From Mesorhizobium loti (GTDB taxonomy: Bacteria; Pseudomonadota; Alphaproteobacteria; Rhizobiales; Rhizobiaceae): DNA of 64,000 nt. Shown piece by piece: positions 1-64,000 of the stretch (positions within the stretch are counted from its first letter, which is position 1; every line of letters begins with the position of its first letter). Both the position numbers and the translations under genes were made by a program. The stretch lies in NCBI GenBank assembly GCA_002356515.1, contig AP017605.1:5689020-5753019 (forward strand), given 5' to 3'. The notes under the pieces were generated by a model that saw only the letters and a program-made list of their open reading frames with translations, did not search any database and was not told the origin of the DNA.

Positions 1-2299
1 AGGTCTTGCCTCCGGGGAAGGCAGCCAAGGGTTCGGTTCCGTCCTGGAGCGGATGCGCTCTGAGGGAGGTAAAGGTTCACCCTCGGCTGGCGCTGCGCGA
101 GGTGCCCATGATGACCTTGGCGGCAAATCTTCAGGCCCTTCCGTTCCCCCACATCGAATCCCGGCGGCTGCGCCACGTGCAGCCGCCGGGCCACGTGCGG
201 CCGGTTCGCGGAGGCGCAGTGTTTCCTCAACGTCGGATGGTGAAGCCCTGGCGCCGGTCGCCAGCCAGCCGTCAACTTCGGGTGTGACAGTCCCCAGTTC
301 CTCGTCAGGCGAAGTCATCAACGAGACAAAGCGACGAATGTGCTCGCTGATTGACGAAATCCAAGTTCTCGAAGAGAAGAGCCTGCATAGCGGAAAACCG
401 ATGGAGGGCTTCCGAGACGAGCTTGATCAGCTCGCTAATGCGGGCGCAGAACTTCTGGAATGCTACGCGAGCCTGCCCAAGGATGAGGCGCGCAGCACTC
501 TGTCCGACGATGATGTGCGTCACTACCGCGCCGACGTGATTCATCGGGCGGACAGTGCCAACGAGCTGGCCCATACGATCTTCAAGAAGGAGGAACAGAA
601 CCGGAAGCGGATGGAGGACATTCTCCACAACTTGGTCAAATCCAATGCCACCCTCGACCAGCTGAGCCGATCGGCTCCCAGTATGGCGAAGTATCCCGTG
701 GCCTGCGTGGAGCGTTGGGACAAGAAAGTACAGCGCCACGAATTGATGCGGGCCGTCTGCGTCGCGACAGCCGACTTACCAAGCTCAACAGCCGAGATGC
801 GGCGGGAAGAAGAGGCCGCGCTGCGGCTGCACTCGGGCTGGGTTGTCAATTCAAAGATAATGCAGCTGCAATCGCGGATCAATCTCGCGCAGGTCAACAT
901 GGCCCCGCAGGCGATCATGCTCGAAGCACCCATCAGGGAACTCCTCATCGGTGACAACGGGCAAACGCGTCTGCTGGGTAACTTCATCGGCGAGGTTTTT
1001 CCGGCATTCGTCTCGACGGCCGAAGCTGTACTGAGGAAGGAAGGGCGCCCGCTCGACGCGGAACACTGCGCCGTTCTGGAAGGAGTTGTGGAGCGGCTTG
1101 CGGATTTTGCGTCGGCCTCGCACTCCGTGGTTGACAGGCTAAGGGATCACCAAGCAGGTGCTGGCCTCCCATTGGAACTGTTGACCCGGATCGTGGACGA
1201 CGCCTGGATCGCTTCGGACGAGGTTACGGACCTCCTCGCACTGCAGCCGAAGCCGCCAGCCCCTGACCTGACGGCCGACGCTGCCGCTGCGATGCCGACT
1301 GGAACTGCCGGCAAGACTATGGTGGCCGAAAGCACTACAGCGCCCAGAAAAAAAGGAAAAGACAAGAGCAAGCAGGCCGCTGGCGCCGGGAGTTCGGCGG
1401 CCGGGCGGCCGGAGCCGCAAGTCGCTGCGGCCGTCAGCGACCCTGCGCCAGCAGCCAAGGTGCTCGTACGCACGGATTTAGGTACGAAGAAGCTCGTGAG
1501 TGCAGAGGAGGCGCAGAACAGTGCGTCGTCCGCGGCAGCACGCTTGGCGATCTTGCAAAATCCAACGACGGGGGAAAACACGAAGTCACTAGTCGCACGG
1601 TCGACCGAACTTTTGAAGTTCGATTTGCCTGCTCAGCAAAGTTTGATCTCCCGAGCGCGCTCCGGGAAGCCCGAGGACGTCGAACACGCCGTCGGCCTCG
1701 TGGTCCAGCGCCTGCAAACGCAGGCTGTCGAGATGGAGCCCTGCCTCCCAGCGTTGGAGGCGTCTCGTCTCTCCAAGGAGGGAAAGATGGACGACGTGCA
1801 CCGACTAACGGTTCAGTTCAGGGACATGTTGGCCAATGTGCGGGGATTGGCTAAAGCTTGGGACGAACAAAAGCCTGATATGATCATGGATTGCATGAAG
1901 AGGTACCCATTTCCCTCGCAAAACCACCTTGAGCAGTTGCGGTCGGCCCGGGAGTTGACGCCTGCAGATCCCCCGTGCGCGTTGAACCCAGAGCCGAGCA
2001 ATCTGTTCGAGATTAGGCTGCAGCCCAAGGCGCTGAGCAACCGTACACTACCGAGTCCAATGTGGGTGCACATCCACACGACACGAAAGATATATGCGCA
2101 GCAGTTGGCAACGCTGGACAGCGCCGAGTTCGCCGCTTGCCACGTCAAGTCCAATGAACAGCGCGGCCATAATCGGCAGTGGCAGACCTCCCGGGCTAAG
2201 AAGGGTTACGACAACGCAATCCACCGCGGCAAGCTCACCCCGGCGTTCTGTAAGTCCTTGTTGAGCGACCGGGCCGATATGCGAAATGGGCCGGCGTAA
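1..2299 (+). CDS. Type III effector-like protein, 5' end outside the window
   Basis: The frame is open from the first full codon (position 2), and the residues before the first ATG (53) already align with the giant effector downstream (GLASGEGSQ here, SLAPGAGSQ there). The true start therefore lies upstream of the window. About 765 residues are visible. Most of the protein parallels residues 30-690 of the 3744-12914 product: a basic N-terminal stretch (RAAGSRRRS), helical central blocks (for example DAEHCAVLEGVVERL) and an Ala/Pro/Lys-rich linker around 1230-1440. It has no SKWP repeats and ends in a different segment of about 95 residues (PMWVHIHTTRK ... HVKSNEQRG). It has no signal peptide and no recognised catalytic motif. 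The call as a secreted effector rests only on paralogy with the neighbour. Confidence 0.7.
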   Translation, partial: GLASGEGSQGFGSVLERMRSEGGKGSPSAGAARGAHDDLGGKSSGPSVPPHRIPAAAPRAAAGPRAAGSRRRSVSSTSDGEALAPVASQPSTSGVTVPSSSSGEVINETKRRMCSLIDEIQVLEEKSLHSGKPMEGFRDELDQLANAGAELLECYASLPKDEARSTLSDDDVRHYRADVIHRADSANELAHTIFKKEEQNRKRMEDILHNLVKSNATLDQLSRSAPSMAKYPVACVERWDKKVQRHELMRAVCVATADLPSSTAEMRREEEAALRLHSGWVVNSKIMQLQSRINLAQVNMAPQAIMLEAPIRELLIGDNGQTRLLGNFIGEVFPAFVSTAEAVLRKEGRPLDAEHCAVLEGVVERLADFASASHSVVDRLRDHQAGAGLPLELLTRIVDDAWIASDEVTDLLALQPKPPAPDLTADAAAAMPTGTAGKTMVAESTTAPRKKGKDKSKQAAGAGSSAAGRPEPQVAAAVSDPAPAAKVLVRTDLGTKKLVSAEEAQNSASSAAARLAILQNPTTGENTKSLVARSTELLKFDLPAQQSLISRARSGKPEDVEHAVGLVVQRLQTQAVEMEPCLPALEASRLSKEGKMDDVHRLTVQFRDMLANVRGLAKAWDEQKPDMIMDCMKRYPFPSQNHLEQLRSARELTPADPPCALNPEPSNLFEIRLQPKALSNRTLPSPMWVHIHTTRKIYAQQLATLDSAEFAACHVKSNEQRGHNRQWQTSRAKKGYDNAIHRGKLTPAFCKSLLSDRADMRNGPA

Positions 2300-2595
2300 C
2301 ATCGGCATTTTGTGGATTCCAACCAGCTTAGTAGACAGAGGCGCAATCTGGGAAACCCCTGGCAGAGCGGCAGTGGCCTGGATCGCAGGTGTGGCTGATT
2401 CTCGCGATGGCCGGCATCGAGCATGCTGCTCTAGGGTTTTGGGTACTGCCCGACAACCTGACGACCCGACAGCACGCCTGCATCACCCGAAAGTTTTTCC
2501 AAATCCGCGATGTGGTGCACTAGACGTTATGACCGTGGTCTGAGGAGCGGCCCGCCCTTAGACTTTGCAGCTGTTAAGCAAACGGGGGTTGCTTC
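2300..2595. other. Intergenic stretch without a supported gene
   Basis: Between the stop of the first effector-like gene and the IS6 copy I see only short open frames with no family resemblance and no convincing ribosome-binding site. The IS left end begins at 2596. Confidence 0.5.
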
Positions 2596-3408
2596 GGCAC
2601 TGTAAAGTTATCAGCGGATTGATGCAGCGATAGCTGGCCGGGACGGCTGTCACGCTGCGGCGAGACACGCGATTTTGTTCCAGATTTGCATGGCGGCGTT
2701 ACGCAGGTCTCGATGTTGAGCCGATGACAGCGTATTGCGGGGAAAGTGGAACAGGTTGGCAATCGGATCATGGATGGAAACGAACCGCTGAAGCTGGCGT
2801 GCCGACTTGAAGCGTTTCATGGTCCTTTCGCGTCGTCGGGTCGGCTGGTGCGAATTTTCCGCTCGATTATTGAGGCCTTTGTGCGACCGGTGTTCGACAC
2901 CGGGCATGAGGTCGCGCCTGGCGGCATCATAGGACCGGAGCTTGTCGGTGATCATGACTCGTGGTGTCCGCCCTTGAGCCTTCAGCAACTTGCGCATCAG
3001 ACGCTTTGCCGCCTTGGCATTTCGGCGGCTTTGCACCAGCACTTCGAGGACGAAGCCGTCCTGATCGACGGCACGCCAGAGCCACTGCTTCTTGCCATTG
3101 ATGGCCACCACACATTCGTCGAGATGCCATTTGTCGCCCAGGCAGCCGGCTGACCGTCGCTTGATCTCCCGGGCGAAATGCCGCCCGAATTTCTCCGCCC
3201 AGCTTCGAATGGTCTGATGCGTGACGATGATGCCGCGGGCCGCCAACATGTCCATGCGCAGGCTGAGCGGAAAGCGAAAGTAGAGCCATACCGCGTGCGC
3301 AATGATCTCGGCGGGAAAGCGGTGGCAACGATAAAGCGGATCACGAGCAACTTCTGACATGGCCCATGTTCGCACATCTTCATCAGCCGTGGTTAACTTT
3401 ACGGTGCC
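2596..3408 (-). mobile_element. IS6-family insertion sequence, copy 1
   Basis: An 813-bp element with terminal inverted repeats: GGCACTGTAAAGTTA at the left and the complement of GGCACCGTAAAGTTA at the right. It differs from the copy at 12888-13701 at only three places that I can find: two substitutions in the transposase and one missing base near the right end. The 8-bp flanks (GTTGCTTC left, ATACTACG right) are not direct repeats, so no simple target duplication remains. Confidence 0.9.
2650..3360 (-). CDS. IS6-family DDE transposase (copy 1)
   Basis: About 236 residues, usual for IS6 transposases. The DDE residues are visible in the family's contexts: D in WHLDECVV, D in ITDKLRSYD and E in NNRAENSHQP. 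The start was taken at MSEVARDPLY; an upstream in-frame ATG at 3375 is also possible. It appears intact. IS6 elements move by replicative transposition or by joining next to an existing copy, which suits the second copy 10 kb away. Confidence 0.9.
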   Translation of the reverse strand: MSEVARDPLYRCHRFPAEIIAHAVWLYFRFPLSLRMDMLAARGIIVTHQTIRSWAEKFGRHFAREIKRRSAGCLGDKWHLDECVVAINGKKQWLWRAVDQDGFVLEVLVQSRRNAKAAKRLMRKLLKAQGRTPRVMITDKLRSYDAARRDLMPGVEHRSHKGLNNRAENSHQPTRRRERTMKRFKSARQLQRFVSIHDPIANLFHFPRNTLSSAQHRDLRNAAMQIWNKIACLAAA

Positions 3409-3743
3409 ATACTACGCCATGCTGCAAGAACCAGCCATAGCCGCGTGACTCAAACCAAATGGCCTTCGCCAAACCCGGGACGGTTCTGAAACTCTCCGTC
3501 AGCTAATCGTCAGCCAAGCGATCTATCTAGACCTGCCGTGCCTAACCGGCCCGACGCTAACGGAAAGATAGTAGTGCAAATCCTAGTATAGCGAATTGGT
3601 GGCCCGTCCGATGCACACTACACGCGCATTGGCGAAGCTGACGAGGCGTGATTTCACTCATCAAAGCCTTCATACGCTAGGGCTCAGCGACATCAGCCCC
3701 AACAGCATAGGCAACACATCCTCGCCTATATCGGAGACGGAAT
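3409..3743 (+). promoter_or_regulatory. Promoter region of the giant effector with candidate tts box
   Basis: No gene is seen here. At 3498-3514 the sequence GTCAGCTAATCGTCAG follows the rhizobial tts-box core (GTCAG, then TCG, then AG), the site bound by the type III regulator TtsI. It lies about 245 bp before the ATG at 3744. The copy-1 insertion sequence ends upstream of it, so the promoter is not interrupted. The second half of the consensus is weaker, so the site is a candidate. Confidence 0.5.
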
Positions 3744-6700
3744 ATGACGGGCGTGAACCGATCTGGGAGATCGCGGACTGAAAAGAGAGTCGGCAGGACG
3801 GGGGAGGCGAGCAGTTCGCGCTCGCAATCAAGTCTTGCGCCTGGGGCAGGCAGCCAGTCGTTCGATACCGTCGTGGAGCAGATGCGCTCTGTGGAGATAA
3901 ATAGAAGGACGCCCGCCGTGCCAATGGAGCGCGGTGCCGATGACGCCCTGCACGACAGGCCGTCCGGCCCCTCCGTTGGTATACACGGAACCCTGGACGC
4001 TGCGCGGCATGCCGCCGCCGCGCCACGTGCAGCCGGTCCGCGGCGGCGCAGTGTTCCGTCAATGTTGGAGGGTGAAACCCTGGCCCCGGTCGCCAGCCAG
4101 CCGCCAACTTCGGGTGTGGCAGCGCCCATTTGCTTGTCAGGCGACGAAATCAAGGAAAAGCGACGAATGGACAGTCTGCTTACGCTAGTGGGCATGCGCT
4201 TTAACGCGGCCAGGCAAGACCCGGGCGATGAAAAGCTGCTCGATCAGGTCATCAATGCAGGCTCAGCAGCTCTGCACCACTACAAGAGCCTATCCCAGGC
4301 TTTGGCGCGGACCATTGTGGACGACAACCAGTTGATTACCTGCCGCTACCTCGTGTGGGATGCGGTGCAAGAATATAGCCGCCTTGCCGAACCGACTATC
4401 CACAAATTGCAAAAAAAAAAAGCTGAGGAAGAAGCGATCGGGCTGACTCAATCCACGGCTACCCCGGAGAGTGTGGTGGAGGCGCATGCGGCCTGCGTGA
4501 AATGGTGGGAAAAGAAGGTAGGGCACTGCGAACGGGGGCGAGCCGCCTGGCGCGCCACTGCCAGCTTGCCAAGTGCAACAGCCAAGATGCGGCAGGAAGA
4601 AGAGGCCACGCTGCGGCTGGCAACCGGCTCGGTAATGCATAGCAAGCTCGTGTATCTGCAATCTCGGATCGATCTCGCGCGGGCGAAGATTGAGCCGCAG
4701 GCGAGCACGTTCGACGCACCCGTCAGGGAAATCCTCATGGTTGAGAATGGGCGAGTGCGTCTGCTGGAAGCCTTCAGCGGGGACGTTTTACCGGCATTCC
4801 TTTCGACACAGAACGCTGTTCTGAGCAGCGGTGGGCACCCACTCGACGCAGATCACTGCGCCGTTTTGGAAGGAGTCATCGAGCGGCTTTCGGAGTTTGC
4901 GTCCGAGTTGCAAGTCATCCGGACCAACCTAAACGATCACCAAACAAGTGCCGACCTCCCATTGGAACTGTTGAGCCAGATCGTGGAAGGCGCGTGGATC
5001 GTCGGGCACGAGGTCATGCACTTGCTGGAACTGCAGCCGAAGCCGCCAGCCGTTGCACTGCCGCCCGACGCTGGCGCTGCGATACCAGCCGAAACTGCCG
5101 GCAAGTCTCGAGTGGCCAAAGGCACTCTGGCACTGCAGCCGAAGGCGCCAGCGCTCATTGCCTCGCCGGCCGACGCTGGCGCTACGATACAGATCGACAC
5201 TGTCGGCAAGTCTCCAGTGGCCAAAGGCACTCTGGCACTGCAGCCGAACTGGCCAGCGAACATAGCACCACCAGCCGATATGGGCGCTGGAATACCGGCC
5301 GACACTGCCGGCAAGGCTGCGGTGGCAGGCGCCGCAGCGCGTAGGAAGCGGAAAGGCAAGGGCAAGCCGGCCGTTGGCGCCGGGAGTTCAGCCCCCGGGC
5401 GGGCGTCGCAAGTCGCTGCCGTCGACAGCGACACGGCGCCAGCAGACAAGGTTCTAGTGCTCTCGGATATGGGTACGAAGCTTGTGAGCGCGGAGGAGGC
5501 GCGTGCGAGTGCGTCGGCGGGCGCACAGTCGGCAAAGCAGGCGCCGCCGTCCATGGAAGCACTGACGCAAGAGCGCCAGGTGAAACCCGAGGACGCCCGC
5601 TACGTCGCGGAAACCGTGGTCGAGCGCCTGCAGACGCAGCCCGCCGAGATGCGGGCCTGTCCGGCCGCGTTGGATGAGCCTCGTCGACCAGGCCTGCTTG
5701 CGCCTGCACAGGTGCCCGAAGTGCAAGACAAAACAGTCCGGCTCAAAGGAATGTTGAACCAGGCGCAGGAACTGGCCAAAGCTCTGAACTCGCAATCAAG
5801 TCATGCCCCTGGGCAATCCAGCCAATCGTCCGATGCCGGCGTGGAGCGGACGCACTCTGGGCCCCAAGATAGAATGTCCTATGCTCGCGTCGTGCGAGGG
5901 GCCGACGAAGCCCTTGGCGACAAATCTGCCGATTACTCCATAGCTCCCCGCGGAGCCCTTGCAGGTTCGCGAGGCGCAACCAGTGGGCCGCGGCATGGTT
6001 CTCCCCAAGGTCGGCACGGCGAAGCGATGGGTAGGCAAGAAAGCTCTTTGCGTTTAGAGAGGTCCTGGCTCGGCGATCAAGAACCGAGTAGGTCGCAACC
6101 GGACACGCTCGCACGCCATGACCAAAGCCAGTCCAGGCCGGTTGCAGGACCGGAACGGCGGCGTTTCGACCATGTAGCTGCACAGAGCTTCGACGATGCA
6201 CTACTTAATGACGCTTTGCACAAAATTTTCTTCGCACACGACATCAATGAATTCTCATACGCTGTGGTGGAGAACGACAAGAGGCTGCAGAGTCAGGCGC
6301 ATCGGGCAACATTCCTACGAAAGGCCGCTTCCGAGTTCACCCGTCACTTTGTTCCAAGATGGGAGGACGATGTCCGCGCCGGCAATACCTGGGGGTTCGC
6401 CACCTCATGCAACGCGACGAGCCGGGAGCCTGGAGGTCAGGCAGGCATGGAAGCTTGCAGGGCCATGGCAGCTCAGGTGTCGAGGCTCGGCAGGGCGCTG
6501 AACGATGTCGAAAGCAAAACGCTTTCGCTGTTCGTATTGTCGTTCAGTCGACATCCCCGATTGGCGGAATGTCGCAATGGAATGATCACAATCGCCAAGC
6601 TGTTTCATGAGCAACCCGGAGCGCTGTCGGAGCTCAACGGTCAAAGTCTCGCTCTGCTGGTCAACGGATTCAGCAAGTGGCCGGAACAGGAGAACGCTCG

Positions 6701-9700
6701 TAAGGCCACGGTAGTAGTTGCCGCCGAGATTCGCCGCCGCCCTGCCGGGCTCTCTGATTTTGATCCGCAGAACCTGGGTAACGTTGTGAACGGGTTGAGC
6801 AAGTGGCCGCTAGAGGAGGAGTGTTGCGGCGTTATCGATGCAATCGCCGGGAAGGTCTGTGGCCGCGCCGGTGAAAAAGCCGGCCTGTCTGGGTTTAATT
6901 CGCAGGCATTCGCAAACCTGGTGAACGGGTTCAGCAAGGCGCGGGAACCGGGGAACTCACATCAGGCGACCATTGTCATAGCCGATGCGGTCTGTCGCCT
7001 CGCCGATGAAATTGTCATAGCCGATTCGATCGGTCGCCTCGCCGATGAAAAAGCCGGCCGGACTGGGTGGTATCCGCAGGCGTTGGCGAATTTGGTGAAC
7101 GGCTTCAGCAAGTGGCCTTTGGACTGCCGCGGCGCTATAGTTGCGATCGCGCGTCAGGTCGCTGGCGGGGCCGGCAAGCTGCCTGTGTTTGATGCGCAGG
7201 CATTGGCGAACCTGGTGAACGGGTTCAGCAAGTGGCCAGAGGACTGCCGCGGCGCTACAATTGCAATCGCCGCTGAAGTCTGTCGCCTCGCGGACCTCCC
7301 AAAGGCCGGGCTTTCTGGTTTCGATCCGCAGCACCTGGCGAACCTGGTGAACGGCTTCAGCAAATTGCAAGCGGCGGAGTGCTCACGCGCCACCGTTGCA
7401 ATCGCCGGTGAAGTCTGTCACCGCGCCGGCCGCCGCAAGGGGCTTTCTGATTTTGATGTGCAGCACCTGGCGAACCTGGTGAAGGGCTTCAGCAAGTGGC
7501 CGCAAGAGGTGAATTTGGGTTACGCCACCAATGTGGTCGCCGGCGAGGTGCTTCGCTGCGCCGAGCCACTCTCTGAATTTCTTCCGCTGCACCTGGCGAG
7601 CCTAGTGAACGGCTTCAGCAAGTGGCCGCGATGGGAAAACTCACATCAAGCCACAGTTGCGATCGCCGGTGAGGTCCGTCACCGCGCCGACCAGCTGTCT
7701 GGGTTCGAACCGCAGGAGCTGGCAAACCTGGTGAACGGTTTCAGCAAATGGCCCGAGGACTGCCGTGGCGCCATCGTTGCGATCGCCCGGGCGGTGCCTC
7801 GCCGCGCCGGCCGGCTGTCGGGATTTAATGGGCAGGATCTGGCGAACCTGGTGAACGGTTTCAGCAAGTGGCCTTTGGACTGCCGCGAGGCCATGGTTGC
7901 GATCGCCCGGGCGGTGCCTCGCCGCGCCGGCCGGCTGTCGGGATTCAATGGGCAGGATCTGGCGAACCTGGTAAACGGCTTCAGTAAATGGCCGCAAGAG
8001 GAGAACTCACGTCAGGCCACCGTTGCGATCGCTGGTGAGGTGCTTCGCAGCACAAACCCGCCCCCTGACTTTAGCTCGCAGTACCTCGCGAACCTGGTGA
8101 ACGGCTTCAGCAAATGGCCGGAAGAGGAGGCCTTACGTCAAGCCGCCGCGGCGATTGCTGGTGAGGTGATTCGCAGCGCTAACCGGCTCCCTGATTTTAC
8201 CTCGCAGCACCTGGCGAACCTGGTGAACGGCTTTAGCAAGTGGCCGCAGGAGGAGAAATCACGTCAGGCCACCGCGGCGATCGCCGGTGAGGTGCTTCGC
8301 GGTGCCGAGCGACTCTCCGGGGTTAATCCGCAGCAACTGGCAAATCTGCTCAACGGCTTCGACAGGTTTGCGGAAGAAGAGGCGTGCAGCCAGGCGATTT
8401 TGGAGATCGCGCGCAGACTCGGCCAGGCGGGTCAACCATTCCGTCATTTTGCCGCGCCCGGGCTCTCCAGTATCGCCAACAGTTTGGCGCGGGGGATCCT
8501 CAGGAGCGAGGACGCCGGAGAGATTGCAGAGGCCGCTCTGCTGAAAGATCGGCTGCACAAACTGGCTCATTATCTTCATTATGCCAGTGATCGTCTGGAG
8601 GAGGCCGACGCGGTGGGCGTCACGAGCATCTTGAAGGCGTTGGCCAAGGCTCAATTGTATGATGATCTCGGTTCGCTCGCAGGAGCAGGTTTAAATCGGC
8701 TCGCGGAATTGCATCGTGCCCCTGGCTTTGCCCATGAGAATAACCTCGAAACCATGGGCAATCTGTGCGCCGCTCTGCTGCCGCTGGCTCGCAGTCCGCG
8801 CAAGCAGCTGCTTTGGCACCGGCGGCCGGCTCTGAACTTGCTGAACGATATTCAACCGATCGTGGAGCACAAGATCGAAGCCCATCTCAGGGCAAGCGAT
8901 GCCGAGCGGGCCCGCGGGCCGTACTCGACCCGTTGTCTGGCCCTGTCGATTTATCAAGTGCTCAAGGCCCGTGCGAGCCTGGCAGGGTTGCTGCGGCGGC
9001 CCTATGTCGAGGGCAACAAGCCCGATTTGCGTGCGAGGCGCGACGAGCTGCAGTCCAAGACCAAGGAAATCCTGGACAGCACGCGCGAGCTCGTCGAACG
9101 CGACCTTTCCAACATGAGCTGGAACCTGATCGCGCAGATCGAAGCGGAGGGTCCGACCGATGCGCTGGACACGTTCATGGCGCAGAACGCCGCGACGGTG
9201 CAGGCCCAAAATCGAGCGTCCGTCTTCGACGTCCATCAGACTTTGCGAGCCATGGACCACGAGCCCAGACCGCCCCAGGGCGAGGCGGGGCTGATGCGAT
9301 TGCCGGTGGTCGACATGCAGGGCCGGCAACTGGCCACGGAGGCCGAGACACGCTATTCGATCTTTCATCGCCTGACCTCGGGGGCGGTGAAGATGGTCGC
9401 GGTGCAACTGCCCGGAAAGCCGAGCCCGTTCATGCTGGCGCGCACGTTGACCGTCGAGGGCGTGCCATACCGCATGGACCTGTTCGGCGGCAGCAAGTTA
9501 AAGCCGCCGCCGAAGACGCTTTCGCAGGTCGCCGCCCGCATTCCAGGTCGGGTGGAGGCAGCATCTTCCGGCGGAAAGCTGCTGGCCATTCCCTATGCCG
9601 AAACCGCACCGGGCACTGCGTTCGAGCAGCTATCGCGCTCTTGGGCGCCTTTCAAAGAGGCATATTACTACACTCAGCGCAGGGGGTTTGCAGCGCCACC

Positions 9701-12700
9701 GAATTTACAAGGTCTGGGGCCTCGCGACTACGCGTTGGAAGGCGCCTTCAAATTGTCGCTGCTGCCGGACCGCCCTGCCAACCAGGAACGTCCCTTCAAG
9801 CTGATTGGGCCGGAAGGCCCGATCGCCTTGCGACCGTATGACGGCTGCGGTTTCATCAAGGCCTCGCTGGCCACGCGTATGCCAGCTGTTCGCCGGACCG
9901 GTCGGCAGGAAGGACCTGATCGGGTTCCTGCTTTTGGTGAGGGAAGGAGATCGTCCTTGCCTGCCTCGGCGCTGCAACATTATCCGCGCAGCGAGCAAGT
10001 GGCCGATGAGGCGCACGAGAAGGCCAAGACCTGGCTCGAGAGCAGAGAGGGGAAAGAGCTGACGGCCGAGGAGCTGTTTCGAACGGTGACTGTCGGACAT
10101 ATCGACGGTCCTGGCGCAGTCGCGGTACCGTCCGCTGATAAGTGTCTCCATGTGCCGACGCTCAAGAGCGAGACGTTGACGGGCAAAAGCGGTGTGCTGA
10201 TCGGGCGGTCGCCTTACGACAAGCCCAACCTGCGCCCATTTTCCGCCGACCTGGTCAAGTCAGCAGTTGATGGGGACCCGACGGCAGCGTTCCTCGACAC
10301 CTGCGTTGCTATCCAATACAGCTTTAATGTCGCCCAGAAGTCGGGGGAGGAACTCGCGGCCGACGATCCGACTTTCTTTGCCAAAGGCATCCTGATCGTC
10401 GTGCCGGACGAGATGTGGCCGGCCGCCCACGCCGACCGAGGGCTGGTTTTGTCTGCCGAGGACGTCAAGTCCCATTCGCACTGGACGACAGGCAAGGACC
10501 GCGTCAAGGAGGACACGCCGCTCGACTGCCTCGGCATCCTGCAGGCCACCGAGGTGTTCGCTCCGGGCTCCTTGGTTGCCGTCCCGACCGGTGAACAGAA
10601 AAAGCTTGACGGCGACTTCGATGGCGACACCGTCATCATCATCGGCGACCGGCCGCAGCTTTATGAGCATGTGCGCGAGTTCGATGAAAAGGAGCAAGCT
10701 CTCGGACTTCCATCGCTGAAGCCGCCAAAGTCGCATACTCCGGCGCTTGACGGCGACAAGTACCAGTTTGGTCGCGCCAGCCAGATTCTCGCCGCCACCC
10801 AGGATGTCCTGGAAACCTATAGCGGTCTGCAGCGAAACTTCCTGGCTCAATCCCATGAAGCGCGAGGCTGGTTTGCCGAGCGTGCCATCTTTGGCACCTA
10901 CGAAGGCGTTCACCACGAGCTTCGGCGAGACATCGGTCAGTTGTTGGGCCGCGAAGAGGAGGTGAGTGGCCAGGATATCGAGACCGTGTTTGCGAGAGCG
11001 CGGCGCGAGATCGAGGTCGCCCGGCATCCGGTTGCTCGCGAAATGGCCGCGCTGCTGGTCGCCGACCTTGAGGCGTGGGCACAGAAGCCGGAACGCCTGC
11101 CCGAAACAGTCGGGCCCGTGAACGATGCAAAAAGCACGACGCTGAGCGCAGCAGTCTCAGAGTTGTTGCCGGATCTGGCGGATGCCTATCCGGTAACAAA
11201 TCAGCCACGAGACCGCATCCGGGCTTTGATCGACAACTATCCTGCGCGGATCGATCCTCGCCCGGACGGTTACAACCCGGATGACCTCGTGCAAAGCGCA
11301 AACAATCTCCTGAGCCTCGGCATCAAGGTCGGCACCGATGCCTACAAATCCAACACTGGCGCTCGGCTTTTTTCCAGGAAAAGCCAAGATCTTCAGCGGC
11401 TGCTGCATACGACGCCTGGCTTGAGGTCCGTGCCCTACGTCAAGGGCCTGGCAGCGTCTCTCAACCATGGAAGGTTTGATGTCGATGCAGCCTTGAAGGA
11501 CCTGGAGGACAACCCCACGCTGACGGCTTCAGTCATGGAAACATCGATCAATCTCGCTGCGGAGCACGGCATTTTGCGCAGACCCTCCGGCCTTCGGCCC
11601 ACCGCCGAAGCTGCCGAGATGATCCCGCTGACCCCCGAGGAGGCCTCAGAGCGCGCCCGAATTGAGGTTGCGCGCGCTACAAAAGAGGAGGGGAAAATCA
11701 CCGCAGCGGCACTCAGCGTCGCCGCAAGCCTCAGGAAAATGGAGATCCAGGTGAAAATGCCTCATCTGGAGCGCCGGTTGAGATCGGAACGCTCCATAAG
11801 AGAGCAGCTCACCGGCACGAGCATCTCGTCCGGCAGCACTCCACAGCTGATCAGCAGCGCCGTACGCCACGTCTTCGAAATTCCTGACAACGATTTTACA
11901 CGTGCCTTCAAGGCAGCCATTCTGGCCTTCGAGGAGCAGCACTACACCGAAATCGAGGTGACCAACTGGTTCAAATTCGAGCGTCCGAGTTATCTCGGCA
12001 TACACACTGTGCTCGCCACCACAGAAGGCTACCGTTTCCAGGTGGAATTCCATACGCCAGCCAGCTACAGCGCCAAAGTTGACAATCACGACGCCTATAA
12101 AGAGATGCAGGAGCTGAAGCGCCGTGATGCTTTGCAGAAGGCAGAGAAACTCGAGCAGAAGGTAAGAGAAGGCAATAAGGCAGTTGACAGACCCGATAAC
12201 GTGCTCAGCATAGCACACTGGAGGGATGGTAAGGATAGTGCTGCTGCAGCACCTGGATTGCGAGCTGTCGGACGATCAACAGAGTCGGAGATCGCCAAGT
12301 CACCGGAGGCAAAGGAGACTGTCGCTGCCCTCGGCCATCGGCCGGTCGTGCTTGTCGGTATGCCGAGCGCCGGGAAAACCACGATTGGCGCGCCACTCGC
12401 CAAGCGACTGGGGCTGCGCTTCATCGATACCGACCAAGAAATTCAGAAGCAGACCGGGAAATCGATAACGCAGATATTCAATACAAATGGCGAGGGCTAT
12501 TTTAGGAAGCTTGAGGCGGAGGCAATCGCGCGTGTGCTCGAGCAAGGGCCCGCGGTCATCGCGACCGGTGGCGGCTCGTTGAACGATGAGCAGACCCGGC
12601 GACTCATCGCCGACAAAGCGGTCTCGATCTGGATAAATACCGACCCGCGGGTGCTACGACGCCGCCTCAGGAACGATACCACCCGCCCGCTGCTGCGGGG

Positions 12701-12914
12701 CTCCGACCGGGATCAGACGGTTCCCCAACTCATGGACGAGCGCAAGCCGTTCTATGAACAAGCTAACGTCAGGTTTGTCCCACCCCGCAAAAACGATAAA
12801 CAGAACGCGGGCCCATGTCTGAAGGCCCTGCACGCATACCTGTGCCCCACGGGGGCCGACGCTCAGTCGCTTTCTAATATATCCCACGGCACTGTAAAGT
12901 TATCAGCGGATTGA
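3744..12914 (+). CDS. Giant SKWP-repeat type III effector with shikimate-kinase C-terminus
   Basis: 3056 residues; the start ATG has GGAGA six bases upstream. Order of parts: (1) N-terminal helical region paralogous to the preceding gene, with three 34-35-residue linker repeats (5031-5340). (2) About 15 repeats of roughly 40 residues with the core LANLVNGFSKWP (6530-8400), the HEAT/ARM-like repeat of Ralstonia RipS and Xanthomonas XopAD effectors. (3) A region with DGCGFI (2033), KGILIVVP (2214) and DGDFDGD (2289-2295), resembling RNA-polymerase-type double-psi barrels. (4) A RelA/SpoT-like segment, about 2700-2795 (YLGIHT, VEFHTP). (5) A full shikimate-kinase domain: Walker A G2872-T2880, DTD 2895, GGG 2942, R2981, R3000. 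The last eight residues come from the IS inverted repeat. A role inside the plant cell is inferred from the SKWP family and the tts box. Confidence 0.9.
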   Translation: MTGVNRSGRSRTEKRVGRTGEASSSRSQSSLAPGAGSQSFDTVVEQMRSVEINRRTPAVPMERGADDALHDRPSGPSVGIHGTLDAARHAAAAPRAAGPRRRSVPSMLEGETLAPVASQPPTSGVAAPICLSGDEIKEKRRMDSLLTLVGMRFNAARQDPGDEKLLDQVINAGSAALHHYKSLSQALARTIVDDNQLITCRYLVWDAVQEYSRLAEPTIHKLQKKKAEEEAIGLTQSTATPESVVEAHAACVKWWEKKVGHCERGRAAWRATASLPSATAKMRQEEEATLRLATGSVMHSKLVYLQSRIDLARAKIEPQASTFDAPVREILMVENGRVRLLEAFSGDVLPAFLSTQNAVLSSGGHPLDADHCAVLEGVIERLSEFASELQVIRTNLNDHQTSADLPLELLSQIVEGAWIVGHEVMHLLELQPKPPAVALPPDAGAAIPAETAGKSRVAKGTLALQPKAPALIASPADAGATIQIDTVGKSPVAKGTLALQPNWPANIAPPADMGAGIPADTAGKAAVAGAAARRKRKGKGKPAVGAGSSAPGRASQVAAVDSDTAPADKVLVLSDMGTKLVSAEEARASASAGAQSAKQAPPSMEALTQERQVKPEDARYVAETVVERLQTQPAEMRACPAALDEPRRPGLLAPAQVPEVQDKTVRLKGMLNQAQELAKALNSQSSHAPGQSSQSSDAGVERTHSGPQDRMSYARVVRGADEALGDKSADYSIAPRGALAGSRGATSGPRHGSPQGRHGEAMGRQESSLRLERSWLGDQEPSRSQPDTLARHDQSQSRPVAGPERRRFDHVAAQSFDDALLNDALHKIFFAHDINEFSYAVVENDKRLQSQAHRATFLRKAASEFTRHFVPRWEDDVRAGNTWGFATSCNATSREPGGQAGMEACRAMAAQVSRLGRALNDVESKTLSLFVLSFSRHPRLAECRNGMITIAKLFHEQPGALSELNGQSLALLVNGFSKWPEQENARKATVVVAAEIRRRPAGLSDFDPQNLGNVVNGLSKWPLEEECCGVIDAIAGKVCGRAGEKAGLSGFNSQAFANLVNGFSKAREPGNSHQATIVIADAVCRLADEIVIADSIGRLADEKAGRTGWYPQALANLVNGFSKWPLDCRGAIVAIARQVAGGAGKLPVFDAQALANLVNGFSKWPEDCRGATIAIAAEVCRLADLPKAGLSGFDPQHLANLVNGFSKLQAAECSRATVAIAGEVCHRAGRRKGLSDFDVQHLANLVKGFSKWPQEVNLGYATNVVAGEVLRCAEPLSEFLPLHLASLVNGFSKWPRWENSHQATVAIAGEVRHRADQLSGFEPQELANLVNGFSKWPEDCRGAIVAIARAVPRRAGRLSGFNGQDLANLVNGFSKWPLDCREAMVAIARAVPRRAGRLSGFNGQDLANLVNGFSKWPQEENSRQATVAIAGEVLRSTNPPPDFSSQYLANLVNGFSKWPEEEALRQAAAAIAGEVIRSANRLPDFTSQHLANLVNGFSKWPQEEKSRQATAAIAGEVLRGAERLSGVNPQQLANLLNGFDRFAEEEACSQAILEIARRLGQAGQPFRHFAAPGLSSIANSLARGILRSEDAGEIAEAALLKDRLHKLAHYLHYASDRLEEADAVGVTSILKALAKAQLYDDLGSLAGAGLNRLAELHRAPGFAHENNLETMGNLCAALLPLARSPRKQLLWHRRPALNLLNDIQPIVEHKIEAHLRASDAERARGPYSTRCLALSIYQVLKARASLAGLLRRPYVEGNKPDLRARRDELQSKTKEILDSTRELVERDLSNMSWNLIAQIEAEGPTDALDTFMAQNAATVQAQNRASVFDVHQTLRAMDHEPRPPQGEAGLMRLPVVDMQGRQLATEAETRYSIFHRLTSGAVKMVAVQLPGKPSPFMLARTLTVEGVPYRMDLFGGSKLKPPPKTLSQVAARIPGRVEAASSGGKLLAIPYAETAPGTAFEQLSRSWAPFKEAYYYTQRRGFAAPPNLQGLGPRDYALEGAFKLSLLPDRPANQERPFKLIGPEGPIALRPYDGCGFIKASLATRMPAVRRTGRQEGPDRVPAFGEGRRSSLPASALQHYPRSEQVADEAHEKAKTWLESREGKELTAEELFRTVTVGHIDGPGAVAVPSADKCLHVPTLKSETLTGKSGVLIGRSPYDKPNLRPFSADLVKSAVDGDPTAAFLDTCVAIQYSFNVAQKSGEELAADDPTFFAKGILIVVPDEMWPAAHADRGLVLSAEDVKSHSHWTTGKDRVKEDTPLDCLGILQATEVFAPGSLVAVPTGEQKKLDGDFDGDTVIIIGDRPQLYEHVREFDEKEQALGLPSLKPPKSHTPALDGDKYQFGRASQILAATQDVLETYSGLQRNFLAQSHEARGWFAERAIFGTYEGVHHELRRDIGQLLGREEEVSGQDIETVFARARREIEVARHPVAREMAALLVADLEAWAQKPERLPETVGPVNDAKSTTLSAAVSELLPDLADAYPVTNQPRDRIRALIDNYPARIDPRPDGYNPDDLVQSANNLLSLGIKVGTDAYKSNTGARLFSRKSQDLQRLLHTTPGLRSVPYVKGLAASLNHGRFDVDAALKDLEDNPTLTASVMETSINLAAEHGILRRPSGLRPTAEAAEMIPLTPEEASERARIEVARATKEEGKITAAALSVAASLRKMEIQVKMPHLERRLRSERSIREQLTGTSISSGSTPQLISSAVRHVFEIPDNDFTRAFKAAILAFEEQHYTEIEVTNWFKFERPSYLGIHTVLATTEGYRFQVEFHTPASYSAKVDNHDAYKEMQELKRRDALQKAEKLEQKVREGNKAVDRPDNVLSIAHWRDGKDSAAAAPGLRAVGRSTESEIAKSPEAKETVAALGHRPVVLVGMPSAGKTTIGAPLAKRLGLRFIDTDQEIQKQTGKSITQIFNTNGEGYFRKLEAEAIARVLEQGPAVIATGGGSLNDEQTRRLIADKAVSIWINTDPRVLRRRLRNDTTRPLLRGSDRDQTVPQLMDERKPFYEQANVRFVPPRKNDKQNAGPCLKALHAYLCPTGADAQSLSNISHGTVKLSAD
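6530..8400 (+). repeat. SKWP repeat array inside the giant effector
   Basis: Around 15 in-frame repeats of about 120 bp encode LANLVNGFSKWP followed by a helix (AIVAIA-EV-RA) and a variable part. The core varies: SKAR, SKLQ and a degenerate NGFDRFA at the end. Units starting near 7781 and 7901 are almost identical over 120 bp, a recent duplication. At 6972-7010 and 7011-7049 a 39-bp piece is duplicated inside one unit. The spacing and coding pattern exclude a CRISPR array. Confidence 0.9.
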
Positions 12915-13701
12915 TGCAGCGATAGCTGGCCGGGACGGCTGTCACGCTGCGGCGAGACACGCGATTTTGTTCCAGATTTGCATGGCGGCGTTACGCAGGT
13001 CTCGATGTTGAGCCGATGACAGCGTATTGCGGGGAAAGTGGAACAGGTTGGCAATCGGATCATGGATGGAAACGAACCGCTGAAGCTGGCGTGCCGACTT
13101 GAAGCGTTTCATGGTCCTTTCGCGTCGTCGGGTCGGCTGGTGCGAATTTTCCGCTCGATTATTGAGGCCTTTGTGCGACCGGTGTTCGACACCGGGCATG
13201 AGGTCGCGCCTGGCGGCATCATAGGACCGGAGCTTGTCGGTGATCATGACTCGTGGTGTCCGCCCTTGAGCCTTCAGCAACTTGCGCATCAGACGCTTTG
13301 CCGCCTTGGCATTTCGGCGGCTTTGCACCAGCACTTCGAGGACGAAGCCGTCCTGATCGACGGCACGCCAGAGCCACTGCTTCTTGCCATTGATGGCCAC
13401 CACACATTCGTCGAGATGCCATTTGTCGCCCAGGCAGCCGGCTGACCGTCGCTTGATCTCCCGGGCGAAATGCCGCCCGAATTTCTCCGCCCAGCTTCGA
13501 ATGGTCTGATGCGTGACCATGATGCCGCGGGCCGCCAACATGTCCATGCGCAGGCTGAGCGGAAAGCGAAAGTAGAGCCATACCGCGTGCGCAATGATCT
13601 CGGCGGGAAAGCGGTGGCGACGATAAAGCGGATCACGAGCAACTTCTGACATGGCCCATGTTCGCACATCTTCATCAGCCGTCGGTTAACTTTACGGTGC
13701 C
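12888..13701 (-). mobile_element. IS6-family insertion sequence, copy 2
   Basis: An 814-bp element with the same terminal repeats and orientation as copy 1. Its left end is joined in frame to the giant effector, whose final codons and TGA (12912-12914) lie in the IS. Flanking octamers (TATCCCAC left, GGCCGGAC right) do not match each other or those of copy 1. With copy 1 it brackets the effector in a composite-transposon-like arrangement, 2596-13701. Confidence 0.9.
12942..13652 (-). CDS. IS6-family DDE transposase (copy 2)
   Basis: Same length and DDE residues as copy 1. It differs at two visible positions: YRRHRF here against YRCHRF, and RGIMVT against RGIIVT. Start chosen at MSEVARDPLY as for copy 1. 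It appears intact. Confidence 0.9.
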   Translation of the reverse strand: MSEVARDPLYRRHRFPAEIIAHAVWLYFRFPLSLRMDMLAARGIMVTHQTIRSWAEKFGRHFAREIKRRSAGCLGDKWHLDECVVAINGKKQWLWRAVDQDGFVLEVLVQSRRNAKAAKRLMRKLLKAQGRTPRVMITDKLRSYDAARRDLMPGVEHRSHKGLNNRAENSHQPTRRRERTMKRFKSARQLQRFVSIHDPIANLFHFPRNTLSSAQHRDLRNAAMQIWNKIACLAAA

Positions 13702-13719
13702 GGCCGGACTATTCCGATG

Positions 13720-14260
13720 TCGTTCTGGCCGGCCCAGATTGACTGTGGCCATACTGCTGCTCGACCTCCTCCCAAGTGAGGACCTTGGAAAGAATGGGAA
13801 GCATTTGGCAATTCAGCGCGCAGGCCTGGCAGCGCCAGCTTCTGCCAGGCGATCGCCCTCAGGCGTGGCGGCAGGTTGAACCCGAGCAGGCGGCAAAAGG
13901 GACGCCGAGGGCGCTCTGGCCATGGCTGCCGACATATAAGCGCTGGATCTCCACGTTGGTGTAATGTCGCAGCAAGACCTTGGTCATCGCCGCGACCTCC
14001 GAAGACGAACAGCGCTTGAGCTGCGAGAAAATGCAGGTCGAGCCCTTTTCGACATGCCAGTAGATCATCACGCGCGACCGCCATAGCGGACATGCCATTC
14101 CGTCATCAGGTTGCCGTCCCAAGCGCCGAACTTCTTGGGCCGTGCCGGCTTCGCCCTAGATGGCGGTGTTGCGGATCGCCTGTGTTGCATTGGCAACGAG
14201 CCCGCAAGCCGCCTCGAGCGCGCCCGGAGCAAGCACGTGACCCCTGAGCCAACCAGGAGC
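13720..14260 (-). pseudogene. Tn3-family transposase remnant
   Basis: Reading the minus strand across frames gives successive pieces of a Tn3-type TnpA C-terminal half: [70 protein letters not shown] and LSKVLTWEEVEQQY. They lie in different frames, and a TAG sits where the family has a Trp codon (RNTAIW). The order is right but the gene is clearly dead, and the rest of the transposon is absent. Confidence 0.75.
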
Positions 14261-14383
14261 CCTCCTATGGCTCAATACGGTCAGGTCGCCTGCCATCATT
14301 CCACGACAGGACAACTAATAAAGAAGGTGTCGCCGGTCTGGCGTCTGACCACCGTATACTATCCGACACTGTTTTGTCGCCTT

Positions 14384-14399
14384 TGTTGGGTCCGCGACA
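14384..14399 (+). promoter_or_regulatory. NifA upstream activator sequence
   Basis: TGT-N10-ACA (TGTTGGGTCCGCGACA), the exact NifA-binding consensus. It sits about 90 bp upstream of a -24/-12 promoter, the usual distance for nif promoters. With the downstream nifH relic it appears to be a former nifH control region, now in front of the gibberellin operon. Confidence 0.7.
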
Positions 14400-14487
14400 C
14401 CGGGCTATTTCATCGAGCTCTTGTCTGCCTCAGGCTAATCCCCTGAAAAGCAATCACAATGTTTTTCTTCTGCTGGGTCGGCCAAAT

Positions 14488-14503
14488 TGGCACGAGTTTT
14501 GAG
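14488..14503 (+). promoter_or_regulatory. Sigma-54 (-24/-12) promoter of nifH type
   Basis: TGGCACGAGTTTTGAG matches the RpoN consensus TGGCACG-N4-TTGC except that the -12 GC reads GA. Rhizobial nifH promoters have nearly the same sequence. Predicted transcription starts near 14514, giving an untranslated stretch of about 410 bases before cyp112. Whether the -12 change still allows activity cannot be judged from sequence. Confidence 0.65.
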
Positions 14504-14590
14504 ACTCCTTCGTTGGGAGCCGGGAGCCGACGACCGATCTTCATTTCGTGGATGACACCGCGATCGATGGAACGAAGAAAGAAAAGCATA

Positions 14591-14800
14591 ATGTCAAATC
14601 CGCATCAGATAGCATCCTATGGCAAGGGGGCCTTGGCGAAACCGCCCGTACCCAAACAGGCTGCCAACCTTGTCGACGCTTGCGCAGGAAATCTTGATGG
14701 CCGGCTGCGACTCAAGGGCCCACCACACTCGCCTTAATCCTGAACTCGAAGGCGCAGGATAAAGTTCTGCATCTCGCCGCGCGGTATGCCTAGACAGTTA
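14591..14800 (+). pseudogene. nifH: Decayed 5' fragment of nifH
   Basis: From the ATG at 14591 the reading gives MSNPHQIASYGKG, against the NifH start M-x-x-x-RQIAFYGKGG. Continuing across frame shifts, the DNA keeps LVD, then ILMAGCD (NifH ILIVGCD), then TRLILNSKAQDKVLHLAA (NifH TRLILNAKAQDTVLHLAA). The P-loop residues are mutated, and no intact frame remains. The fragment lies directly downstream of the NifA/sigma-54 promoter, as in a real nifH gene. It ends about 120 bp before cyp112. Confidence 0.8.
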
Positions 14801-14922
14801 CACGTTGGCCGATCTTGACATCGAGTCGGGCTACTCCCCGGACGACGTCTACGTGCCGTCGTAATCATTCGCTGCCCGCAGCGCCTTCCGCCCTTCCATC
14901 GCTTAGAGAGTGAAGTGCCACC

Positions 14923-16125
14923 ATGTCCGAACAACCCTTGCCGACGCTGCCGATGTGGCGCGTCGATCACATCGAGCCCTCGCCTGAGATGTTGGCGCTA
15001 CGCGCCAACGGTCCGATCCACCACGTACGCTTCCCGTCCGGGCACGAAGGCTGGTGGGTGACAGGCTACGACGAGGCCAAGGCGGCGCTGTCCGACGCGG
15101 CGTTCCGGCCCGCGGGAATGCCGCCGGCGGCATTCACCCCGGATTCGGTGATTCTCGGTTCGCCGGGGTGGCTTGTCTCGCACGAGGGGGGCGAGCATGC
15201 CCGGTTACGCACGATCGTGGCGCCGGCCTTCAGCAACCGCAGGGTGAAGGTGCTCGCGCAGCAGGTCGAGGCGATCGCCGCGCAGTTGTTCGAGACGCTG
15301 GCGGCCCAGCCCCAGCCCGCCGACCTGAGGCGCCACCTCTCCTTTCCGCTGCCGGCCATGGTCATCAGCGCGCTGATGGGCGTGCTCTACGAGGATCACG
15401 CCTTTTTCGCCGGGCTGTCCGACGAAGTGATGACGCACCAGCATGAAAGCGGCCCGCGCAGCGCGTCGCGCCTGGCCTGGGAAGAACTGCGCGCCTACAT
15501 TCGCGGCAAGATGTGGGACAAGCGCCAGGATCCGGGCGACAACCTGCTGACGGATCTGCTCGCGGCGGTCGAGCAGGGCAATGCGACCGAGGAAGAGGCG
15601 ATCGGCCTGGCGGCGGGCATGCTGGTGGCGGGGCACGAGAGCACCGTCGCGCAGATCGAATTCGGCCTGCTGGCCATGTTCCGCCATCCGCAACAGCGCG
15701 AACGCCTAGTCGGCGATCCATCCCTGGTGGACAAGGCGGTGGAGGAAATCCTGCGCATGTACCCGCCGGGCGCGGGCTGGGACGGCATCATGCGCTATCC
15801 GAGGACCGACGTGACTATCGCGGGCGTGCATATTCCCGCGGAGAGCAAGGTGCTGGTCGGCCTGCCGGCGACGTCGTTCGATCCGCGCCATTTCGACGAC
15901 CCGGAAATCTTCGACATCGGACGCGACGAAAATCCGCACCTGACGTTTTCGCACGGGCCGCACTACTGCATCGGCATGGCGCTGGCCAGGCTGGAACTCA
16001 AGGTGGTGGTCGGCTCGATCTTCCAGCGCTTTCCCGCGCTGCGCCTGGCCGTGGCGCCCGAAGAACTGAAGTTGCGCAAGGAGATCATCACTGGCGGGTT
16101 CGAGGAGTTCCCGGTGCTCTGGTGA
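14923..16125 (+). CDS. cyp112: Cytochrome P450 CYP112 (gibberellin operon)
   Basis: 400-residue soluble bacterial P450. I-helix AGHEST, ExxR motif EEILR, and haem-binding loop [10 protein letters not shown] with the thiolate Cys at residue 349. First gene of the gibberellin operon. In rhizobia CYP112 acts late, converting GA12 through GA15 and GA24 towards GA9. That role is taken from work on other rhizobial operons; the sequence itself shows only the P450 family and the position. The ATG at 14923 is preceded by a weak GAGAG. The gene is visibly more GC-rich than the flanking DNA. Confidence 0.93.
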
Positions 16126-16219
16126 CGCGCGGACGCCGCCCGGAATCGCGATCTACTCCGCAATTTGCCGGCGCGCCCAGCGCGCGCCGGTCAGATCAGC
16201 CAGCCAACAGGTAACCAAG

Positions 16220-17509
16220 ATGGACGTGCAAGAAACCACGGCAGCATGCCGGGACGCCTTCGCCGAACTTGCGTCGCCAGCGTGTATCCAAGACCCGTAT
16301 ACGTTCATGCGGTGGTTGCGCGAGCACGATCCGGTGCATCGTGCGGCGTCGGGCCTCTTTCTGTTGAGCCGCCACGCCGACATCTACTGGGCGCTCAAGG
16401 CCACGGGCGATGTGTTTCGGGGACCGGCGCCGGGCGAGCTGGCGCGCTATTTCCCGCGTGCGGAGACCAGCCTGTCACTCAATCTCCTCGCGTCCACGCT
16501 AGCGATGAAGGAACCACCGACGCATACGCGTCTGCGCCGGCTGATCTCGCGCGATTTCACCATACGCCAGATCGACAACCTGCGGCCGAGCATCGCACGC
16601 ATCGTCGCAGCGCGCCTGGACGGCATGGCGCCCGCGCTGGAGCGCGGGGAGGCGGTGGACCTGCATTGGGAATTCGCGCTGGCTGTGCCCATTCTGGTCT
16701 TCGCCGAACTGTTCGGCATGCCCCAGGATGACATGTTCGGGCTCGCCGCCGGCATCGGCGCCATTCTGGAAGGCCTGAGCCCACACGCCAGCGATCCCCA
16801 GCTCGCCGAGGCGGACGCGGCCAGCGCCAGGGTGCAGGCCTACTTCGGCGACCTCATACAGCGCAAGCGCACCGATCCCCGTAACGACATCGTGTCGATG
16901 GTGGTCGGCGCACACGACGACGATGCCGACACGCTGTCGGATGCGGAGTTGATCAGCATGCTGTGGGGCATGCTGCTGGGCGGCTTCGCCACCACTGCTG
17001 CGACCATCGACCATGCGGTCCTAGCGATGCTGGCGTATCCCGAACAGCGGCACTGGCTGCAGGGAGACGCCGTGGGGGTGAAGGCATTCGTCGAAGAAGT
17101 CCTGCGCTGCGACGCGCCTGCCATGTTCAGCTCCATCCCGCGTATCGCCCAGCGCGACATCGAACTGGGCGGCGTGGTGATCCCGAAGAACGCGGACGTG
17201 CGCGTGCTGATCGCGGCCGGCAATCGCGACCCGGACGCCTTCTCCGATCCCGACCGCTTCGATCCCGCGCGGTTCTACGGCACCACTCCTGGCATGTCGA
17301 CCGACGGGAAGATCATGCTGAGCTTTGGCCACGGCATCCACTTCTGCCTCGGTGCGCAACTGGCCCGGGTGCAGTTGGCCGAGAGCCTGCCGCGGATCGA
17401 GGCGCGCTTCCCCACGCTGGCATTGGCCGAGCAGCCGACCCGGGAGCCATCCGCGTTCCTCAGGACGTTCCGCGCGCTGCCGGTGCGACTGCATGCTCAG
17501 GGGGGCTGA
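16220..17509 (+). CDS. cyp114: Cytochrome P450 CYP114 (gibberellin operon)
   Basis: 429 residues. ExxR motif EEVLR; haem loop [10 protein letters not shown] with Cys at 376. In characterised operons CYP114, with the neighbouring ferredoxin, oxidises ent-kaurenoic acid and contracts ring B to give GA12-aldehyde. The I-helix reads GGFATT, where most P450s have an acid before the Thr (AGHDTT or AGHEST), so the usual proton-relay acid is missing. The next start codon follows one base after the stop, indicating translational coupling. Confidence 0.93.
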
Positions 17510-17510
17510 G

Positions 17511-18635
17511 ATGCGCGTCGTGATCGATCAGGATCTATGCGGAACCACCGGGCAGTGTGTGCTGACGCTGCCGGGCACCTTTCGCCAGCGCGAACCGGAC
17601 GGCGTGGCGGAAGTGTGCGTGGCGACGGTCCCGCAGGCGCTGCACGCCGCCGCGCGGCTCGCGGCCAGCCAGTGTCCGGTCGCCGCCATTCGGGTCATCG
17701 AAAGCGACGCTGGCGAGCGCGCCAGCGCCGACCCTGCGCCTTCTCCGGCGCAGGCTGAGCGGCATGCCGCGAAAGACCAACGCAACCCAGGAGGACGGTT
17801 TGAAGGCAAGGTGGCCGTGGTGACCGGCGCCGGCGCCGGCATCGGCAAGGCATGCGCCCTCGCCATCGCGCGCGAGGGCGGCAGAGTGGTGGTGGCCGAC
17901 ATTGATGGCTCGGCGGCCGTCGCCTGCACCGCGCAGATCGCGGCCGAAGCGGGCCACGCGCTGGCCCTGGCCATGGACATCGCCGATGCGCAGGCGGTGG
18001 CAGCGCTGTTCGAGACGGCGGAGCGGCACTTCGGTGGGGTCGACCTGCTGGTGAACAACGCGAGCGCCATGCATCTGACACCGCGCGACCGCACGATCCT
18101 CGACCTGGACCTGGCGGTCTGGGATCAGACCATGGCGACCAATCTGCGCGGCACGCTGCTCTGCTGCCGGCAGGCCATCCCACGAATGATCGCCCGCGGC
18201 GGTGGCGCGATCGTCAACATGTCGTCGTGCCAGGGGCTCAGCGGTGACACCGCGCAGACGTCCTACGCCGCGTCGAAGGCGGCGATGAACATGCTGTCGG
18301 CCTCGCTCGCCACCCAGTACGGTCATGCGCAGATCCGCTGCAACGCGGTTGCGCCGGGTCTCATCATGACCGAGCGTCTCCTCGCCAAGCTGGACGAGTG
18401 CATGCAACGGCATCTGAGCCGGCACCAACTCCTGCAGCGCGTCGGCCGCCCCGAGGACGTGGCCGCGCTGGTGGCGTTCCTGCTCTCCGACGATGCTGCG
18501 TTCATCACCGGCCAGGTCCTGTGCATCGACGGCGGCATGCTGGCGCATGTGCCGACGTACGCCGACGGTGGCAACAGCCGCGCCGCGCGGCCTGCCGGCG
18601 ACACCGCCAAAGCGGCCGCGGGGCCGCGCTGCTGA
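17511..18635 (+). CDS. Ferredoxin-SDR fusion protein (gibberellin operon)
   Basis: 374 residues joining two enzymes that are separate genes in Bradyrhizobium-type operons. Residues 1-65 form a 3Fe-4S ferredoxin (C10, C16, C55; LCGTTGQC and QCPVAAI), expected to feed electrons to the P450s. After an Ala/Pro-rich linker (about 66-95) comes a classical short-chain dehydrogenase: TGAGAGIG for NAD(P), NNAS, and the S...Y-x-x-x-K set in MSSCQG and SYAASKAA. The SDR is reported to oxidise GA12-aldehyde to GA12. No stop lies between the domains, so the fusion is real here. The stop overlaps the cyp117 ATG by one base. Confidence 0.92.
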   Translation: MRVVIDQDLCGTTGQCVLTLPGTFRQREPDGVAEVCVATVPQALHAAARLAASQCPVAAIRVIESDAGERASADPAPSPAQAERHAAKDQRNPGGRFEGKVAVVTGAGAGIGKACALAIAREGGRVVVADIDGSAAVACTAQIAAEAGHALALAMDIADAQAVAALFETAERHFGGVDLLVNNASAMHLTPRDRTILDLDLAVWDQTMATNLRGTLLCCRQAIPRMIARGGGAIVNMSSCQGLSGDTAQTSYAASKAAMNMLSASLATQYGHAQIRCNAVAPGLIMTERLLAKLDECMQRHLSRHQLLQRVGRPEDVAALVAFLLSDDAAFITGQVLCIDGGMLAHVPTYADGGNSRAARPAGDTAKAAAGPRC

Positions 18636-19978
18636 TGGACATGCTGCTCAACCCGCTGGACCGTCGGCACCGGCTGCGGGACGACATCCCGGTCGTGCCC
18701 GGCGCTTTCCCCCTGGTCGGACATCTTCCCGCCATCGTATGCGACCTGCCGCGCCTGCTGCGGCGCGCGGAACGGACGTTGGGCAGCCACTTCTGGCTGG
18801 ATTTCGGCCCTGCCGGACACCTGATGACCTGCGTGGATCCGGATGCGTTTGCACTGCTCCGGCACAAGGACGTGTCCTCGGCGCTGATCGAAGAGATCGC
18901 GCCCGAATTGCTTGGCGGAACGTTGGTCGCCCAGGACGGCGGCGCGCACCGGCAGGCGCGCGACGCGATCAAGGCGGCGTTCCTGCCCAAGGGGCTGACC
19001 CAAGCCGGCATCGGCAACCTGTTCGCGCCCGTCATCCAGGCGCGGGTGCAGGCGTGGCGCGACCGCGGCGACGTAACCATCCTGCGCGAAACCGGCGACC
19101 TGATGCTCAAGCTCATCTTCAGCCTCATGGGAATCCCAGCGCAGGACCTGCCGGGATGGCATCGCAAATACCGGCAACTGCTGCAGTTGATCGTCGCGCC
19201 CCCGGTCGACCTGCCTGGACTGCCCTTGCGGCGCGGCCGCGCCGCCCGCGACTGGATCGACGCGCAGTTGCGCCAGTTCGTCCGCGACGCGCGCGCACAT
19301 GCCGCGCGCACTGGGTTGATCAATGACATGGTGAGCTCCTTCGATCGCGGCGACGATGCGCTCTCCGACGACGTCCTGGTCGCCAATATCCGCCTGCTGC
19401 TGCTTGCCGGTCACGACACCACCGCCTCGACGATGGCCTGGATGGTGATCGAGCTGGCGCGGCAGCCTGGGCTATGGGACGCCCTGGTCGAGGAGGCGCA
19501 ACGCGTGGGCGCGGTGCCGACCCGGCACGCGGACCTGACGCAGTGTCCGGTCGCCGAGGCGCTGTTCCGCGAGACGCTGCGCGTGCATCCGGCGACCACG
19601 CTCCTGCCGCGTCGCGCGCTGCAGGAATTGCAACTCGGCCAACGGCGCATTCCTGCGGGCACCCCTCTGTGCATCCCGCTGCTGCATTTCTCGACCTCTG
19701 CGCTGCTGCACGAGGCGCCTGATCAGTTCCGCCTGGCACGGTGGCTGCAACGCACGGAGCCGATCCGGCCGGTGGACATGCTGCAGTTCGGTACCGGCCC
19801 ACACGTCTGCATCGGTTACCACCTGGTATGGCTGGAAATGGTGCAGTTCTGCATCGCCTTGGCACTGACCATGCACAAGGCCGGGGTGCGGCCGCGGTTG
19901 CTGAGCGCCGTCGAAAAAGGTCGGCGCTATTTCCCGACCGCACATCCGTCCATGAAAATCCGCATCGGATTCTCATGA
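18635..19978 (+). CDS. cyp117: Cytochrome P450 CYP117 (gibberellin operon)
   Basis: 447 residues from the ATG overlapping the previous stop. A proline-rich start (IPVVPGAFPLVGHLP), I-helix AGHDTT, ExxR in RETLR and haem loop FGTGPHVCIG with Cys 392. In the characterised pathway CYP117 oxidises ent-kaurene to ent-kaurenoic acid, so it acts first among the P450s. The longer frame that opens upstream inside the SDR gene is a shadow. Confidence 0.92.
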   Translation: MDMLLNPLDRRHRLRDDIPVVPGAFPLVGHLPAIVCDLPRLLRRAERTLGSHFWLDFGPAGHLMTCVDPDAFALLRHKDVSSALIEEIAPELLGGTLVAQDGGAHRQARDAIKAAFLPKGLTQAGIGNLFAPVIQARVQAWRDRGDVTILRETGDLMLKLIFSLMGIPAQDLPGWHRKYRQLLQLIVAPPVDLPGLPLRRGRAARDWIDAQLRQFVRDARAHAARTGLINDMVSSFDRGDDALSDDVLVANIRLLLLAGHDTTASTMAWMVIELARQPGLWDALVEEAQRVGAVPTRHADLTQCPVAEALFRETLRVHPATTLLPRRALQELQLGQRRIPAGTPLCIPLLHFSTSALLHEAPDQFRLARWLQRTEPIRPVDMLQFGTGPHVCIGYHLVWLEMVQFCIALALTMHKAGVRPRLLSAVEKGRRYFPTAHPSMKIRIGFS

Positions 19979-20102
19979 GCTGGCATCGCATGCCCCGTGT
20001 GGCGAGGCAGCTACTCGGCGCGCGCGCTCGGTGCGACCCCGCCAACACCGCGGCGGCTCGGACGCTCGCCGTGGCCGTGCCAGATACAAGGACATGAACG
20101 AC

Positions 20103-21068
20103 ATGCAGACCGATTCCACGCTACACGACGACGCGCAGGCGCGCGGCGCATCCGGCAGGCTGCCGTCGGAGATCTGGATGCAGGACGGCGTAAGGCGGGT
20201 CGAACAGGCGCTGGCGCGTCTTCTCTGCGCCGAAGACGACGGTGAGACCGAGCTGATGGCGGCGATGCGCTACGCCACCTTGCATGGCGGAAAGCGCACC
20301 CGCGCCTTGCTCTGTCTGGCTACCGGCGCACTGGCCGACACGCCGGCGCCCATGCTCGACGATGTCGGCGCCGCCATCGAGATGATGCACGCCTGTACCC
20401 TGGTCCACGACGACCTGCCCGCAATGGACGATGACGTGCTTCGCCGCGGCCTTCCGACCGTGCACGTCAAGTTCGGCGAAGCCACTGCGATCCTGGTCGG
20501 CGATGCGCTGCAGGCGCACGCCTTCCTGACCCTGGCGAGCCTGGATGCGCCGAGCGACAACCGTATCGCGCTCGTGCGCGAACTGGCGCAGGCGGTGTCC
20601 GCCGAGGGTGCCGCAGGCGGGCAGGCCATGGATCTGTCGCTGGTAGGAAAGCACGTCGAGCTGGACAGGATCGTGGCGATGCACCGGATGAAGAGCGGAG
20701 CACTAGTGCGCGCGTCCGTTCGCATGGGCGCGCTATGCGCCATCGCGGAGGATGCCGCCCACGCTGCGCTGTACTGTGCGCTCGATCGCTACTCCGCCTG
20801 TTTCGGCCTGGCGTTGCAGGTGGTCGACGACATTCTCGACGCGACAGCGGATACCGCGACGTTGGGCAAGACCCCCGGCAAGGACGCGGCGGCGCAGAAG
20901 CCGACCTGTGCGTCGATCATGGGGCTGCAGGCAGCGCGCCAGTTGGCGCTGGATCTGTTGCGCGACGCCGGGGAGGCCATCCCCCCGCTGGGAACGCGTG
21001 CGGAACGGTTGGCGCACATGCTGCAACGGGCCAACGCGTATCTGTTCAAGCACGCGCCATGCGCATGA
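20103..21068 (+). CDS. ggps: Geranylgeranyl diphosphate synthase
   Basis: Isoprenyl diphosphate synthase of about 321 residues. First Asp-rich motif HDDLPAMDDD, second VVDDILD, and GGKRTR for pyrophosphate binding. It supplies GGPP to the next two cyclases. The start is placed at 20103 because AAGGA (20088-20092) is ten bases away; an in-frame ATG at 20094 would be only one base from it. A further upstream frame (from 20031) lacks family resemblance. Confidence 0.9.
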   Translation: MQTDSTLHDDAQARGASGRLPSEIWMQDGVRRVEQALARLLCAEDDGETELMAAMRYATLHGGKRTRALLCLATGALADTPAPMLDDVGAAIEMMHACTLVHDDLPAMDDDVLRRGLPTVHVKFGEATAILVGDALQAHAFLTLASLDAPSDNRIALVRELAQAVSAEGAAGGQAMDLSLVGKHVELDRIVAMHRMKSGALVRASVRMGALCAIAEDAAHAALYCALDRYSACFGLALQVVDDILDATADTATLGKTPGKDAAAQKPTCASIMGLQAARQLALDLLRDAGEAIPPLGTRAERLAHMLQRANAYLFKHAPCA

Positions 21069-21378
21069 GCGCGCCCGTCCGCATGGAGTCGCCCCTGTGC
21101 CGCTGCGATCGATCGGCCGGCGTGAGCGGTGCATGCTGCACTGTGTCCAAGTCGGCGGCGGCGATCGCAGCGGTTGCCCAGCACAGCCGCGGCTCACGCG
21201 GCGCGCTGCGCGCAAGCCTATGCGGCGGACCGGCCCCAGCATGGGGCGCGTCGCCGCGCCGGAGCAGGGCGGCCGTCCGGCGCTGCCCGTGCGCCGGGCC
21301 GCGACGGGCCTGCGGCGACGTGCGCGGCGTCTGCCCGATCCAGGTTCCCGTCAACTGTCTGCAGAAGGAACATACCGC

Positions 21379-21382
<4 letters not shown>
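21065..21382 (+). other. Possible 105-codon coupled ORF between GGPP synthase and CPS
   Basis: The 310-base gap holds an open frame that starts in an ATGA overlap with the GGPP synthase stop and ends in a GTGA overlap with the CPS start. The predicted product is Cys- and Arg-rich and has no family I recognise. In DNA this GC-rich, open frames are common, so it may be chance. The two exact overlaps are why it is listed. Confidence 0.2.
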
Positions 21383-23828
<2,446 letters not shown>

Positions 23829-23912
23829 ACGGCGGGATGCGGCTGCGTGCGCGCGCTGCCGTCGGTCCGATCCGATGCAACGCCGTCCCCCGATGCGACG
23901 GATGGAGCGAGC

Positions 23913-24968
23913 ATGAGCGATAGCGACAACATCCCGAGCCGGCGCAAGGACGACCATCTGGACATCGTGCTGGATCGGCGAACGGCGCCGGCCACGGTCG
24001 CCGCCGGCTGGGAGTACATCCGTTTCGAACACTGCGCATTGCCCGAGTTGGACCTGACGCAGATCGACCTGCGCGCCTCGCTGCTGGGCAAGACCATGCG
24101 CGCGCCGCTGCTGATCAGCTCCATGACCGGCGGCGTGCTACGCGCCGAGGCCATCAACCGGCATCTGAGCGAGGCAGCACAAGCCTTGGGGATCGCCATG
24201 TGCGTCGGTTCGCAGCGCGTGAGCCTGCAATCCCGCAACTCCCAGGGGCTGACGCGCGCGCTGCGCCGCATGGCCCCAGACATTCCCTTGCTGGCTAATA
24301 TCGGCGCCGCGCAACTGCGCGAGGCCGACGGCCTGGACCTGGCGTGCCGGGCGGTGGATGCGCTGGAGGCCGATGGACTCATCGTCCATCTCAATGCGCT
24401 GCAGGAAGCGGTACAGCCGGAGGGCGACCGCGACTGGCGCGGCGTCCTGGCGCAGATCGCTCGCGCCGCGCGCAGCGTGGACGTGCCGATTGTGGCCAAG
24501 GAAGTGGGGTCGGGCCTGTCCGCCTCGGTGGCCTGCGCGCTCGTCAAGGCGGGCGTGGCGGTCATCGATGTCGCCGGCGCCGGCGGCACCAGTTGGGCCG
24601 CGGTGGAGGGCGAGCGCGCCCGCGATGCCGCCGACCGTGCAGTGGCGATGGCGTTCGCCGACTGGGGGATTCCGACCCCGGCCAGCGTGCAGGCGGTACG
24701 TCGGGCGCTGCCAACTGTGAAGCTGATCGCGTCGGGCGGGATCCGCGACGGCGTCGACGTGGCCAAGGCCATCCGCCTGGGCGCGGACATCGCCGGGCAG
24801 GCGGCCGGCGTGCTGCGCGCGGCGACGGTGTCCACCGAGGCGGTTGTCGCGCATTTCGAGATCGTCATCCGCCAGTTGGCCGTTGCCTGCTTCTGCACCG
24901 GCTCGGCTGATCTGGCGGCGTTGCGTCAGGCGCGGTTGTTGCCCTCGGCGCATCTGCCCGCCGGTTGA
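23913..24968 (+). CDS. fni: Isopentenyl-diphosphate delta-isomerase, type 2
   Basis: 351 residues, FMN-dependent type 2 IDI. Features include an N-terminal [13 protein letters not shown], and a Gly-rich flavin-binding region ([15 protein letters not shown]). It balances IPP and DMAPP for GGPP formation. The start at 23913 has GGAG nearby; the longer frame from 23847 has no family match before this point. It is the last gene of the operon and is absent from some rhizobial versions. Confidence 0.9.
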
Positions 24969-24977
24969 TGCCGGCGT

Positions 24978-24999
24978 CGCCCGCACGTGGCGGCGGGCG
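24978..24999 (+). terminator. GC hairpin after the gibberellin operon
   Basis: CGCCCGC (24978-24984) pairs with GCGGGCG (24993-24999) over an 8-base loop, ten bases after the idi stop. There is no T-run, so this is a possible 3' stabiliser or weak terminator rather than a classical one. Confidence 0.35.
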
Positions 25000-25373
25000 C
25001 CTAGCAGGCTGCTGAATACCTACGCCAAAGATGACTACTGATCCACCTTGGCGAGGCGGTTCAATGCGCGGGAGCTCGTGATCACCAGAAGGGAAGTCGA
25101 TGCCCAGGACGTGGCTTGGTTGGAGACGCTAAGGAACGTCAAACTGACGATTCTTGTAACGTGGTCGGGGATCGAGAGCGACAGGATCGAACCGGTCTCG
25201 TCCCGCATAGCGGAACGATAGCTCCACCGGAAGCATTCGGTTCTGCCACAGCATCGGCCAGGCAAAAATAACTTGCGTTGCGCAGATAAAATGCCCTGAT
25301 CCTGCCATTCCTCCATGGGCACGTGGGCGGGGAGAAATCTCATACAACTGGCAGCGAAGGGAGGCTCGGCCCA
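25000..25373. other. Gap between idi and the MFS gene
   Basis: No supported gene. TAGCAGGCTGCTGAA near 25003 resembles the ends of some insertion sequences. Minus-strand frames of 81-102 codons exist but I cannot link them to a family. Confidence 0.4.
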
Positions 25374-27026
25374 ATGAGCGGGGTGGCGCGTGAAGAAGTT
25401 AATCCGGTGTCATCGGCAACGTTCGCGCCGCTCGAGAATTCAACTTTCCGTCCGATCTGGATTGCCACACAGGTATCCAGTCTAGGGTGGCTGATTCAAA
25501 TGGTTGCCATCAGTTGGCTGATGGCGACCATTTCGACATCGGATGTGATGGTCGCCTTGGTGCAGGCTTCGACAACCTTGCCCACATTCCTCCTGTCAAT
25601 TATCGCCGGCGCCCTAGCGGACAATTACAGCCGCCGCAATCTCATGTTCGCTGGCTGGTGCGTGATAGCATCGTCCTCGACGATGCTGACTGTTCTTGCA
25701 GGTCTCGGAATTTTCAATCCATGGATGGTTCTTGCATTCAGCTGTTTGGCCGGAGTAGGCGCCGCTTTCACCGACCCCGCCTGGCACGCGTCGGTTGGCG
25801 ATATCCTGCGAAAGCGCGATGTTCCGGCCGCCGTCACGCTTATTTCGGTCGGATATAACGCCGTCCGAAGCATCGGTCCCGCTCTCGGTGGAGTCGTCGT
25901 TGCTTCCTTTGGCCCTTTGACGGCTTTCGCAGTGGCGACGCTTACATATCTGATGCTGCTGTGGACCATAGGGCGCTGCAAATGGCAAGTTCGCCCGTCA
26001 CCGCTGCCGAGTGAACCATTGACCACGGCGATCCATGACGGAGCGCGCTTCACTGCCCTGTCATCCGAAATCAAGGCAGCAATTGCCCGCGGTGCCCTCT
26101 TTGGGCTGACGAGCATCTCTATACTAGCGCTCTTGCCTCTCGTCGCCCGCGATCAGCTGGGGGGAGGGCCAGTCGTTTACGGCATCCTGATGGCCGGCTT
26201 CGGGACCGGCGCCTTGTTCGCCGGCATCTGCAACAACATTCTGAGACGGAGGCTGTCCCAGGAACGTTTGACGACACTGTCGTGCATCGCCTGTGCGGCT
26301 TGTTGTCTATCGCTTGCTTTCACCCCCTCGGTGGCGGTGGCGGCTATCGCGCTGGCGCTCGGCGGCGCGGGCTGGGTCGTGACATGGACCGGGCTGGACG
26401 TAAGCGTCCAGTTGGCGAGTCCAAGGTGGGTCGTTGGTCGCACGCTCTCTATCTATTACGCCCTTTCATCCGGCGGCATCGCGGCTGGCAGCTGGCTGTG
26501 GGGTACGGTGGCCGAGAGCTATTCGCTGAGCTCGGCTCTGGAGCTTTCAGGTGGCGCGCTGCTGCTGGTCGCTGGCACCGGCTTCCTGCTGCCCATCCGT
26601 CAATGGAAAGATTCCGATCAGGCTCCTCTTGGCTTCGAAACGCCTCAGGTTGCCCTGGATTTGAAGCCCCGAAGCGGGCCGATCGTCGCCAAGATCGAAT
26701 ATTCAATACCCGAAGCAAATGTCGAAGCGTTCCTGGAGCAGATGCGGGAACGGCGGCGAGTACAAAGCGGCGTTGGTGCGCGACACTGGAATCTCCAGCG
26801 CGACCTCCAGCAGCCTTCGCGTTGGACAGAAACCTTCCGCACCCCGACCTGGATGGACTACCTTCGCCTGAACCACCGCCTTACGGCAGCCGACAAGGAG
26901 TTGGACCAGCGTCTCCTCGCATTGCACCTGGGAGAGCTTCCTCCTCGAACCACGCTTGCGATCGAGCGGCCGACTGGAGCTGGCCGCAAGCGGGACCAAT
27001 CGATGCGGTTCTTTTTCCGGCGTTGA
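25374..27026 (+). CDS. MFS transporter, MFS_3/DUF894 type, with C-terminal extension
   Basis: 550 residues from an ATG with GGGAGG nine bases upstream. Twelve hydrophobic segments are expected in the first 415 residues, starting IWIATQVSSLGWLIQMVAISW; a DNYSRR loop follows the second or third. It belongs to the exporter family that includes EntS-like proteins. The last 130 residues are soluble (IVAKIEYSIPEANVEAFLEQMRERRR ... MDYLRLNHRLTAAD), the ABM-like tail often fused to these transporters. The substrate cannot be told. It lies just downstream of the gibberellin operon on the same strand, so a link to hormone export is possible but unproven. Confidence 0.85.
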   Translation: MSGVAREEVNPVSSATFAPLENSTFRPIWIATQVSSLGWLIQMVAISWLMATISTSDVMVALVQASTTLPTFLLSIIAGALADNYSRRNLMFAGWCVIASSSTMLTVLAGLGIFNPWMVLAFSCLAGVGAAFTDPAWHASVGDILRKRDVPAAVTLISVGYNAVRSIGPALGGVVVASFGPLTAFAVATLTYLMLLWTIGRCKWQVRPSPLPSEPLTTAIHDGARFTALSSEIKAAIARGALFGLTSISILALLPLVARDQLGGGPVVYGILMAGFGTGALFAGICNNILRRRLSQERLTTLSCIACAACCLSLAFTPSVAVAAIALALGGAGWVVTWTGLDVSVQLASPRWVVGRTLSIYYALSSGGIAAGSWLWGTVAESYSLSSALELSGGALLLVAGTGFLLPIRQWKDSDQAPLGFETPQVALDLKPRSGPIVAKIEYSIPEANVEAFLEQMRERRRVQSGVGARHWNLQRDLQQPSRWTETFRTPTWMDYLRLNHRLTAADKELDQRLLALHLGELPPRTTLAIERPTGAGRKRDQSMRFFFRR

Positions 27027-27382
27027 CATCCGTCCAGGCGTCCGCGCTGGTGAGACAGGATGGGTTGGAAACGAGCCACCGCTCTCACCATCCGTTTTGC
27101 AGATCGGCTTCGATCCATTCGAGTGGTTGCCGAGCCGGCATACTGGGCGGCTCAGACGTATCCTTGTCGGAGAGATTCCTCGGCACTCGAGCGTCTTGCA
27201 GCGCGTTGCGCTCAAGCTCACCGGCACCTGTTCGGTGCGTTCCCAAACAGAGCAATGGCTTTTCGCGCCGCAACCCCGAGGTGGGTAATTCTGGTTTTTG
27301 CTGGGTTTAACTCTACGAAATATGAACAGGATCGGCTTCACGGCCCGTCTGGTTCGCACTGGCCACAGAGGAATACACAGAT

Positions 27383-27844
27383 ATGGCGACCGGAACAGTG
27401 AAGTGGTTCAACAGCACCAAAGGTTTTGGCTTAATCCAGCCCGATGACGGCGGTCAGGACGTTTTCGCCCATACTCCAGCTGTAGAACGGGCTGGACTTT
27501 CAAACCTCGTTGATGGGCAGAAGATCAAGTACGAGATCGAGCAGGACCGCCGTAGCGGCAAGTCCTCCGCAGGTAGTCTCAGCAAGGGTAGGCTGATTTT
27601 CTCGTCGGACCCGCAGAGCGCGAAGGATAAGTCAAGCCGAAGGTACCATCGTCATTCGCGGGGCGTATCGCGACGGACTCTCTTTTACGAGACGATCCTG
27701 ATGCGTCACGCAAACGGTGAATCACGAACGCTCTCGCCGCAAACCCCTTCCGCCCGGAAATCTGCCCCGGTTACGGCTCTCGGCGTATCCCAGAGTTGGG
27801 AGAAGCTTCTGCCAGACTACAACTGTAACCTCATATCGGTTTAG
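27383..27844 (+). CDS. Divergent cold-shock protein with run-on C-terminus
   Basis: The first 68 residues are a CspA-type OB fold (MATGTVKWFNSTKGFG ... VDGQKIKYEIEQDRRSGKSSAG). The RNA-binding motifs are altered: KGFGLI instead of KGFGFI and VFAHT instead of VFVHI. Normal family members stop at about residue 69; here the frame runs on to 153 with no family resemblance, so the stop appears lost. Either a decaying copy or an odd long form. Confidence 0.65.
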   Translation: MATGTVKWFNSTKGFGLIQPDDGGQDVFAHTPAVERAGLSNLVDGQKIKYEIEQDRRSGKSSAGSLSKGRLIFSSDPQSAKDKSSRRYHRHSRGVSRRTLFYETILMRHANGESRTLSPQTPSARKSAPVTALGVSQSWEKLLPDYNCNLISV

Positions 27845-27902
27845 CAGGTCAAGCGTCGGTGGTACCCTGATTGGGTAACTTAACGACTTTGGAGGCCGAG
27901 CA

Positions 27903-28766
27903 ATGGATCGCGATAACAAACGGGCACGCGCAGCTGCAAGTTCATCCCAAGACGTGGGGAATCGCAGTACCCTCCGTGACCTTCCATACGGACCATTGAC
28001 CGATGTTGCAGAACGGCTGTAAGCGCTAAACCCGCGCGATACAGCGCGAAATCTTGGGACCTTCAAAGAACTCGGGAGGCGAGAGCGCATAGCCGTTCGG
28101 GGCACTCGAACCGAGCCAGAAACTGACCTCGCGAAGTTTGAAACGCGGACCAATCAGCTTGGACGATCAGCCGTCGATCTGGGAGATAAATTGACTGCCG
28201 GGTTGGGACACACCTCGGATGAAGTAGCATTGGAGCAATTCAGAGCAGTCAGTAATGTGTCTCATTACCTTCGGCCAGAGACACAAGATAGTATTGTTAA
28301 TCGCATTGGCAACATGGATCCACCTTCGCAAGCTATCGGAGCGCTTTACGCTGCGCAAAACTTCAGCAAGTTTAACGCTGAAAATAAAGCTCGCATTTTT
28401 GATCAGGCCGCTGAATTGGCCACCGATCCGGATGGCCACGTCAGGTCGACAGCATCCAATGCTATGTACGCGATGTATCACCAGTTAGATCCAAATCAAC
28501 AGGGCCAAGCTCACTCAATTCCCGGCATGCAAGACATCTTGCCGCAGATGCCTCCTCCGCGGCATGCAGCAGAGGAACGCAGTGCGGATCTGGACGCCCA
28601 CATAGCAGGTATTGGGGCTGCAGTCCGTGATACAGTTGGCCCGCAAACCTCCCACGAACAGCTGCAGCGGGGTGGTCAAGTCGGCCGGGACATAAGCCAC
28701 TCCTACAATCACGCCCGAGAGGATCTAATGGAGGCTAGGAGAAGCAGAGATCGCACCGGCCGTTGA
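27903..28766 (+). pseudogene. F-box-like effector gene broken by an early TAA
   Basis: A good start (GGAGG seven bases before ATG 27903) opens a frame that meets TAA at 28020-28022 and then stays open in the same frame to TGA at 28766, a 287-codon gene with one nonsense codon. The region around the stop, LRDLPYGPLTDVAERL-x-ALNPRDTARNLGTFKEL, follows the F-box pattern LPxxxLxxIxxxLxxxDxxxL. The rest has helical repeats (IGNMDPPSQAIGAL; DPDGHVRSTASNAM). F-box type III effectors are known in plant-associated bacteria. No tts box is obvious. Reinitiation inside the second part is possible. Confidence 0.6.
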
Positions 28767-29188
28767 GGTCTCGGCCATGGCAGTAACGCTTCCTCTCCCG
28801 AATTCCGTTCACGGCCTTGCTGTTTCCAATTCCCTGGCCGTCGACGTAGCTGCTTAGTGAAACTTTCAAAATCCACGTCTGCCGGGTGGCGCGATGCAAG
28901 CATCGCACCACCCGCTGCGGCATCGATCTGTCGAGCGTCGGCATCGCGACCTCGGTTCGGTGTCTGAAGCAAGCGCAGCATCAGCACGGCTAATTCGGCC
29001 ATGGAACAATGTCTTCTACAAAAACGACGTCCCCCAACATAGCCATTAGCATCGCGTGCTCACTCGCCTTGGGGTTCTGTGCGGCAAGTCTGTACGCAAC
29101 CTTCCGCCACGGGGGTAGCGGCGAGGCTCTGATGGCGTTTGATGTCCGTGCCTTTTGGTTTGAGACGCCCTTCTATTTGGGTATTTGT
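28767..29188. other. Gap with no supported gene
   Basis: Open frames on both strands here have no recognisable family. The palindromic GATGCAAGCATC near 28890 is the only local structure noted. Plus-strand frames from 29009 on overlap the recombinase relic and are shadows. Confidence 0.4.
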
Positions 29189-29902
29189 TCAGCAGCGCCC
29201 CTGCACGCCGTCGGCGCTCAGCTTGCCGCCGTGCGTGTTCGGAAAGAGAGCCGTTGCGCCCCGCTTCCTGGGCTCGTTGAGCCAGCCCCGAAGGGCTTGC
29301 TGTGCAACCTTGGTGAGCGGCGTACTTCGCTCCTTGCGGCCCTTGCCAACGCATCGCACGTGGGCACCGTGCCCCAGCATCACCGAGTCCCGGTCGAGAT
29401 CGATGATCTCCGAGACCCGCAACCCCGTTTGCGCGGCCAGCAACAGCAGAGTGTGATCACGCCGTCCCAGCCATGTGCTGCGATCCGGACAGGCCAGGAT
29501 CGCTTCAATCTCGGGCCTGGTGAGAAACTGAAGCTGTCGCTTGTCGCATCGCTTGCTCGGGATCGCGAGCACGCGTTGAATCTGGGCGCTATGGGCCGGC
29601 TCCTCGAACGACGCATATCTGAAGAAAGACCGAATGGCCGTGAGGCGGAGGTTCCGGGTCCTCACTGAGGCGGATCGCAGTGTCTCAAGGTCCTCCAGGA
29701 ATGCACCGATGAAAGGCGCGTCCAAATCCCGCAGTGTCAACTGCGACGGAGACCTGCCAAGGCGTGTCTGCGCGAATGCAAACAGGAGCCGGAAGGTGTC
29801 GCGATAGGAGGCGATGGTGTTGGAGCTTACGCCTCGATGTCGCATGAGCCGATCGGTGAACCACCGCTCGATCAGCACGGCCAGATCGTTCGAGGCACTC
29901 AT
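29189..29902 (-). pseudogene. Tyrosine recombinase, C-terminally truncated
   Basis: Start ATG at 29902 overlaps the stop of the preceding recombinase fragment (ATGA). A SAM-like N-terminal domain (DLAVLIERWFTDRL ... TIASYRDTFRLLFAFA) and the first catalytic Arg (GLRVSE) and Lys (GKGRKER) are present. The HxxR and Tyr part is missing after LSADGVQ. It resembles the middle member of the tandem recombinase sets found next to insertion hot spots in rhizobia. Confidence 0.75.
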
Positions 29903-30075
29903 GAGCGAACCTCCCACCGTTCATCCAGCAGTCGCGCGGCATGGGTCATTAGCTCCGGCGCGGCGGATAGATACCAGTAGGTGTCGCGAACATTGGCGTG
30001 GCCGAGAAAGGTCGAGAGGACCGGCAGTTCCCGCTCGACATCTTCGCCCGCACGCAGTTGCACTGGGCATGCCCT
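29899..30075 (-). pseudogene. Tyrosine recombinase, C-terminal fragment
   Basis: Minus-strand reading gives LRAGEDVERELPVLSTFLGHANVRDTYWYL and ends LLDERWEVRS. This is the C-terminus of a phage-type integrase, with LGH followed by the catalytic Tyr region. It starts abruptly beside the dapA-like stop. Together with the next gene it is the remains of a multi-recombinase operon. Confidence 0.65.
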
Positions 30076-30083
30076 GTGCTCGG

Positions 30084-30974
30084 CTATTCGAGCTTCTCCA
30101 ATGCCTGCCTAATGTCATCTCCGGCGTCCTCCGGCAACGGCAAAATAGGGCGCGGTGGCTGGACGTGCGCCAGACCGAGGTAGTCGGCGATGACGAACAT
30201 AACGCGGAAGCTGCCGTAGTGTTTGAACAAGGTCCAGAGCGGCCCGAAAGCGCGGTTCAACCGAGTGGACTCCACCGCGTCGCCGGACTGCGCTGCACGC
30301 GTCAGCGCAAGCGCCGGGACCGGCAGCAGACCTGCCGCAACGCTGTACCAGGTGTCACATCCGGCAAGCAGGGCATCCGCCGCGCCCCAATCGCCGCTGT
30401 ATCCGATTGTGAACGTGTCAGGCGTCATCGACCGCAAACGTGCCAGTTCCCCCGCGTAATCGTCATTCGCCGCCAGAGGCATTTTCACCGCGACGATGTT
30501 GGACACCTCTGACAGCCGGGCGATCAATGCGTCGCTGAATGTGAAGCGCGTGGTGCTTGGATTGTTATATATGCACAAAGGCAATTCCCCCGCCTCGGCC
30601 ACCGCGACGAAGTGCTGGAAGACTTCGTCCTCGTTCAGGGGAACGTAGGACATCGGTGCCAGGAGCAGGCCGTCAGCGCCAGCGGATTTGGCATCGCGCG
30701 CCAGAGCCTGAGCTTCATCGGTACGCAATGCACCCACACCCACGACAAGAGGCGTTTTGCCGCCGATGCATTCCACGGCAGCCTGAACGGCACGCTTGCG
30801 TTCTTCCCTGGTGAGGTAAGCATAACCGCCCGTGCTCCCCAGAAGGCCGATGGAGTCCGCTCCGGCGCGTTGAATACGCTCGAGAAAACGAGCCAGACCC
30901 TCGGTGTCGACATGCCCTTCCGCATCGGTTGGCGTAAGGGGGAACGCCGACAGGCCGCGAAACAAAGTCATCAT
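30084..30974 (-). CDS. Dihydrodipicolinate synthase/N-acetylneuraminate lyase family protein
   Basis: 296 residues, usual for the family. GLLGSTGGYAYLTREER holds the substrate carboxylate-binding region, YNNPS the Tyr of the catalytic triad, and VAVKMP the Schiff-base Lys. It is a class I aldolase; the substrate is probably not lysine-pathway specific given the context with LysE and a B3/B4 protein. The ATG lies 15 bases from the lysE stop, so the three genes appear to be one operon read leftwards. A decayed second copy of its 3' half is at 43084-43302. Confidence 0.85.
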   Translation of the reverse strand: MMTLFRGLSAFPLTPTDAEGHVDTEGLARFLERIQRAGADSIGLLGSTGGYAYLTREERKRAVQAAVECIGGKTPLVVGVGALRTDEAQALARDAKSAGADGLLLAPMSYVPLNEDEVFQHFVAVAEAGELPLCIYNNPSTTRFTFSDALIARLSEVSNIVAVKMPLAANDDYAGELARLRSMTPDTFTIGYSGDWGAADALLAGCDTWYSVAAGLLPVPALALTRAAQSGDAVESTRLNRAFGPLWTLFKHYGSFRVMFVIADYLGLAHVQPPRPILPLPEDAGDDIRQALEKLE

Positions 30975-30989
30975 CCATTCCTTTCGAAA

Positions 30990-31628
30990 CTACATACGGG
31001 AAAGCAGCATACGCAGCCCGGCGAACGCGAAGAACATCGCCAACAGACTTTCGATCCAGCGGCGGCAGCGGCGATATAGAGCCACCATAGGCGGTGTGGA
31101 GAAGACAATGGCGTAGCCGCAGAATATCGTGACACTTAGGATGGCGCAGCCACCCAATATCGCTGCGATGCTTTGCCACGATGAATTCGGACCGATCCCC
31201 AGCGTGACGAGCGCGATCCATGCCAGCACGGATTTTGGGTTCGCCAAATGCATCAAGAGGCCCTTCCTATAGAGCTCACCCCGCGAAAGAGCGACTTGGT
31301 CGGTCGATGCGCGCACCGCCAGCTTCTCGTTCGACGTAAGCGCCGACCGTCCCGCCCTGAAGGCGAGGAATAGCAGGTAAAGCCCCCCGAAAACCTGCAG
31401 AACGAGCAGTGCCTGGGCGTACCTGGCCAACAGGGCGGAGATGCCGGTGGAGGCCATAAAACCCCAAAAGATCGAGCCGCTGACGACGCCGGAGGCGAGC
31501 ATGAGCGCAGCACCTCTGCCGCGCGCCATCGCAACCCCCATAATGCGCATGTTGCTCGGGCCGGGGCTCCCCGCGGCAATGACATATGCAGCAAAGACGA
31601 TGAGCAACTGATGGAGATCGACATTCAT
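30990..31628 (-). CDS. LysE/RhtB-family exporter
   Basis: 212 residues, six hydrophobic segments. GSPGPSNMRIMGVAMARGRGAAL is the family signature in the first loop, and ANPKSVLAW is typical of the middle. It is an inner-membrane exporter of amino acids or derivatives. It sits between the B3/B4 gene and the aldolase-like gene. Confidence 0.88.
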   Translation of the reverse strand: MNVDLHQLLIVFAAYVIAAGSPGPSNMRIMGVAMARGRGAALMLASGVVSGSIFWGFMASTGISALLARYAQALLVLQVFGGLYLLFLAFRAGRSALTSNEKLAVRASTDQVALSRGELYRKGLLMHLANPKSVLAWIALVTLGIGPNSSWQSIAAILGGCAILSVTIFCGYAIVFSTPPMVALYRRCRRWIESLLAMFFAFAGLRMLLSRM

Positions 31629-31712
31629 TCTCTCAGCCCTTGATAATCTCGATCGGATCGATCGCGCCGGATGCCCCGGGCGGCCATGGATCCACTCGCT
31701 CGACCGGAAACC

Positions 31713-32402
31713 TCATCCGGCGATGGCAATTTCTTGGCTCGCGATTTTGCAGCCAGGCATCAAGGCATTCAGCCCTCCGACCATGGCATCCGTCGCCTCT
31801 GCCAATGCATCGTCCGGCATGGTCTCCAACGCCTCCAGTACGAACCACATCCGGCCTGTTAGGGTCTTCAGGCGGGTTCGAGTGCCCTGTCGCCAGTTCC
31901 AGCGTCGGCAGGTGACGCCAATGTCGTCGCGCCAGATGACCTCACCGGGCAAGGGAGGATCGTTGACCGCCTCTCCATTCACCATGGTGTCGAACGTCTC
32001 ACTCCCGTCAGCGATCGTCAGGTGGGGTCTTCCGACATAGGCGTCAAAATTCTCTCCACCCACCGGGACTGCGTATTTCAGGCTGATGGCGTTGTAGAGA
32101 TCGACGATCGGGTTGATCGTCGAAAGAGTGCCGTCTTTCAGAACCCGCTTTCTGAGGGCCTGGGCTGAGCACGGCGTACGGTTAGGCTTCGCGCCAAAGA
32201 CGGCGTAGGCGTCGGACCAACTCGCCAGATGAGCTTCTGCCCAAGCCGGGCCATCCGCCAACGCGCAATCGCAGGCTTCACCAAGCAATCGGGGATCGAA
32301 ACGTCCTTCTTCAGCTGAAGTGGCATCGACGTAGACGCTCACGGCTCTAAATCCCGATGCAATACTCTTAATTCGAGCGTCGATGATGGGACCCTCAAAC
32401 AT
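31713..32402 (-). CDS. B3/B4 tRNA-binding-domain protein
   Basis: 229 residues from MFEGPIIDAR, with GGAG eight bases upstream; the longer frame to 32483 is less likely. Motifs of the free-standing B3/B4 fold of phenylalanyl-tRNA synthetase beta subunits: NRTPCSAQALRKRVL, STINPIVDLYNAISLKYAVPVGGENFD and PLPGEVIWRDD. Such proteins are thought to edit or deacylate tRNA. It is the first gene of the operon with lysE and the aldolase. Confidence 0.8.
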   Translation of the reverse strand: MFEGPIIDARIKSIASGFRAVSVYVDATSAEEGRFDPRLLGEACDCALADGPAWAEAHLASWSDAYAVFGAKPNRTPCSAQALRKRVLKDGTLSTINPIVDLYNAISLKYAVPVGGENFDAYVGRPHLTIADGSETFDTMVNGEAVNDPPLPGEVIWRDDIGVTCRRWNWRQGTRTRLKTLTGRMWFVLEALETMPDDALAEATDAMVGGLNALMPGCKIASQEIAIAG

Positions 32403-32496
32403 CCAGGCAACTCCATCAGTTCGAGCGCAAGCAATCCATGACCGGCGCGACCAGTCACGATCGCTTCCCTGACTGCAAGCCAATATTGCAGTTCAC

Positions 32497-32540
32497 TGGT
32501 CCAAACTAAACTGCCACTTTTGGAGATTTTAATTGGTCCA
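32497..32540. promoter_or_regulatory. Paired TGGTCCA boxes before the B3/B4 operon
   Basis: TGGTCCA occurs at 32497-32503 and 32534-32540, 37 bp apart in the same direction and each nearly palindromic. Direct repeats of this kind, between a MocR-type regulator and its divergent target, are usual operator sites. The regulator reading frame to the right is broken. Confidence 0.45.
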
Positions 32541-32544
32541 GTAT

Positions 32545-32690
32545 GAGGAGGGTTCTCGCAGCACGGGAGCGACGCGTCGAATTTATCAATCCCTGATCAA
32601 GCAGATCCAGGCCGGAGCGTATGGGTGTCGGTGACGCCACCCAGTTCTCCGCAAGCAAGCGGCCCACAAGTTCCCCATGATCCGGTCATG
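32545..32690 (+). pseudogene. MocR/GntR-type regulator, N-terminal remnant
   Basis: After the operator-like boxes the plus strand gives GATRRIYQSLIKQIQAGAYG, the start of a GntR winged helix. A frame slip then leads to a degenerate GVGDA-x-x-SAS piece (family GVGDALPSSRALA). The aminotransferase-like domain is gone; the IS481 element begins here. Confidence 0.5.
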
Positions 32691-32763
32691 CTGTTGTGAA
32701 CCCTAGATGTTTGATCCCGGGCTTTGATGGTGCACCATTATCGCACGAATCAAAGGAAGCACT

Positions 32764-33354
32764 ATGGGCCAGGTTCTTCATGGGAGCGCCACGACGACAG
32801 AGGCAGTCCGTCGAGCGATACAGCATAGTCAAGAGAGCCTGAGGGCGCTCGCGAAGCGCTACGGGATCAATCAGAAGACGGTTGCGAAGTGGAAGAAGCG
32901 GACCTCAGTTGCCGATGTGCCAACAGGGCCAAAGAGCCCCGCCTCGACGGTTTTGACGATCGAGGAAGAGGCCGTGATCATTGCCTTTCGGCAGTACACC
33001 CTGCTGCCGCTCGATGATTGCCTCTATGCGCTGCAGCCGACGATCCCGGCGCTGACGCGTTCATCCCTGCATCGTTGCCTGCAGCGTCACGGGATCAGCC
33101 GCCTGCCAGAGGTCGAAGGCGAGGAGCCAGTCAAAACGAAATTCAAGAGCTACCCGATCGGCTTCTTCCATATCGATATCGCCGAGGTACAGACCGCGCA
33201 GGGCAAGCTCTACATGTTCGTCGCCATCGATCGGACCAGCAAGTTCGCCTTCGTCGAGCTTCACCGAGAAGCCAAGCGGCGCACCGCTGGCGATTTCCTG
33301 CGCCATCTCGTCGAAGCGGTCCCCTACAGGATCACCAAAGTCCTAACCGACAAC
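32764..33354 (+). pseudogene. IS481 transposase, N-terminal part
   Basis: Helix-turn-helix (LRALAKRYGINQKTVAKWKKR), then the start of the DDE core (YPIGFFHIDIAEVQT with the first Asp; KVLTDN with the second). It stops being IS481 sequence after LTDN at 33354, where the IS110 element begins. The remaining open frame to 33426 is IS110 DNA. Confidence 0.85.
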
Positions 33355-33600
33355 GTCCTAAGCGCGGAAGGAAAGGGAGCCTGCAGTCAAGGTCTCTCTG
33401 TTCGTCAGCATGCTCTTGCTGCGTGACGTTGGTCAAGTCGTCGAACCAGGCGGCTTCCACCGGCAAGGGAAAAGGTCTCGTCCATAGCAAACACAGGGTA
33501 CGCACGAAGGCGGCCCTCACCGTCCTCAACACGAGCTTCTGATCCAGGCGGAAGACCCGAACATTATCTACAGGGTCATCGAAGCGATGCCCTCACGGCC
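33355..33600. ncRNA. Candidate bridge-RNA region of IS110 element a
   Basis: Non-coding segment on the 3' side of the transposase gene. IS110-family elements encode a structured guide RNA in a non-coding end, and in the IS1111 subgroup it lies downstream of the transposase. This is assigned by position only; I did not fold it or identify the target- and donor-binding loops. Confidence 0.35.
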
Positions 33601-34863
33601 CTAGCTGACAGAGGTTCTTCCACCTGGCACCCGCCCCTCAACGAAGGGCCGGTAGTCGGAACCACCTTTGACGACGGCGTGCACGACACGCGCCATCTTG
33701 GCGGTAATAGCGGTCATTGCCTTGCGGCGCAGATCGGGATTGTCGCGATCCCTCGCGATGTAGCGTTCGAACTTATGACGGAAGCCATTCTCCCGCTGGC
33801 GGATGGCGACTTGTCCGGCGATCCACAGGGTGCGGCGCAGCCGAGCATTGCCGAATTTGGAAAGGCGGGTCTGGCCCCGATATTGGCCTGACTGCTGTGT
33901 CGAGAGGTCCAGCCCGCAGAACTTTAGAAACTGGCGATGATGACCGAAACGGCGAAGATCGCCGGCTTCGGCAATGATGGTCAATGCGTTGATCGGTCCG
34001 ATGCCCGGGATTTGTCGCAGGAGTTGATAATCCTGGCTGTGCCGCAACAGCTCGTCGGCCTGGGCTTCGATCTCATTGCGCTGCCGGATCAGGCTGCGTG
34101 CTTCGTCAATGACCATCCGGAACATGCGAATGGCAGGCGCATCAAGCGGCAGCGGCAGTCCGATCGATGAGCGCGCCGTCTCGTAAATATCCATCAGAAT
34201 CTGTGTCTTGCTGACCTTGCGGCCGACGACATCCCATGCTGCTGTCACAAACTCCTCCTTCGTCAGCCCCGTGATGCTTGCTGGGGTCGGAAAGGCATGG
34301 AGGAAGGCGAAGAACCAATCGCTGCGGCTGTTTCCCCGGAAGCGATCGATCTCGGGAAAATACAGCGGCAGGTAGTGCGTCAGGATACGGTGCTGGATCT
34401 CGGTCTTGGCCCGGGCGATCGCTTCATGTGTCTTCGACAGTTCCTGCACGTCGTTGATGCCGGCCCGCAGCGGATCATGGTAGACCTGTGTCGCCTGGAT
34501 CCTGAGCATGTGCAGCATCACCTGGGCATCCTTTGGATCGTTCTTGTCCCAGCTGTTGTGCAACGCTTCTCGTGTTCGGGCCAGCGCCAGCGACGACACC
34601 AGCCGCACCTCAAAACCCGCTTCAGCCAGGCGCCATGCGATGGGCCGGTGATAGTTCCCGGTCGCCTCAAAGGCGCAGACCACAGGGCGGCCGTACGCCT
34701 GCAGCACTTCGATCAGATGGTCGTGTTCAACGCGGGTATTGAGGACCAAAAGGCGACGCCGGCGCTTGTGGCCAGGTGCTTCGATCAGAACTTCATTGCG
34801 CACCTTGGCAATGTCGATCGCTACCAGCACCGCGGCGGCGGGTGTAGAATCTGAAGTGGTCAT
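33601..34863 (-). CDS. IS110-family DEDD transposase a
   Basis: 420 residues from MTTSDSTPAA, with GGAGAG eight bases upstream. RuvC-like DEDD residues: AIDIAK, FEATGNYH and NDPKDAQ. The C-terminal domain has IPGIGPINALTIIAEAGD and a CGLDLSTQQSGQ stretch holding the catalytic Ser region. It appears intact. Confidence 0.9.
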   Translation of the reverse strand: MTTSDSTPAAAVLVAIDIAKVRNEVLIEAPGHKRRRRLLVLNTRVEHDHLIEVLQAYGRPVVCAFEATGNYHRPIAWRLAEAGFEVRLVSSLALARTREALHNSWDKNDPKDAQVMLHMLRIQATQVYHDPLRAGINDVQELSKTHEAIARAKTEIQHRILTHYLPLYFPEIDRFRGNSRSDWFFAFLHAFPTPASITGLTKEEFVTAAWDVVGRKVSKTQILMDIYETARSSIGLPLPLDAPAIRMFRMVIDEARSLIRQRNEIEAQADELLRHSQDYQLLRQIPGIGPINALTIIAEAGDLRRFGHHRQFLKFCGLDLSTQQSGQYRGQTRLSKFGNARLRRTLWIAGQVAIRQRENGFRHKFERYIARDRDNPDLRRKAMTAITAKMARVVHAVVKGGSDYRPFVEGRVPGGRTSVS

Positions 34864-35006
34864 GGTCGGTCTCTCCGGAATGGGTTGTGAACATTCACAT
34901 TCTAGAGAAACTTTGACTGGCCATGGCCGCCTCGACCGGTGCGCGCCTGAAAGCTGCGCGCACCGCTGTCTCGGCTGCCGCCGCTCCTTCATTCCGTAGG
35001 TGCTAC

Positions 35007-35397
35007 GGCACGCACTTCACGACGCCGGGCGCCGGGGGATCGGCAGCGCCCTGATCGTCGAGGCGCTGGCCAAGGGAGAAACTGTCTGGGCGCATGCCTT
35101 CGAATACGCCTGCGCACAGCTCGGTATCGAGCACCGCCTCACAAAGCCGAAGCATCCCTGGACCAACGGACAGGTCGAGCGGATGAACCGCACGATCAAG
35201 GACGCCACCGTCAAGCGCTACCACTACGAAACCCACGACGAGTTCCAACGCCACCTCGCAGACTTCGTCGCAGCTTACAACTTTGGGCGCCGGCTGAAGA
35301 CCCTGAAAGGCCTCACGCCCTACGAGTTCATCTGCAAACAATGGAACATCGAGCCCGAAAAATTCAGGCTCGATCCGATCCATCAAATGCCGGGACT
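35007..35397 (+). pseudogene. IS481 transposase, C-terminal part
   Basis: Resumes with GTHFTTPGAGGSAA, then shifts frame near 35050 into LIVEALAKGETVWAHAFEYACAQLGIEHRL, KPKHPWTNGQVERMNRTIKD (third catalytic acid, Glu) and LKTLKGLTPYE, ending DPIHQMPG. The second IS110 interrupts the final residues. Dead because of the insertions and the frameshift. Confidence 0.8.
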
Positions 35398-36842
35398 TCT
35401 CTATTCGGCGTGTTGAAGTCAATGGCTTTCGAGCTTCCTCGGCCAATGGTGTTTTTGATGTCTTTCGCGAGGCCTTGCTTCTCTTCGGGATCGGCGCGTT
35501 GGCCCTCCCAGCATGGGATCAGTTGGAATGAGGGGGACAATCTAAACAGCGTTCTCACCGTGTTGCCACGGTGGACACGAGTCCCGGCACGTCCTCTCTT
35601 CATCCTCCGTCCCGCGAAGGACATTCATCCACCCCTGGCGGATCTCGTTATCGGGTCTTTCCCTTTCCTTTGGTGGACCGTCTATAATTTCACCGCTGCT
35701 GTATTCTCTCGCGCCCAGCGGAACTCGCTGCCGTCGGACCATATTCTATGCATGATAACCGCCAATCTGCGAGCAAGGGCAACGGTCGCTCTTTGCCGGC
35801 CCCGGCGTTTGGCGACGTTCATCGCCCAAGCCTTCAACCATGACCACTTTTTCACCACCGTCAGCAAGACTTGCGCGGCTTCATAAAGCAGCGTCCGCAT
35901 CATGGCGTCACCGCACAGAGAAACACGCCCGACGCGATTGTCCTCGCCTGATTGATGTAACCGCGGCGTCAAACCGAGAGACGGCCCCACGGCCTTCGAA
36001 TTCCTGAAGCGGGCAGGAATATCGACCGTGGCGTTGAAAGCCAGTGCAACGATAGGGCCGACGCCCGGCACGGTCATCAACCGCCTGCAAACCGTGTCAC
36101 CCTTCACGATCGACAACAGTCTTTCGTGCAGCACCGTGAACTGCTCGCGAAGTCTCTGACGGGCGGTGAGCAACGCCTCCATGATGTCTCGCAGTTCCGG
36201 AATGTCACCGGAAAGGTCCCGGATGCGATCCGCGAATTTGCCGACGCCGACAATGCCAACCTTGAGACCGAAGTTACGCAACAGGCCACGGATGTCGTTC
36301 TCGATGGCGATGGCCTTTTCCTGAAGCAACTTGCGGGCTGTCAACAGCGCCCGGCGTTTCTGGCTCATCAGCGTCTTGACGTGCACCGGCCGGAACAAAT
36401 TAACCCGCATCATCTGCGCGATGCCGCGTGCATCATTGCGGTCGGTCTTGTTGACCTGCGCCTTGAGAAACGCCTTCGCATGACGGGTTTCGATGCAGAT
36501 TGCAGGTAATCCGGCTCCCGCCAGACCACTGAATAGCCATTGCGATAAGGGGCCGGCTTCAAGCCCGATCCGGGCCAGATTCCAGGCGGGGTTCTTCAAT
36601 GCTTCAGCAAGATCGTTCGGATGACTCGCAACCTTCATCTCTCGGCAAATTCGGCCCCCTTCATCCACGATGCAAACGGTGGTCTCTTTCACGGAGACAT
36701 CCAGTCCGGCATAATGCTTCATGCTGCGCTTCCTTTCCTGATGCTTGTGGCTGTTCATGCAGACCACGTTTTATCATCAGCTCGAAGCGCAGCACCTCAA
36801 ACAACCGGTTCAAAACGTGGGGCAAAGCCGAATACCCCATCT
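35398..36842 (-). mobile_element. IS110-family element b
   Basis: About 1445 bp inserted in the last codons of the IS481 transposase. Near-terminal inverted repeat TATTCGGC (35401 region) and its complement GCCGAATA (36829 region). As in element a, the longer non-coding part (35398-35681, 284 bases) is downstream of the transposase. CT at both junctions leaves the exact ends open by two bases. Confidence 0.75.
35682..36722 (-). CDS. IS110-family DEDD transposase b
   Basis: 346 residues from MKHYAGLDVSVKETTVC, with GGAAG a few bases upstream. DEDD residues in GLDVSVK, LEAGPLSQW and NKTDRNDARGIA. C-terminal helix-hairpin-helix MTVPGVGPIVALAF and the Ser region AVGPSLGLTPRLHQSG. It is unlike element a in sequence and appears intact. 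Confidence 0.9.
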   Translation of the reverse strand: MKHYAGLDVSVKETTVCIVDEGGRICREMKVASHPNDLAEALKNPAWNLARIGLEAGPLSQWLFSGLAGAGLPAICIETRHAKAFLKAQVNKTDRNDARGIAQMMRVNLFRPVHVKTLMSQKRRALLTARKLLQEKAIAIENDIRGLLRNFGLKVGIVGVGKFADRIRDLSGDIPELRDIMEALLTARQRLREQFTVLHERLLSIVKGDTVCRRLMTVPGVGPIVALAFNATVDIPARFRNSKAVGPSLGLTPRLHQSGEDNRVGRVSLCGDAMMRTLLYEAAQVLLTVVKKWSWLKAWAMNVAKRRGRQRATVALARRLAVIMHRIWSDGSEFRWARENTAAVKL

Positions 36843-36849
36843 AAACACC

Positions 36850-37875
36850 TAGAGCGGGATGATTTTAGGTTGAACAAATCCGGCGTTTTCGAAGTAGTTG
36901 TTGCATTCGGTTGCGGTGAGGCCATCGAGGATTTCGCCGATCGCGCTGCAGACAGTATCGACGGTTCGGCGCGCCGCCTTTCTGAGCCAGTGCTTGAGCT
37001 TGGCAAAGCTTGCTCGATCGGGTTCAGATCGGGCGAATATTTCGGCAGGAGCAGGAGTCTGGCACCGACGCCGCGAATGGCGCGGCGCATTGCCTTGCCC
37101 TTGTGCGAGCCGAGATTGTCCATGATCACGATGTCACCGGGTTTAAGGGTCGGAACCAGAACCTGCTCGACATAGAGCCGGAACCGCTCGCCGTTGATCG
37201 GTCCGTCGATCAGCCATGGCGCGTCCAGGCGATCATGGCGCAGTGCCGCCAGGAGTCATGGTCTGCCAGTGGCCGTGCGGGACCTCGGCATAGAGCCGCT
37301 CCCCGACCGGCGCCCAGCCGCGCAACGGCGCCGATGAACACCAGGCGTGAAGGATCGATCGCTGCGCGATACTTCAACCATTGCTGACGCCGGCGCGCGA
37401 TGTCGGGACGCCTCTGTTCGGCCGCGACCAGCGTCTTTTTTTATAACTAAGCTTCTCCTCGCGAACGAAGGCCCAGACCGAGCGATAGTCCACCTTCAGG
37501 CCGCGTTCGGCCAGTTCCGCGACCAGCCCACGCAAGGTGAAGGCCTCATTGCGGCAGCGCTCAACCAACCAGTCGCGGTGGGCGCCGCGGATCTTCTTGG
37601 GCTTGTGTCCACCGATCTGGCCGGGGCTGATGCTGCCTGTTTCTCGAAAGCGCCCCACCCATCTGATTACCGAGCTGATGCCGACATCATAACGCGCCGC
37701 TGCTTGCCGGCGCGAAAGCCCCTCCTGCTCAACCGAAGCGACAACCCGGTCCCGAAGATCGTTTGAATATGGCTTGCCCATCCATGCCGGCCTCCTTCTC
37801 CCAGCCAGCATCTTGAATCTGATTTGCAGACCCTTGGGAATCCCCTTCGATTCAATCCAAATTCATCCCGCTCTA
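36850..37875 (-). mobile_element. IS630-family element
   Basis: Long imperfect inverted repeats at the ends: AGAGCGGGATGATTTTAGG at left and the complement of AGAGCGGGATGAATTTGG at right. TA at both sides (36850-36851, 37874-37875) is the family's target duplication. The target TA is part of the IS481 stop codon TAG. Confidence 0.85.
36854..37787 (-). pseudogene. IS630 transposase, frameshifted and lacking a catalytic Asp
   Basis: Begins MGKPYSNDLRDRVV (ATG near 37782) with a helix-turn-helix, and runs to a run of seven A on the minus strand (T at 37436-37442). IS630 genes often make a programmed frameshift at such a run. After it the second frame gives LVAAEQRRPDIARRR ... SRLVFI, but the DETW motif with the first catalytic Asp is deleted. 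More slips follow before IVIMDNLGSHKG and PKYSPDLNPIEQ (second Asp and Glu). Not functional. Confidence 0.75.
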
Positions 37876-37971
37876 GGGCATTATGGTCGATGCCAGCGCC
37901 ACCAGGGTGCCGTCGTACTGTTCGAAACCCCCCGATTGTTACCGCGGTTTTGCTTGACGCGCGCGATGACC

Positions 37972-38724
37972 TTAGCTGAGGCCTAGGATGAAGCGCCGAT
38001 TGGAGGGACGGATCGACCGCGCGTTAGATGCGTAAAGCGTCGTAAACCGCTTGATGTCTGCGGTGTCGACCTCGACCGGTTCCATTGCAACCATCCACTC
38101 CACGTTTTCGGTGCAGGGCGGAGTCGTTAATGATCCCTCATAGGTCCAATAGCCGAGCGAGGCCGGCAAAAGCCCGTTGGGATCGAACTCGTCAACTGCC
38201 ATCTCCTCGCCGGGCCGGGCCGGAAAGACCTTGGCGAGACCGGCAAAGCTGTTATTTGTCGCGCCAGGCATAAGAAGGGCGCTCAGCACACCCAGAGTAT
38301 CGCTCTTTGTGTCTTTATGGACAAAATGCGCTTCCATCGGGAAGCTCATGCCCGCCACGTGATGCTCGCTCGGCGCGTGGAAATGCAACTGTGCCAGTTG
38401 GTAGACGCGATCCCCGCGGGTCAAGGTGCTGCCTTCCGGCATGTTGATTTGAATGGTGTGGCCGTTGTTCACCATCCTGCCGCCGCCCTTGAGCCAACTG
38501 ATGTCGATGCGCGGTATATCCGCCTTTACCGTGCCGGCGATGTCGATGGGTGACTGCTGCCTGCCCGCCGAACAGGCGAAATTTCTCGTGTCCAGATCGG
38601 CCCAATGCTCCGGCCCGACCGAGCCGCCATATCCCCAATGGGCGCTGGCCGCACGCGCGGTCTGGGCGCAGATCGGGCACACGCCCAGCGCGATGAATGC
38701 TCTAATCAGGTTACGACGATGCAT
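37972..38724 (-). CDS. Periplasmic alpha-carbonic anhydrase
   Basis: 250 residues from MHRRNLIRAF. The N-terminal signal peptide has an Arg pair and a likely cut after ARAASA. Zinc ligands are the two His in LHFHAPSEHH and one in MEAHFVH. QSPIDI, GSLTTPPCTE and the GHT loop are family marks. It hydrates CO2 in the periplasm. A carbonic anhydrase of this type is known from Mesorhizobium symbiosis islands. The open frame continues upstream into IS-like DNA, which is why the frame is longer than the gene. Confidence 0.9.
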   Translation of the reverse strand: MHRRNLIRAFIALGVCPICAQTARAASAHWGYGGSVGPEHWADLDTRNFACSAGRQQSPIDIAGTVKADIPRIDISWLKGGGRMVNNGHTIQINMPEGSTLTRGDRVYQLAQLHFHAPSEHHVAGMSFPMEAHFVHKDTKSDTLGVLSALLMPGATNNSFAGLAKVFPARPGEEMAVDEFDPNGLLPASLGYWTYEGSLTTPPCTENVEWMVAMEPVEVDTADIKRFTTLYASNARSIRPSNRRFILGLS

Positions 38725-38870
38725 ATTGCCTCGCTCCTTGATGCGAACCTTATGTCCTTGCTTCCAATTGGTGCAGTCAAGGCACAGCCGCAAGGGCGGG
38801 CGTAGGTTGAGCCGCGCCACCAGCGTACACGCCAGCCAGTCCTCGTCGAACTGGTAAACTGGAAGAAGCG
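38725..38870 (-). pseudogene. IS4-type transposase fragment
   Basis: In the same frame as the carbonic anhydrase, upstream of its start, the minus strand reads LPVYQFDEDWLACTLVARLNL and LCLDCTNWKQG. This resembles the region around the first catalytic Asp of some IS4-family transposases (LALDRTNWKLG). The rest is not recognisable. Confidence 0.4.
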
Positions 38871-39404
38871 TCGCCGCCGGCGATCGTTGGAGGCTACGCT
38901 CGCCGGTCCGTGGAAATGGCTGGCGACGTGGCTCAGATTCACCGTGCCGCCGCTGATCAGGCCAACAACCAGCACAGCCGGCGTCGCCGGTCCGGCTGTT
39001 ACTCGGCGGTATGTGGCGCGTAACGTTGAAGCGGGAGTGTCGGGCAGGCAGTGCATTGCAAAGGATCCCCTCTTTGGCGAGACGAATTCCTCCATTCCAA
39101 CTGATTCCCGACCTCTCGGCCACCCACTGTGTAGCCTGCCCGCCACGCTCCCAAGACCATAAAGGCATGGATAAAACTCGCGAATACGCCTTGGAAAGCA
39201 GGTCTCAAAGGGCAAGGGGACCTTCCATCTGGAAAATGCCAAGCAAAGCTCGCGTTCGGACGATCCATGCGGTTGCCAGGCTGGCTGCCTCCGGTCAGGC
39301 GAGATCCGGATCCTTCCGCGAGGATAGCTGTAAACGTCCACAGGCTGCATCGCTGTGCGCTTTGCCCTTCGATGGCGGGAACACAACCCGCACGGAGGCG
39401 ACGA
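38871..39404. other. Gap before the AHL synthase gene
   Basis: No supported gene. Frames crossing it on both strands have no family resemblance. The promoter of the luxI-type gene must lie here, but I found no clear lux/tra-box palindrome. Confidence 0.35.
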
Positions 39405-40052
39405 ATGATTCAGCTGATCACACCTGGCCTCTACAGCGAATTCGCAGGCGAGCTCAAAGAGATGCACGGGCTCAGATATCGGGTTTTCAAGGAGAGGCTC
39501 GATTGGGAAGTTCAGACCGGAGGCGAAATGGAAACAGACACCTTTGACGACTTGAAGCCTGTCTATCTGCTGCTCAAGGGATCCGATTGGCGAATTCGTG
39601 GCTGCGTGCGCCTCTTGCCAACCACTGGGCCGACCATGTTGCGCGACACATTCCCGGCGCTGCTGGGTGAAGCTGTGGCGCCCGCGAGTCCCGACATATG
39701 GGAAAGCAGCCGTTTCGCGCTCGATTTGCCCCCATCAACGCCCAAGGCGGCAGGCGGCCTTGCCCAAGCAACCTACGAGCTCTTCGCCGGCATGATCGAA
39801 TTCGGCTTGGCCAACAATCTCACCCGGATCGTGACGGTGACCGATACGCGTATGGAACGGATCCTTCGCCTCGCAACGTGGCCATTGTCGCGCATCGGAA
39901 AGCCGCAGCCCGTCGGCAAAACGGAGGCGGTGGCCGGGTTTCTCGAGATCTCTCACGCCAGCCTGTTGCGCATCCGCTGGAGGGGACGTCTGAATGGGCC
40001 GGTACTGTGGCGACCGATTCTCGGCCTGCCGCACGGCCCATGCGGTAGCTAA
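39405..40052 (+). CDS. traI: LuxI-family N-acyl-homoserine lactone synthase
   Basis: 215 residues from an ATG preceded by GGAGG. Conserved LuxI residues: R, F and W in LRYRVFKERLDW, D in ETDTFDD, then RIRGCVRLLPTTGPTMLRDTF and ESSRFAL. It makes acyl-HSL from SAM and acyl-ACP for quorum sensing. On Mesorhizobium islands such synthases control excision and transfer, which suits the trb cluster downstream. No luxR-type receptor gene is in this window. Confidence 0.88.
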   Translation: MIQLITPGLYSEFAGELKEMHGLRYRVFKERLDWEVQTGGEMETDTFDDLKPVYLLLKGSDWRIRGCVRLLPTTGPTMLRDTFPALLGEAVAPASPDIWESSRFALDLPPSTPKAAGGLAQATYELFAGMIEFGLANNLTRIVTVTDTRMERILRLATWPLSRIGKPQPVGKTEAVAGFLEISHASLLRIRWRGRLNGPVLWRPILGLPHGPCGS

Positions 40053-40086
40053 GACGTGGTGCGTGGCCCCAGGGATCGGAAGAGAG

Positions 40087-40141
40087 GGTTTGCTTCTCGT
40101 CGCCGAAAGGAGTCATTGCGTCCGGCCTGGAGAAGCAAACC
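40087..40141. repeat. Perfect 12-bp inverted repeat after the AHL synthase gene
   Basis: GGTTTGCTTCTC (40087-40098) and GAGAAGCAAACC (40130-40141) pair exactly around a 31-base loop. It could be an operator, an RNA hairpin or an end of a lost element. No T-run follows, so it is not a classical terminator. Confidence 0.6.
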
Positions 40142-40362
40142 GAGGAATGATGCATGAAGCAGCGTCCGCACAATTGAACGGCGAGATCAAAGAGTGCGCT
40201 GGGGCTACCCATTCGCACTCGGCCCAAGTATTCCCCGTCTCCTCCGGCCGGCTTGCATGCTATTAACGCAGGTGAGGGCGCCGGCCATGATATGCGCAGC
40301 CCGTTGAAGGCGGAAGCGTACGCCCCGGTTCACATCACCCGCATTGGACTGAGATTTAGTTC

Positions 40363-40409
40363 ATCCATGGCGTGGATGATGGCTATCCCAACAATCAATT
40401 TTACCGAAC
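40363..40409 (+). promoter_or_regulatory. nod box
   Basis: A 47-bp site that follows the NodD-binding consensus almost throughout: ATCCATGGCGTGGATG at the left, then ATC, CAACAATCAATTTTACC and the right end. It lies about 98 bp before the nodM ATG. Expression with NodD and host flavonoids is therefore predicted. Confidence 0.9.
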
Positions 40410-40506
40410 TGACTGGATTCCATTAGAAGACTCTAACTGAGCGCATGCCGGGCGGCGTCCCTCGTCTGCGTCGGCTAAGGCTGCCGGGAAGACTTCGGAG
40501 AAGAAC

Positions 40507-42330
40507 ATGTGCGGAATTGTTGGCATCGTTGGGCAACAGCCGGTGTCGGAACGCCTGGTCGACGCATTGAAGCGTCTGGAATACCGCGGCTATGATTCGG
40601 CCGGCATTGCGACGATCACCGATGGCACCTTGCACCGCCGGCGCGCGGAGGGCAAGCTCGTCAATCTCGAGAGGAGACTCAAGGAAGAGCCGCTGGGTGG
40701 TACCATCGGCATCGCCCACACCCGCTGGGCAACCCATGGGCCACCGACGGAACGCAATGCACACCCGCACTTCACGGATGGTGTGGCCGTCGTCCATAAC
40801 GGCATCATCGAGAATTTCGCCGAACTGAAGGACGAATTGGCGGCGACGGGAGCCGAGTTCCAGACCGACACCGACACTGAGGTCCTTGCGCATCTCTTGG
40901 CAAGGCACCGCCGGGAGGGCATGAGGCGTGGTGAGGCGGTGCATGCCATGCTGAAAAGCGTCAGGGGTGCCTACGCGCTTGCCATCCTCTTTGAGGATGA
41001 TCCGTCGACCATCATCGCGGCGCGCAATGGACCACCGCTGGCGATCGGTCACGGCGACGGCGAGATGTTCCTGGGCTCCGACGCGATCGCGCTTGCTCCA
41101 TTCACGAATGAAATCACCTATCTCATCGACGGTGACTGGGCCGTTGTCGGCAGGACGGGCGCTGATATATTTGATTACGACGGCCACCCCGTCGCGCGTC
41201 CGCGCCAGACCTCCGTGGCCGTGGCCACTCTGGCCAACAAGGGCAGCCATCGCCACTTCATGGAGAAGGAAATCCTCGAGCAGCCCGAGGTCATCGCCGA
41301 TGCGCTCGGTCATTATATCAATTTCATCGAAAATGGTGCCGATGCGGTTTCTGGCATCGACTTCGCCAAGATCCCGAGCTTGGCGATCTCTGCCTGCGGC
41401 ACCGCATATCTCGCCGGGCTGATCGGAAAATACTGGTTCGAGCGCTATGCGCGCCTGCCGGTCGAAATAGATGTTGCATCCGAATTCCGCTATCGCGAGA
41501 TTCCATTGTCGCCGCAGTCTGCGGCTCTGTTCATTTCACAGTCGGGCGAAACCGCCGATACGCTGGCATCGCTGAGGTACTGCAAGCAGCTTGGGCTGAA
41601 AATTGGCGCTGTCGTCAATGCGCGCGAATCGACCATCGCTCGGGAGGCCGATGTGGTCTTCCCGATCCTTGCCGGCCCAGAGATCGGCGTCGCCTCCACC
41701 AAGGCCTTCACCTGCCAGCTAGCCGCTCTTGCCGCACTCGCCATCCACGCAGCCAAGGCCCGCGGAACCGTGACCGAAGATGAGGTGCAGGCGCTCGTCG
41801 AGAGCCTCGCCGAAATGCCGCGCCTCATGAGGCAGGTACTGGACAGCATCCAGCCGGAGATTGAGCTTCTGTCGCGCGAACTGTCAAAGTGTCATCATGT
41901 CCTTTATCTCGGCCGTGGCACAAATTTCCCGCTGGCGATGGAGGGGGCGCTGAAGCTCAAGGAGATTTCCTACATCCACGCCGAAGGCTATGCGGCGGGT
42001 GAATTGAAGCACGGTCCTATCGCATTGATAGACGAGAACATGCCAGTGATCGTCATCGCGCCACATGATCGCTTTTTCGACAAGACCCTCTCCAACATGC
42101 AGGAAGTGGCCGCCCGCGGAGGGCGCATTATCCTCATCACCGATGGAAAAGGGGCAGCCGCATCGAAACTCGATACGATGCACACGATCGTGCTGCCGGC
42201 CACCGACGAGATTATCGCGCCGATGATCTTCTCGCTGCCGATACAGCTTCTTGCGTACCACACGGCGCTCTTCATGGGCACAGATCTCGACCAGCCACGC
42301 AACCTGGCAAAATCAGTCACCGTCGAATGA
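40507..42330 (+). CDS. nodM: Glutamine-fructose-6-phosphate aminotransferase, symbiotic copy
   Basis: 607 residues, standard GlmS length. The N-terminal Cys2 nucleophile (MCGIVGIVG) begins the glutaminase domain (HTRWATHG, HNGIIENF). Two SIS isomerase domains follow (SACGTAYLAG, SQSGETADT, GRGTNFPLAMEGALKLKE), and the C-terminus ends DQPRNLAKSVTVE. It makes glucosamine-6-phosphate. The nod box upstream makes this the Nod-factor-dedicated isozyme (NodM) rather than the housekeeping GlmS. Confidence 0.93.
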   Translation: MCGIVGIVGQQPVSERLVDALKRLEYRGYDSAGIATITDGTLHRRRAEGKLVNLERRLKEEPLGGTIGIAHTRWATHGPPTERNAHPHFTDGVAVVHNGIIENFAELKDELAATGAEFQTDTDTEVLAHLLARHRREGMRRGEAVHAMLKSVRGAYALAILFEDDPSTIIAARNGPPLAIGHGDGEMFLGSDAIALAPFTNEITYLIDGDWAVVGRTGADIFDYDGHPVARPRQTSVAVATLANKGSHRHFMEKEILEQPEVIADALGHYINFIENGADAVSGIDFAKIPSLAISACGTAYLAGLIGKYWFERYARLPVEIDVASEFRYREIPLSPQSAALFISQSGETADTLASLRYCKQLGLKIGAVVNARESTIAREADVVFPILAGPEIGVASTKAFTCQLAALAALAIHAAKARGTVTEDEVQALVESLAEMPRLMRQVLDSIQPEIELLSRELSKCHHVLYLGRGTNFPLAMEGALKLKEISYIHAEGYAAGELKHGPIALIDENMPVIVIAPHDRFFDKTLSNMQEVAARGGRIILITDGKGAAASKLDTMHTIVLPATDEIIAPMIFSLPIQLLAYHTALFMGTDLDQPRNLAKSVTVE

Positions 42331-42500
42331 TGTGACGCCTTCATTAGTCGCAACGCTCGCCCATTCGGAAAAAACTCCAAGCACTTCAACCGGGGCTCAA
42401 GCGCGCCGCTACCGCCTTGCCGTTATTTGCTGGAGCATGCCGTTTAGCGACGATTGGTTATCCCTTTGGCCTCCCCTCACGCTGCTTGGCTGTGCCTACT

Positions 42501-42731
42501 AGCAAACCCGGTCGAGAAAAGCATCGAATACGCAGCAATAGCGCTAACCACAAAGCGATCCTCCTGCCGCATGCGGATAAAACCCTTCGCTGTCCCTATT
42601 TCGTCCTCGCTCGATGATTGCGGCTCGCCGCGGTCTTCGTCGGTGAGACGGTTGCCCTTTGACTTTGCCAGGCGGCCAGCTGCGATGTGCGGGCTGTAGG
42701 AATCCCGTGTAACCTCGTTCTGGATCTAACG
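42501..42731 (-). pseudogene. Decayed copy of the hemN 3' end
   Basis: The minus strand is close to the DNA at 46816-47150 of the hemN-like gene: CAGAACGAGGTTACACGGGA and the stretch for KG-N-RLTDEDR match almost base for base. It then has an internal deletion of roughly 100 bp, and FDAFLDRV is recognisable at the end. Frames are broken. Confidence 0.75.
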
Positions 42732-42989
42732 CTCACCGATAGGCCCGGCCAGTCGCAAGAGGACCGGGCGATGATCGGACACTTCCAGGAACCGCTCGAT
42801 GGTTCGGTCGAGCGCGAGGATCATGAAATCGTGGCCGCACGGCACGAGATTGGGCGAGATAAAGACATGGTCGATCAGCGACTTGAAGGGCGCCTTGACG
42901 CAGGTGATTTGCTTGTCCGAAGCATCCTGCGCGGCGAGCGCGGTCAGGCCGGCGGCGGTCAGCGCGGTCTCCGGAAGCCAAGGTTGCAT
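42726..42989 (-). pseudogene. Endonuclease/exonuclease/phosphatase family, C-terminal fragment
   Basis: The minus-strand product contains SLIDHVFISPNLVPCGHD and ends VSDHRPVLLRL, the catalytic Asp/His end of the EEP fold. The N-terminal three quarters are missing. Confidence 0.55.
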
Positions 42990-43083
42990 TGAGTCGCCGC
43001 CGATTCAGTCGTTATCGAAGCTGGGATACTAGGCGAGTTCGGCGATTGCTTCGGCGATCACGCGCCCACCCATCTGCCGGCGG

Positions 43084-43302
43084 CCTCCACCGTGTCGCCG
43101 GACTGCGCCGCACGCGTCAGCGCAAGTGCCGGGACCGCCAGCAAACCTGCCGCAACGCTTTGCCAGCTGTCACATCCCGGCAGGCGGGGCATCGGCCGCG
43201 CCCTAATCGCAGCTGTATCCGATTGCAAACGTGCCAGCGCTTATCTGCCGCAGGCGTGGCAGGTCCCCCGCATAATCGTCATTCGCCGCCTGAGGCCACC
43301 GA
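43084..43302 (-). pseudogene. Decayed copy of the DapA-like gene
   Basis: The plus-strand DNA parallels 30268-30477, inside the aldolase-like gene, over more than 200 bp (GTCGCCGGACTGCGC, CGCGTCAGCGCAAG, CGTAATCGTCATTCGCCGCC-type stretches). It carries substitutions and a deletion of about 15 bp. It is a fragment of a second copy, antisense to nodM. Confidence 0.75.
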
Positions 43303-43321
43303 GATGAAGCTCTTCCTCCCG

Positions 43322-44485
43322 TTAGAATGAACGTTCGAAACGGAGGATGCCGCCGACACTGCTCTTTTTGTTGGCATTCGCCCAGCTAATGGAAGGGTCG
43401 ACCTTGCCGACGGCGAAGTCGCCGTAGCGGTCATAGTCGAGTTCGGCTGTAATTGTGAAATCTGCAAGAAACGTATAGGCGACGTTTGCAGCGACACCAT
43501 AGTTCCTGAGCTGATCACCCGAGAGCTGAAGATTCAACGAAGTTGTCTCATTGAGCTTGTAAGTGGCGCCGGCCCAGAAAGCCCAGTTACCGCCCCAACT
43601 TTTGTAGAACCCGCGACCATGAGCGTCGATTGCGTTAGTGACGTCATCGTTGAGCTTGCCGCTGGAGCCGTAGCCGAACATTCCGAATAGCGAGAGTTGG
43701 TCGGTAACATCGACGTCGATGCGGACCTTGCCCGCGACCGATTCGTAGTTGCTATCATAAGCGACAACGCCGGTGATCGCGCCCCAGTGTTGTGTGTATT
43801 TCACTCCGCCGACTAGGTGCGGAACGTAGCTGTCGATGGTGCCGACCAGGCCCGAGCCTTCTTCGAGTGAAACCACAGCCGAAAAGCCGTTACCGGCGTC
43901 AAAGTAGTACTGAACCACATTAGTATCGAAGGCGCCGTACGGGATAAGCATCTGATTGAGCACGTCGCCCGCGTAGCCAATAAACATGTCGAAGGCGGAC
44001 CAGTCCTTGCCAACTCGGAGGCCACCAAGCTGAACCCAGGCGAAAGTCAACGTGATGCCTTGGCTGAAGGCATGGTATCGAGGACTGTCCGAACCGGAAT
44101 AGGCGGTGTGCTTGCCGTAGTTCATGCGGGTCTCGATGTAGGTCTGCAATGTACCGAGTTCGGTCTCTTGCCCGGTCCAAGTTTTGAATGTGAAGCGCGT
44201 GTGGTTTTGCCATATGCCCTGGGCCTCGCCAGTCTTCACATCCGTGGTTCTAGCTTGGTCATACGACACGACATCGCCGAGGCCGATGTCGTAACGGACA
44301 TAGCCGCCGATGCGCAGGCAGGTCTCGGTGCCGGGGATGTAGTAGTAACCAGCGCCGTAAACGTCGCAGATCTTGACGTATTCAACGGGCTCAGGCTCGG
44401 CCAGGACGATGGCGTCGGCGGCTCGGGCACAGGAAACGGCGATCAGGGCCGCAGCTGAGCCGAGCAGGAGGCTCCTGATGTTCAT
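43322..44485 (-). CDS. Alpha-proteobacterial porin
   Basis: 387 residues from MNIRSLLLGSAAAL, with a signal peptide cut after ARA. The mature start ADAIVLAEPEPVEYVKICDVYGAGYYYIPGT is the hallmark of rhizobial Porin_2/RopA-like proteins. Alternating beta-strand residues follow, and the C-terminus is FERSF with the terminal Phe of outer-membrane proteins. It forms a general diffusion channel. Upstream in-frame codons to 44608 are unlikely to be used. Confidence 0.9.
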   Translation of the reverse strand: MNIRSLLLGSAAALIAVSCARAADAIVLAEPEPVEYVKICDVYGAGYYYIPGTETCLRIGGYVRYDIGLGDVVSYDQARTTDVKTGEAQGIWQNHTRFTFKTWTGQETELGTLQTYIETRMNYGKHTAYSGSDSPRYHAFSQGITLTFAWVQLGGLRVGKDWSAFDMFIGYAGDVLNQMLIPYGAFDTNVVQYYFDAGNGFSAVVSLEEGSGLVGTIDSYVPHLVGGVKYTQHWGAITGVVAYDSNYESVAGKVRIDVDVTDQLSLFGMFGYGSSGKLNDDVTNAIDAHGRGFYKSWGGNWAFWAGATYKLNETTSLNLQLSGDQLRNYGVAANVAYTFLADFTITAELDYDRYGDFAVGKVDPSISWANANKKSSVGGILRFERSF

Positions 44486-45129
44486 TCTTGATCTCCGTTC
44501 AAATATTAAAGAAGGGGACGTCAACGAACGAGCCAGCCCCTTCCTGTCCCCACAATCGAAAACGATGCACATCGCGCTGCGCCCATCGCAGTATGACGCA
44601 CGGGTCATAATAATGATTCAACAACAGAGGCGATGAATCTGAATCATACTTCCACGCGATAAGATGTTGTTCTCATATCACCTGCTTGAAATGCCCGGGG
44701 GAGAAATCAAACACTTCTGGGTCGATCGCCATGATTATCTCCGATAGCTGCGGGCGTACCGGCTTCAGAAAATCACCCCGCAAGCGACGTGCCAACCTCA
44801 CGACCAAGCTGCGATTGACACTCAAGTTTGCCGTCGGACCTTGGCTTGCGTTTCCTTTTTTGCTCTGAGGGTCAAGCTGAGCACGAAAAGCAAATGTTTC
44901 GGACATGGTTCGTCTGTTCGCTTCGCGACAGTATCGTTCAATGGCGATAGCTTTTGTTTGTTTTGAGCCTCGACATTGTTGACATCATGCGAGTGCACCG
45001 CTCGGTACGTCAGCCGAGATGCCCCACTGATGCCGACATGCCTAGGCGTAAGCGTCCTCGTTAGGGCGAAGGGCCACACCTCGGCGGTGGCGAGGTGCAC
45101 CAGCTTTCCAGCTAGTCCGGACAAAGTGG
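44486..45129. other. Gap upstream of the porin
   Basis: Contains the porin promoter region. A 77-codon minus-strand frame (44673-44906) has no known family. I see nothing else that can be supported. Confidence 0.35.
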
Positions 45130-45700
45130 TTCCGAAAGGCGGGAAGGTCGAGACGAGCCGTTGTAAGCCCCTCTCTGAATCGGAAGCCGTGCATGGGCCA
45201 TTTTTGTTTTTACGGAAGCACATGCGAATTCGCTCGATTGTCAGCTGCGAGCGATGCTTGAGTTGCGCTTCACTCCGGCGCTTTGCCGGGCCACAGGAGC
45301 GCGATTTGTCGGTGATCATGCGCCTGGCGTAGCGCTACTTTCTAAATTGGTTCATCAGGCTTGCAGCCTTGGCAGGGGCGGACCTGGACGGTCTCCTCGA
45401 GCACAATTCCCGCTCTGACAGACGGTGCGCCACAGCCAAAGCCTCGTGCCGGCAATTAATACGACGAACTCATCGAGATGCCAGGTATCGCTACGTGACG
45501 CCGTCTTACGCACCAGCCGGCGAGCAAAAGTCTGGTCCCAACGCCGAATCGACTGGTCGGACGGGGCATGCTGCGTTCCATCGGACGCTGAAGGGAGGGG
45601 ATAGGATAGGATAGTAGCACCAAACGGTGTGCGGGAAAGTCTCGACGGGAAACCCACGGCGCTTGTCGCTGACCAGCGCGTGCTCATACCATCGCTGTCC
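45130..45700 (-). pseudogene. Decayed IS6-type transposase
   Basis: The minus strand, over several frames, gives FPVETFPHTVWCYY, RRWDQTFARRL, DTWHLDEFVVLIAG (first Asp), LWLWRTV, MITDKSRSCGPAKR (second Asp) and SERGLQRLVS. The order is that of the IS6 transposases at the other end of the window, but it is a different, old copy with stops and frame slips. Confidence 0.65.
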
Positions 45701-45826
45701 AGCCAAGGCTGAATGGGGCTATCGCTGCGAAATAATCGGGCCCAAAGCGGACCGGACTGATATAGCGCAAAGACACAGGAGAGCGCAGTGGTAAGGATGG
45801 AAGGCAACAACATGGGACGGTAACTG

Positions 45827-47152
45827 TTGCAGACCACAAAACATCGCGAAGCCCACCTGCCTTGGTACACCATCTATCCGACTGTCGCGGAGTTCTCTGG
45901 GGCGGTCGGCGCCGACGCTTATGAGGAATGGCTCAGGAACCTACCGGCTAACGATCCGGCGTCACTCTACTTGCACGTTCCGTTCTGCCGATCAAAGTGC
46001 TGGTATTGCGGCTTCCCCACCACCATCACCCGCCATGATGCGCCGATCGTTAATTATCTGGCGGCGCTGCGTGACGAGATACGTTTGGTCTCGGAGCACG
46101 CGCCGCAGGCGCTGCCCGTGAGCGATGTGCATTTCGGCGGCGGAACGCCAACTCTCATGGGGCCAGTTGAGTTCCTCGCCCTGACGGAATTCCTGCGCCG
46201 CCACTTTGCGCTTGCGGAAACAGCTACGATCGCCGTCGAGATCGATCCACGCACGTTCACGGCCGATATGGCCGAAGCCTTGCAAGCAGCCGGCGTGAAC
46301 CGCGCGAGCCTCGGCGTGCAGAGCTTCGATCCCATTGTTCAAAAAGCGATCAACCGGGTCCAGAGTGAGGGGCAGACGGCGGCTGCCGTCGAAATGCTGC
46401 GTCGGCATGGAGTGACAAGCATCAACTTCGACCTCATCTTTGGTCTCCCGCATCAAACGGTGCAGTCTTGCGTCGAGACCACGAGGGCGGCGGTCGCCAT
46501 GCGCCCCAACCGGCTTGCGGTGTTCGGCTACTCGCACATTCCGTCCTTTATTAAGAATCAGCGTCTCATCGAGGAGGCATCGCTTCCGGGCAGCGCTGCC
46601 CGCGCCGAACAGGATGCGGCCATTGCCGTGACGCTGATTGCCGCCGGCTACCGAGAGATCGGGCTCGACCATTTCGCCTTGCCGGACGACGATCTCGCGC
46701 TGGCACAGAAAACCGGTCGCCTGCGGCGCAACTCGCTGGGCTACTCGGCCGACACCTGCAAAACCCTGATCGGTTTCGGCGCGTCGGCTATCGGGCGTGT
46801 CGGCGAGGGCTACGTTCAGAACGAGGTTACACGGGATTCCTACTGCCGGCACATCGCGGCTGGCCGTCTGGCGACGTCAAAGGGCTACCGTCTCACCGAC
46901 GAAGACCGCGCGCGAGCCGCAATCATCGAGCGACTAATGTGCGATCTCGAGGCCGATGTGCCGGCAATCTGTGCCGCCCACGGATCTGATCCGATCCATT
47001 TTCTCGATTCAGCTGAACGCTTGGCGATGCTTGCCAAGGACGGGATTGTGGACATCGAAAAGGGTTTTGTCCGCGTACGGCGGCAGCATCGCTTTGCGAT
47101 GCGCGTTGTCGCTGCCGCATTCGACGCTTTTCTCGACCGGGTTGCCCGCTGA
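45827..47152 (+). CDS. hemN: HemN-like radical SAM protein with an atypical cluster motif
   Basis: About 441 residues. Radical SAM motif CRSKCWYCG with the Tyr of YLHVPFC; then HFGGGTPTLM, LGVQSFDPIVQKAINR, FDLIFGLPHQT, YSHIPSFIKNQ and an IIERLMCDLE C-terminal domain. HemN-type oxygen-independent coproporphyrinogen oxidases have CxxxCxxCxC. The fourth Cys is absent here (CGF), unlike the copy at 61621-62970. An in-frame TAA at 45821 leaves only CTG or TTG as start and no clear ribosome site, and the N-terminus is about 15 residues shorter than its relative. It may be a truncated or changed enzyme. Confidence 0.8.
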   Translation: MQTTKHREAHLPWYTIYPTVAEFSGAVGADAYEEWLRNLPANDPASLYLHVPFCRSKCWYCGFPTTITRHDAPIVNYLAALRDEIRLVSEHAPQALPVSDVHFGGGTPTLMGPVEFLALTEFLRRHFALAETATIAVEIDPRTFTADMAEALQAAGVNRASLGVQSFDPIVQKAINRVQSEGQTAAAVEMLRRHGVTSINFDLIFGLPHQTVQSCVETTRAAVAMRPNRLAVFGYSHIPSFIKNQRLIEEASLPGSAARAEQDAAIAVTLIAAGYREIGLDHFALPDDDLALAQKTGRLRRNSLGYSADTCKTLIGFGASAIGRVGEGYVQNEVTRDSYCRHIAAGRLATSKGYRLTDEDRARAAIIERLMCDLEADVPAICAAHGSDPIHFLDSAERLAMLAKDGIVDIEKGFVRVRRQHRFAMRVVAAAFDAFLDRVAR

Positions 47153-47153
47153 G

Positions 47154-47500
47154 TCAGCCAACCAAGTGTGAGGAGGCCAAGGCGACGCCGAAGCGGAATT
47201 TGACGCCCATGCGGTTTCCTTTCTTCGAGGTCAGGATTTCACAGCCGTCGCCGGCGTAGCAGGCCTCAAGCGGCTTCCCGCCCTCGAAGAATGCCACGGT
47301 GTCGCCATCGATCGTGATCCGCTCGAATTGGTGCGATAGCCGATCTCGTAGTAGGCGCGTACTCATCTGCGCTCTGGTCGCCGCTCTCCGCCTTATAAGC
47401 CATGACTGGATCGAGCGTTCCATCGTCAGGAAGGGATAGACCAACTGCCAATCCCGGACCCAAATTCGACAGGGCGCGCTGCTTGATCTGGTCGTCCTCA
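47154..47500 (-). pseudogene. ZinT-family fragment
   Basis: Across two minus-strand frames: DWQLVYPFL, DDGTLDPVMAYKAESGDQSADEYA, then FERITIDGDTVAFFEGGKPLEACYAGDGCEIL and KKGNRMGVKFRFG. These match the C-terminal half of ZinT (metal-binding periplasmic protein). A frameshift separates the parts. Confidence 0.55.
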
Positions 47501-47509
47501 AATGTAGAT

Positions 47510-47900
47510 CGGCTGGACCGCGGGATCGTGGCTATATGCGTGATCTTTCTCAGCTGCTTGATCGTGGATCTTGCCGCTCCCGCCGACGGCCACGATGTGG
47601 AAGGGCTTGCCCTCCACGGCGATCTCGCCGTTCCTGGTGAACGATCCCGCCGACACGATATAGGGCTTGAGGGTCGGTCACGACGATGTTGTCCCCTGCC
47701 GCGGCGATGCACGGCCGTGCCCGTCCATCGAATAGAGGTCGTGAGCTTGAGCGAGTTGGCGATCTTGCCAGCCACGAACCTTGGCGTTCTGGTGACGCTC
47801 AACAAGGCGACCGCAGCAATGGAACGTGCTGCCAGAGAAGCCGAATCCGTTGAGGCGGGCGGCAAGCTGCGGCCGCGCGTGCAAATCTGTAGGGTCAGGG
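47510..47900 (-). pseudogene. Fragment of a possible zinc chaperone-type protein
   Basis: One minus-strand frame reads IVSAGSFTRNGEIAVEGKPF, then HIVAVGGSGKIHDQA and so on, and ends in a stop near 47510. Farther upstream LYSMDGHGRA and TPRFVAGKIANSLKL appear in other frames. It may be the end of a beta-propeller zinc chaperone (AztD-like) that went with ZinT; that name is a guess. Confidence 0.3.
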
Positions 47901-48138
47901 AACTACTATTGAAGGGCAGAAAGCCCACGCTTCCACCTGTCTATGACATTATCTCTGCCGCTGCCGCCCGGCAGGTGGCCGCCGCGGTTGCCAACGCGAC
48001 AGGAAATACGGGACCCGCCGTCCTTCAAATATTCCATCGCCGGCAGCGGACAGAAAGCCACGAACGATCAGTCGCCGACACCTGTGAACAAGCCGTGTGC
48101 GACATTGCAATCATCCATTTATTGGCTCAACTGCCCAC

Positions 48139-48528
48139 ATGGCCGTGAATGAACTGGATTTGTTGGTTTTCCAGATGGCAGTGGAAAGCGTCCGCTCACT
48201 CTGCTTGAGCTTCAATGACAAAGCGGCGGAGATAGCCGCGAGGAGCCGCGGAAACCTGCTTTTCGATGTGCGGATCGATGATGACGCCGAGGTCCAACGG
48301 CTCGCAGCCATCCGATATCGAGGCGGGCAGATTGGTGTGCTGGCGTTGGACAGACAAGGCCTTATTAGCCGCTACTGCGTCGTCGACGGTACCTTCTCCC
48401 GCTTCATTGCACCGTTGGAGAATTGGACCAGCATGCCGGTGTCAATGCAGGCCAAAATCGATGTCACTCACCATGCCGGCCTCTTCCTAGGCGCGTTGCG
48501 AAATGCCGGTCATATGCTTCGCAACTAG
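48139..48528 (+). CDS. Hypothetical protein, 129 residues
   Basis: Starts MAVNELDLLVFQMAVES. No signal peptide, no membrane segment, no family I know, and no good ribosome site. The amino-acid make-up looks protein-like (mixed alpha/beta, ending RNAGHMLRN). A longer form from 48097 is possible. Confidence 0.35.
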   Translation: MAVNELDLLVFQMAVESVRSLCLSFNDKAAEIAARSRGNLLFDVRIDDDAEVQRLAAIRYRGGQIGVLALDRQGLISRYCVVDGTFSRFIAPLENWTSMPVSMQAKIDVTHHAGLFLGALRNAGHMLRN

Positions 48529-48802
48529 CGCTGGCGGAACGCATCTGTGGATCTTTGCATCCGCCTGGGCGTTTGAGCCGGCGGCTCATCGAGGTTCTGC
48601 AGCGCGCGGATGTGCCACGGCCGGGGTGATAGCCGCCTCTGCCCAACAGATCGCCGGCGAGGGCTTGTCGGACAATGAATGTCGTCAATTCACCGTCCGA
48701 GAAATCGTGTCTGGCTCAGAAGAAGCACAGCGAATTGAAACTGAAACGCAGTCCAGCTGGGAAATCCAGCGCGAAGGCCGGAAGGTAATTTATCTGCGAT
48801 AG
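48503..48802 (+). CDS. Hypothetical small protein, 99 residues
   Basis: The C-terminal half (IAGEGLSDNECRQFTVREIVSGSEEAQRIETE, then SSWEIQREGRKVIYLR) looks like a real soluble protein. The first half looks out of frame or degraded. Overlaps the preceding frame by 26 bases. Function unknown. Confidence 0.3.
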   Translation: MPVICFATSAGGTHLWIFASAWAFEPAAHRGSAARGCATAGVIAASAQQIAGEGLSDNECRQFTVREIVSGSEEAQRIETETQSSWEIQREGRKVIYLR

Positions 48803-49184
48803 AGGCAACGGGAAGGCGCCTTCCACTTATAAGGCAGCGCCCAATATGTCGGTACTCGCCTGAGGAATTCCCATGGCGGGCAGGGCTACCTCGCGATCCG
48901 ATCTCGTTGTACCTCAGACCGGACTCGATGTTACGAATTTCCTCAGCGGCTTGCCCGCATGCCACCGCCAGTTCCCCGACCACGTGCTCACGATAGGCAC
49001 GAACGATATGAGTCCCCTCCGACATAGCAGTCCTCGGGAATGCGCGAATATTGATACACCTCGAAGGAGAGCAACGGCGCGCCAAACAGCCTCTCATCGC
49101 ACCAAGTCGTACATAGGGCGCATTCCTGTTCCGGCCGTCCCGCGCGATCCTCGATCCATCTCTCCAGAACAGCGGAGCAAGCCA
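48803..49184. other. Gap upstream of traG
   Basis: No supported gene. The traG frame is open leftwards to 48873, but the family start is at 49185. Minus-strand frames here are likely shadows. No relaxase or oriT was recognised. Confidence 0.35.
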
Positions 49185-51215
49185 GTGACGCCCACGAAGC
49201 TTCTGATTGGGCAGATCGCCATTGTGTTCGCCATCGTTCTCCTCGGCGTGTGGGCTGCCACGCAATGGTGCGCTCATATGCTAGCCTTTCAGGAACAACT
49301 CGGCGCGCCATGGTTTGTCGCGGCTGGCTGGCCGATCTACGAGCCGTGGAAACTGTTGGAATGGTGGTTCCAATTCGATGCCTATGCGCCCGAGGTATTC
49401 GACAAGGCGGGCATGCTTGCGGGCACCAGTGGATTCATGGGCTGTGCCGCTGCGATCGCTGGTTCCCTCTGGCGCGCGCGCCAGCGCGGCTTGGTCACCA
49501 CCTATGGCTCCTCTCGATGGGCGGCGACGCGGGAGATCGAGAAAGCAGGGCTGTTTCAGCCGGAAGGCGTCTTCCTCGGCAAACTGAAGGACCGGTATCT
49601 GCGTCATGACGGGCCTGAGCACGTCATGGCCTTTGCGCCGACACGTTCCGGCAAGGGCGTCGGGCTGGTTGTCCCAACCCTTCTCTCCTGGTCCGGCTCG
49701 GCCGTCATTCACGACATCAAAGGCGAGAACTGGCAGCTGAGCTCCGGCTGGCGGTCGAGGTTCTCGCATTGCCTTTTGTTCAATCCGACTGATCCGCGAT
49801 CGGCCCGCTACAACCCGCTGCTGGAGGTACGCAAAGGTTCGGACGAGATTCGCGATGTCCAAAACATCGCCGACATTCTAGTCGATCCGGAAGGCGCGCT
49901 GGAGCGGCGGAATCATTGGGAGAAGACCAGTCATTCACTCCTGGTCGGCGCTATCTTGCACGTGCTCTACGCCGAAGAGGAAAAGACTCTTGCCCGCGTC
50001 GCCACCTTTCTGTCGGACCCGCAACGCTCGTTTGCCGCGACTTTGCGGCGAATGATGACGACCAACCATCTCGGTGCGGCCAATAAGCCTGAGGTCCATC
50101 CCGTCGTGGCCTCGGCGGCACGAGAGGTGTTGAACAAATCGGAGAACGAACGTTCAGGCGTCCTCTCGACCGCCATGTCTTTTCTCGGCCTCTACCGTGA
50201 TCCGACCGTGGCGGCGGTAACATCGGACTGCGACTGGCGCATTGCCGATCTGATGGATGCGGAGTGGCCGATGTCGCTCTATCTGGTCGTGCCGCCATCG
50301 GACATCTCGCGCACCAAGCCGTTGGTGCGACTGATCCTGAACCAGATCGGCAGGCGGCTGACGGAGCGCCTCGAGGGTGACCCAAAGAAGAGCCGCAAGC
50401 ATCAACTGCTCATGATGCTGGATGAGTTTCCGGCGCTCGGTCGCCTCGACTTCTTTGAGACCGCGCTCGCGTTTATGGCCGGTTACGGAATTCGTGCCTA
50501 CTTGATCGCGCAATCGTTGAACCAGATCTCCAAAGCGTATGGCGACAACAACGCCATTCTGGACAACTGCCATTTGCGAATTGCCTTTTCCTCCAATGAT
50601 GAGCGCACGGCCAAGCGAATCTCGGACGCGCTTGGCACGGCCACGGAACTCAGATCCATGCGCAACTATGCGGGCCACCGGCTGGCACCTTGGCTCTCGC
50701 ATGTCATGGTGAGCCGCCAGGAAACCGCCCGCCCGCTGCTGACACCGGGCGAGGTGATGCAATTGCCGCCCGCGGACGAACTGGTGCTGGTTTCGGGATT
50801 GCCCCCCATCCGGGCCAAAAAGCTGCGATACTATGAGGATCACAATTTCACCGAGCGGGTGCTGCCTTCGCCGGTGTTGCGCGACGGACCCTACGCGGAC
50901 TGCCCGATGTCGCGGCCGGACGATTGGACTGGGCAAGTACGCGGCGTCGACCGTCGTCTTGCGTCCGACGATGAAAGCGCTGGCACCGCGCTTGCGGACG
51001 AGGGAGGTGTTCAGCAGCAGCGCCATCCTGGCCTACCCGAAGAACATACCGCCGTGACCCAGGAACCGGACCAGGACGATCTGTCCGGACCCGCAGACGA
51101 TGATAGCGAGGCGATGGCGGACAAGCGCGTCATGGACCGGATCTCCACCGTCGCAGGTGCCTATGGCATCAACGAGGGAAGGGGCGATGATAAGGATATC
51201 GTCCCCGGCTTCTGA
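49185..51215 (+). CDS. traG: TraG/VirD4 type IV coupling protein
   Basis: 676 residues from a GTG with GGAG about seven bases upstream. Two N-terminal membrane segments (IGQIAIVFAIVLLGVWAA; MLAGTSGFMGCAAAIAG), Walker A APTRSGKGVG, Walker B LLMMLDEFPALGRLD, and the YGIRAYLIAQSLNQI motif of TraG proteins. It brings the relaxase-DNA complex to the Trb channel. First gene of the conjugation cluster. Confidence 0.93.
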   Translation: MTPTKLLIGQIAIVFAIVLLGVWAATQWCAHMLAFQEQLGAPWFVAAGWPIYEPWKLLEWWFQFDAYAPEVFDKAGMLAGTSGFMGCAAAIAGSLWRARQRGLVTTYGSSRWAATREIEKAGLFQPEGVFLGKLKDRYLRHDGPEHVMAFAPTRSGKGVGLVVPTLLSWSGSAVIHDIKGENWQLSSGWRSRFSHCLLFNPTDPRSARYNPLLEVRKGSDEIRDVQNIADILVDPEGALERRNHWEKTSHSLLVGAILHVLYAEEEKTLARVATFLSDPQRSFAATLRRMMTTNHLGAANKPEVHPVVASAAREVLNKSENERSGVLSTAMSFLGLYRDPTVAAVTSDCDWRIADLMDAEWPMSLYLVVPPSDISRTKPLVRLILNQIGRRLTERLEGDPKKSRKHQLLMMLDEFPALGRLDFFETALAFMAGYGIRAYLIAQSLNQISKAYGDNNAILDNCHLRIAFSSNDERTAKRISDALGTATELRSMRNYAGHRLAPWLSHVMVSRQETARPLLTPGEVMQLPPADELVLVSGLPPIRAKKLRYYEDHNFTERVLPSPVLRDGPYADCPMSRPDDWTGQVRGVDRRLASDDESAGTALADEGGVQQQRHPGLPEEHTAVTQEPDQDDLSGPADDDSEAMADKRVMDRISTVAGAYGINEGRGDDKDIVPGF

Positions 51216-51333
51216 ACGCTTTCCGCAGTTCAGACGTATCTCAGCGTAGATAACGGCCGTAAGCAATTTTGGGCATCTCGATAATGCTTGTTCCGCCGCC
51301 GGCCCGCCAGCGCCGGCCAGTTGGAACAAGCGC

Positions 51334-51747
51334 ATGAAGCCCCACCGCATTCGTCACCAGTTTCTGCTCGAACCGGAATTGAGCGAGAAGCTGGACAACC
51401 TCAGCCGCGATCCCTCGACCACAAAATCCGCGGTCGTCGCGAAGGCCGTAGAAGCTTTCATCGAGCGGCGTGGCGAGAATGAACTCGATCGGCGCTATGG
51501 CATGAGGCTGGACCGTCTTTCCCGCGACCTCAGTCACGTCAGGCGCGATGTCGACATGACATTGGAAAGCTTGGCGCTCTTCATCCGCTTTTCGATCACG
51601 CTTCATGCCCACACGCCTGTTCCGGACAAGGCGACGCAGGCGATTGCCCAGGAGCGTTTCGACAAATTCGTCGAGCAGGTCGGTCGCCAGATCGCATCGG
51701 GGAAACGCTCGCTTGGCAAAGACAATGGCGGAGGAGGGGAAGGATGA
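51334..51747 (+). CDS. Ribbon-helix-helix (CopG-type) protein
   Basis: 137 residues. The N-terminal strand RIRHQFLLEPELSEKLDNL and helix TTKSAVVAKAVEAFIERR form the RHH DNA-binding fold, followed by a helical C-terminal part. The stop overlaps the trbB start (ATGA at 51744). Genes of this type sit between traG and trbB in many rhizobial and Pseudomonas-like trb clusters and may regulate them. Confidence 0.82.
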   Translation: MKPHRIRHQFLLEPELSEKLDNLSRDPSTTKSAVVAKAVEAFIERRGENELDRRYGMRLDRLSRDLSHVRRDVDMTLESLALFIRFSITLHAHTPVPDKATQAIAQERFDKFVEQVGRQIASGKRSLGKDNGGGGEG

Positions 51748-52712
51748 GCGCTCATCCAGAGGCCGACCACCGACGCCGCGCCATGCTGCGCACCGCCATG
51801 GGTCCGACGATCACTGAGGCGCTGGCCGATCCATTGGTCATCGAGGTGATGGTCAATCCCGATGGTGCGCTGCGGCTCGACCGGCTGGGAGAAGGCCGAA
51901 TCGATACGGCCGTGCATATGCATCCTTCCGAGGCGGAACGCATCATCCGCCTGGTCGCTTCCCACGTGCGTGCCGAGGCGCATGCGGACAATCCGATTGT
52001 CAGCGCCGAATTGCCATCGGGCGAACGCTTCGAGGGACTGCTGCCGCCTGTCGTGCTGGCGCCTTGCTTTGCCATCCGCAAACCAGCCGCAAAGCTCTAC
52101 ACGCTGGCCAACTATGTTGCGGATCGCATCATGTTGCCGCTGCAGGCCGATGCGTTGATAAAGGCAGTCCGAGAACGGCGCAACATCCTTGTCGCCGGAG
52201 GCACGTCGTCGGGTAAGACGACGCTTGCCAATGCACTGCTGGCCGAAGTCGCCGAATGCGACGAGCGAGTGATCCTCATCGAGGACACCCGCGAACTGCA
52301 ATGCGCAGCAAAGGACTGCGTTGCCCTGAGAACCAGGCGGGGCTCGGTCACACTCGCCGATCTCGTGCGCTCGACGCTCCGGCTCCGCCCCGACCGCATC
52401 ATCGTCGGTGAAGTCAGGGGCGCGGAAGCGCTGGACATGCTCAAGGCATGGAACACCGGGCACCCCGGCGGCATCGCCACGGTTCATGCCAATTCGGCGC
52501 GCTCTGCCCTCTATCGCATCGAGCAGCTTGCACAGGAAGCTGTCGTCACCGTGCCGCGCCGCCTCATCGCCGATGCCATCGATCTCATCGTCTTCATCGC
52601 GGGGCGCGGCTCGTCGCGCCGCATCGATGCAATCGCTGAGGTCACAGGTCTCGACGGCAGCGGCGACTACGCCGTCACCCCACTCACGCCTCCGCAACTC
52701 CAGCAACTCTGA
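51744..52712 (+). CDS. trbB: Conjugal transfer ATPase TrbB
   Basis: 322 residues, VirB11 family. Walker A AGGTSSGKTT, Asp box IEDTRELQC, Walker B RIIVGEVRGAEALDMLKAWNTGHPGG, and His box TVHANSARSAL. Hexameric ATPase at the inner face of the mating-pair-formation channel. Confidence 0.95.
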   Translation: MSAHPEADHRRRAMLRTAMGPTITEALADPLVIEVMVNPDGALRLDRLGEGRIDTAVHMHPSEAERIIRLVASHVRAEAHADNPIVSAELPSGERFEGLLPPVVLAPCFAIRKPAAKLYTLANYVADRIMLPLQADALIKAVRERRNILVAGGTSSGKTTLANALLAEVAECDERVILIEDTRELQCAAKDCVALRTRRGSVTLADLVRSTLRLRPDRIIVGEVRGAEALDMLKAWNTGHPGGIATVHANSARSALYRIEQLAQEAVVTVPRRLIADAIDLIVFIAGRGSSRRIDAIAEVTGLDGSGDYAVTPLTPPQLQQL

Positions 52713-52723
52713 AAGGCCCCCTT

Positions 52724-53032
52724 ATGCGCAAGAAGCTCCGCTTTCTTTCGTTTGCCGCGCTCGCGTTTCTTCTCACAGTTCCGGCGCACGCTGCCGGCTC
52801 CGGCATGCCTTGGGAACAGCCGCTGCAGCAGATCCTGGAATCGGTGCAGGGACCGGTCGCCAAAATCGTCGCGGTGATCATCATCATCACCACCGGCCTG
52901 ACCCTTGCCTTCGGCGATACTGCAGGCGGTTTCCGCCGGCTGATTCAGATCGTCTTCGGCCTGTCGATCGCCTTCGCCGCATCGAGCTTCTTCCTCTCGT
53001 TCTTCTCCTTCGGCGGCGGGGCGCTCGTCTGA
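52724..53032 (+). CDS. trbC: Pilin precursor TrbC
   Basis: 102 residues with a long signal peptide (ending VPAHA) and two hydrophobic helices (VAKIVAVIIIITTGLTLAF; LIQIVFGLSIAFAASSFFL), the VirB2/TrbC layout. The stop overlaps the trbD ATG by one base. Confidence 0.9.
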   Translation: MRKKLRFLSFAALAFLLTVPAHAAGSGMPWEQPLQQILESVQGPVAKIVAVIIIITTGLTLAFGDTAGGFRRLIQIVFGLSIAFAASSFFLSFFSFGGGALV

Positions 53033-53304
53033 TGGCCGCCGGAGTGCAACATATCGAGGGCTTCGAGGTTCCCGTTCACCGGGCCTTGACTGAACCGATC
53101 CTGCTGGGCGGCGCGCCGCGGGCGGTGGCGATCCTCAACGGCACGGTGGCTGCGGCCATCGGACTAGGCTTGCAGCAATGGATTGCCGGGCTAGTGCTCT
53201 GGCTTGGCGGCCACACGCTCGCGGTCTTTGCCGCAAGGCGCGATCCCGACTTTGCCAGCGTGCTTGTCCGTCACCTTCGCCTGAGGGGATGGCTCGCATG
53301 CTGA
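53032..53304 (+). CDS. trbD: TrbD, VirB3-like membrane protein
   Basis: 90 residues. EVPVHRALTEPILLGGAPR is the VirB3/TrbD start, followed by two membrane segments. It overlaps trbC and trbE at its two ends, so it is translated as part of the operon. Confidence 0.9.
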   Translation: MAAGVQHIEGFEVPVHRALTEPILLGGAPRAVAILNGTVAAAIGLGLQQWIAGLVLWLGGHTLAVFAARRDPDFASVLVRHLRLRGWLAC

Positions 53305-55748
53305 ACCTTTCGGAATATCGCGGCAAGGCCGACCGGCTTGCCGACCATCTGCCCTGGGCAGCACTGGTGGCGCCCGGCATCGTGCTCAACAAGGACGGCA
53401 GCGTTCAGCGGACTATTCGGTTTCGCGGGCCCGATCTGGAAAGCTCGACCGAAGCCGAACTCATCGGCATCTGCGCCCGGGCCAACAATGCGCTTAGACG
53501 CCTTGGCTCCGGCTGGACATTGTTTTTCGAGGCCGAGCGCATCGAAGCGCTGGGCTATCCGTCCTCGCGTTTCCCGGACGCGGCGTCATGGCTGGTTGAT
53601 GAAGAACGGCGTGCTGCCTTCGAAGGCAAGGTCGCGCATTTCGAGAGCCGCTATCACCTGACCTTGCTGTCCATGCCGCCACCGGACGCCCAGGCGCGGG
53701 CGGAAAGCGCGCTCGTCGACTCGCATCATTCAGAAGGCGAAAGAGACTGGCGCCAGGAGATGGCGCGGTTCCGTGACGAGACCGACCGTGTGCTGGATCT
53801 TCTGTCGGGCTTCATGCCCGAAGTGCGTCTGCTCGATGACGCCGAGACGCTGACATACCTGCACGACACGATCTCGACCCGCCGCCATCCGGTCGCCGTG
53901 CCGGAAACGCCGATGTATCTGGACGGCATCCTGGTCGATGTGCCGCTTACCGGCGGCTTGGAGCCGATGCTGGGTGAGCAACATCTTCGCACACTTACCA
54001 TCCTCGGCTTTCCGAACCTCACCCGGCCCGGAATCCTCGATGCCCTCAATCATCAGGATTTCGCCTATCGCTGGATGACGCGCTTCATTCCGCTCGGCAA
54101 GACCGAGGCCACCAAGACGCTGACCCGCTTGCGCCGGCAGTGGTTTGCCAAGCGCAAATCGATCGTCGCAATCCTGCGCGAGGTTGTAAGCAACGAACCC
54201 GTTCCGCTCGTCGACAGCGACGCCGACAATAAGGCGCTCGACGCCGATGAAGCACTTCAGGCGTTGGGCGGCGATCATGTCGGCTTCGGGTATCTCACTG
54301 CAACTGTGACGGTATGGGACGAGGATCGCCAAGCCGCCGCTGAGAAACTTCGCGCGGTCGAGCGCATCATCAATGGGCTCGGGTTCACCACCATCCGCGA
54401 AAGCGTCAATGCGGTCGAAGCCTGGCTCGGCTCGCTGCCGGGTCATGTCTATGCCAACGTTCGTCAGCCGCTCGTTCACACGCTGAACCTTGCCCATCTC
54501 ATGCCGCTTTCCTCGGTGTGGGCCGGTCCTGCGGCGAACGAGCATCTGGCTGAAGTCACTGGACGAGAGGCCCCGCCGCTCCTCATCGCCGAAACCAGCG
54601 GGTCGACTCCGTTCCGGCTTTCTTCCCATGTCGAAGATGTAGGCCACATGCTGATCGTTGGACCGACCGGCGCCGGAAAATCGGTGCTGCTTGCCCTGAT
54701 CGCCCTGCAGTTTCGTCGCTATGCCGGCGCGCAGGTCTATGTCTTCGACAAAGGCAATTCGGCGCGCGCGGCAACGCTCGCCATGGGTGGAGAGCATCAT
54801 GTCTTGGGTTCGGACGGTGCGCTTGCCTTCCAGCCACTGCGCAATATAGGTGATCAGGGTCGGCGCAGCTGGGCAGCTGAATGGATCGCCGGCCTGATTG
54901 CCCATGAGAACGTCACCCTCACGCCGGAGGTGAAGGAGGCGATCTGGTCGGCGCTCAACAGCCTCGCCACCGCGCCGGCGCAGGAGCGCACGCTGACCGG
55001 TCTGTCGGTCCTGCTTCAGTCCAATGCACTGAAGTCCGCCTTAATGCCCTACACGCTCGACGGTCCCTTCGGCCGATTGCTCGATGCCGACGACGATCGG
55101 CTGGCCTTGTCGGATGTGCAGTGCTTCGAGACCGAGGAGCTGATGCATAGCCAAAGCGCTGTGCTGCCTGTGCTCACCTATCTCTTCCATCGCCTTGAGG
55201 AGCGGTTCGACGGGCGACCGACGCTGCTCATGCTCGATGAGGCCTGGGTCTATCTCGACAATCCGCTTTTTGCTGCCCGCATCCGCGAATGGCTGAAGGT
55301 GCTGCGAAAGAAGAACGTATCTGTGATCTTCGCCACGCAGTCGCTTGCCGACATCGCCGGCTCTGCAATAGCGCCGGCGATCATCGAGAGCTGCCCACAG
55401 CGCATTTTTCTCCCCAATGATCGTGCCGTGGAACCGCAGGCACGGACTGCCTATGAGCGCTTCGGTCTCAACGACCGGCAGATTGAACTGATCGCCCGGG
55501 CCACGCCGAAGCGGCACTACTATTTGCAGTCGCGCTGCGGCAACCGTCTCTTCGAGCTCGGGCTCGGCCCCATCGCGCTTGCACTTTGCGGCGCCTCGGG
55601 TCCAGCCGCGCAAAGCCTGATCGACAGGGTCCTGTCCGAGCACGGGCAGGACAGCTTTGTCTTTCGCTTCCTCGGCGCCTGCGGCCTGGATTGGGCGGCC
55701 GAGCTTCTCCAGCAATTCCCTCAACCAACCAAGGAGCAATCGTCATGA
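53298..55748 (+). CDS. trbE: Conjugal transfer ATPase TrbE
   Basis: 816 residues, VirB4 family. Start MLNLSEYRGKADRLADHLPW chosen because GAGGGG lies nine bases upstream; an in-frame ATG at 53289 is too close to it. Walker A VGPTGAGKSVLL, Walker B TLLMLDEAWVYL, and SVIFATQSLADI. It powers assembly and substrate transport. The stop overlaps trbJ (ATGA). Confidence 0.95.
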   Translation: MLNLSEYRGKADRLADHLPWAALVAPGIVLNKDGSVQRTIRFRGPDLESSTEAELIGICARANNALRRLGSGWTLFFEAERIEALGYPSSRFPDAASWLVDEERRAAFEGKVAHFESRYHLTLLSMPPPDAQARAESALVDSHHSEGERDWRQEMARFRDETDRVLDLLSGFMPEVRLLDDAETLTYLHDTISTRRHPVAVPETPMYLDGILVDVPLTGGLEPMLGEQHLRTLTILGFPNLTRPGILDALNHQDFAYRWMTRFIPLGKTEATKTLTRLRRQWFAKRKSIVAILREVVSNEPVPLVDSDADNKALDADEALQALGGDHVGFGYLTATVTVWDEDRQAAAEKLRAVERIINGLGFTTIRESVNAVEAWLGSLPGHVYANVRQPLVHTLNLAHLMPLSSVWAGPAANEHLAEVTGREAPPLLIAETSGSTPFRLSSHVEDVGHMLIVGPTGAGKSVLLALIALQFRRYAGAQVYVFDKGNSARAATLAMGGEHHVLGSDGALAFQPLRNIGDQGRRSWAAEWIAGLIAHENVTLTPEVKEAIWSALNSLATAPAQERTLTGLSVLLQSNALKSALMPYTLDGPFGRLLDADDDRLALSDVQCFETEELMHSQSAVLPVLTYLFHRLEERFDGRPTLLMLDEAWVYLDNPLFAARIREWLKVLRKKNVSVIFATQSLADIAGSAIAPAIIESCPQRIFLPNDRAVEPQARTAYERFGLNDRQIELIARATPKRHYYLQSRCGNRLFELGLGPIALALCGASGPAAQSLIDRVLSEHGQDSFVFRFLGACGLDWAAELLQQFPQPTKEQSS

Positions 55749-56470
55749 TGCGGCGCCGCTTTCTCTCGGGCCTGATCACCCTTTCGTTGATCGCCAAGCC
55801 GATGGCCGACTACGTGCAGCCGGCCTACGCGCTCATCGTGTTCGATCCGTCGAACTACGCACAGAACGTGCTCACGGCGGCGCGCTCGCTGGAGCAGATC
55901 AACAACCAGATCCAGTCGCTCCAGAACCAGGCGACCGTGCTGCAGAACATGGCACGCAATCTTCAGAGGCTGGATTTTTCTTCCGTGGGTCAGCTTACCG
56001 GCTCGCTCCAACGGATCGACGGTCTGATGGACCAGGCAAGTGGCCTGAGCTTTGATCTCAACAAGCTTCAGGACCAGTGGCGTAATCAATATCCGGAAAG
56101 CTACGACGCCACGATCAAGGTCAGCGATGTAGCGAGCGCCGCACGTGACCGCTGGCAAAGCGCAATGCAGGCATTCCGTCAGACCATGGGTGTTCAGTCG
56201 CAGATCGTCGAGAATGTTCGCGGTGATGGCGACCTGCTTGCCGATCTCGTCAACCGCAGCCAAGGCGCGGCCGGTGCGCTTCAGGCAAGTCAGGCCACTA
56301 ACCAGCTCCTTGCGCTTTCGACCAAGCAGCAGATGCAGATCCAGACGCTGCTCGCAACGCAGTTCCGCGCTGAGGCCGAGGATGCGGCGCGCAAGGCGCA
56401 GTCCGAGGAGGCCGCGCGCGAGACGACAAAGCGCTTCCTCGGCACAGGCACGGCCTATCCCGGCAACTGA
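55745..56470 (+). CDS. trbJ: TrbJ, VirB5-like periplasmic protein
   Basis: 241 residues with a signal peptide (cut after YVQPAYA), then DPSNYAQNVLTAARSLEQINNQIQSL and long coiled-coil helices typical of TrbJ/VirB5. The C-terminus is Ala/Glu-rich. In Ti plasmids trbK follows; it is absent here. Confidence 0.92.
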   Translation: MMRRRFLSGLITLSLIAKPMADYVQPAYALIVFDPSNYAQNVLTAARSLEQINNQIQSLQNQATVLQNMARNLQRLDFSSVGQLTGSLQRIDGLMDQASGLSFDLNKLQDQWRNQYPESYDATIKVSDVASAARDRWQSAMQAFRQTMGVQSQIVENVRGDGDLLADLVNRSQGAAGALQASQATNQLLALSTKQQMQIQTLLATQFRAEAEDAARKAQSEEAARETTKRFLGTGTAYPGN

Positions 56471-56501
56471 TCACCAATCTCTTTACGACGAGGAAGGCGG
56501 C

Positions 56502-57824
56502 ATGAACGACCTTGGGGTCATTGATCGCTTCATGGAGACCTTCATCCGCTACATCGATAGCGGGTTCGGTCTGCTCTCGGGCGATGTCGCCTTCCTTACC
56601 ACGACCCTGATCGGCATCGACGTCACACTTGCCGGCCTCGCCTGGGCATTCGGCGGCGAACCCAACATATTCGGCCGGCTCATCCGCAAAGTGCTCTATG
56701 TCGGCGTCTTTGCCTTCATCTTGAATAACTTCAAGAACCTCGCCGACATCATTTATCGGTCTTTTGCCGGTCTCGGCATCAATGCGTCATCCGGCAACCT
56801 ATCTGCCAACAATCTCCTGCATCCGGGCCGCATTGCCGCAACCGGTTTCGAGGGCGCCTGGCCGCTTCTCGATCAGGCAAGCCAGCTTCTCGGCTTCCCA
56901 GAAATCTTCGGCAACGCGCTCACCATCTTCGTGCTGCTCGTGGCCTGGTTCCTGGTCATCATCGCCTTCTTCATCCTCTCCATCCAACTCTTCATCACCA
57001 TCCTCGAATTCAAACTCACCACTCTGGCCGGATTCATTCTTGTGCCCTTCGCGCTTTGGAACCGGTCAGCGTTTCTCGCCGAGCGCGTGCTCGGCAATGT
57101 CATCTCGTCGGGCATCAAGGTGATGGTGTTGGCCGTCATCATCGGCATCGGCTCCACGCTCTTTGGCGAGTTCGCTTCCGCGCTGCAAGGCAAGGAGCCG
57201 GATCTGGCCGCCGCCATGTCACAGGTCCTGGGCGCCTTGGCGCTCCTTGGTCTCGGCATTTTCGGACCTGGGATAGCCTCCGGTCTTGTCTCGGGCGCGC
57301 CGCAGCTTGGCGCGGGCGCCGCACTTGGAACCACGGCAGCCGCAGCCGGTGCATCGCTCGTTGCCGCAGGCGCAGCATTTGCCGGCGCGCGCACGGCAAC
57401 CGGCAGCGGTCTCACCGCACTCCGTGCCGGCACGACCATGGGGTCAGCGGCTTCTACGGCCTGGCAGATCGGGCGCGCAACATCGCCCGAGTCCGGCCTG
57501 TCCGGTGTAGCTGCTGGAATGCATGGTGTGACCAGCGCCGCCGGCGGCGCCGCAATGCGGGCGGCACGATCTGCCGCAGGAGGCTTCGGGCGCAGCGTTG
57601 ATGCCGGGCGCGAAGCTGCCTGGACCGCGACCGGTGGTGCGCCGACCGCATCCATGACCGGAAGCCCTACTGGTCCGGTCGCTGATGCCGCGCCCGGCTG
57701 GGCCAGGCGCCTGCGTTCGGAACAGACAGCCCGTGCCCACCGTCACACCGCCATGCAGGCCGTCCGTGAAGGCGACAGGCCGGGAGGCAGCGCCAATCCC
57801 TCTCTCAACGACAAGGACGACTAA
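56502..57824 (+). CDS. trbL: TrbL, VirB6-like multi-pass membrane protein
   Basis: 440 residues from an ATG preceded by AGGAAGG. Several membrane segments in the first 280 residues (for example FGNALTIFVLLVAWFLVIIAFFIL) are followed by a Gly/Ala-rich C-terminal tail. It forms part of the inner-membrane channel. The trbF ATG follows directly after its TAA. Confidence 0.93.
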   Translation: MNDLGVIDRFMETFIRYIDSGFGLLSGDVAFLTTTLIGIDVTLAGLAWAFGGEPNIFGRLIRKVLYVGVFAFILNNFKNLADIIYRSFAGLGINASSGNLSANNLLHPGRIAATGFEGAWPLLDQASQLLGFPEIFGNALTIFVLLVAWFLVIIAFFILSIQLFITILEFKLTTLAGFILVPFALWNRSAFLAERVLGNVISSGIKVMVLAVIIGIGSTLFGEFASALQGKEPDLAAAMSQVLGALALLGLGIFGPGIASGLVSGAPQLGAGAALGTTAAAAGASLVAAGAAFAGARTATGSGLTALRAGTTMGSAASTAWQIGRATSPESGLSGVAAGMHGVTSAAGGAAMRAARSAAGGFGRSVDAGREAAWTATGGAPTASMTGSPTGPVADAAPGWARRLRSEQTARAHRHTAMQAVREGDRPGGSANPSLNDKDD

Positions 57825-58550
57825 ATGCTATTCAAGCGACCCATTCAACGTTACGGCAAGACGCCCGAGCCGGTCACGCCGTATCAGAAGGCCGCGCAGC
57901 TCTGGGACGAGCGCATAGGCTCATCTCGAGTGCAGGCCCGCAACTGGCGGTTCATGGCTCTTGGCTGTCTGACCTTGGCGGCCGGACTTTCCGGCGGACT
58001 CGTGTGGCAGTCGATGCAGAGCCGCGTCGTGCCTTACGTCGTCGAGGTCGACGGCTTCGGCGAGGCACGCGCCGTTGCGCCGGCAATCCGGGACTACGAG
58101 CCCTCCGATGCCCAGATCGCGTGGCATCTCGGCCGCTTCATTCAGAATGTCCGTTCCGTTTCCACCGATCCGGTGCTGGTGCGGCAGAACTGGCTTTCGG
58201 CCTATGACTTCGCCACCGACCGCGCGGCGCTCTTTCTCAACGAGTACGCCAAGGCGAACGATCCTTTCGGCCAGATCGGCACACGCAGCGTGTCGGTGCA
58301 AGTGACCAGCGTGGTCAGGGCTTCCGACAGCTCGTTCCAGGTCAAATGGGCCGAGCAGGTTTTTGAGCGCGGCAGCCTTGCCAGCACGACGCGCTGGACC
58401 GCGATCCTCACCATCGTGATCCGCCCGCCAAGTAATACTGACCAACTGCGCAACAACCCGCTCGGCGTCTTCATCAATGCGATCGACTGGTCGCGCGAGC
58501 TCGACAGTGCTGCGCCGACGTCCGTTTCCCCAAAAGGAGTCCACCAATGA
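57825..58550 (+). CDS. trbF: TrbF, VirB8-like inner-membrane protein
   Basis: 241 residues: short cytoplasmic start, one membrane helix (FMALGCLTLAAGLSGGLVW), then a periplasmic VirB8-like domain (VPYVVEVDGFGEARAV ... SVQVTSVVRASDSSFQVKW). The stop overlaps trbG (ATGA). Confidence 0.93.
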   Translation: MLFKRPIQRYGKTPEPVTPYQKAAQLWDERIGSSRVQARNWRFMALGCLTLAAGLSGGLVWQSMQSRVVPYVVEVDGFGEARAVAPAIRDYEPSDAQIAWHLGRFIQNVRSVSTDPVLVRQNWLSAYDFATDRAALFLNEYAKANDPFGQIGTRSVSVQVTSVVRASDSSFQVKWAEQVFERGSLASTTRWTAILTIVIRPPSNTDQLRNNPLGVFINAIDWSRELDSAAPTSVSPKGVHQ

Positions 58551-59575
58551 AGAATAGAATGTCGTCGGTCCGTGCCGTGCTGATCCTGTCGGCCTCTACA
58601 GCAGTCCTCTCCGCCTGCGCGTCGAAGCCGGCACCGCCGCCTGAGATTTCCTATGATGCTGCCGATTTCAAACCAGCCGCAATCGAGAAGCCGCCGGAGA
58701 AGCCGGTCAAGATAGTCGAGGTGCCAAAGCCGCTGCCGCTACCCGGTCAGTTACAGCCCAATCCGGGCAGGGTGGCCGAAGACAAGCGCTCTCCTGAAGA
58801 ACGGGTCTCCGATGCCAATAAAGCAGCGACGCAGCAACCCACCAGGTATGGGTACATGAATGCGGTTCAGGTTTATCCATTCGCCGATGGCGCGCTCTAT
58901 CAGCTCTACGCCGCACCGGAGCGCGTCACCGATATCGCACTCCAGCCGGGCGAGAAGCTAACAGCCGTGTCGGCCGGCGACACGGTGCGTTGGGTGATCG
59001 GCGATACCGTCAGCGGCACCGGTGACAATCAGCGCACCCATGTGCTGGTAAAACCCTTCGCGCCGGGGCTTACCACCAATCTGGTGATCACCACAGAACG
59101 ACGCACCTACCATTTGCAGCTTCAAAGCACCGAGAAAACCTCGATGGCGGCGATCTCTTGGACCTATAGCGAGGACCAGATCATCGCGCTACGCCAGCGC
59201 AACGCTCAAGCCGAGGGTGCCATGCCGGTAGCTTCGAATGTGGCGCTCGAGAATATCCGCTTCCGGTATTCAATCACCGGCGACACACCACCCTGGAGGC
59301 CGATGCGCGCTTTCGACGATGGCAGCAAGGTCTATATCGAATTCCCCCGTCGCATTGATCAGGGTGAAGCGCCTCCTCTCTTCATCGTCGGCGCTGATGA
59401 CAATGACCAGCTCGTCAACTTCCGTATGCGCGGCAACTATTACATCGTCGATCGCCTCTTTGGCGCTGCAGAACTGCGTCTAGGCAGCAAGCAGCAGCAG
59501 GTGGTGCGCATCACCAGGACTGACGGCCGGCAACCGCCGCGGCGGATTCCGCTCTTTGCGCGGCCCAGCAGGTGA
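58547..59575 (+). CDS. trbG: TrbG, VirB9-like protein
   Basis: 342 residues with a lipoprotein-type signal peptide (lipobox LSAC). VQVYPFADGALYQLYAAPERVTDIALQPGEKL is the VirB9 start, followed by LVITTERRTYHLQL and the C-terminal domain. It is part of the outer-membrane core complex. Confidence 0.93.
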   Translation: MKNRMSSVRAVLILSASTAVLSACASKPAPPPEISYDAADFKPAAIEKPPEKPVKIVEVPKPLPLPGQLQPNPGRVAEDKRSPEERVSDANKAATQQPTRYGYMNAVQVYPFADGALYQLYAAPERVTDIALQPGEKLTAVSAGDTVRWVIGDTVSGTGDNQRTHVLVKPFAPGLTTNLVITTERRTYHLQLQSTEKTSMAAISWTYSEDQIIALRQRNAQAEGAMPVASNVALENIRFRYSITGDTPPWRPMRAFDDGSKVYIEFPRRIDQGEAPPLFIVGADDNDQLVNFRMRGNYYIVDRLFGAAELRLGSKQQQVVRITRTDGRQPPRRIPLFARPSR

Positions 59576-59586
59576 GGGGAGCGCTG

Positions 59587-60801
59587 ATGACCGATACTTC
59601 CCGATCCGATGCGCCGCCGAAACTCGATCCCGAGCAGCTGCAATTGCGAGCCTCGCCCCGCCGCGCTGTCCGATTCAGGCGCGGTGTGATCATCGCCATC
59701 GCTGCAGTCGGATCCGGTGCCATTCTGGGCGTCACGATGATGGCGCTTCAAGGACCGGCATGGCGTATCAAGCACCAGGCAGAGGACCGCTATAACACCG
59801 AGCGCAAGCCACCCGCCGAGGGACTAGAAGCGCTTCCCAAGGACTATTCCGGGATCATGCCGAAGGCCCCTGTGCTCGGACCGCCACTGCCCGGCGACCT
59901 CGGTCGCCCCATCCTTGAACGCCAACGTCAGCTCGGCATCGCGCCAGGGCAGGATATCTCCGCCGAGGAGCAGCGCCTTGCCCAGCAAGCAATTGAGGCG
60001 CGCGAGTCGCAAGTCTTGTTCCGGATCGACAATCGACCCAGACAGACAGATGTCGCCGGCGGCGGGCCGAGTGCGCAGCAGCCGTCTGAGGCGCTTCCGC
60101 AATCCGGAGCGACGCGCACGTCAGCTTCCGTTGCCCCAGCCGAGGGTGACCAGAACAACCAACAGCGCAAGCTCGATTTTGTCAGTCAGCGAAACACAAG
60201 CGGGATCTACAATCCGCATGCGCTGCAGACGCCGGCCTCGCCCTACCAACTGATGGCCGGCAGCGTGATCGCGGCCAGTCTCGTCACCGGCATAAATTCC
60301 GACTTGCCTGGCCTTGTCGTCGCGCAGGTCACCGAGAATGTGCACGACACAGTCACCGGCAGCATTGTGCTCATTCCGCAAGGCTCACGCCTCATCGGCA
60401 CTTATGACAGCGTCGTGGCTTTTGGGCAGAGGCGCGCATTGCTGGTCTGGCAGCGAATAATCCTGCCCGACGGTTCCTCGATCGAAATCGACAATCTGCC
60501 AGCGACGGATACTGCCGGCTATGCTGGGCTTGAAGACAAGGTCGATTTTCACACCTGGCAGCTGATCAAGGGAGTTGCTCTAGCGACGCTACTGGGCGTT
60601 GGTACCGAGTTGAGCTTTGGGGAAAACGAAAGCGACCTAGTTAAGGCGATCCGGGAATCCACTCAGCAAAACATCAGTCAAGCCGGCCAGCGCATCACCG
60701 AAAAGAACCTGAATATTCAACCCACCATTATCGTCCGCCCCGGTTGGCCCCTACGCGTGATTGTACACAAGGATCTTGTGCTGCGCCCATACCCGACTTG
60801 A
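59587..60801 (+). CDS. trbI: TrbI, VirB10-like protein
   Basis: 404 residues from an ATG with GGGGAG six bases upstream. One membrane helix (GVIIAIAAVGSGAILGVTM), a Pro-rich periplasmic linker, and the VirB10 beta-barrel (AGSVIAASLVTGINSDLPG, GSIVLIPQGSRLIGTYDS, VDFHTWQLIKGVALATLLG). It connects the inner and outer membranes. trbH is not present. Confidence 0.94.
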   Translation: MTDTSRSDAPPKLDPEQLQLRASPRRAVRFRRGVIIAIAAVGSGAILGVTMMALQGPAWRIKHQAEDRYNTERKPPAEGLEALPKDYSGIMPKAPVLGPPLPGDLGRPILERQRQLGIAPGQDISAEEQRLAQQAIEARESQVLFRIDNRPRQTDVAGGGPSAQQPSEALPQSGATRTSASVAPAEGDQNNQQRKLDFVSQRNTSGIYNPHALQTPASPYQLMAGSVIAASLVTGINSDLPGLVVAQVTENVHDTVTGSIVLIPQGSRLIGTYDSVVAFGQRRALLVWQRIILPDGSSIEIDNLPATDTAGYAGLEDKVDFHTWQLIKGVALATLLGVGTELSFGENESDLVKAIRESTQQNISQAGQRITEKNLNIQPTIIVRPGWPLRVIVHKDLVLRPYPT

Positions 60802-60813
60802 ACAGGAGTAATC

Positions 60814-61083
60814 ATGGCAGATCTGAAACTTGGAAAGCTTCCGGACCGGACACCTTCGAAGATGACCATCACCGTTAGCGCGGACCTGAACCAAGCACTC
60901 AAGGACTATGCGGCGCTTTACCGCCAGACCTATGGCGAGTCTGAAACGGTAGCGGAACTCATACCTTTCATGCTGGCAGGGTTTCTGGAAGGTGACAGAG
61001 CGTTTGCCAAGGCCAGAAAGGAAAGCTTGCCCGCCGGCATGTCAGAGAAATCGCGACGCGTGTCAGGTTCAGATTCCGAGTAA
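60814..61083 (+). CDS. DUF2274 protein at the end of the trb operon
   Basis: 89 residues: LKLGKLPDRTPSKMTITVSADLNQALKDYAALYRQTYGE. The family is found almost only as the last gene of trb clusters and may be a small DNA-binding or accessory protein. The ATG is 12 bases after trbI, with AGGAG upstream. Confidence 0.85.
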   Translation: MADLKLGKLPDRTPSKMTITVSADLNQALKDYAALYRQTYGESETVAELIPFMLAGFLEGDRAFAKARKESLPAGMSEKSRRVSGSDSE

Positions 61084-61620
61084 TCGAAGCATAAAGTTGG
61101 TCAATTGGCGCAGCCGCCCGGGTGCCTAATTTCCCGGCGGTCGCGGCCTACCGATCCGTCATGTAAGGCCTATGCGCGAACTTCGAGCAGCTGGAGGTCA
61201 AGTAAGTGCCTGGGCGGCCCGGAAACCGCGAACAGGCGCAGGGCGTGCTAGCCGCACTGATGCATGGTTTCAGACCCGTGGGAACGCCGTGCGGTTGTTA
61301 CTCAGAATGAGCTCATCTCAAAGGGGCATTCAAGAGCCGCAGCGCTGAGTAGCGGAAGCCGCAATGGGGTGCGTCGCTGACATTCAGTGAAAGACTGGGC
61401 CGAACAATCCAACCTGCTTGGGCGGATACGAAGTGGAGCCCTGCCTGCAGGGTTCCGGCGGGTCCCAGCCCTCTGCCATGCGACCCCCTTTGGGAAATAC
61501 CCGCGTCGTCACAGCATCGTAAAGTGGCGTCATATGCACTATCGAATTGTTAGCTGCTGGTTTCGGCGATTTTGAGGAGGTTCGCGATCGACTGAAGACG
61601 GTGACGTTCGTCTGTGGCAC
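61084..61620. other. Gap between the trb cluster and hemN
   Basis: I find no supported gene, no clear terminator and no obvious oriT-like repeat. Open frames are short and unlike known families. Confidence 0.4.
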
Positions 61621-62970
61621 TCAGACTGCCACTGAGTGCCTGGCCGTTCCACTTTCGAAATATTTGTCGAACTTCGCTGCAATGCTCCTTACAAAGGGAC
61701 GACTTTCCGCCGATACGACGTAACTGTCACCTTGGAGTTCAAGCGGTCGAGCAGGGTCGCCAATGGCGATGGAGCTTGCTTGGAAAAGAAGCTTTTGTCC
61801 GGCTTCCCCGAAGCGTTCCACCAGATCGGCTGCTGAAAAGCCGAAATCGCACATCAAGCGCTCGATGATCCAGCCGCGAACACGGTCATCTTCGGAAAAC
61901 GCGATGCCGCGGACCGTGGCCAGATGTCCCCCCTCGACCATGCGTCCATATTCGGCTGTCGACGGCATGTTCTGCGAATAGCCCTGTCGAAACCGGCTGA
62001 TCGATGACGGCCCGAGCCCGATCAGTGTTTCGCAGCGATCCTCGGTGTAGCCCTGGAAATTGCGGCGGATTGTTCCCGCGCGAGCCGAGACTGCAAGCGC
62101 ATCATCCGGCCTGGCGAAATGGTCTATTCCAATCGCCTCGTATCCGGCGCCCATGATCAGACGGGCGGCAATTTGCCACTGAGCGAACCGTTCGGCCGGA
62201 CCCGGCAACCATGCCTCGTCGATCATAGTCTGATGCTTCTTGAACCAGGGCACATGCGCGTAGCCGAACAGCGCCATCCGGTCCGGCTCCAGAGTCAGCG
62301 CCTGCGCCACGGTGGAACAGACGCTCTCCCTGGTCTGATGCGGCAGGCCGTAAAGCAAATCGAGGTTCACGGACCCTACGCCGCGAGAGCGAATGCCGTC
62401 TACAACCGCCTTGGTCTGCAAAAAGCTCTGTTCGCGATTGATCGCCTTCTGCACCTTCGGATCGAAATCCTGAACGCCGAGGCTCGCCCGCGCCATGCCG
62501 ATCTCGGCAAGTGTATCAAGGCGGGCTTCGTCCATGTCGTTGGGTTCGATTTCGACGCTGATCTTCGCATCGGCAAGAAAATCGAAGCTATCCCGCAGGA
62601 CAGTTCCCAAGGCTATCATATCCTCGGGCTTCAGCATGGTCGGCGAGCCGCCGCCGAAATGCACGGCGCGGACATGGGCCTTGCCGCCGACAAGACCGGC
62701 GACAGTCGCGATCTCCGCGTGAAGCGAGCGGAGATACGAAGCCACCGGCTCGTAGCGGCGGGTCTGCTTTGTATGGCACGCACAGAACCAGCACAGCCGG
62801 TCGCAATAAGGGATGTGCAGGTAGAGCGAGACCTCGTCACCGCTTTCGAGCGCCTTCAACCAGCTTCGATAGACATCAGCGTCGACGCCAGGATGGAAAT
62901 GCGGCGCGGTCGGGTAACTGGTATAACGCGGGACGTTCTCGCCAAGCCTGGCAGCTAATTCCGGTCTCAT
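61621..62970 (-). CDS. hemN: Oxygen-independent coproporphyrinogen III oxidase HemN
   Basis: 449 residues from MRPELAARLGENVPRYTSYPTAPHF. The full cluster motif C-DRL-C-WF-C-A-C has all four Cys. HFGGGSPTM, LGVQDFDPKVQKAINR, DLLYGLPHQT and the YEAIGIDHFARP region are as in E. coli HemN. It makes protoporphyrinogen precursors without oxygen, for haem synthesis in microaerobic nodules. The gene is divergent from fnrN, which suggests direct control. The frame upstream of 62970 is not part of the protein. Confidence 0.93.
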   Translation of the reverse strand: MRPELAARLGENVPRYTSYPTAPHFHPGVDADVYRSWLKALESGDEVSLYLHIPYCDRLCWFCACHTKQTRRYEPVASYLRSLHAEIATVAGLVGGKAHVRAVHFGGGSPTMLKPEDMIALGTVLRDSFDFLADAKISVEIEPNDMDEARLDTLAEIGMARASLGVQDFDPKVQKAINREQSFLQTKAVVDGIRSRGVGSVNLDLLYGLPHQTRESVCSTVAQALTLEPDRMALFGYAHVPWFKKHQTMIDEAWLPGPAERFAQWQIAARLIMGAGYEAIGIDHFARPDDALAVSARAGTIRRNFQGYTEDRCETLIGLGPSSISRFRQGYSQNMPSTAEYGRMVEGGHLATVRGIAFSEDDRVRGWIIERLMCDFGFSAADLVERFGEAGQKLLFQASSIAIGDPARPLELQGDSYVVSAESRPFVRSIAAKFDKYFESGTARHSVAV

Positions 62971-63028
62971 TTGGTGGTCCGCCGTTTTTGCCTCGCCGGA
63001 AGTCTGGACGCGTCGAAGAGCCAATGCC

Positions 63029-63042
63029 CTGATTTCGGTCAG
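63029..63042. promoter_or_regulatory. Possible FNR/FixK box between hemN and fnrN
   Basis: CTGATTTCGGTCAG is a near-palindrome resembling the anaerobox TTGAT-N4-ATCAA (outer T/A pairs changed). It sits about 60 bp upstream of hemN and 85 bp upstream of fnrN. No better match was seen in the 157-base interval. Confidence 0.35.
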
Positions 63043-63127
63043 CCTCCAGCACGGACAAACTGCCGCAAGGATTTCTCTGCCATCGCTTGCTATCCTGTCG
63101 AAACTTGGGATCGGTAGCGCGAGCGTA

Positions 63128-63883
63128 ATGACAGTACGGCAAGACATTCACAGTTCCGGCATTCCCGTTCTTTGCCTGTCTTGCGCAGCACGACTTCGCG
63201 GCGTCTGCGCTGCGCTCGATCCAAACCATTTGGTTGGGCTCGCCAAAACTTCGTCGCGGCACAAGCTCGAGCCGGGGGTCGAACTGATCGCCGACGCCGA
63301 GGCCGTCGACAGCTATTCAAACTTGCTTTCAGGCGTTGTGAAGCTGACGAAGTGCCTTTCGGACGGCCGCCAGCAGATTGTCGGTCTTCGGTTCGCACCG
63401 GATTTTCTGGGACGGCCCTTCAAGGTGAAAAGCACGATCAATGTGGAAGCGGCAACCTCCGTCTCGCTGTGCTCGTTTCCGAAGGCGGCCGTTGAACGGA
63501 TAATGAAGGAATCACCGGGACTCGAGCATCGCCTGCTCAAGCAGACGCTGGACGAACTCGACGAGGCACTTGAATGGATGGTGACTCTCGGGCGCAAGAC
63601 CGCACCGGAGAAGGTGGCGAGCTTTCTCCTCATGATCGCCCGGAATATGGATTCCAGTATCGACCCGGCGGCTGGGTCGGCATGCTTCGATCTGCCGCTG
63701 ACACGTGCCGACATCTCTGATTTCCTTGGACTGACGAACGAGACCGTGAGCCGCCAGCTTACGCGATTGCGGGCTGACGGCGTGATCCGGATCGAGAACA
63801 AACGCCATGTAACGGTCGACAGCATGAGCCGGCTGGAGCAGCGCTGCGGCGGCCGAGGCGCGCGGCAACCGGCCTTTGAATGA
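63128..63883 (+). CDS. fnrN: FnrN-type oxygen-sensing CRP/FNR regulator
   Basis: 251 residues. The N-terminal Cys motif C16-x2-C19-x7-C27 with a further Cys in SVSLCSF gives a [4Fe-4S] oxygen sensor, so it is FnrN-like rather than FixK-like. A cyclic-nucleotide-fold domain follows, then a helix-turn-helix with ISDFLGLTNETVSRQLTRL, whose E..SR reads FNR boxes. It probably activates the divergent hemN and other microaerobic genes. Confidence 0.9.
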   Translation: MTVRQDIHSSGIPVLCLSCAARLRGVCAALDPNHLVGLAKTSSRHKLEPGVELIADAEAVDSYSNLLSGVVKLTKCLSDGRQQIVGLRFAPDFLGRPFKVKSTINVEAATSVSLCSFPKAAVERIMKESPGLEHRLLKQTLDELDEALEWMVTLGRKTAPEKVASFLLMIARNMDSSIDPAAGSACFDLPLTRADISDFLGLTNETVSRQLTRLRADGVIRIENKRHVTVDSMSRLEQRCGGRGARQPAFE

Positions 63884-63886
63884 GAC

Positions 63887-64000
63887 CTAAGCGTCGGGGC
63901 CTTCGTCGCTTATTACGATCCGCGGCAGGACATGCTCGCGTTCGAAAGCGATGTGTCGCCGCAAGCCTTCGAAGAAGCCGCGTAGCATGAATCCGACAGC
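63887..64000 (-). CDS. Hemerythrin-like protein, 3' end only
   Basis: The minus strand from the window edge reads MLRGFFEGLRRHIAFEREHVLPRI and ends SDEGPDA at TAG (63887-63889), three bases from the convergent fnrN stop. RHIAFEREHVLP is the last metal-binding helix of HHE (hemerythrin-like) domains. The rest lies outside the window. Confidence 0.6.
   Translation of the reverse strand, partial: AVGFMLRGFFEGLRRHIAFEREHVLPRIVISDEGPDA

Follow-up and report, generated by a model that had tools for sequence, protein, structure and literature searches.

The gibberellin operon in the window analyzed here (a 64,000-nucleotide stretch of the Mesorhizobium loti genome) would, with high probability in our assessment, have its transcription in nitrogen-fixing bacteroids started by a sigma-54 promoter that was taken over from nifH; on this reading the captured element had a single origin and then moved horizontally, together with the operon, between rhizobial genera. 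Judged from the alignments, the 5' end of nifH is joined to a decapitated cyp115 immediately before cyp112, and under the proposed mechanism NifA would bind at 14384-14399 and activate RpoN polymerase at 14487-14503, so that the transcript would first cover ~190 bases of dead nifH and ~70 bases of dead cyp115 before reaching cyp112 and the genes behind it. This region has the following features.

14384..14399, forward strand: NifA upstream activator site (UAS), TGT-N10-ACA, with spacing to the ATG equal to that of the genome's own nifH
14487..14503, forward strand: -24/-12 sigma-54 promoter of nifH type, TTGGCACGAGTTTTGAG, from its match to the genome's own nifH and its conservation
14504..14590, forward strand: nifH leader remnant, from alignment to nifH loci
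14591..14780, forward strand: decayed nifH coding start, codons 1 to ~63, frame broken, from alignment and frame check
14781..14839, forward strand: join region, where the class consensus aligns weakly to nifH up to codon ~77
14840..14906, forward strand: 3' stub of cyp115, last ~26 codons with 12 bases missing, ending in the stop codon TAG, from comparison with the genome's own distal cyp115
14923..16125, forward strand: cyp112, cytochrome P450, first intact gene of the gibberellin operon
16220..17509, forward strand: cyp114, cytochrome P450
17325..18635, forward strand: fused ferredoxin-SDR (Fer4 and adh_short in one frame), longest open frame, true start further in
18398..19978, forward strand: cyp117, cytochrome P450, longest open frame
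20031..21068, forward strand: ggps, polyprenyl synthetase
20752..22929, forward strand: cps, diterpene cyclase, longest open frame, true start further in
22926..23828, forward strand: ks, terpene synthase
23916..24968, forward strand: idi, fni-type isomerase by position, with an FMN_dh Pfam match

Pfam matches placed cyp112, cyp114, fd, sdr, cyp117, ggps, cps, and ks in the order that we took to define the operon, and the window's cyp112 matches the gene of an annotated neighbour at 99%. This is the same operon, with the same remnant 5' of cyp112, as the rhizobial gibberellin operon with a cyp115 pseudogene fragment described before, and its fused ferredoxin-SDR is as described for a Mesorhizobium clade; as far as considered here, those papers hold nothing on a nifH relic or promoter (PMC7273348, PMC6278637). 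Elsewhere in the window, two insertion-sequence transposase genes of equal length and the same direction (2650-3375 and 12942-13667, minus strand), both matching Pfam DDE_Tnp_IS240 with nearly equal scores, lie on either side of a 3056-codon open frame (3744-12914) whose sole strong Pfam match is a C-terminal shikimate kinase domain.

The evidence for the capture begins with homology. Positions 14372-14780 comprise a nifH promoter and the decayed start of the gene behind it, and they score 229 bits against a nifH reference set, compared with 31.9 bits for the best of 200 dinucleotide shuffles. Nucleotides 1-191 of the genome's own nifH align with 14591-14780 at 75% identity (E 6e-26), and with the promoter included the nifH similarity spans 14357-14780 at 74% (E 1e-63, 45-locus nifH reference set); nifH genes in a plasmid collection of 7.3 Gb also match the region, with E values down to 5e-54. 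Homology in the coding part reaches codon ~63, and the piece is a relic and not a gene, with a reading frame that stops after 48 amino acids and no nitrogenase iron protein open reading frame found. Within the join region (14781-14839), the window's own sequence was not clearly assignable in the alignment.

The promoter elements retain the geometry of nifH. The UAS, TGTTGGGTCCGCGACA, is an exact TGT-N10-ACA located 103 bases 5' of the -24 element, a distance of about 100 bases having been required, and 207 bases from the relic ATG at 14591, which is likewise the spacing in the genome's own nifH. The -24/-12 element was scored against TGGCACG-N4-TTGC, and its departure at -12 is that of the genome's own functional nifH promoter, TTGGCACGAGTTTTGAA, with which 16 of 17 bases are identical and only the last base differs. 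Because of this agreement, the absence of the -12 C is native to the genome's own nifH, and the idea that the promoter is too weak without this C was dropped, as the nifH promoter departs alike; an A at -12 is also reported for nifH of M. loti and R. etli (PMC3538637). The last position of the window's promoter is G, with A mostly present in 15 of the 16 other or same-type rows. A chance motif was also considered and set aside: exact TGT-N10-ACA sites number 10 in the 64 kb against 6.2 expected by shuffles, and the last 16 bases of the promoter carry 2 mismatches to the textbook -24/-12 consensus, a degree of match found 13 times across the window against 13.8 expected. With neither the UAS alone nor the consensus -24/-12 alone commoner than chance, the case therefore rests on homology and conservation. 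The sequence-only reading had claimed for this region an exact NifA site (present, though weak evidence alone at such counts), a promoter almost identical to rhizobial nifH promoters, and a decayed nifH start alignable to about codon 60, all of which held, and the alignment with functional nifH genes that it proposed proved significant. Capture of the nifH promoter together with a nifH relic is solid on these comparisons.

To place the window among related loci, we took the best 80 of 107 confirmed cyp112 loci (species representatives) and 4 plasmid records, one of them in both, which with the window added gave 84 distinct loci. Classed by shared upstream DNA, these formed groups of 23, 22, 19, 8, and 2 along with 10 single loci, the 23-member group being the nifH class, with members from six named genera (Mesorhizobium, Sinorhizobium, Rhizobium, Neorhizobium, Aminobacter, and Bradyrhizobium), and the 22-member group being one with an outer-membrane-protein promoter. 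Two Bradyrhizobium members of the nifH class have lost the nifH promoter, with the remnant starting only 32 bases before the nifH start, and have another sigma-54-like site ahead of it. The window's genus was searched separately: of 146 genomes, 34 have cyp112 (E 1e-120 or better), and 26 of these possessed the junction of nifH relic and cyp115 stub, defined as a match spanning both and no more than 20 bases from cyp112, with the two search lists compared by eye; the junction was absent before cyp112 from the remaining 8. The search for the same arrangement in other rhizobia, suggested by the earlier reading, was therefore fruitful in both samples. Separately, in Bradyrhizobium sp. 187 (plasmid p187_1, L175:5001-5404) the nifH-relic promoter is joined straight to cyp114 just after nifENX-fdxB, with cyp115 and cyp112 gone and the promoter retained, and orphan copies of the relic promoter (88-90% identity) occur on plasmids of Sinorhizobium chiapasense (L174:5001-5346) and M. 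loti 582 (L176:5001-5301), with no gibberellin operon annotated within the ~10 kb fetched.

The join itself lies in cyp115, whose product carries out the last step, from GA9 to GA4 (PMC7273348). The full cyp115 found at the operon 5' end in the phytopathogen form was not seen in the window, where just the 3' stub is in place, as recognized by comparison with this genome's intact distal copy and with the Xanthomonas bromi gene. The sequence-only reading had the relic followed by cyp112, which was right in its order, but it missed this stub. A nifH 5' fragment (promoter plus ~63-77 codons) would have been joined once to codon ~381 of cyp115, and we infer that the capture and the truncation were one event. 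A two-step history, in which cyp115 was truncated or lost early and the stub acquired a nif promoter only afterwards, is a serious competitor whose chances we put somewhat below even. Early truncation or loss has been proposed, with an ancestral reconstruction putting cyp115 loss soon after operon acquisition (PMC7273348), and blast mapping gave stub starts that differ by locus, from nt 1119 to 1166 in the nifH class; however, other promoter classes retain more of cyp115 (stub from ~nt 991) and in two Sinorhizobium/Ensifer loci the cyp115 frame is still open directly upstream. The common ancestor of the classes therefore possessed a larger part of the gene than the nifH-class stub. Apart from the stub, the genome holds a distal open cyp115 frame on the minus strand ~135 kb from the operon (L170:2488-3744; G000:C1 near 5568483), which encodes 418 amino acids with 84% identity to Xanthomonas bromi and is followed by a cyp112 fragment, and a pattern scan of that 7-kb stretch found no sigma-54-like site. 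This gene may let the strain finish GA4, under other control.

Conservation was evaluated on 16 of 24 rows of the nifH class, leaving out one duplicate record, two with another promoter, and five near-copies. Decay of the nifH and cyp115 remnants contrasts with conservation of the -24/-12 element: the mean pairwise difference is 0.049 for the element, compared with 0.179 for the nifH coding relic, 0.182 for the cyp115 stub, and 0.146 for the leader, alongside 0.165 for the UAS and 0.085 for the stretch just before cyp112. The motif TTGGCACG-N4-TTG is present in all 21 relics that retain the nifH promoter, whereas the UAS is exact in only 13 of these and, as a 16-base block, is not especially conserved (rank about 250 of 429 windows). 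Two of the 24 rows lack the start of the nifH frame, and in the others this frame runs for 32-77 amino acids before it stops. Sigma-54-like sites occur within 800 bases upstream of cyp112 on the coding strand in 59 of 85 rows and on the other strand in 1 of 85, against a background of 18 in 246,506 bases. These patterns bear on whether the nifH piece is simply neutral debris, with the operon driven by a nearby other promoter or by read-through. The clear decay of the nifH and cyp115 parts and the broken UAS spacing, N9 instead of N10, in 8 of the 21 relics fit such a reading, but we consider it unlikely: the -24/-12 block ranks near the bottom in variability (4th lowest of 429 as a 16-base window at 14487 and 12th of 429 as 17 bases), the bacteroid diterpenoid operon of M. 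loti R7A is described as driven by the same promoter sequence but for one base, and no sigma-70-like site was found in 14200-15000. The last point agrees with the claim of the sequence-only reading that no other clear promoter precedes cyp112, although with 0.2 sites expected by shuffles anyway the absence says little.

NifA control of the operon, which the sequence-only reading had proposed for bacteroids, is very likely given the comparative data and published lacZ fusions in M. loti R7A, and we infer that the promoter is active in the window's strain, in whose genome two nifA and two rpoN genes exceeded the cut-off. For Bradyrhizobium diazoefficiens, a NifA regulon study by Hauser in 2007 is reportedly the one cited for targets of NifA and RpoN1. 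Among these targets are cyp112 and cyp114, with bacteroid inductions of 107- and 55-fold, and sdr and cyp117 are induced without being marked as NifA targets (PMC6515984); operon expression is thereby linked to NifA as proposed here, whereas the captured promoter of Bradyrhizobium loci related to B. diazoefficiens is that of the outer-membrane-protein gene (class B) and not of nifH. In M. loti R7A, the operon msi071-msi064 ("Diterpenoid synthesis") is given the NifA promoter TTGGCACGAGTTTTGAA, like the window's but for one base, and msi071::lacZ in bacteroids is NifA2-dependent, falling from 618 to 6.3 Miller units in the nifA2 mutant (PMC3538637). As genes without NifA promoters, metE, aatA, and asnB among them, also lost bacteroid expression in this mutant (PMC3538637), that result alone is no proof of direct control. 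The R7A operon could be compared by description: Table 1 of PMC3538637 gives no nifH fragment for it, and cyp115 is not mentioned in the part of that paper at hand; M. loti DSM 2626 (L018) has the nifH relic. Expression of the operon in M. loti MAFF303099 is described as symbiosis-specific (PMC4910070).

Captured nif promoters are themselves a known kind in R7A, since "nifH frag, msi321-320" and "nifQ frag, msi332-331" are named there, each a nif fragment and promoter before an unrelated operon with NifA2-dependent expression; these differ from our case in their cargo, with no hormone operon and no pathway-gene truncation reported in the portion available (PMC3538637). The window's genome has further remnants of this sort. 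A second nifH leader and start remnant with a UAS and a -24/-12-like site (G000:C1:5337151-5340253, L006; L171:3177-3246, 3213-5150) precedes an ABC transporter gene (Pfam ABC_tran, ABC_membrane) whose longest frame begins inside the nifH-like leader, and a further nifH piece lies at L171:5411-5553. The third, nifH-promoter-like (G000:C1:5485752-5488858, L009; L172), stands before an open frame without a Pfam match, aligns with the gibberellin relic at 72% over ~107 bases (E 4e-8), and is possibly the counterpart of the M. loti msi321 "nifH frag" promoter.

To evaluate the origin of the relics, 23 of them were placed in a tree with 43 nifH genes, where they formed one clade (support 100/100) with nifH of Microvirga lotononidis as its sister (95/91); a first tree, in which 42 nifH genes were accompanied by two further pieces from the genome itself, supported the relic clade at 99/99. 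Given this grouping, the relics were not copied from the nifH of their respective hosts, and one capture followed by spread across genera would be the simplest reading of these trees; no nifH donor closer than Microvirga lotononidis was found in the sampled sequences. A quick tree of the operon body did not recover the nifH class as one clade and needed 8 changes, 3 of them forced by well-supported branches, which points either to recombination between promoter and body or to poor resolution of the tree; the idea of promoter classes following the operon tree was rejected as not clean on this count. That the operon was instead inserted into a resident second nifH copy is extremely improbable. 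The relic does start as an entire nifH gene would, promoter included, but no nifH 3' part exists anywhere in the 64-kb window, only one nifH in the genome exceeds the family cut-off, the gene that adjoins the nifH end is cyp115, which belongs to the original operon, and the relics do not group with each host's nifH. Insertion was therefore rejected, and from the earlier proposal that the operon was inserted into or joined to a broken nifH, the joining stands.

The other upstream classes indicate that nifH was not the only source, and one capture for all rhizobia is ruled out by the distribution of the 84 loci over several classes. In the second class, CGGCACGCGATTTGCT is found upstream in 22 of 22 loci, and in Bradyrhizobium huanghuaihaiense (L061) the class promoter and the next ~100 bases align in two segments, with E 1.5e-27 and 2e-18 at one place, to genes elsewhere in the genome. 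The product of these genes, which lie behind CGGCACGCGACTTGC, is an outer-membrane beta-barrel protein (Pfam OMP_b-brl, E 7e-15). The join in this class is at ~nt 991 of cyp115, leaving a stub longer than that of the nifH class, from which it therefore cannot descend. A "porin family" gene of B. diazoefficiens, bll1944, is a listed NifA target (PMC6515984), and our guess is that it is the same gene as the promoter source. Five Ensifer/Sinorhizobium loci (L032, L035, L046, L049, and L056) have a sigma-54-like site 76-80 bases before cyp112 and a UAS at about -180, a cassette 76-183 bases before cyp112 that lies between cyp115 and cyp112. In L032 and L035 an open cyp115 frame is still present upstream of it, so the promoter there entered without destroying cyp115 or cyp115 was regained. 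Promoter sources were not found for the 19-locus Bradyrhizobium class, where only 5 of 19 loci have a sigma-54-like site, nor for the class-D cassette beyond shared UAS DNA.

NifA dependence of this kind of operon is already in print (PMC3538637; PMC6515984, Table 2), and the regulatory prediction itself is therefore not new. Our literature search, which covered few subscription papers, found in print neither the nifH origin of this promoter and its join to cyp115 nor repeated promoter capture into cyp115. We tentatively suggest, as a possibility that may well prove wrong, that independent joins of NifA-type gene 5' ends into cyp115 (from nifH in one lineage and an outer-membrane beta-barrel gene in another) domesticated the rhizobial gibberellin operons, each giving bacteroid control and at once removing the last step to active gibberellin. 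If this is true, promoter capture would explain the patchy absence of cyp115, as a side effect, no less than selection against the active hormone does. One molecular event would then account for two features usually explained separately, namely late, symbiosis-specific expression and widespread cyp115 loss, with capture tying hormone making to nitrogen fixation, and the join may help explain why many nodule bacteria stop one step short. Because promoter and truncation are separable in a laboratory Mesorhizobium, the question of why rhizobia stop at GA9 becomes testable. More broadly, nif promoters would act as mobile switches, each bringing along a fossil of the gene it came from, and as such fossils accompany captured promoters, further captured operons should be findable through them.
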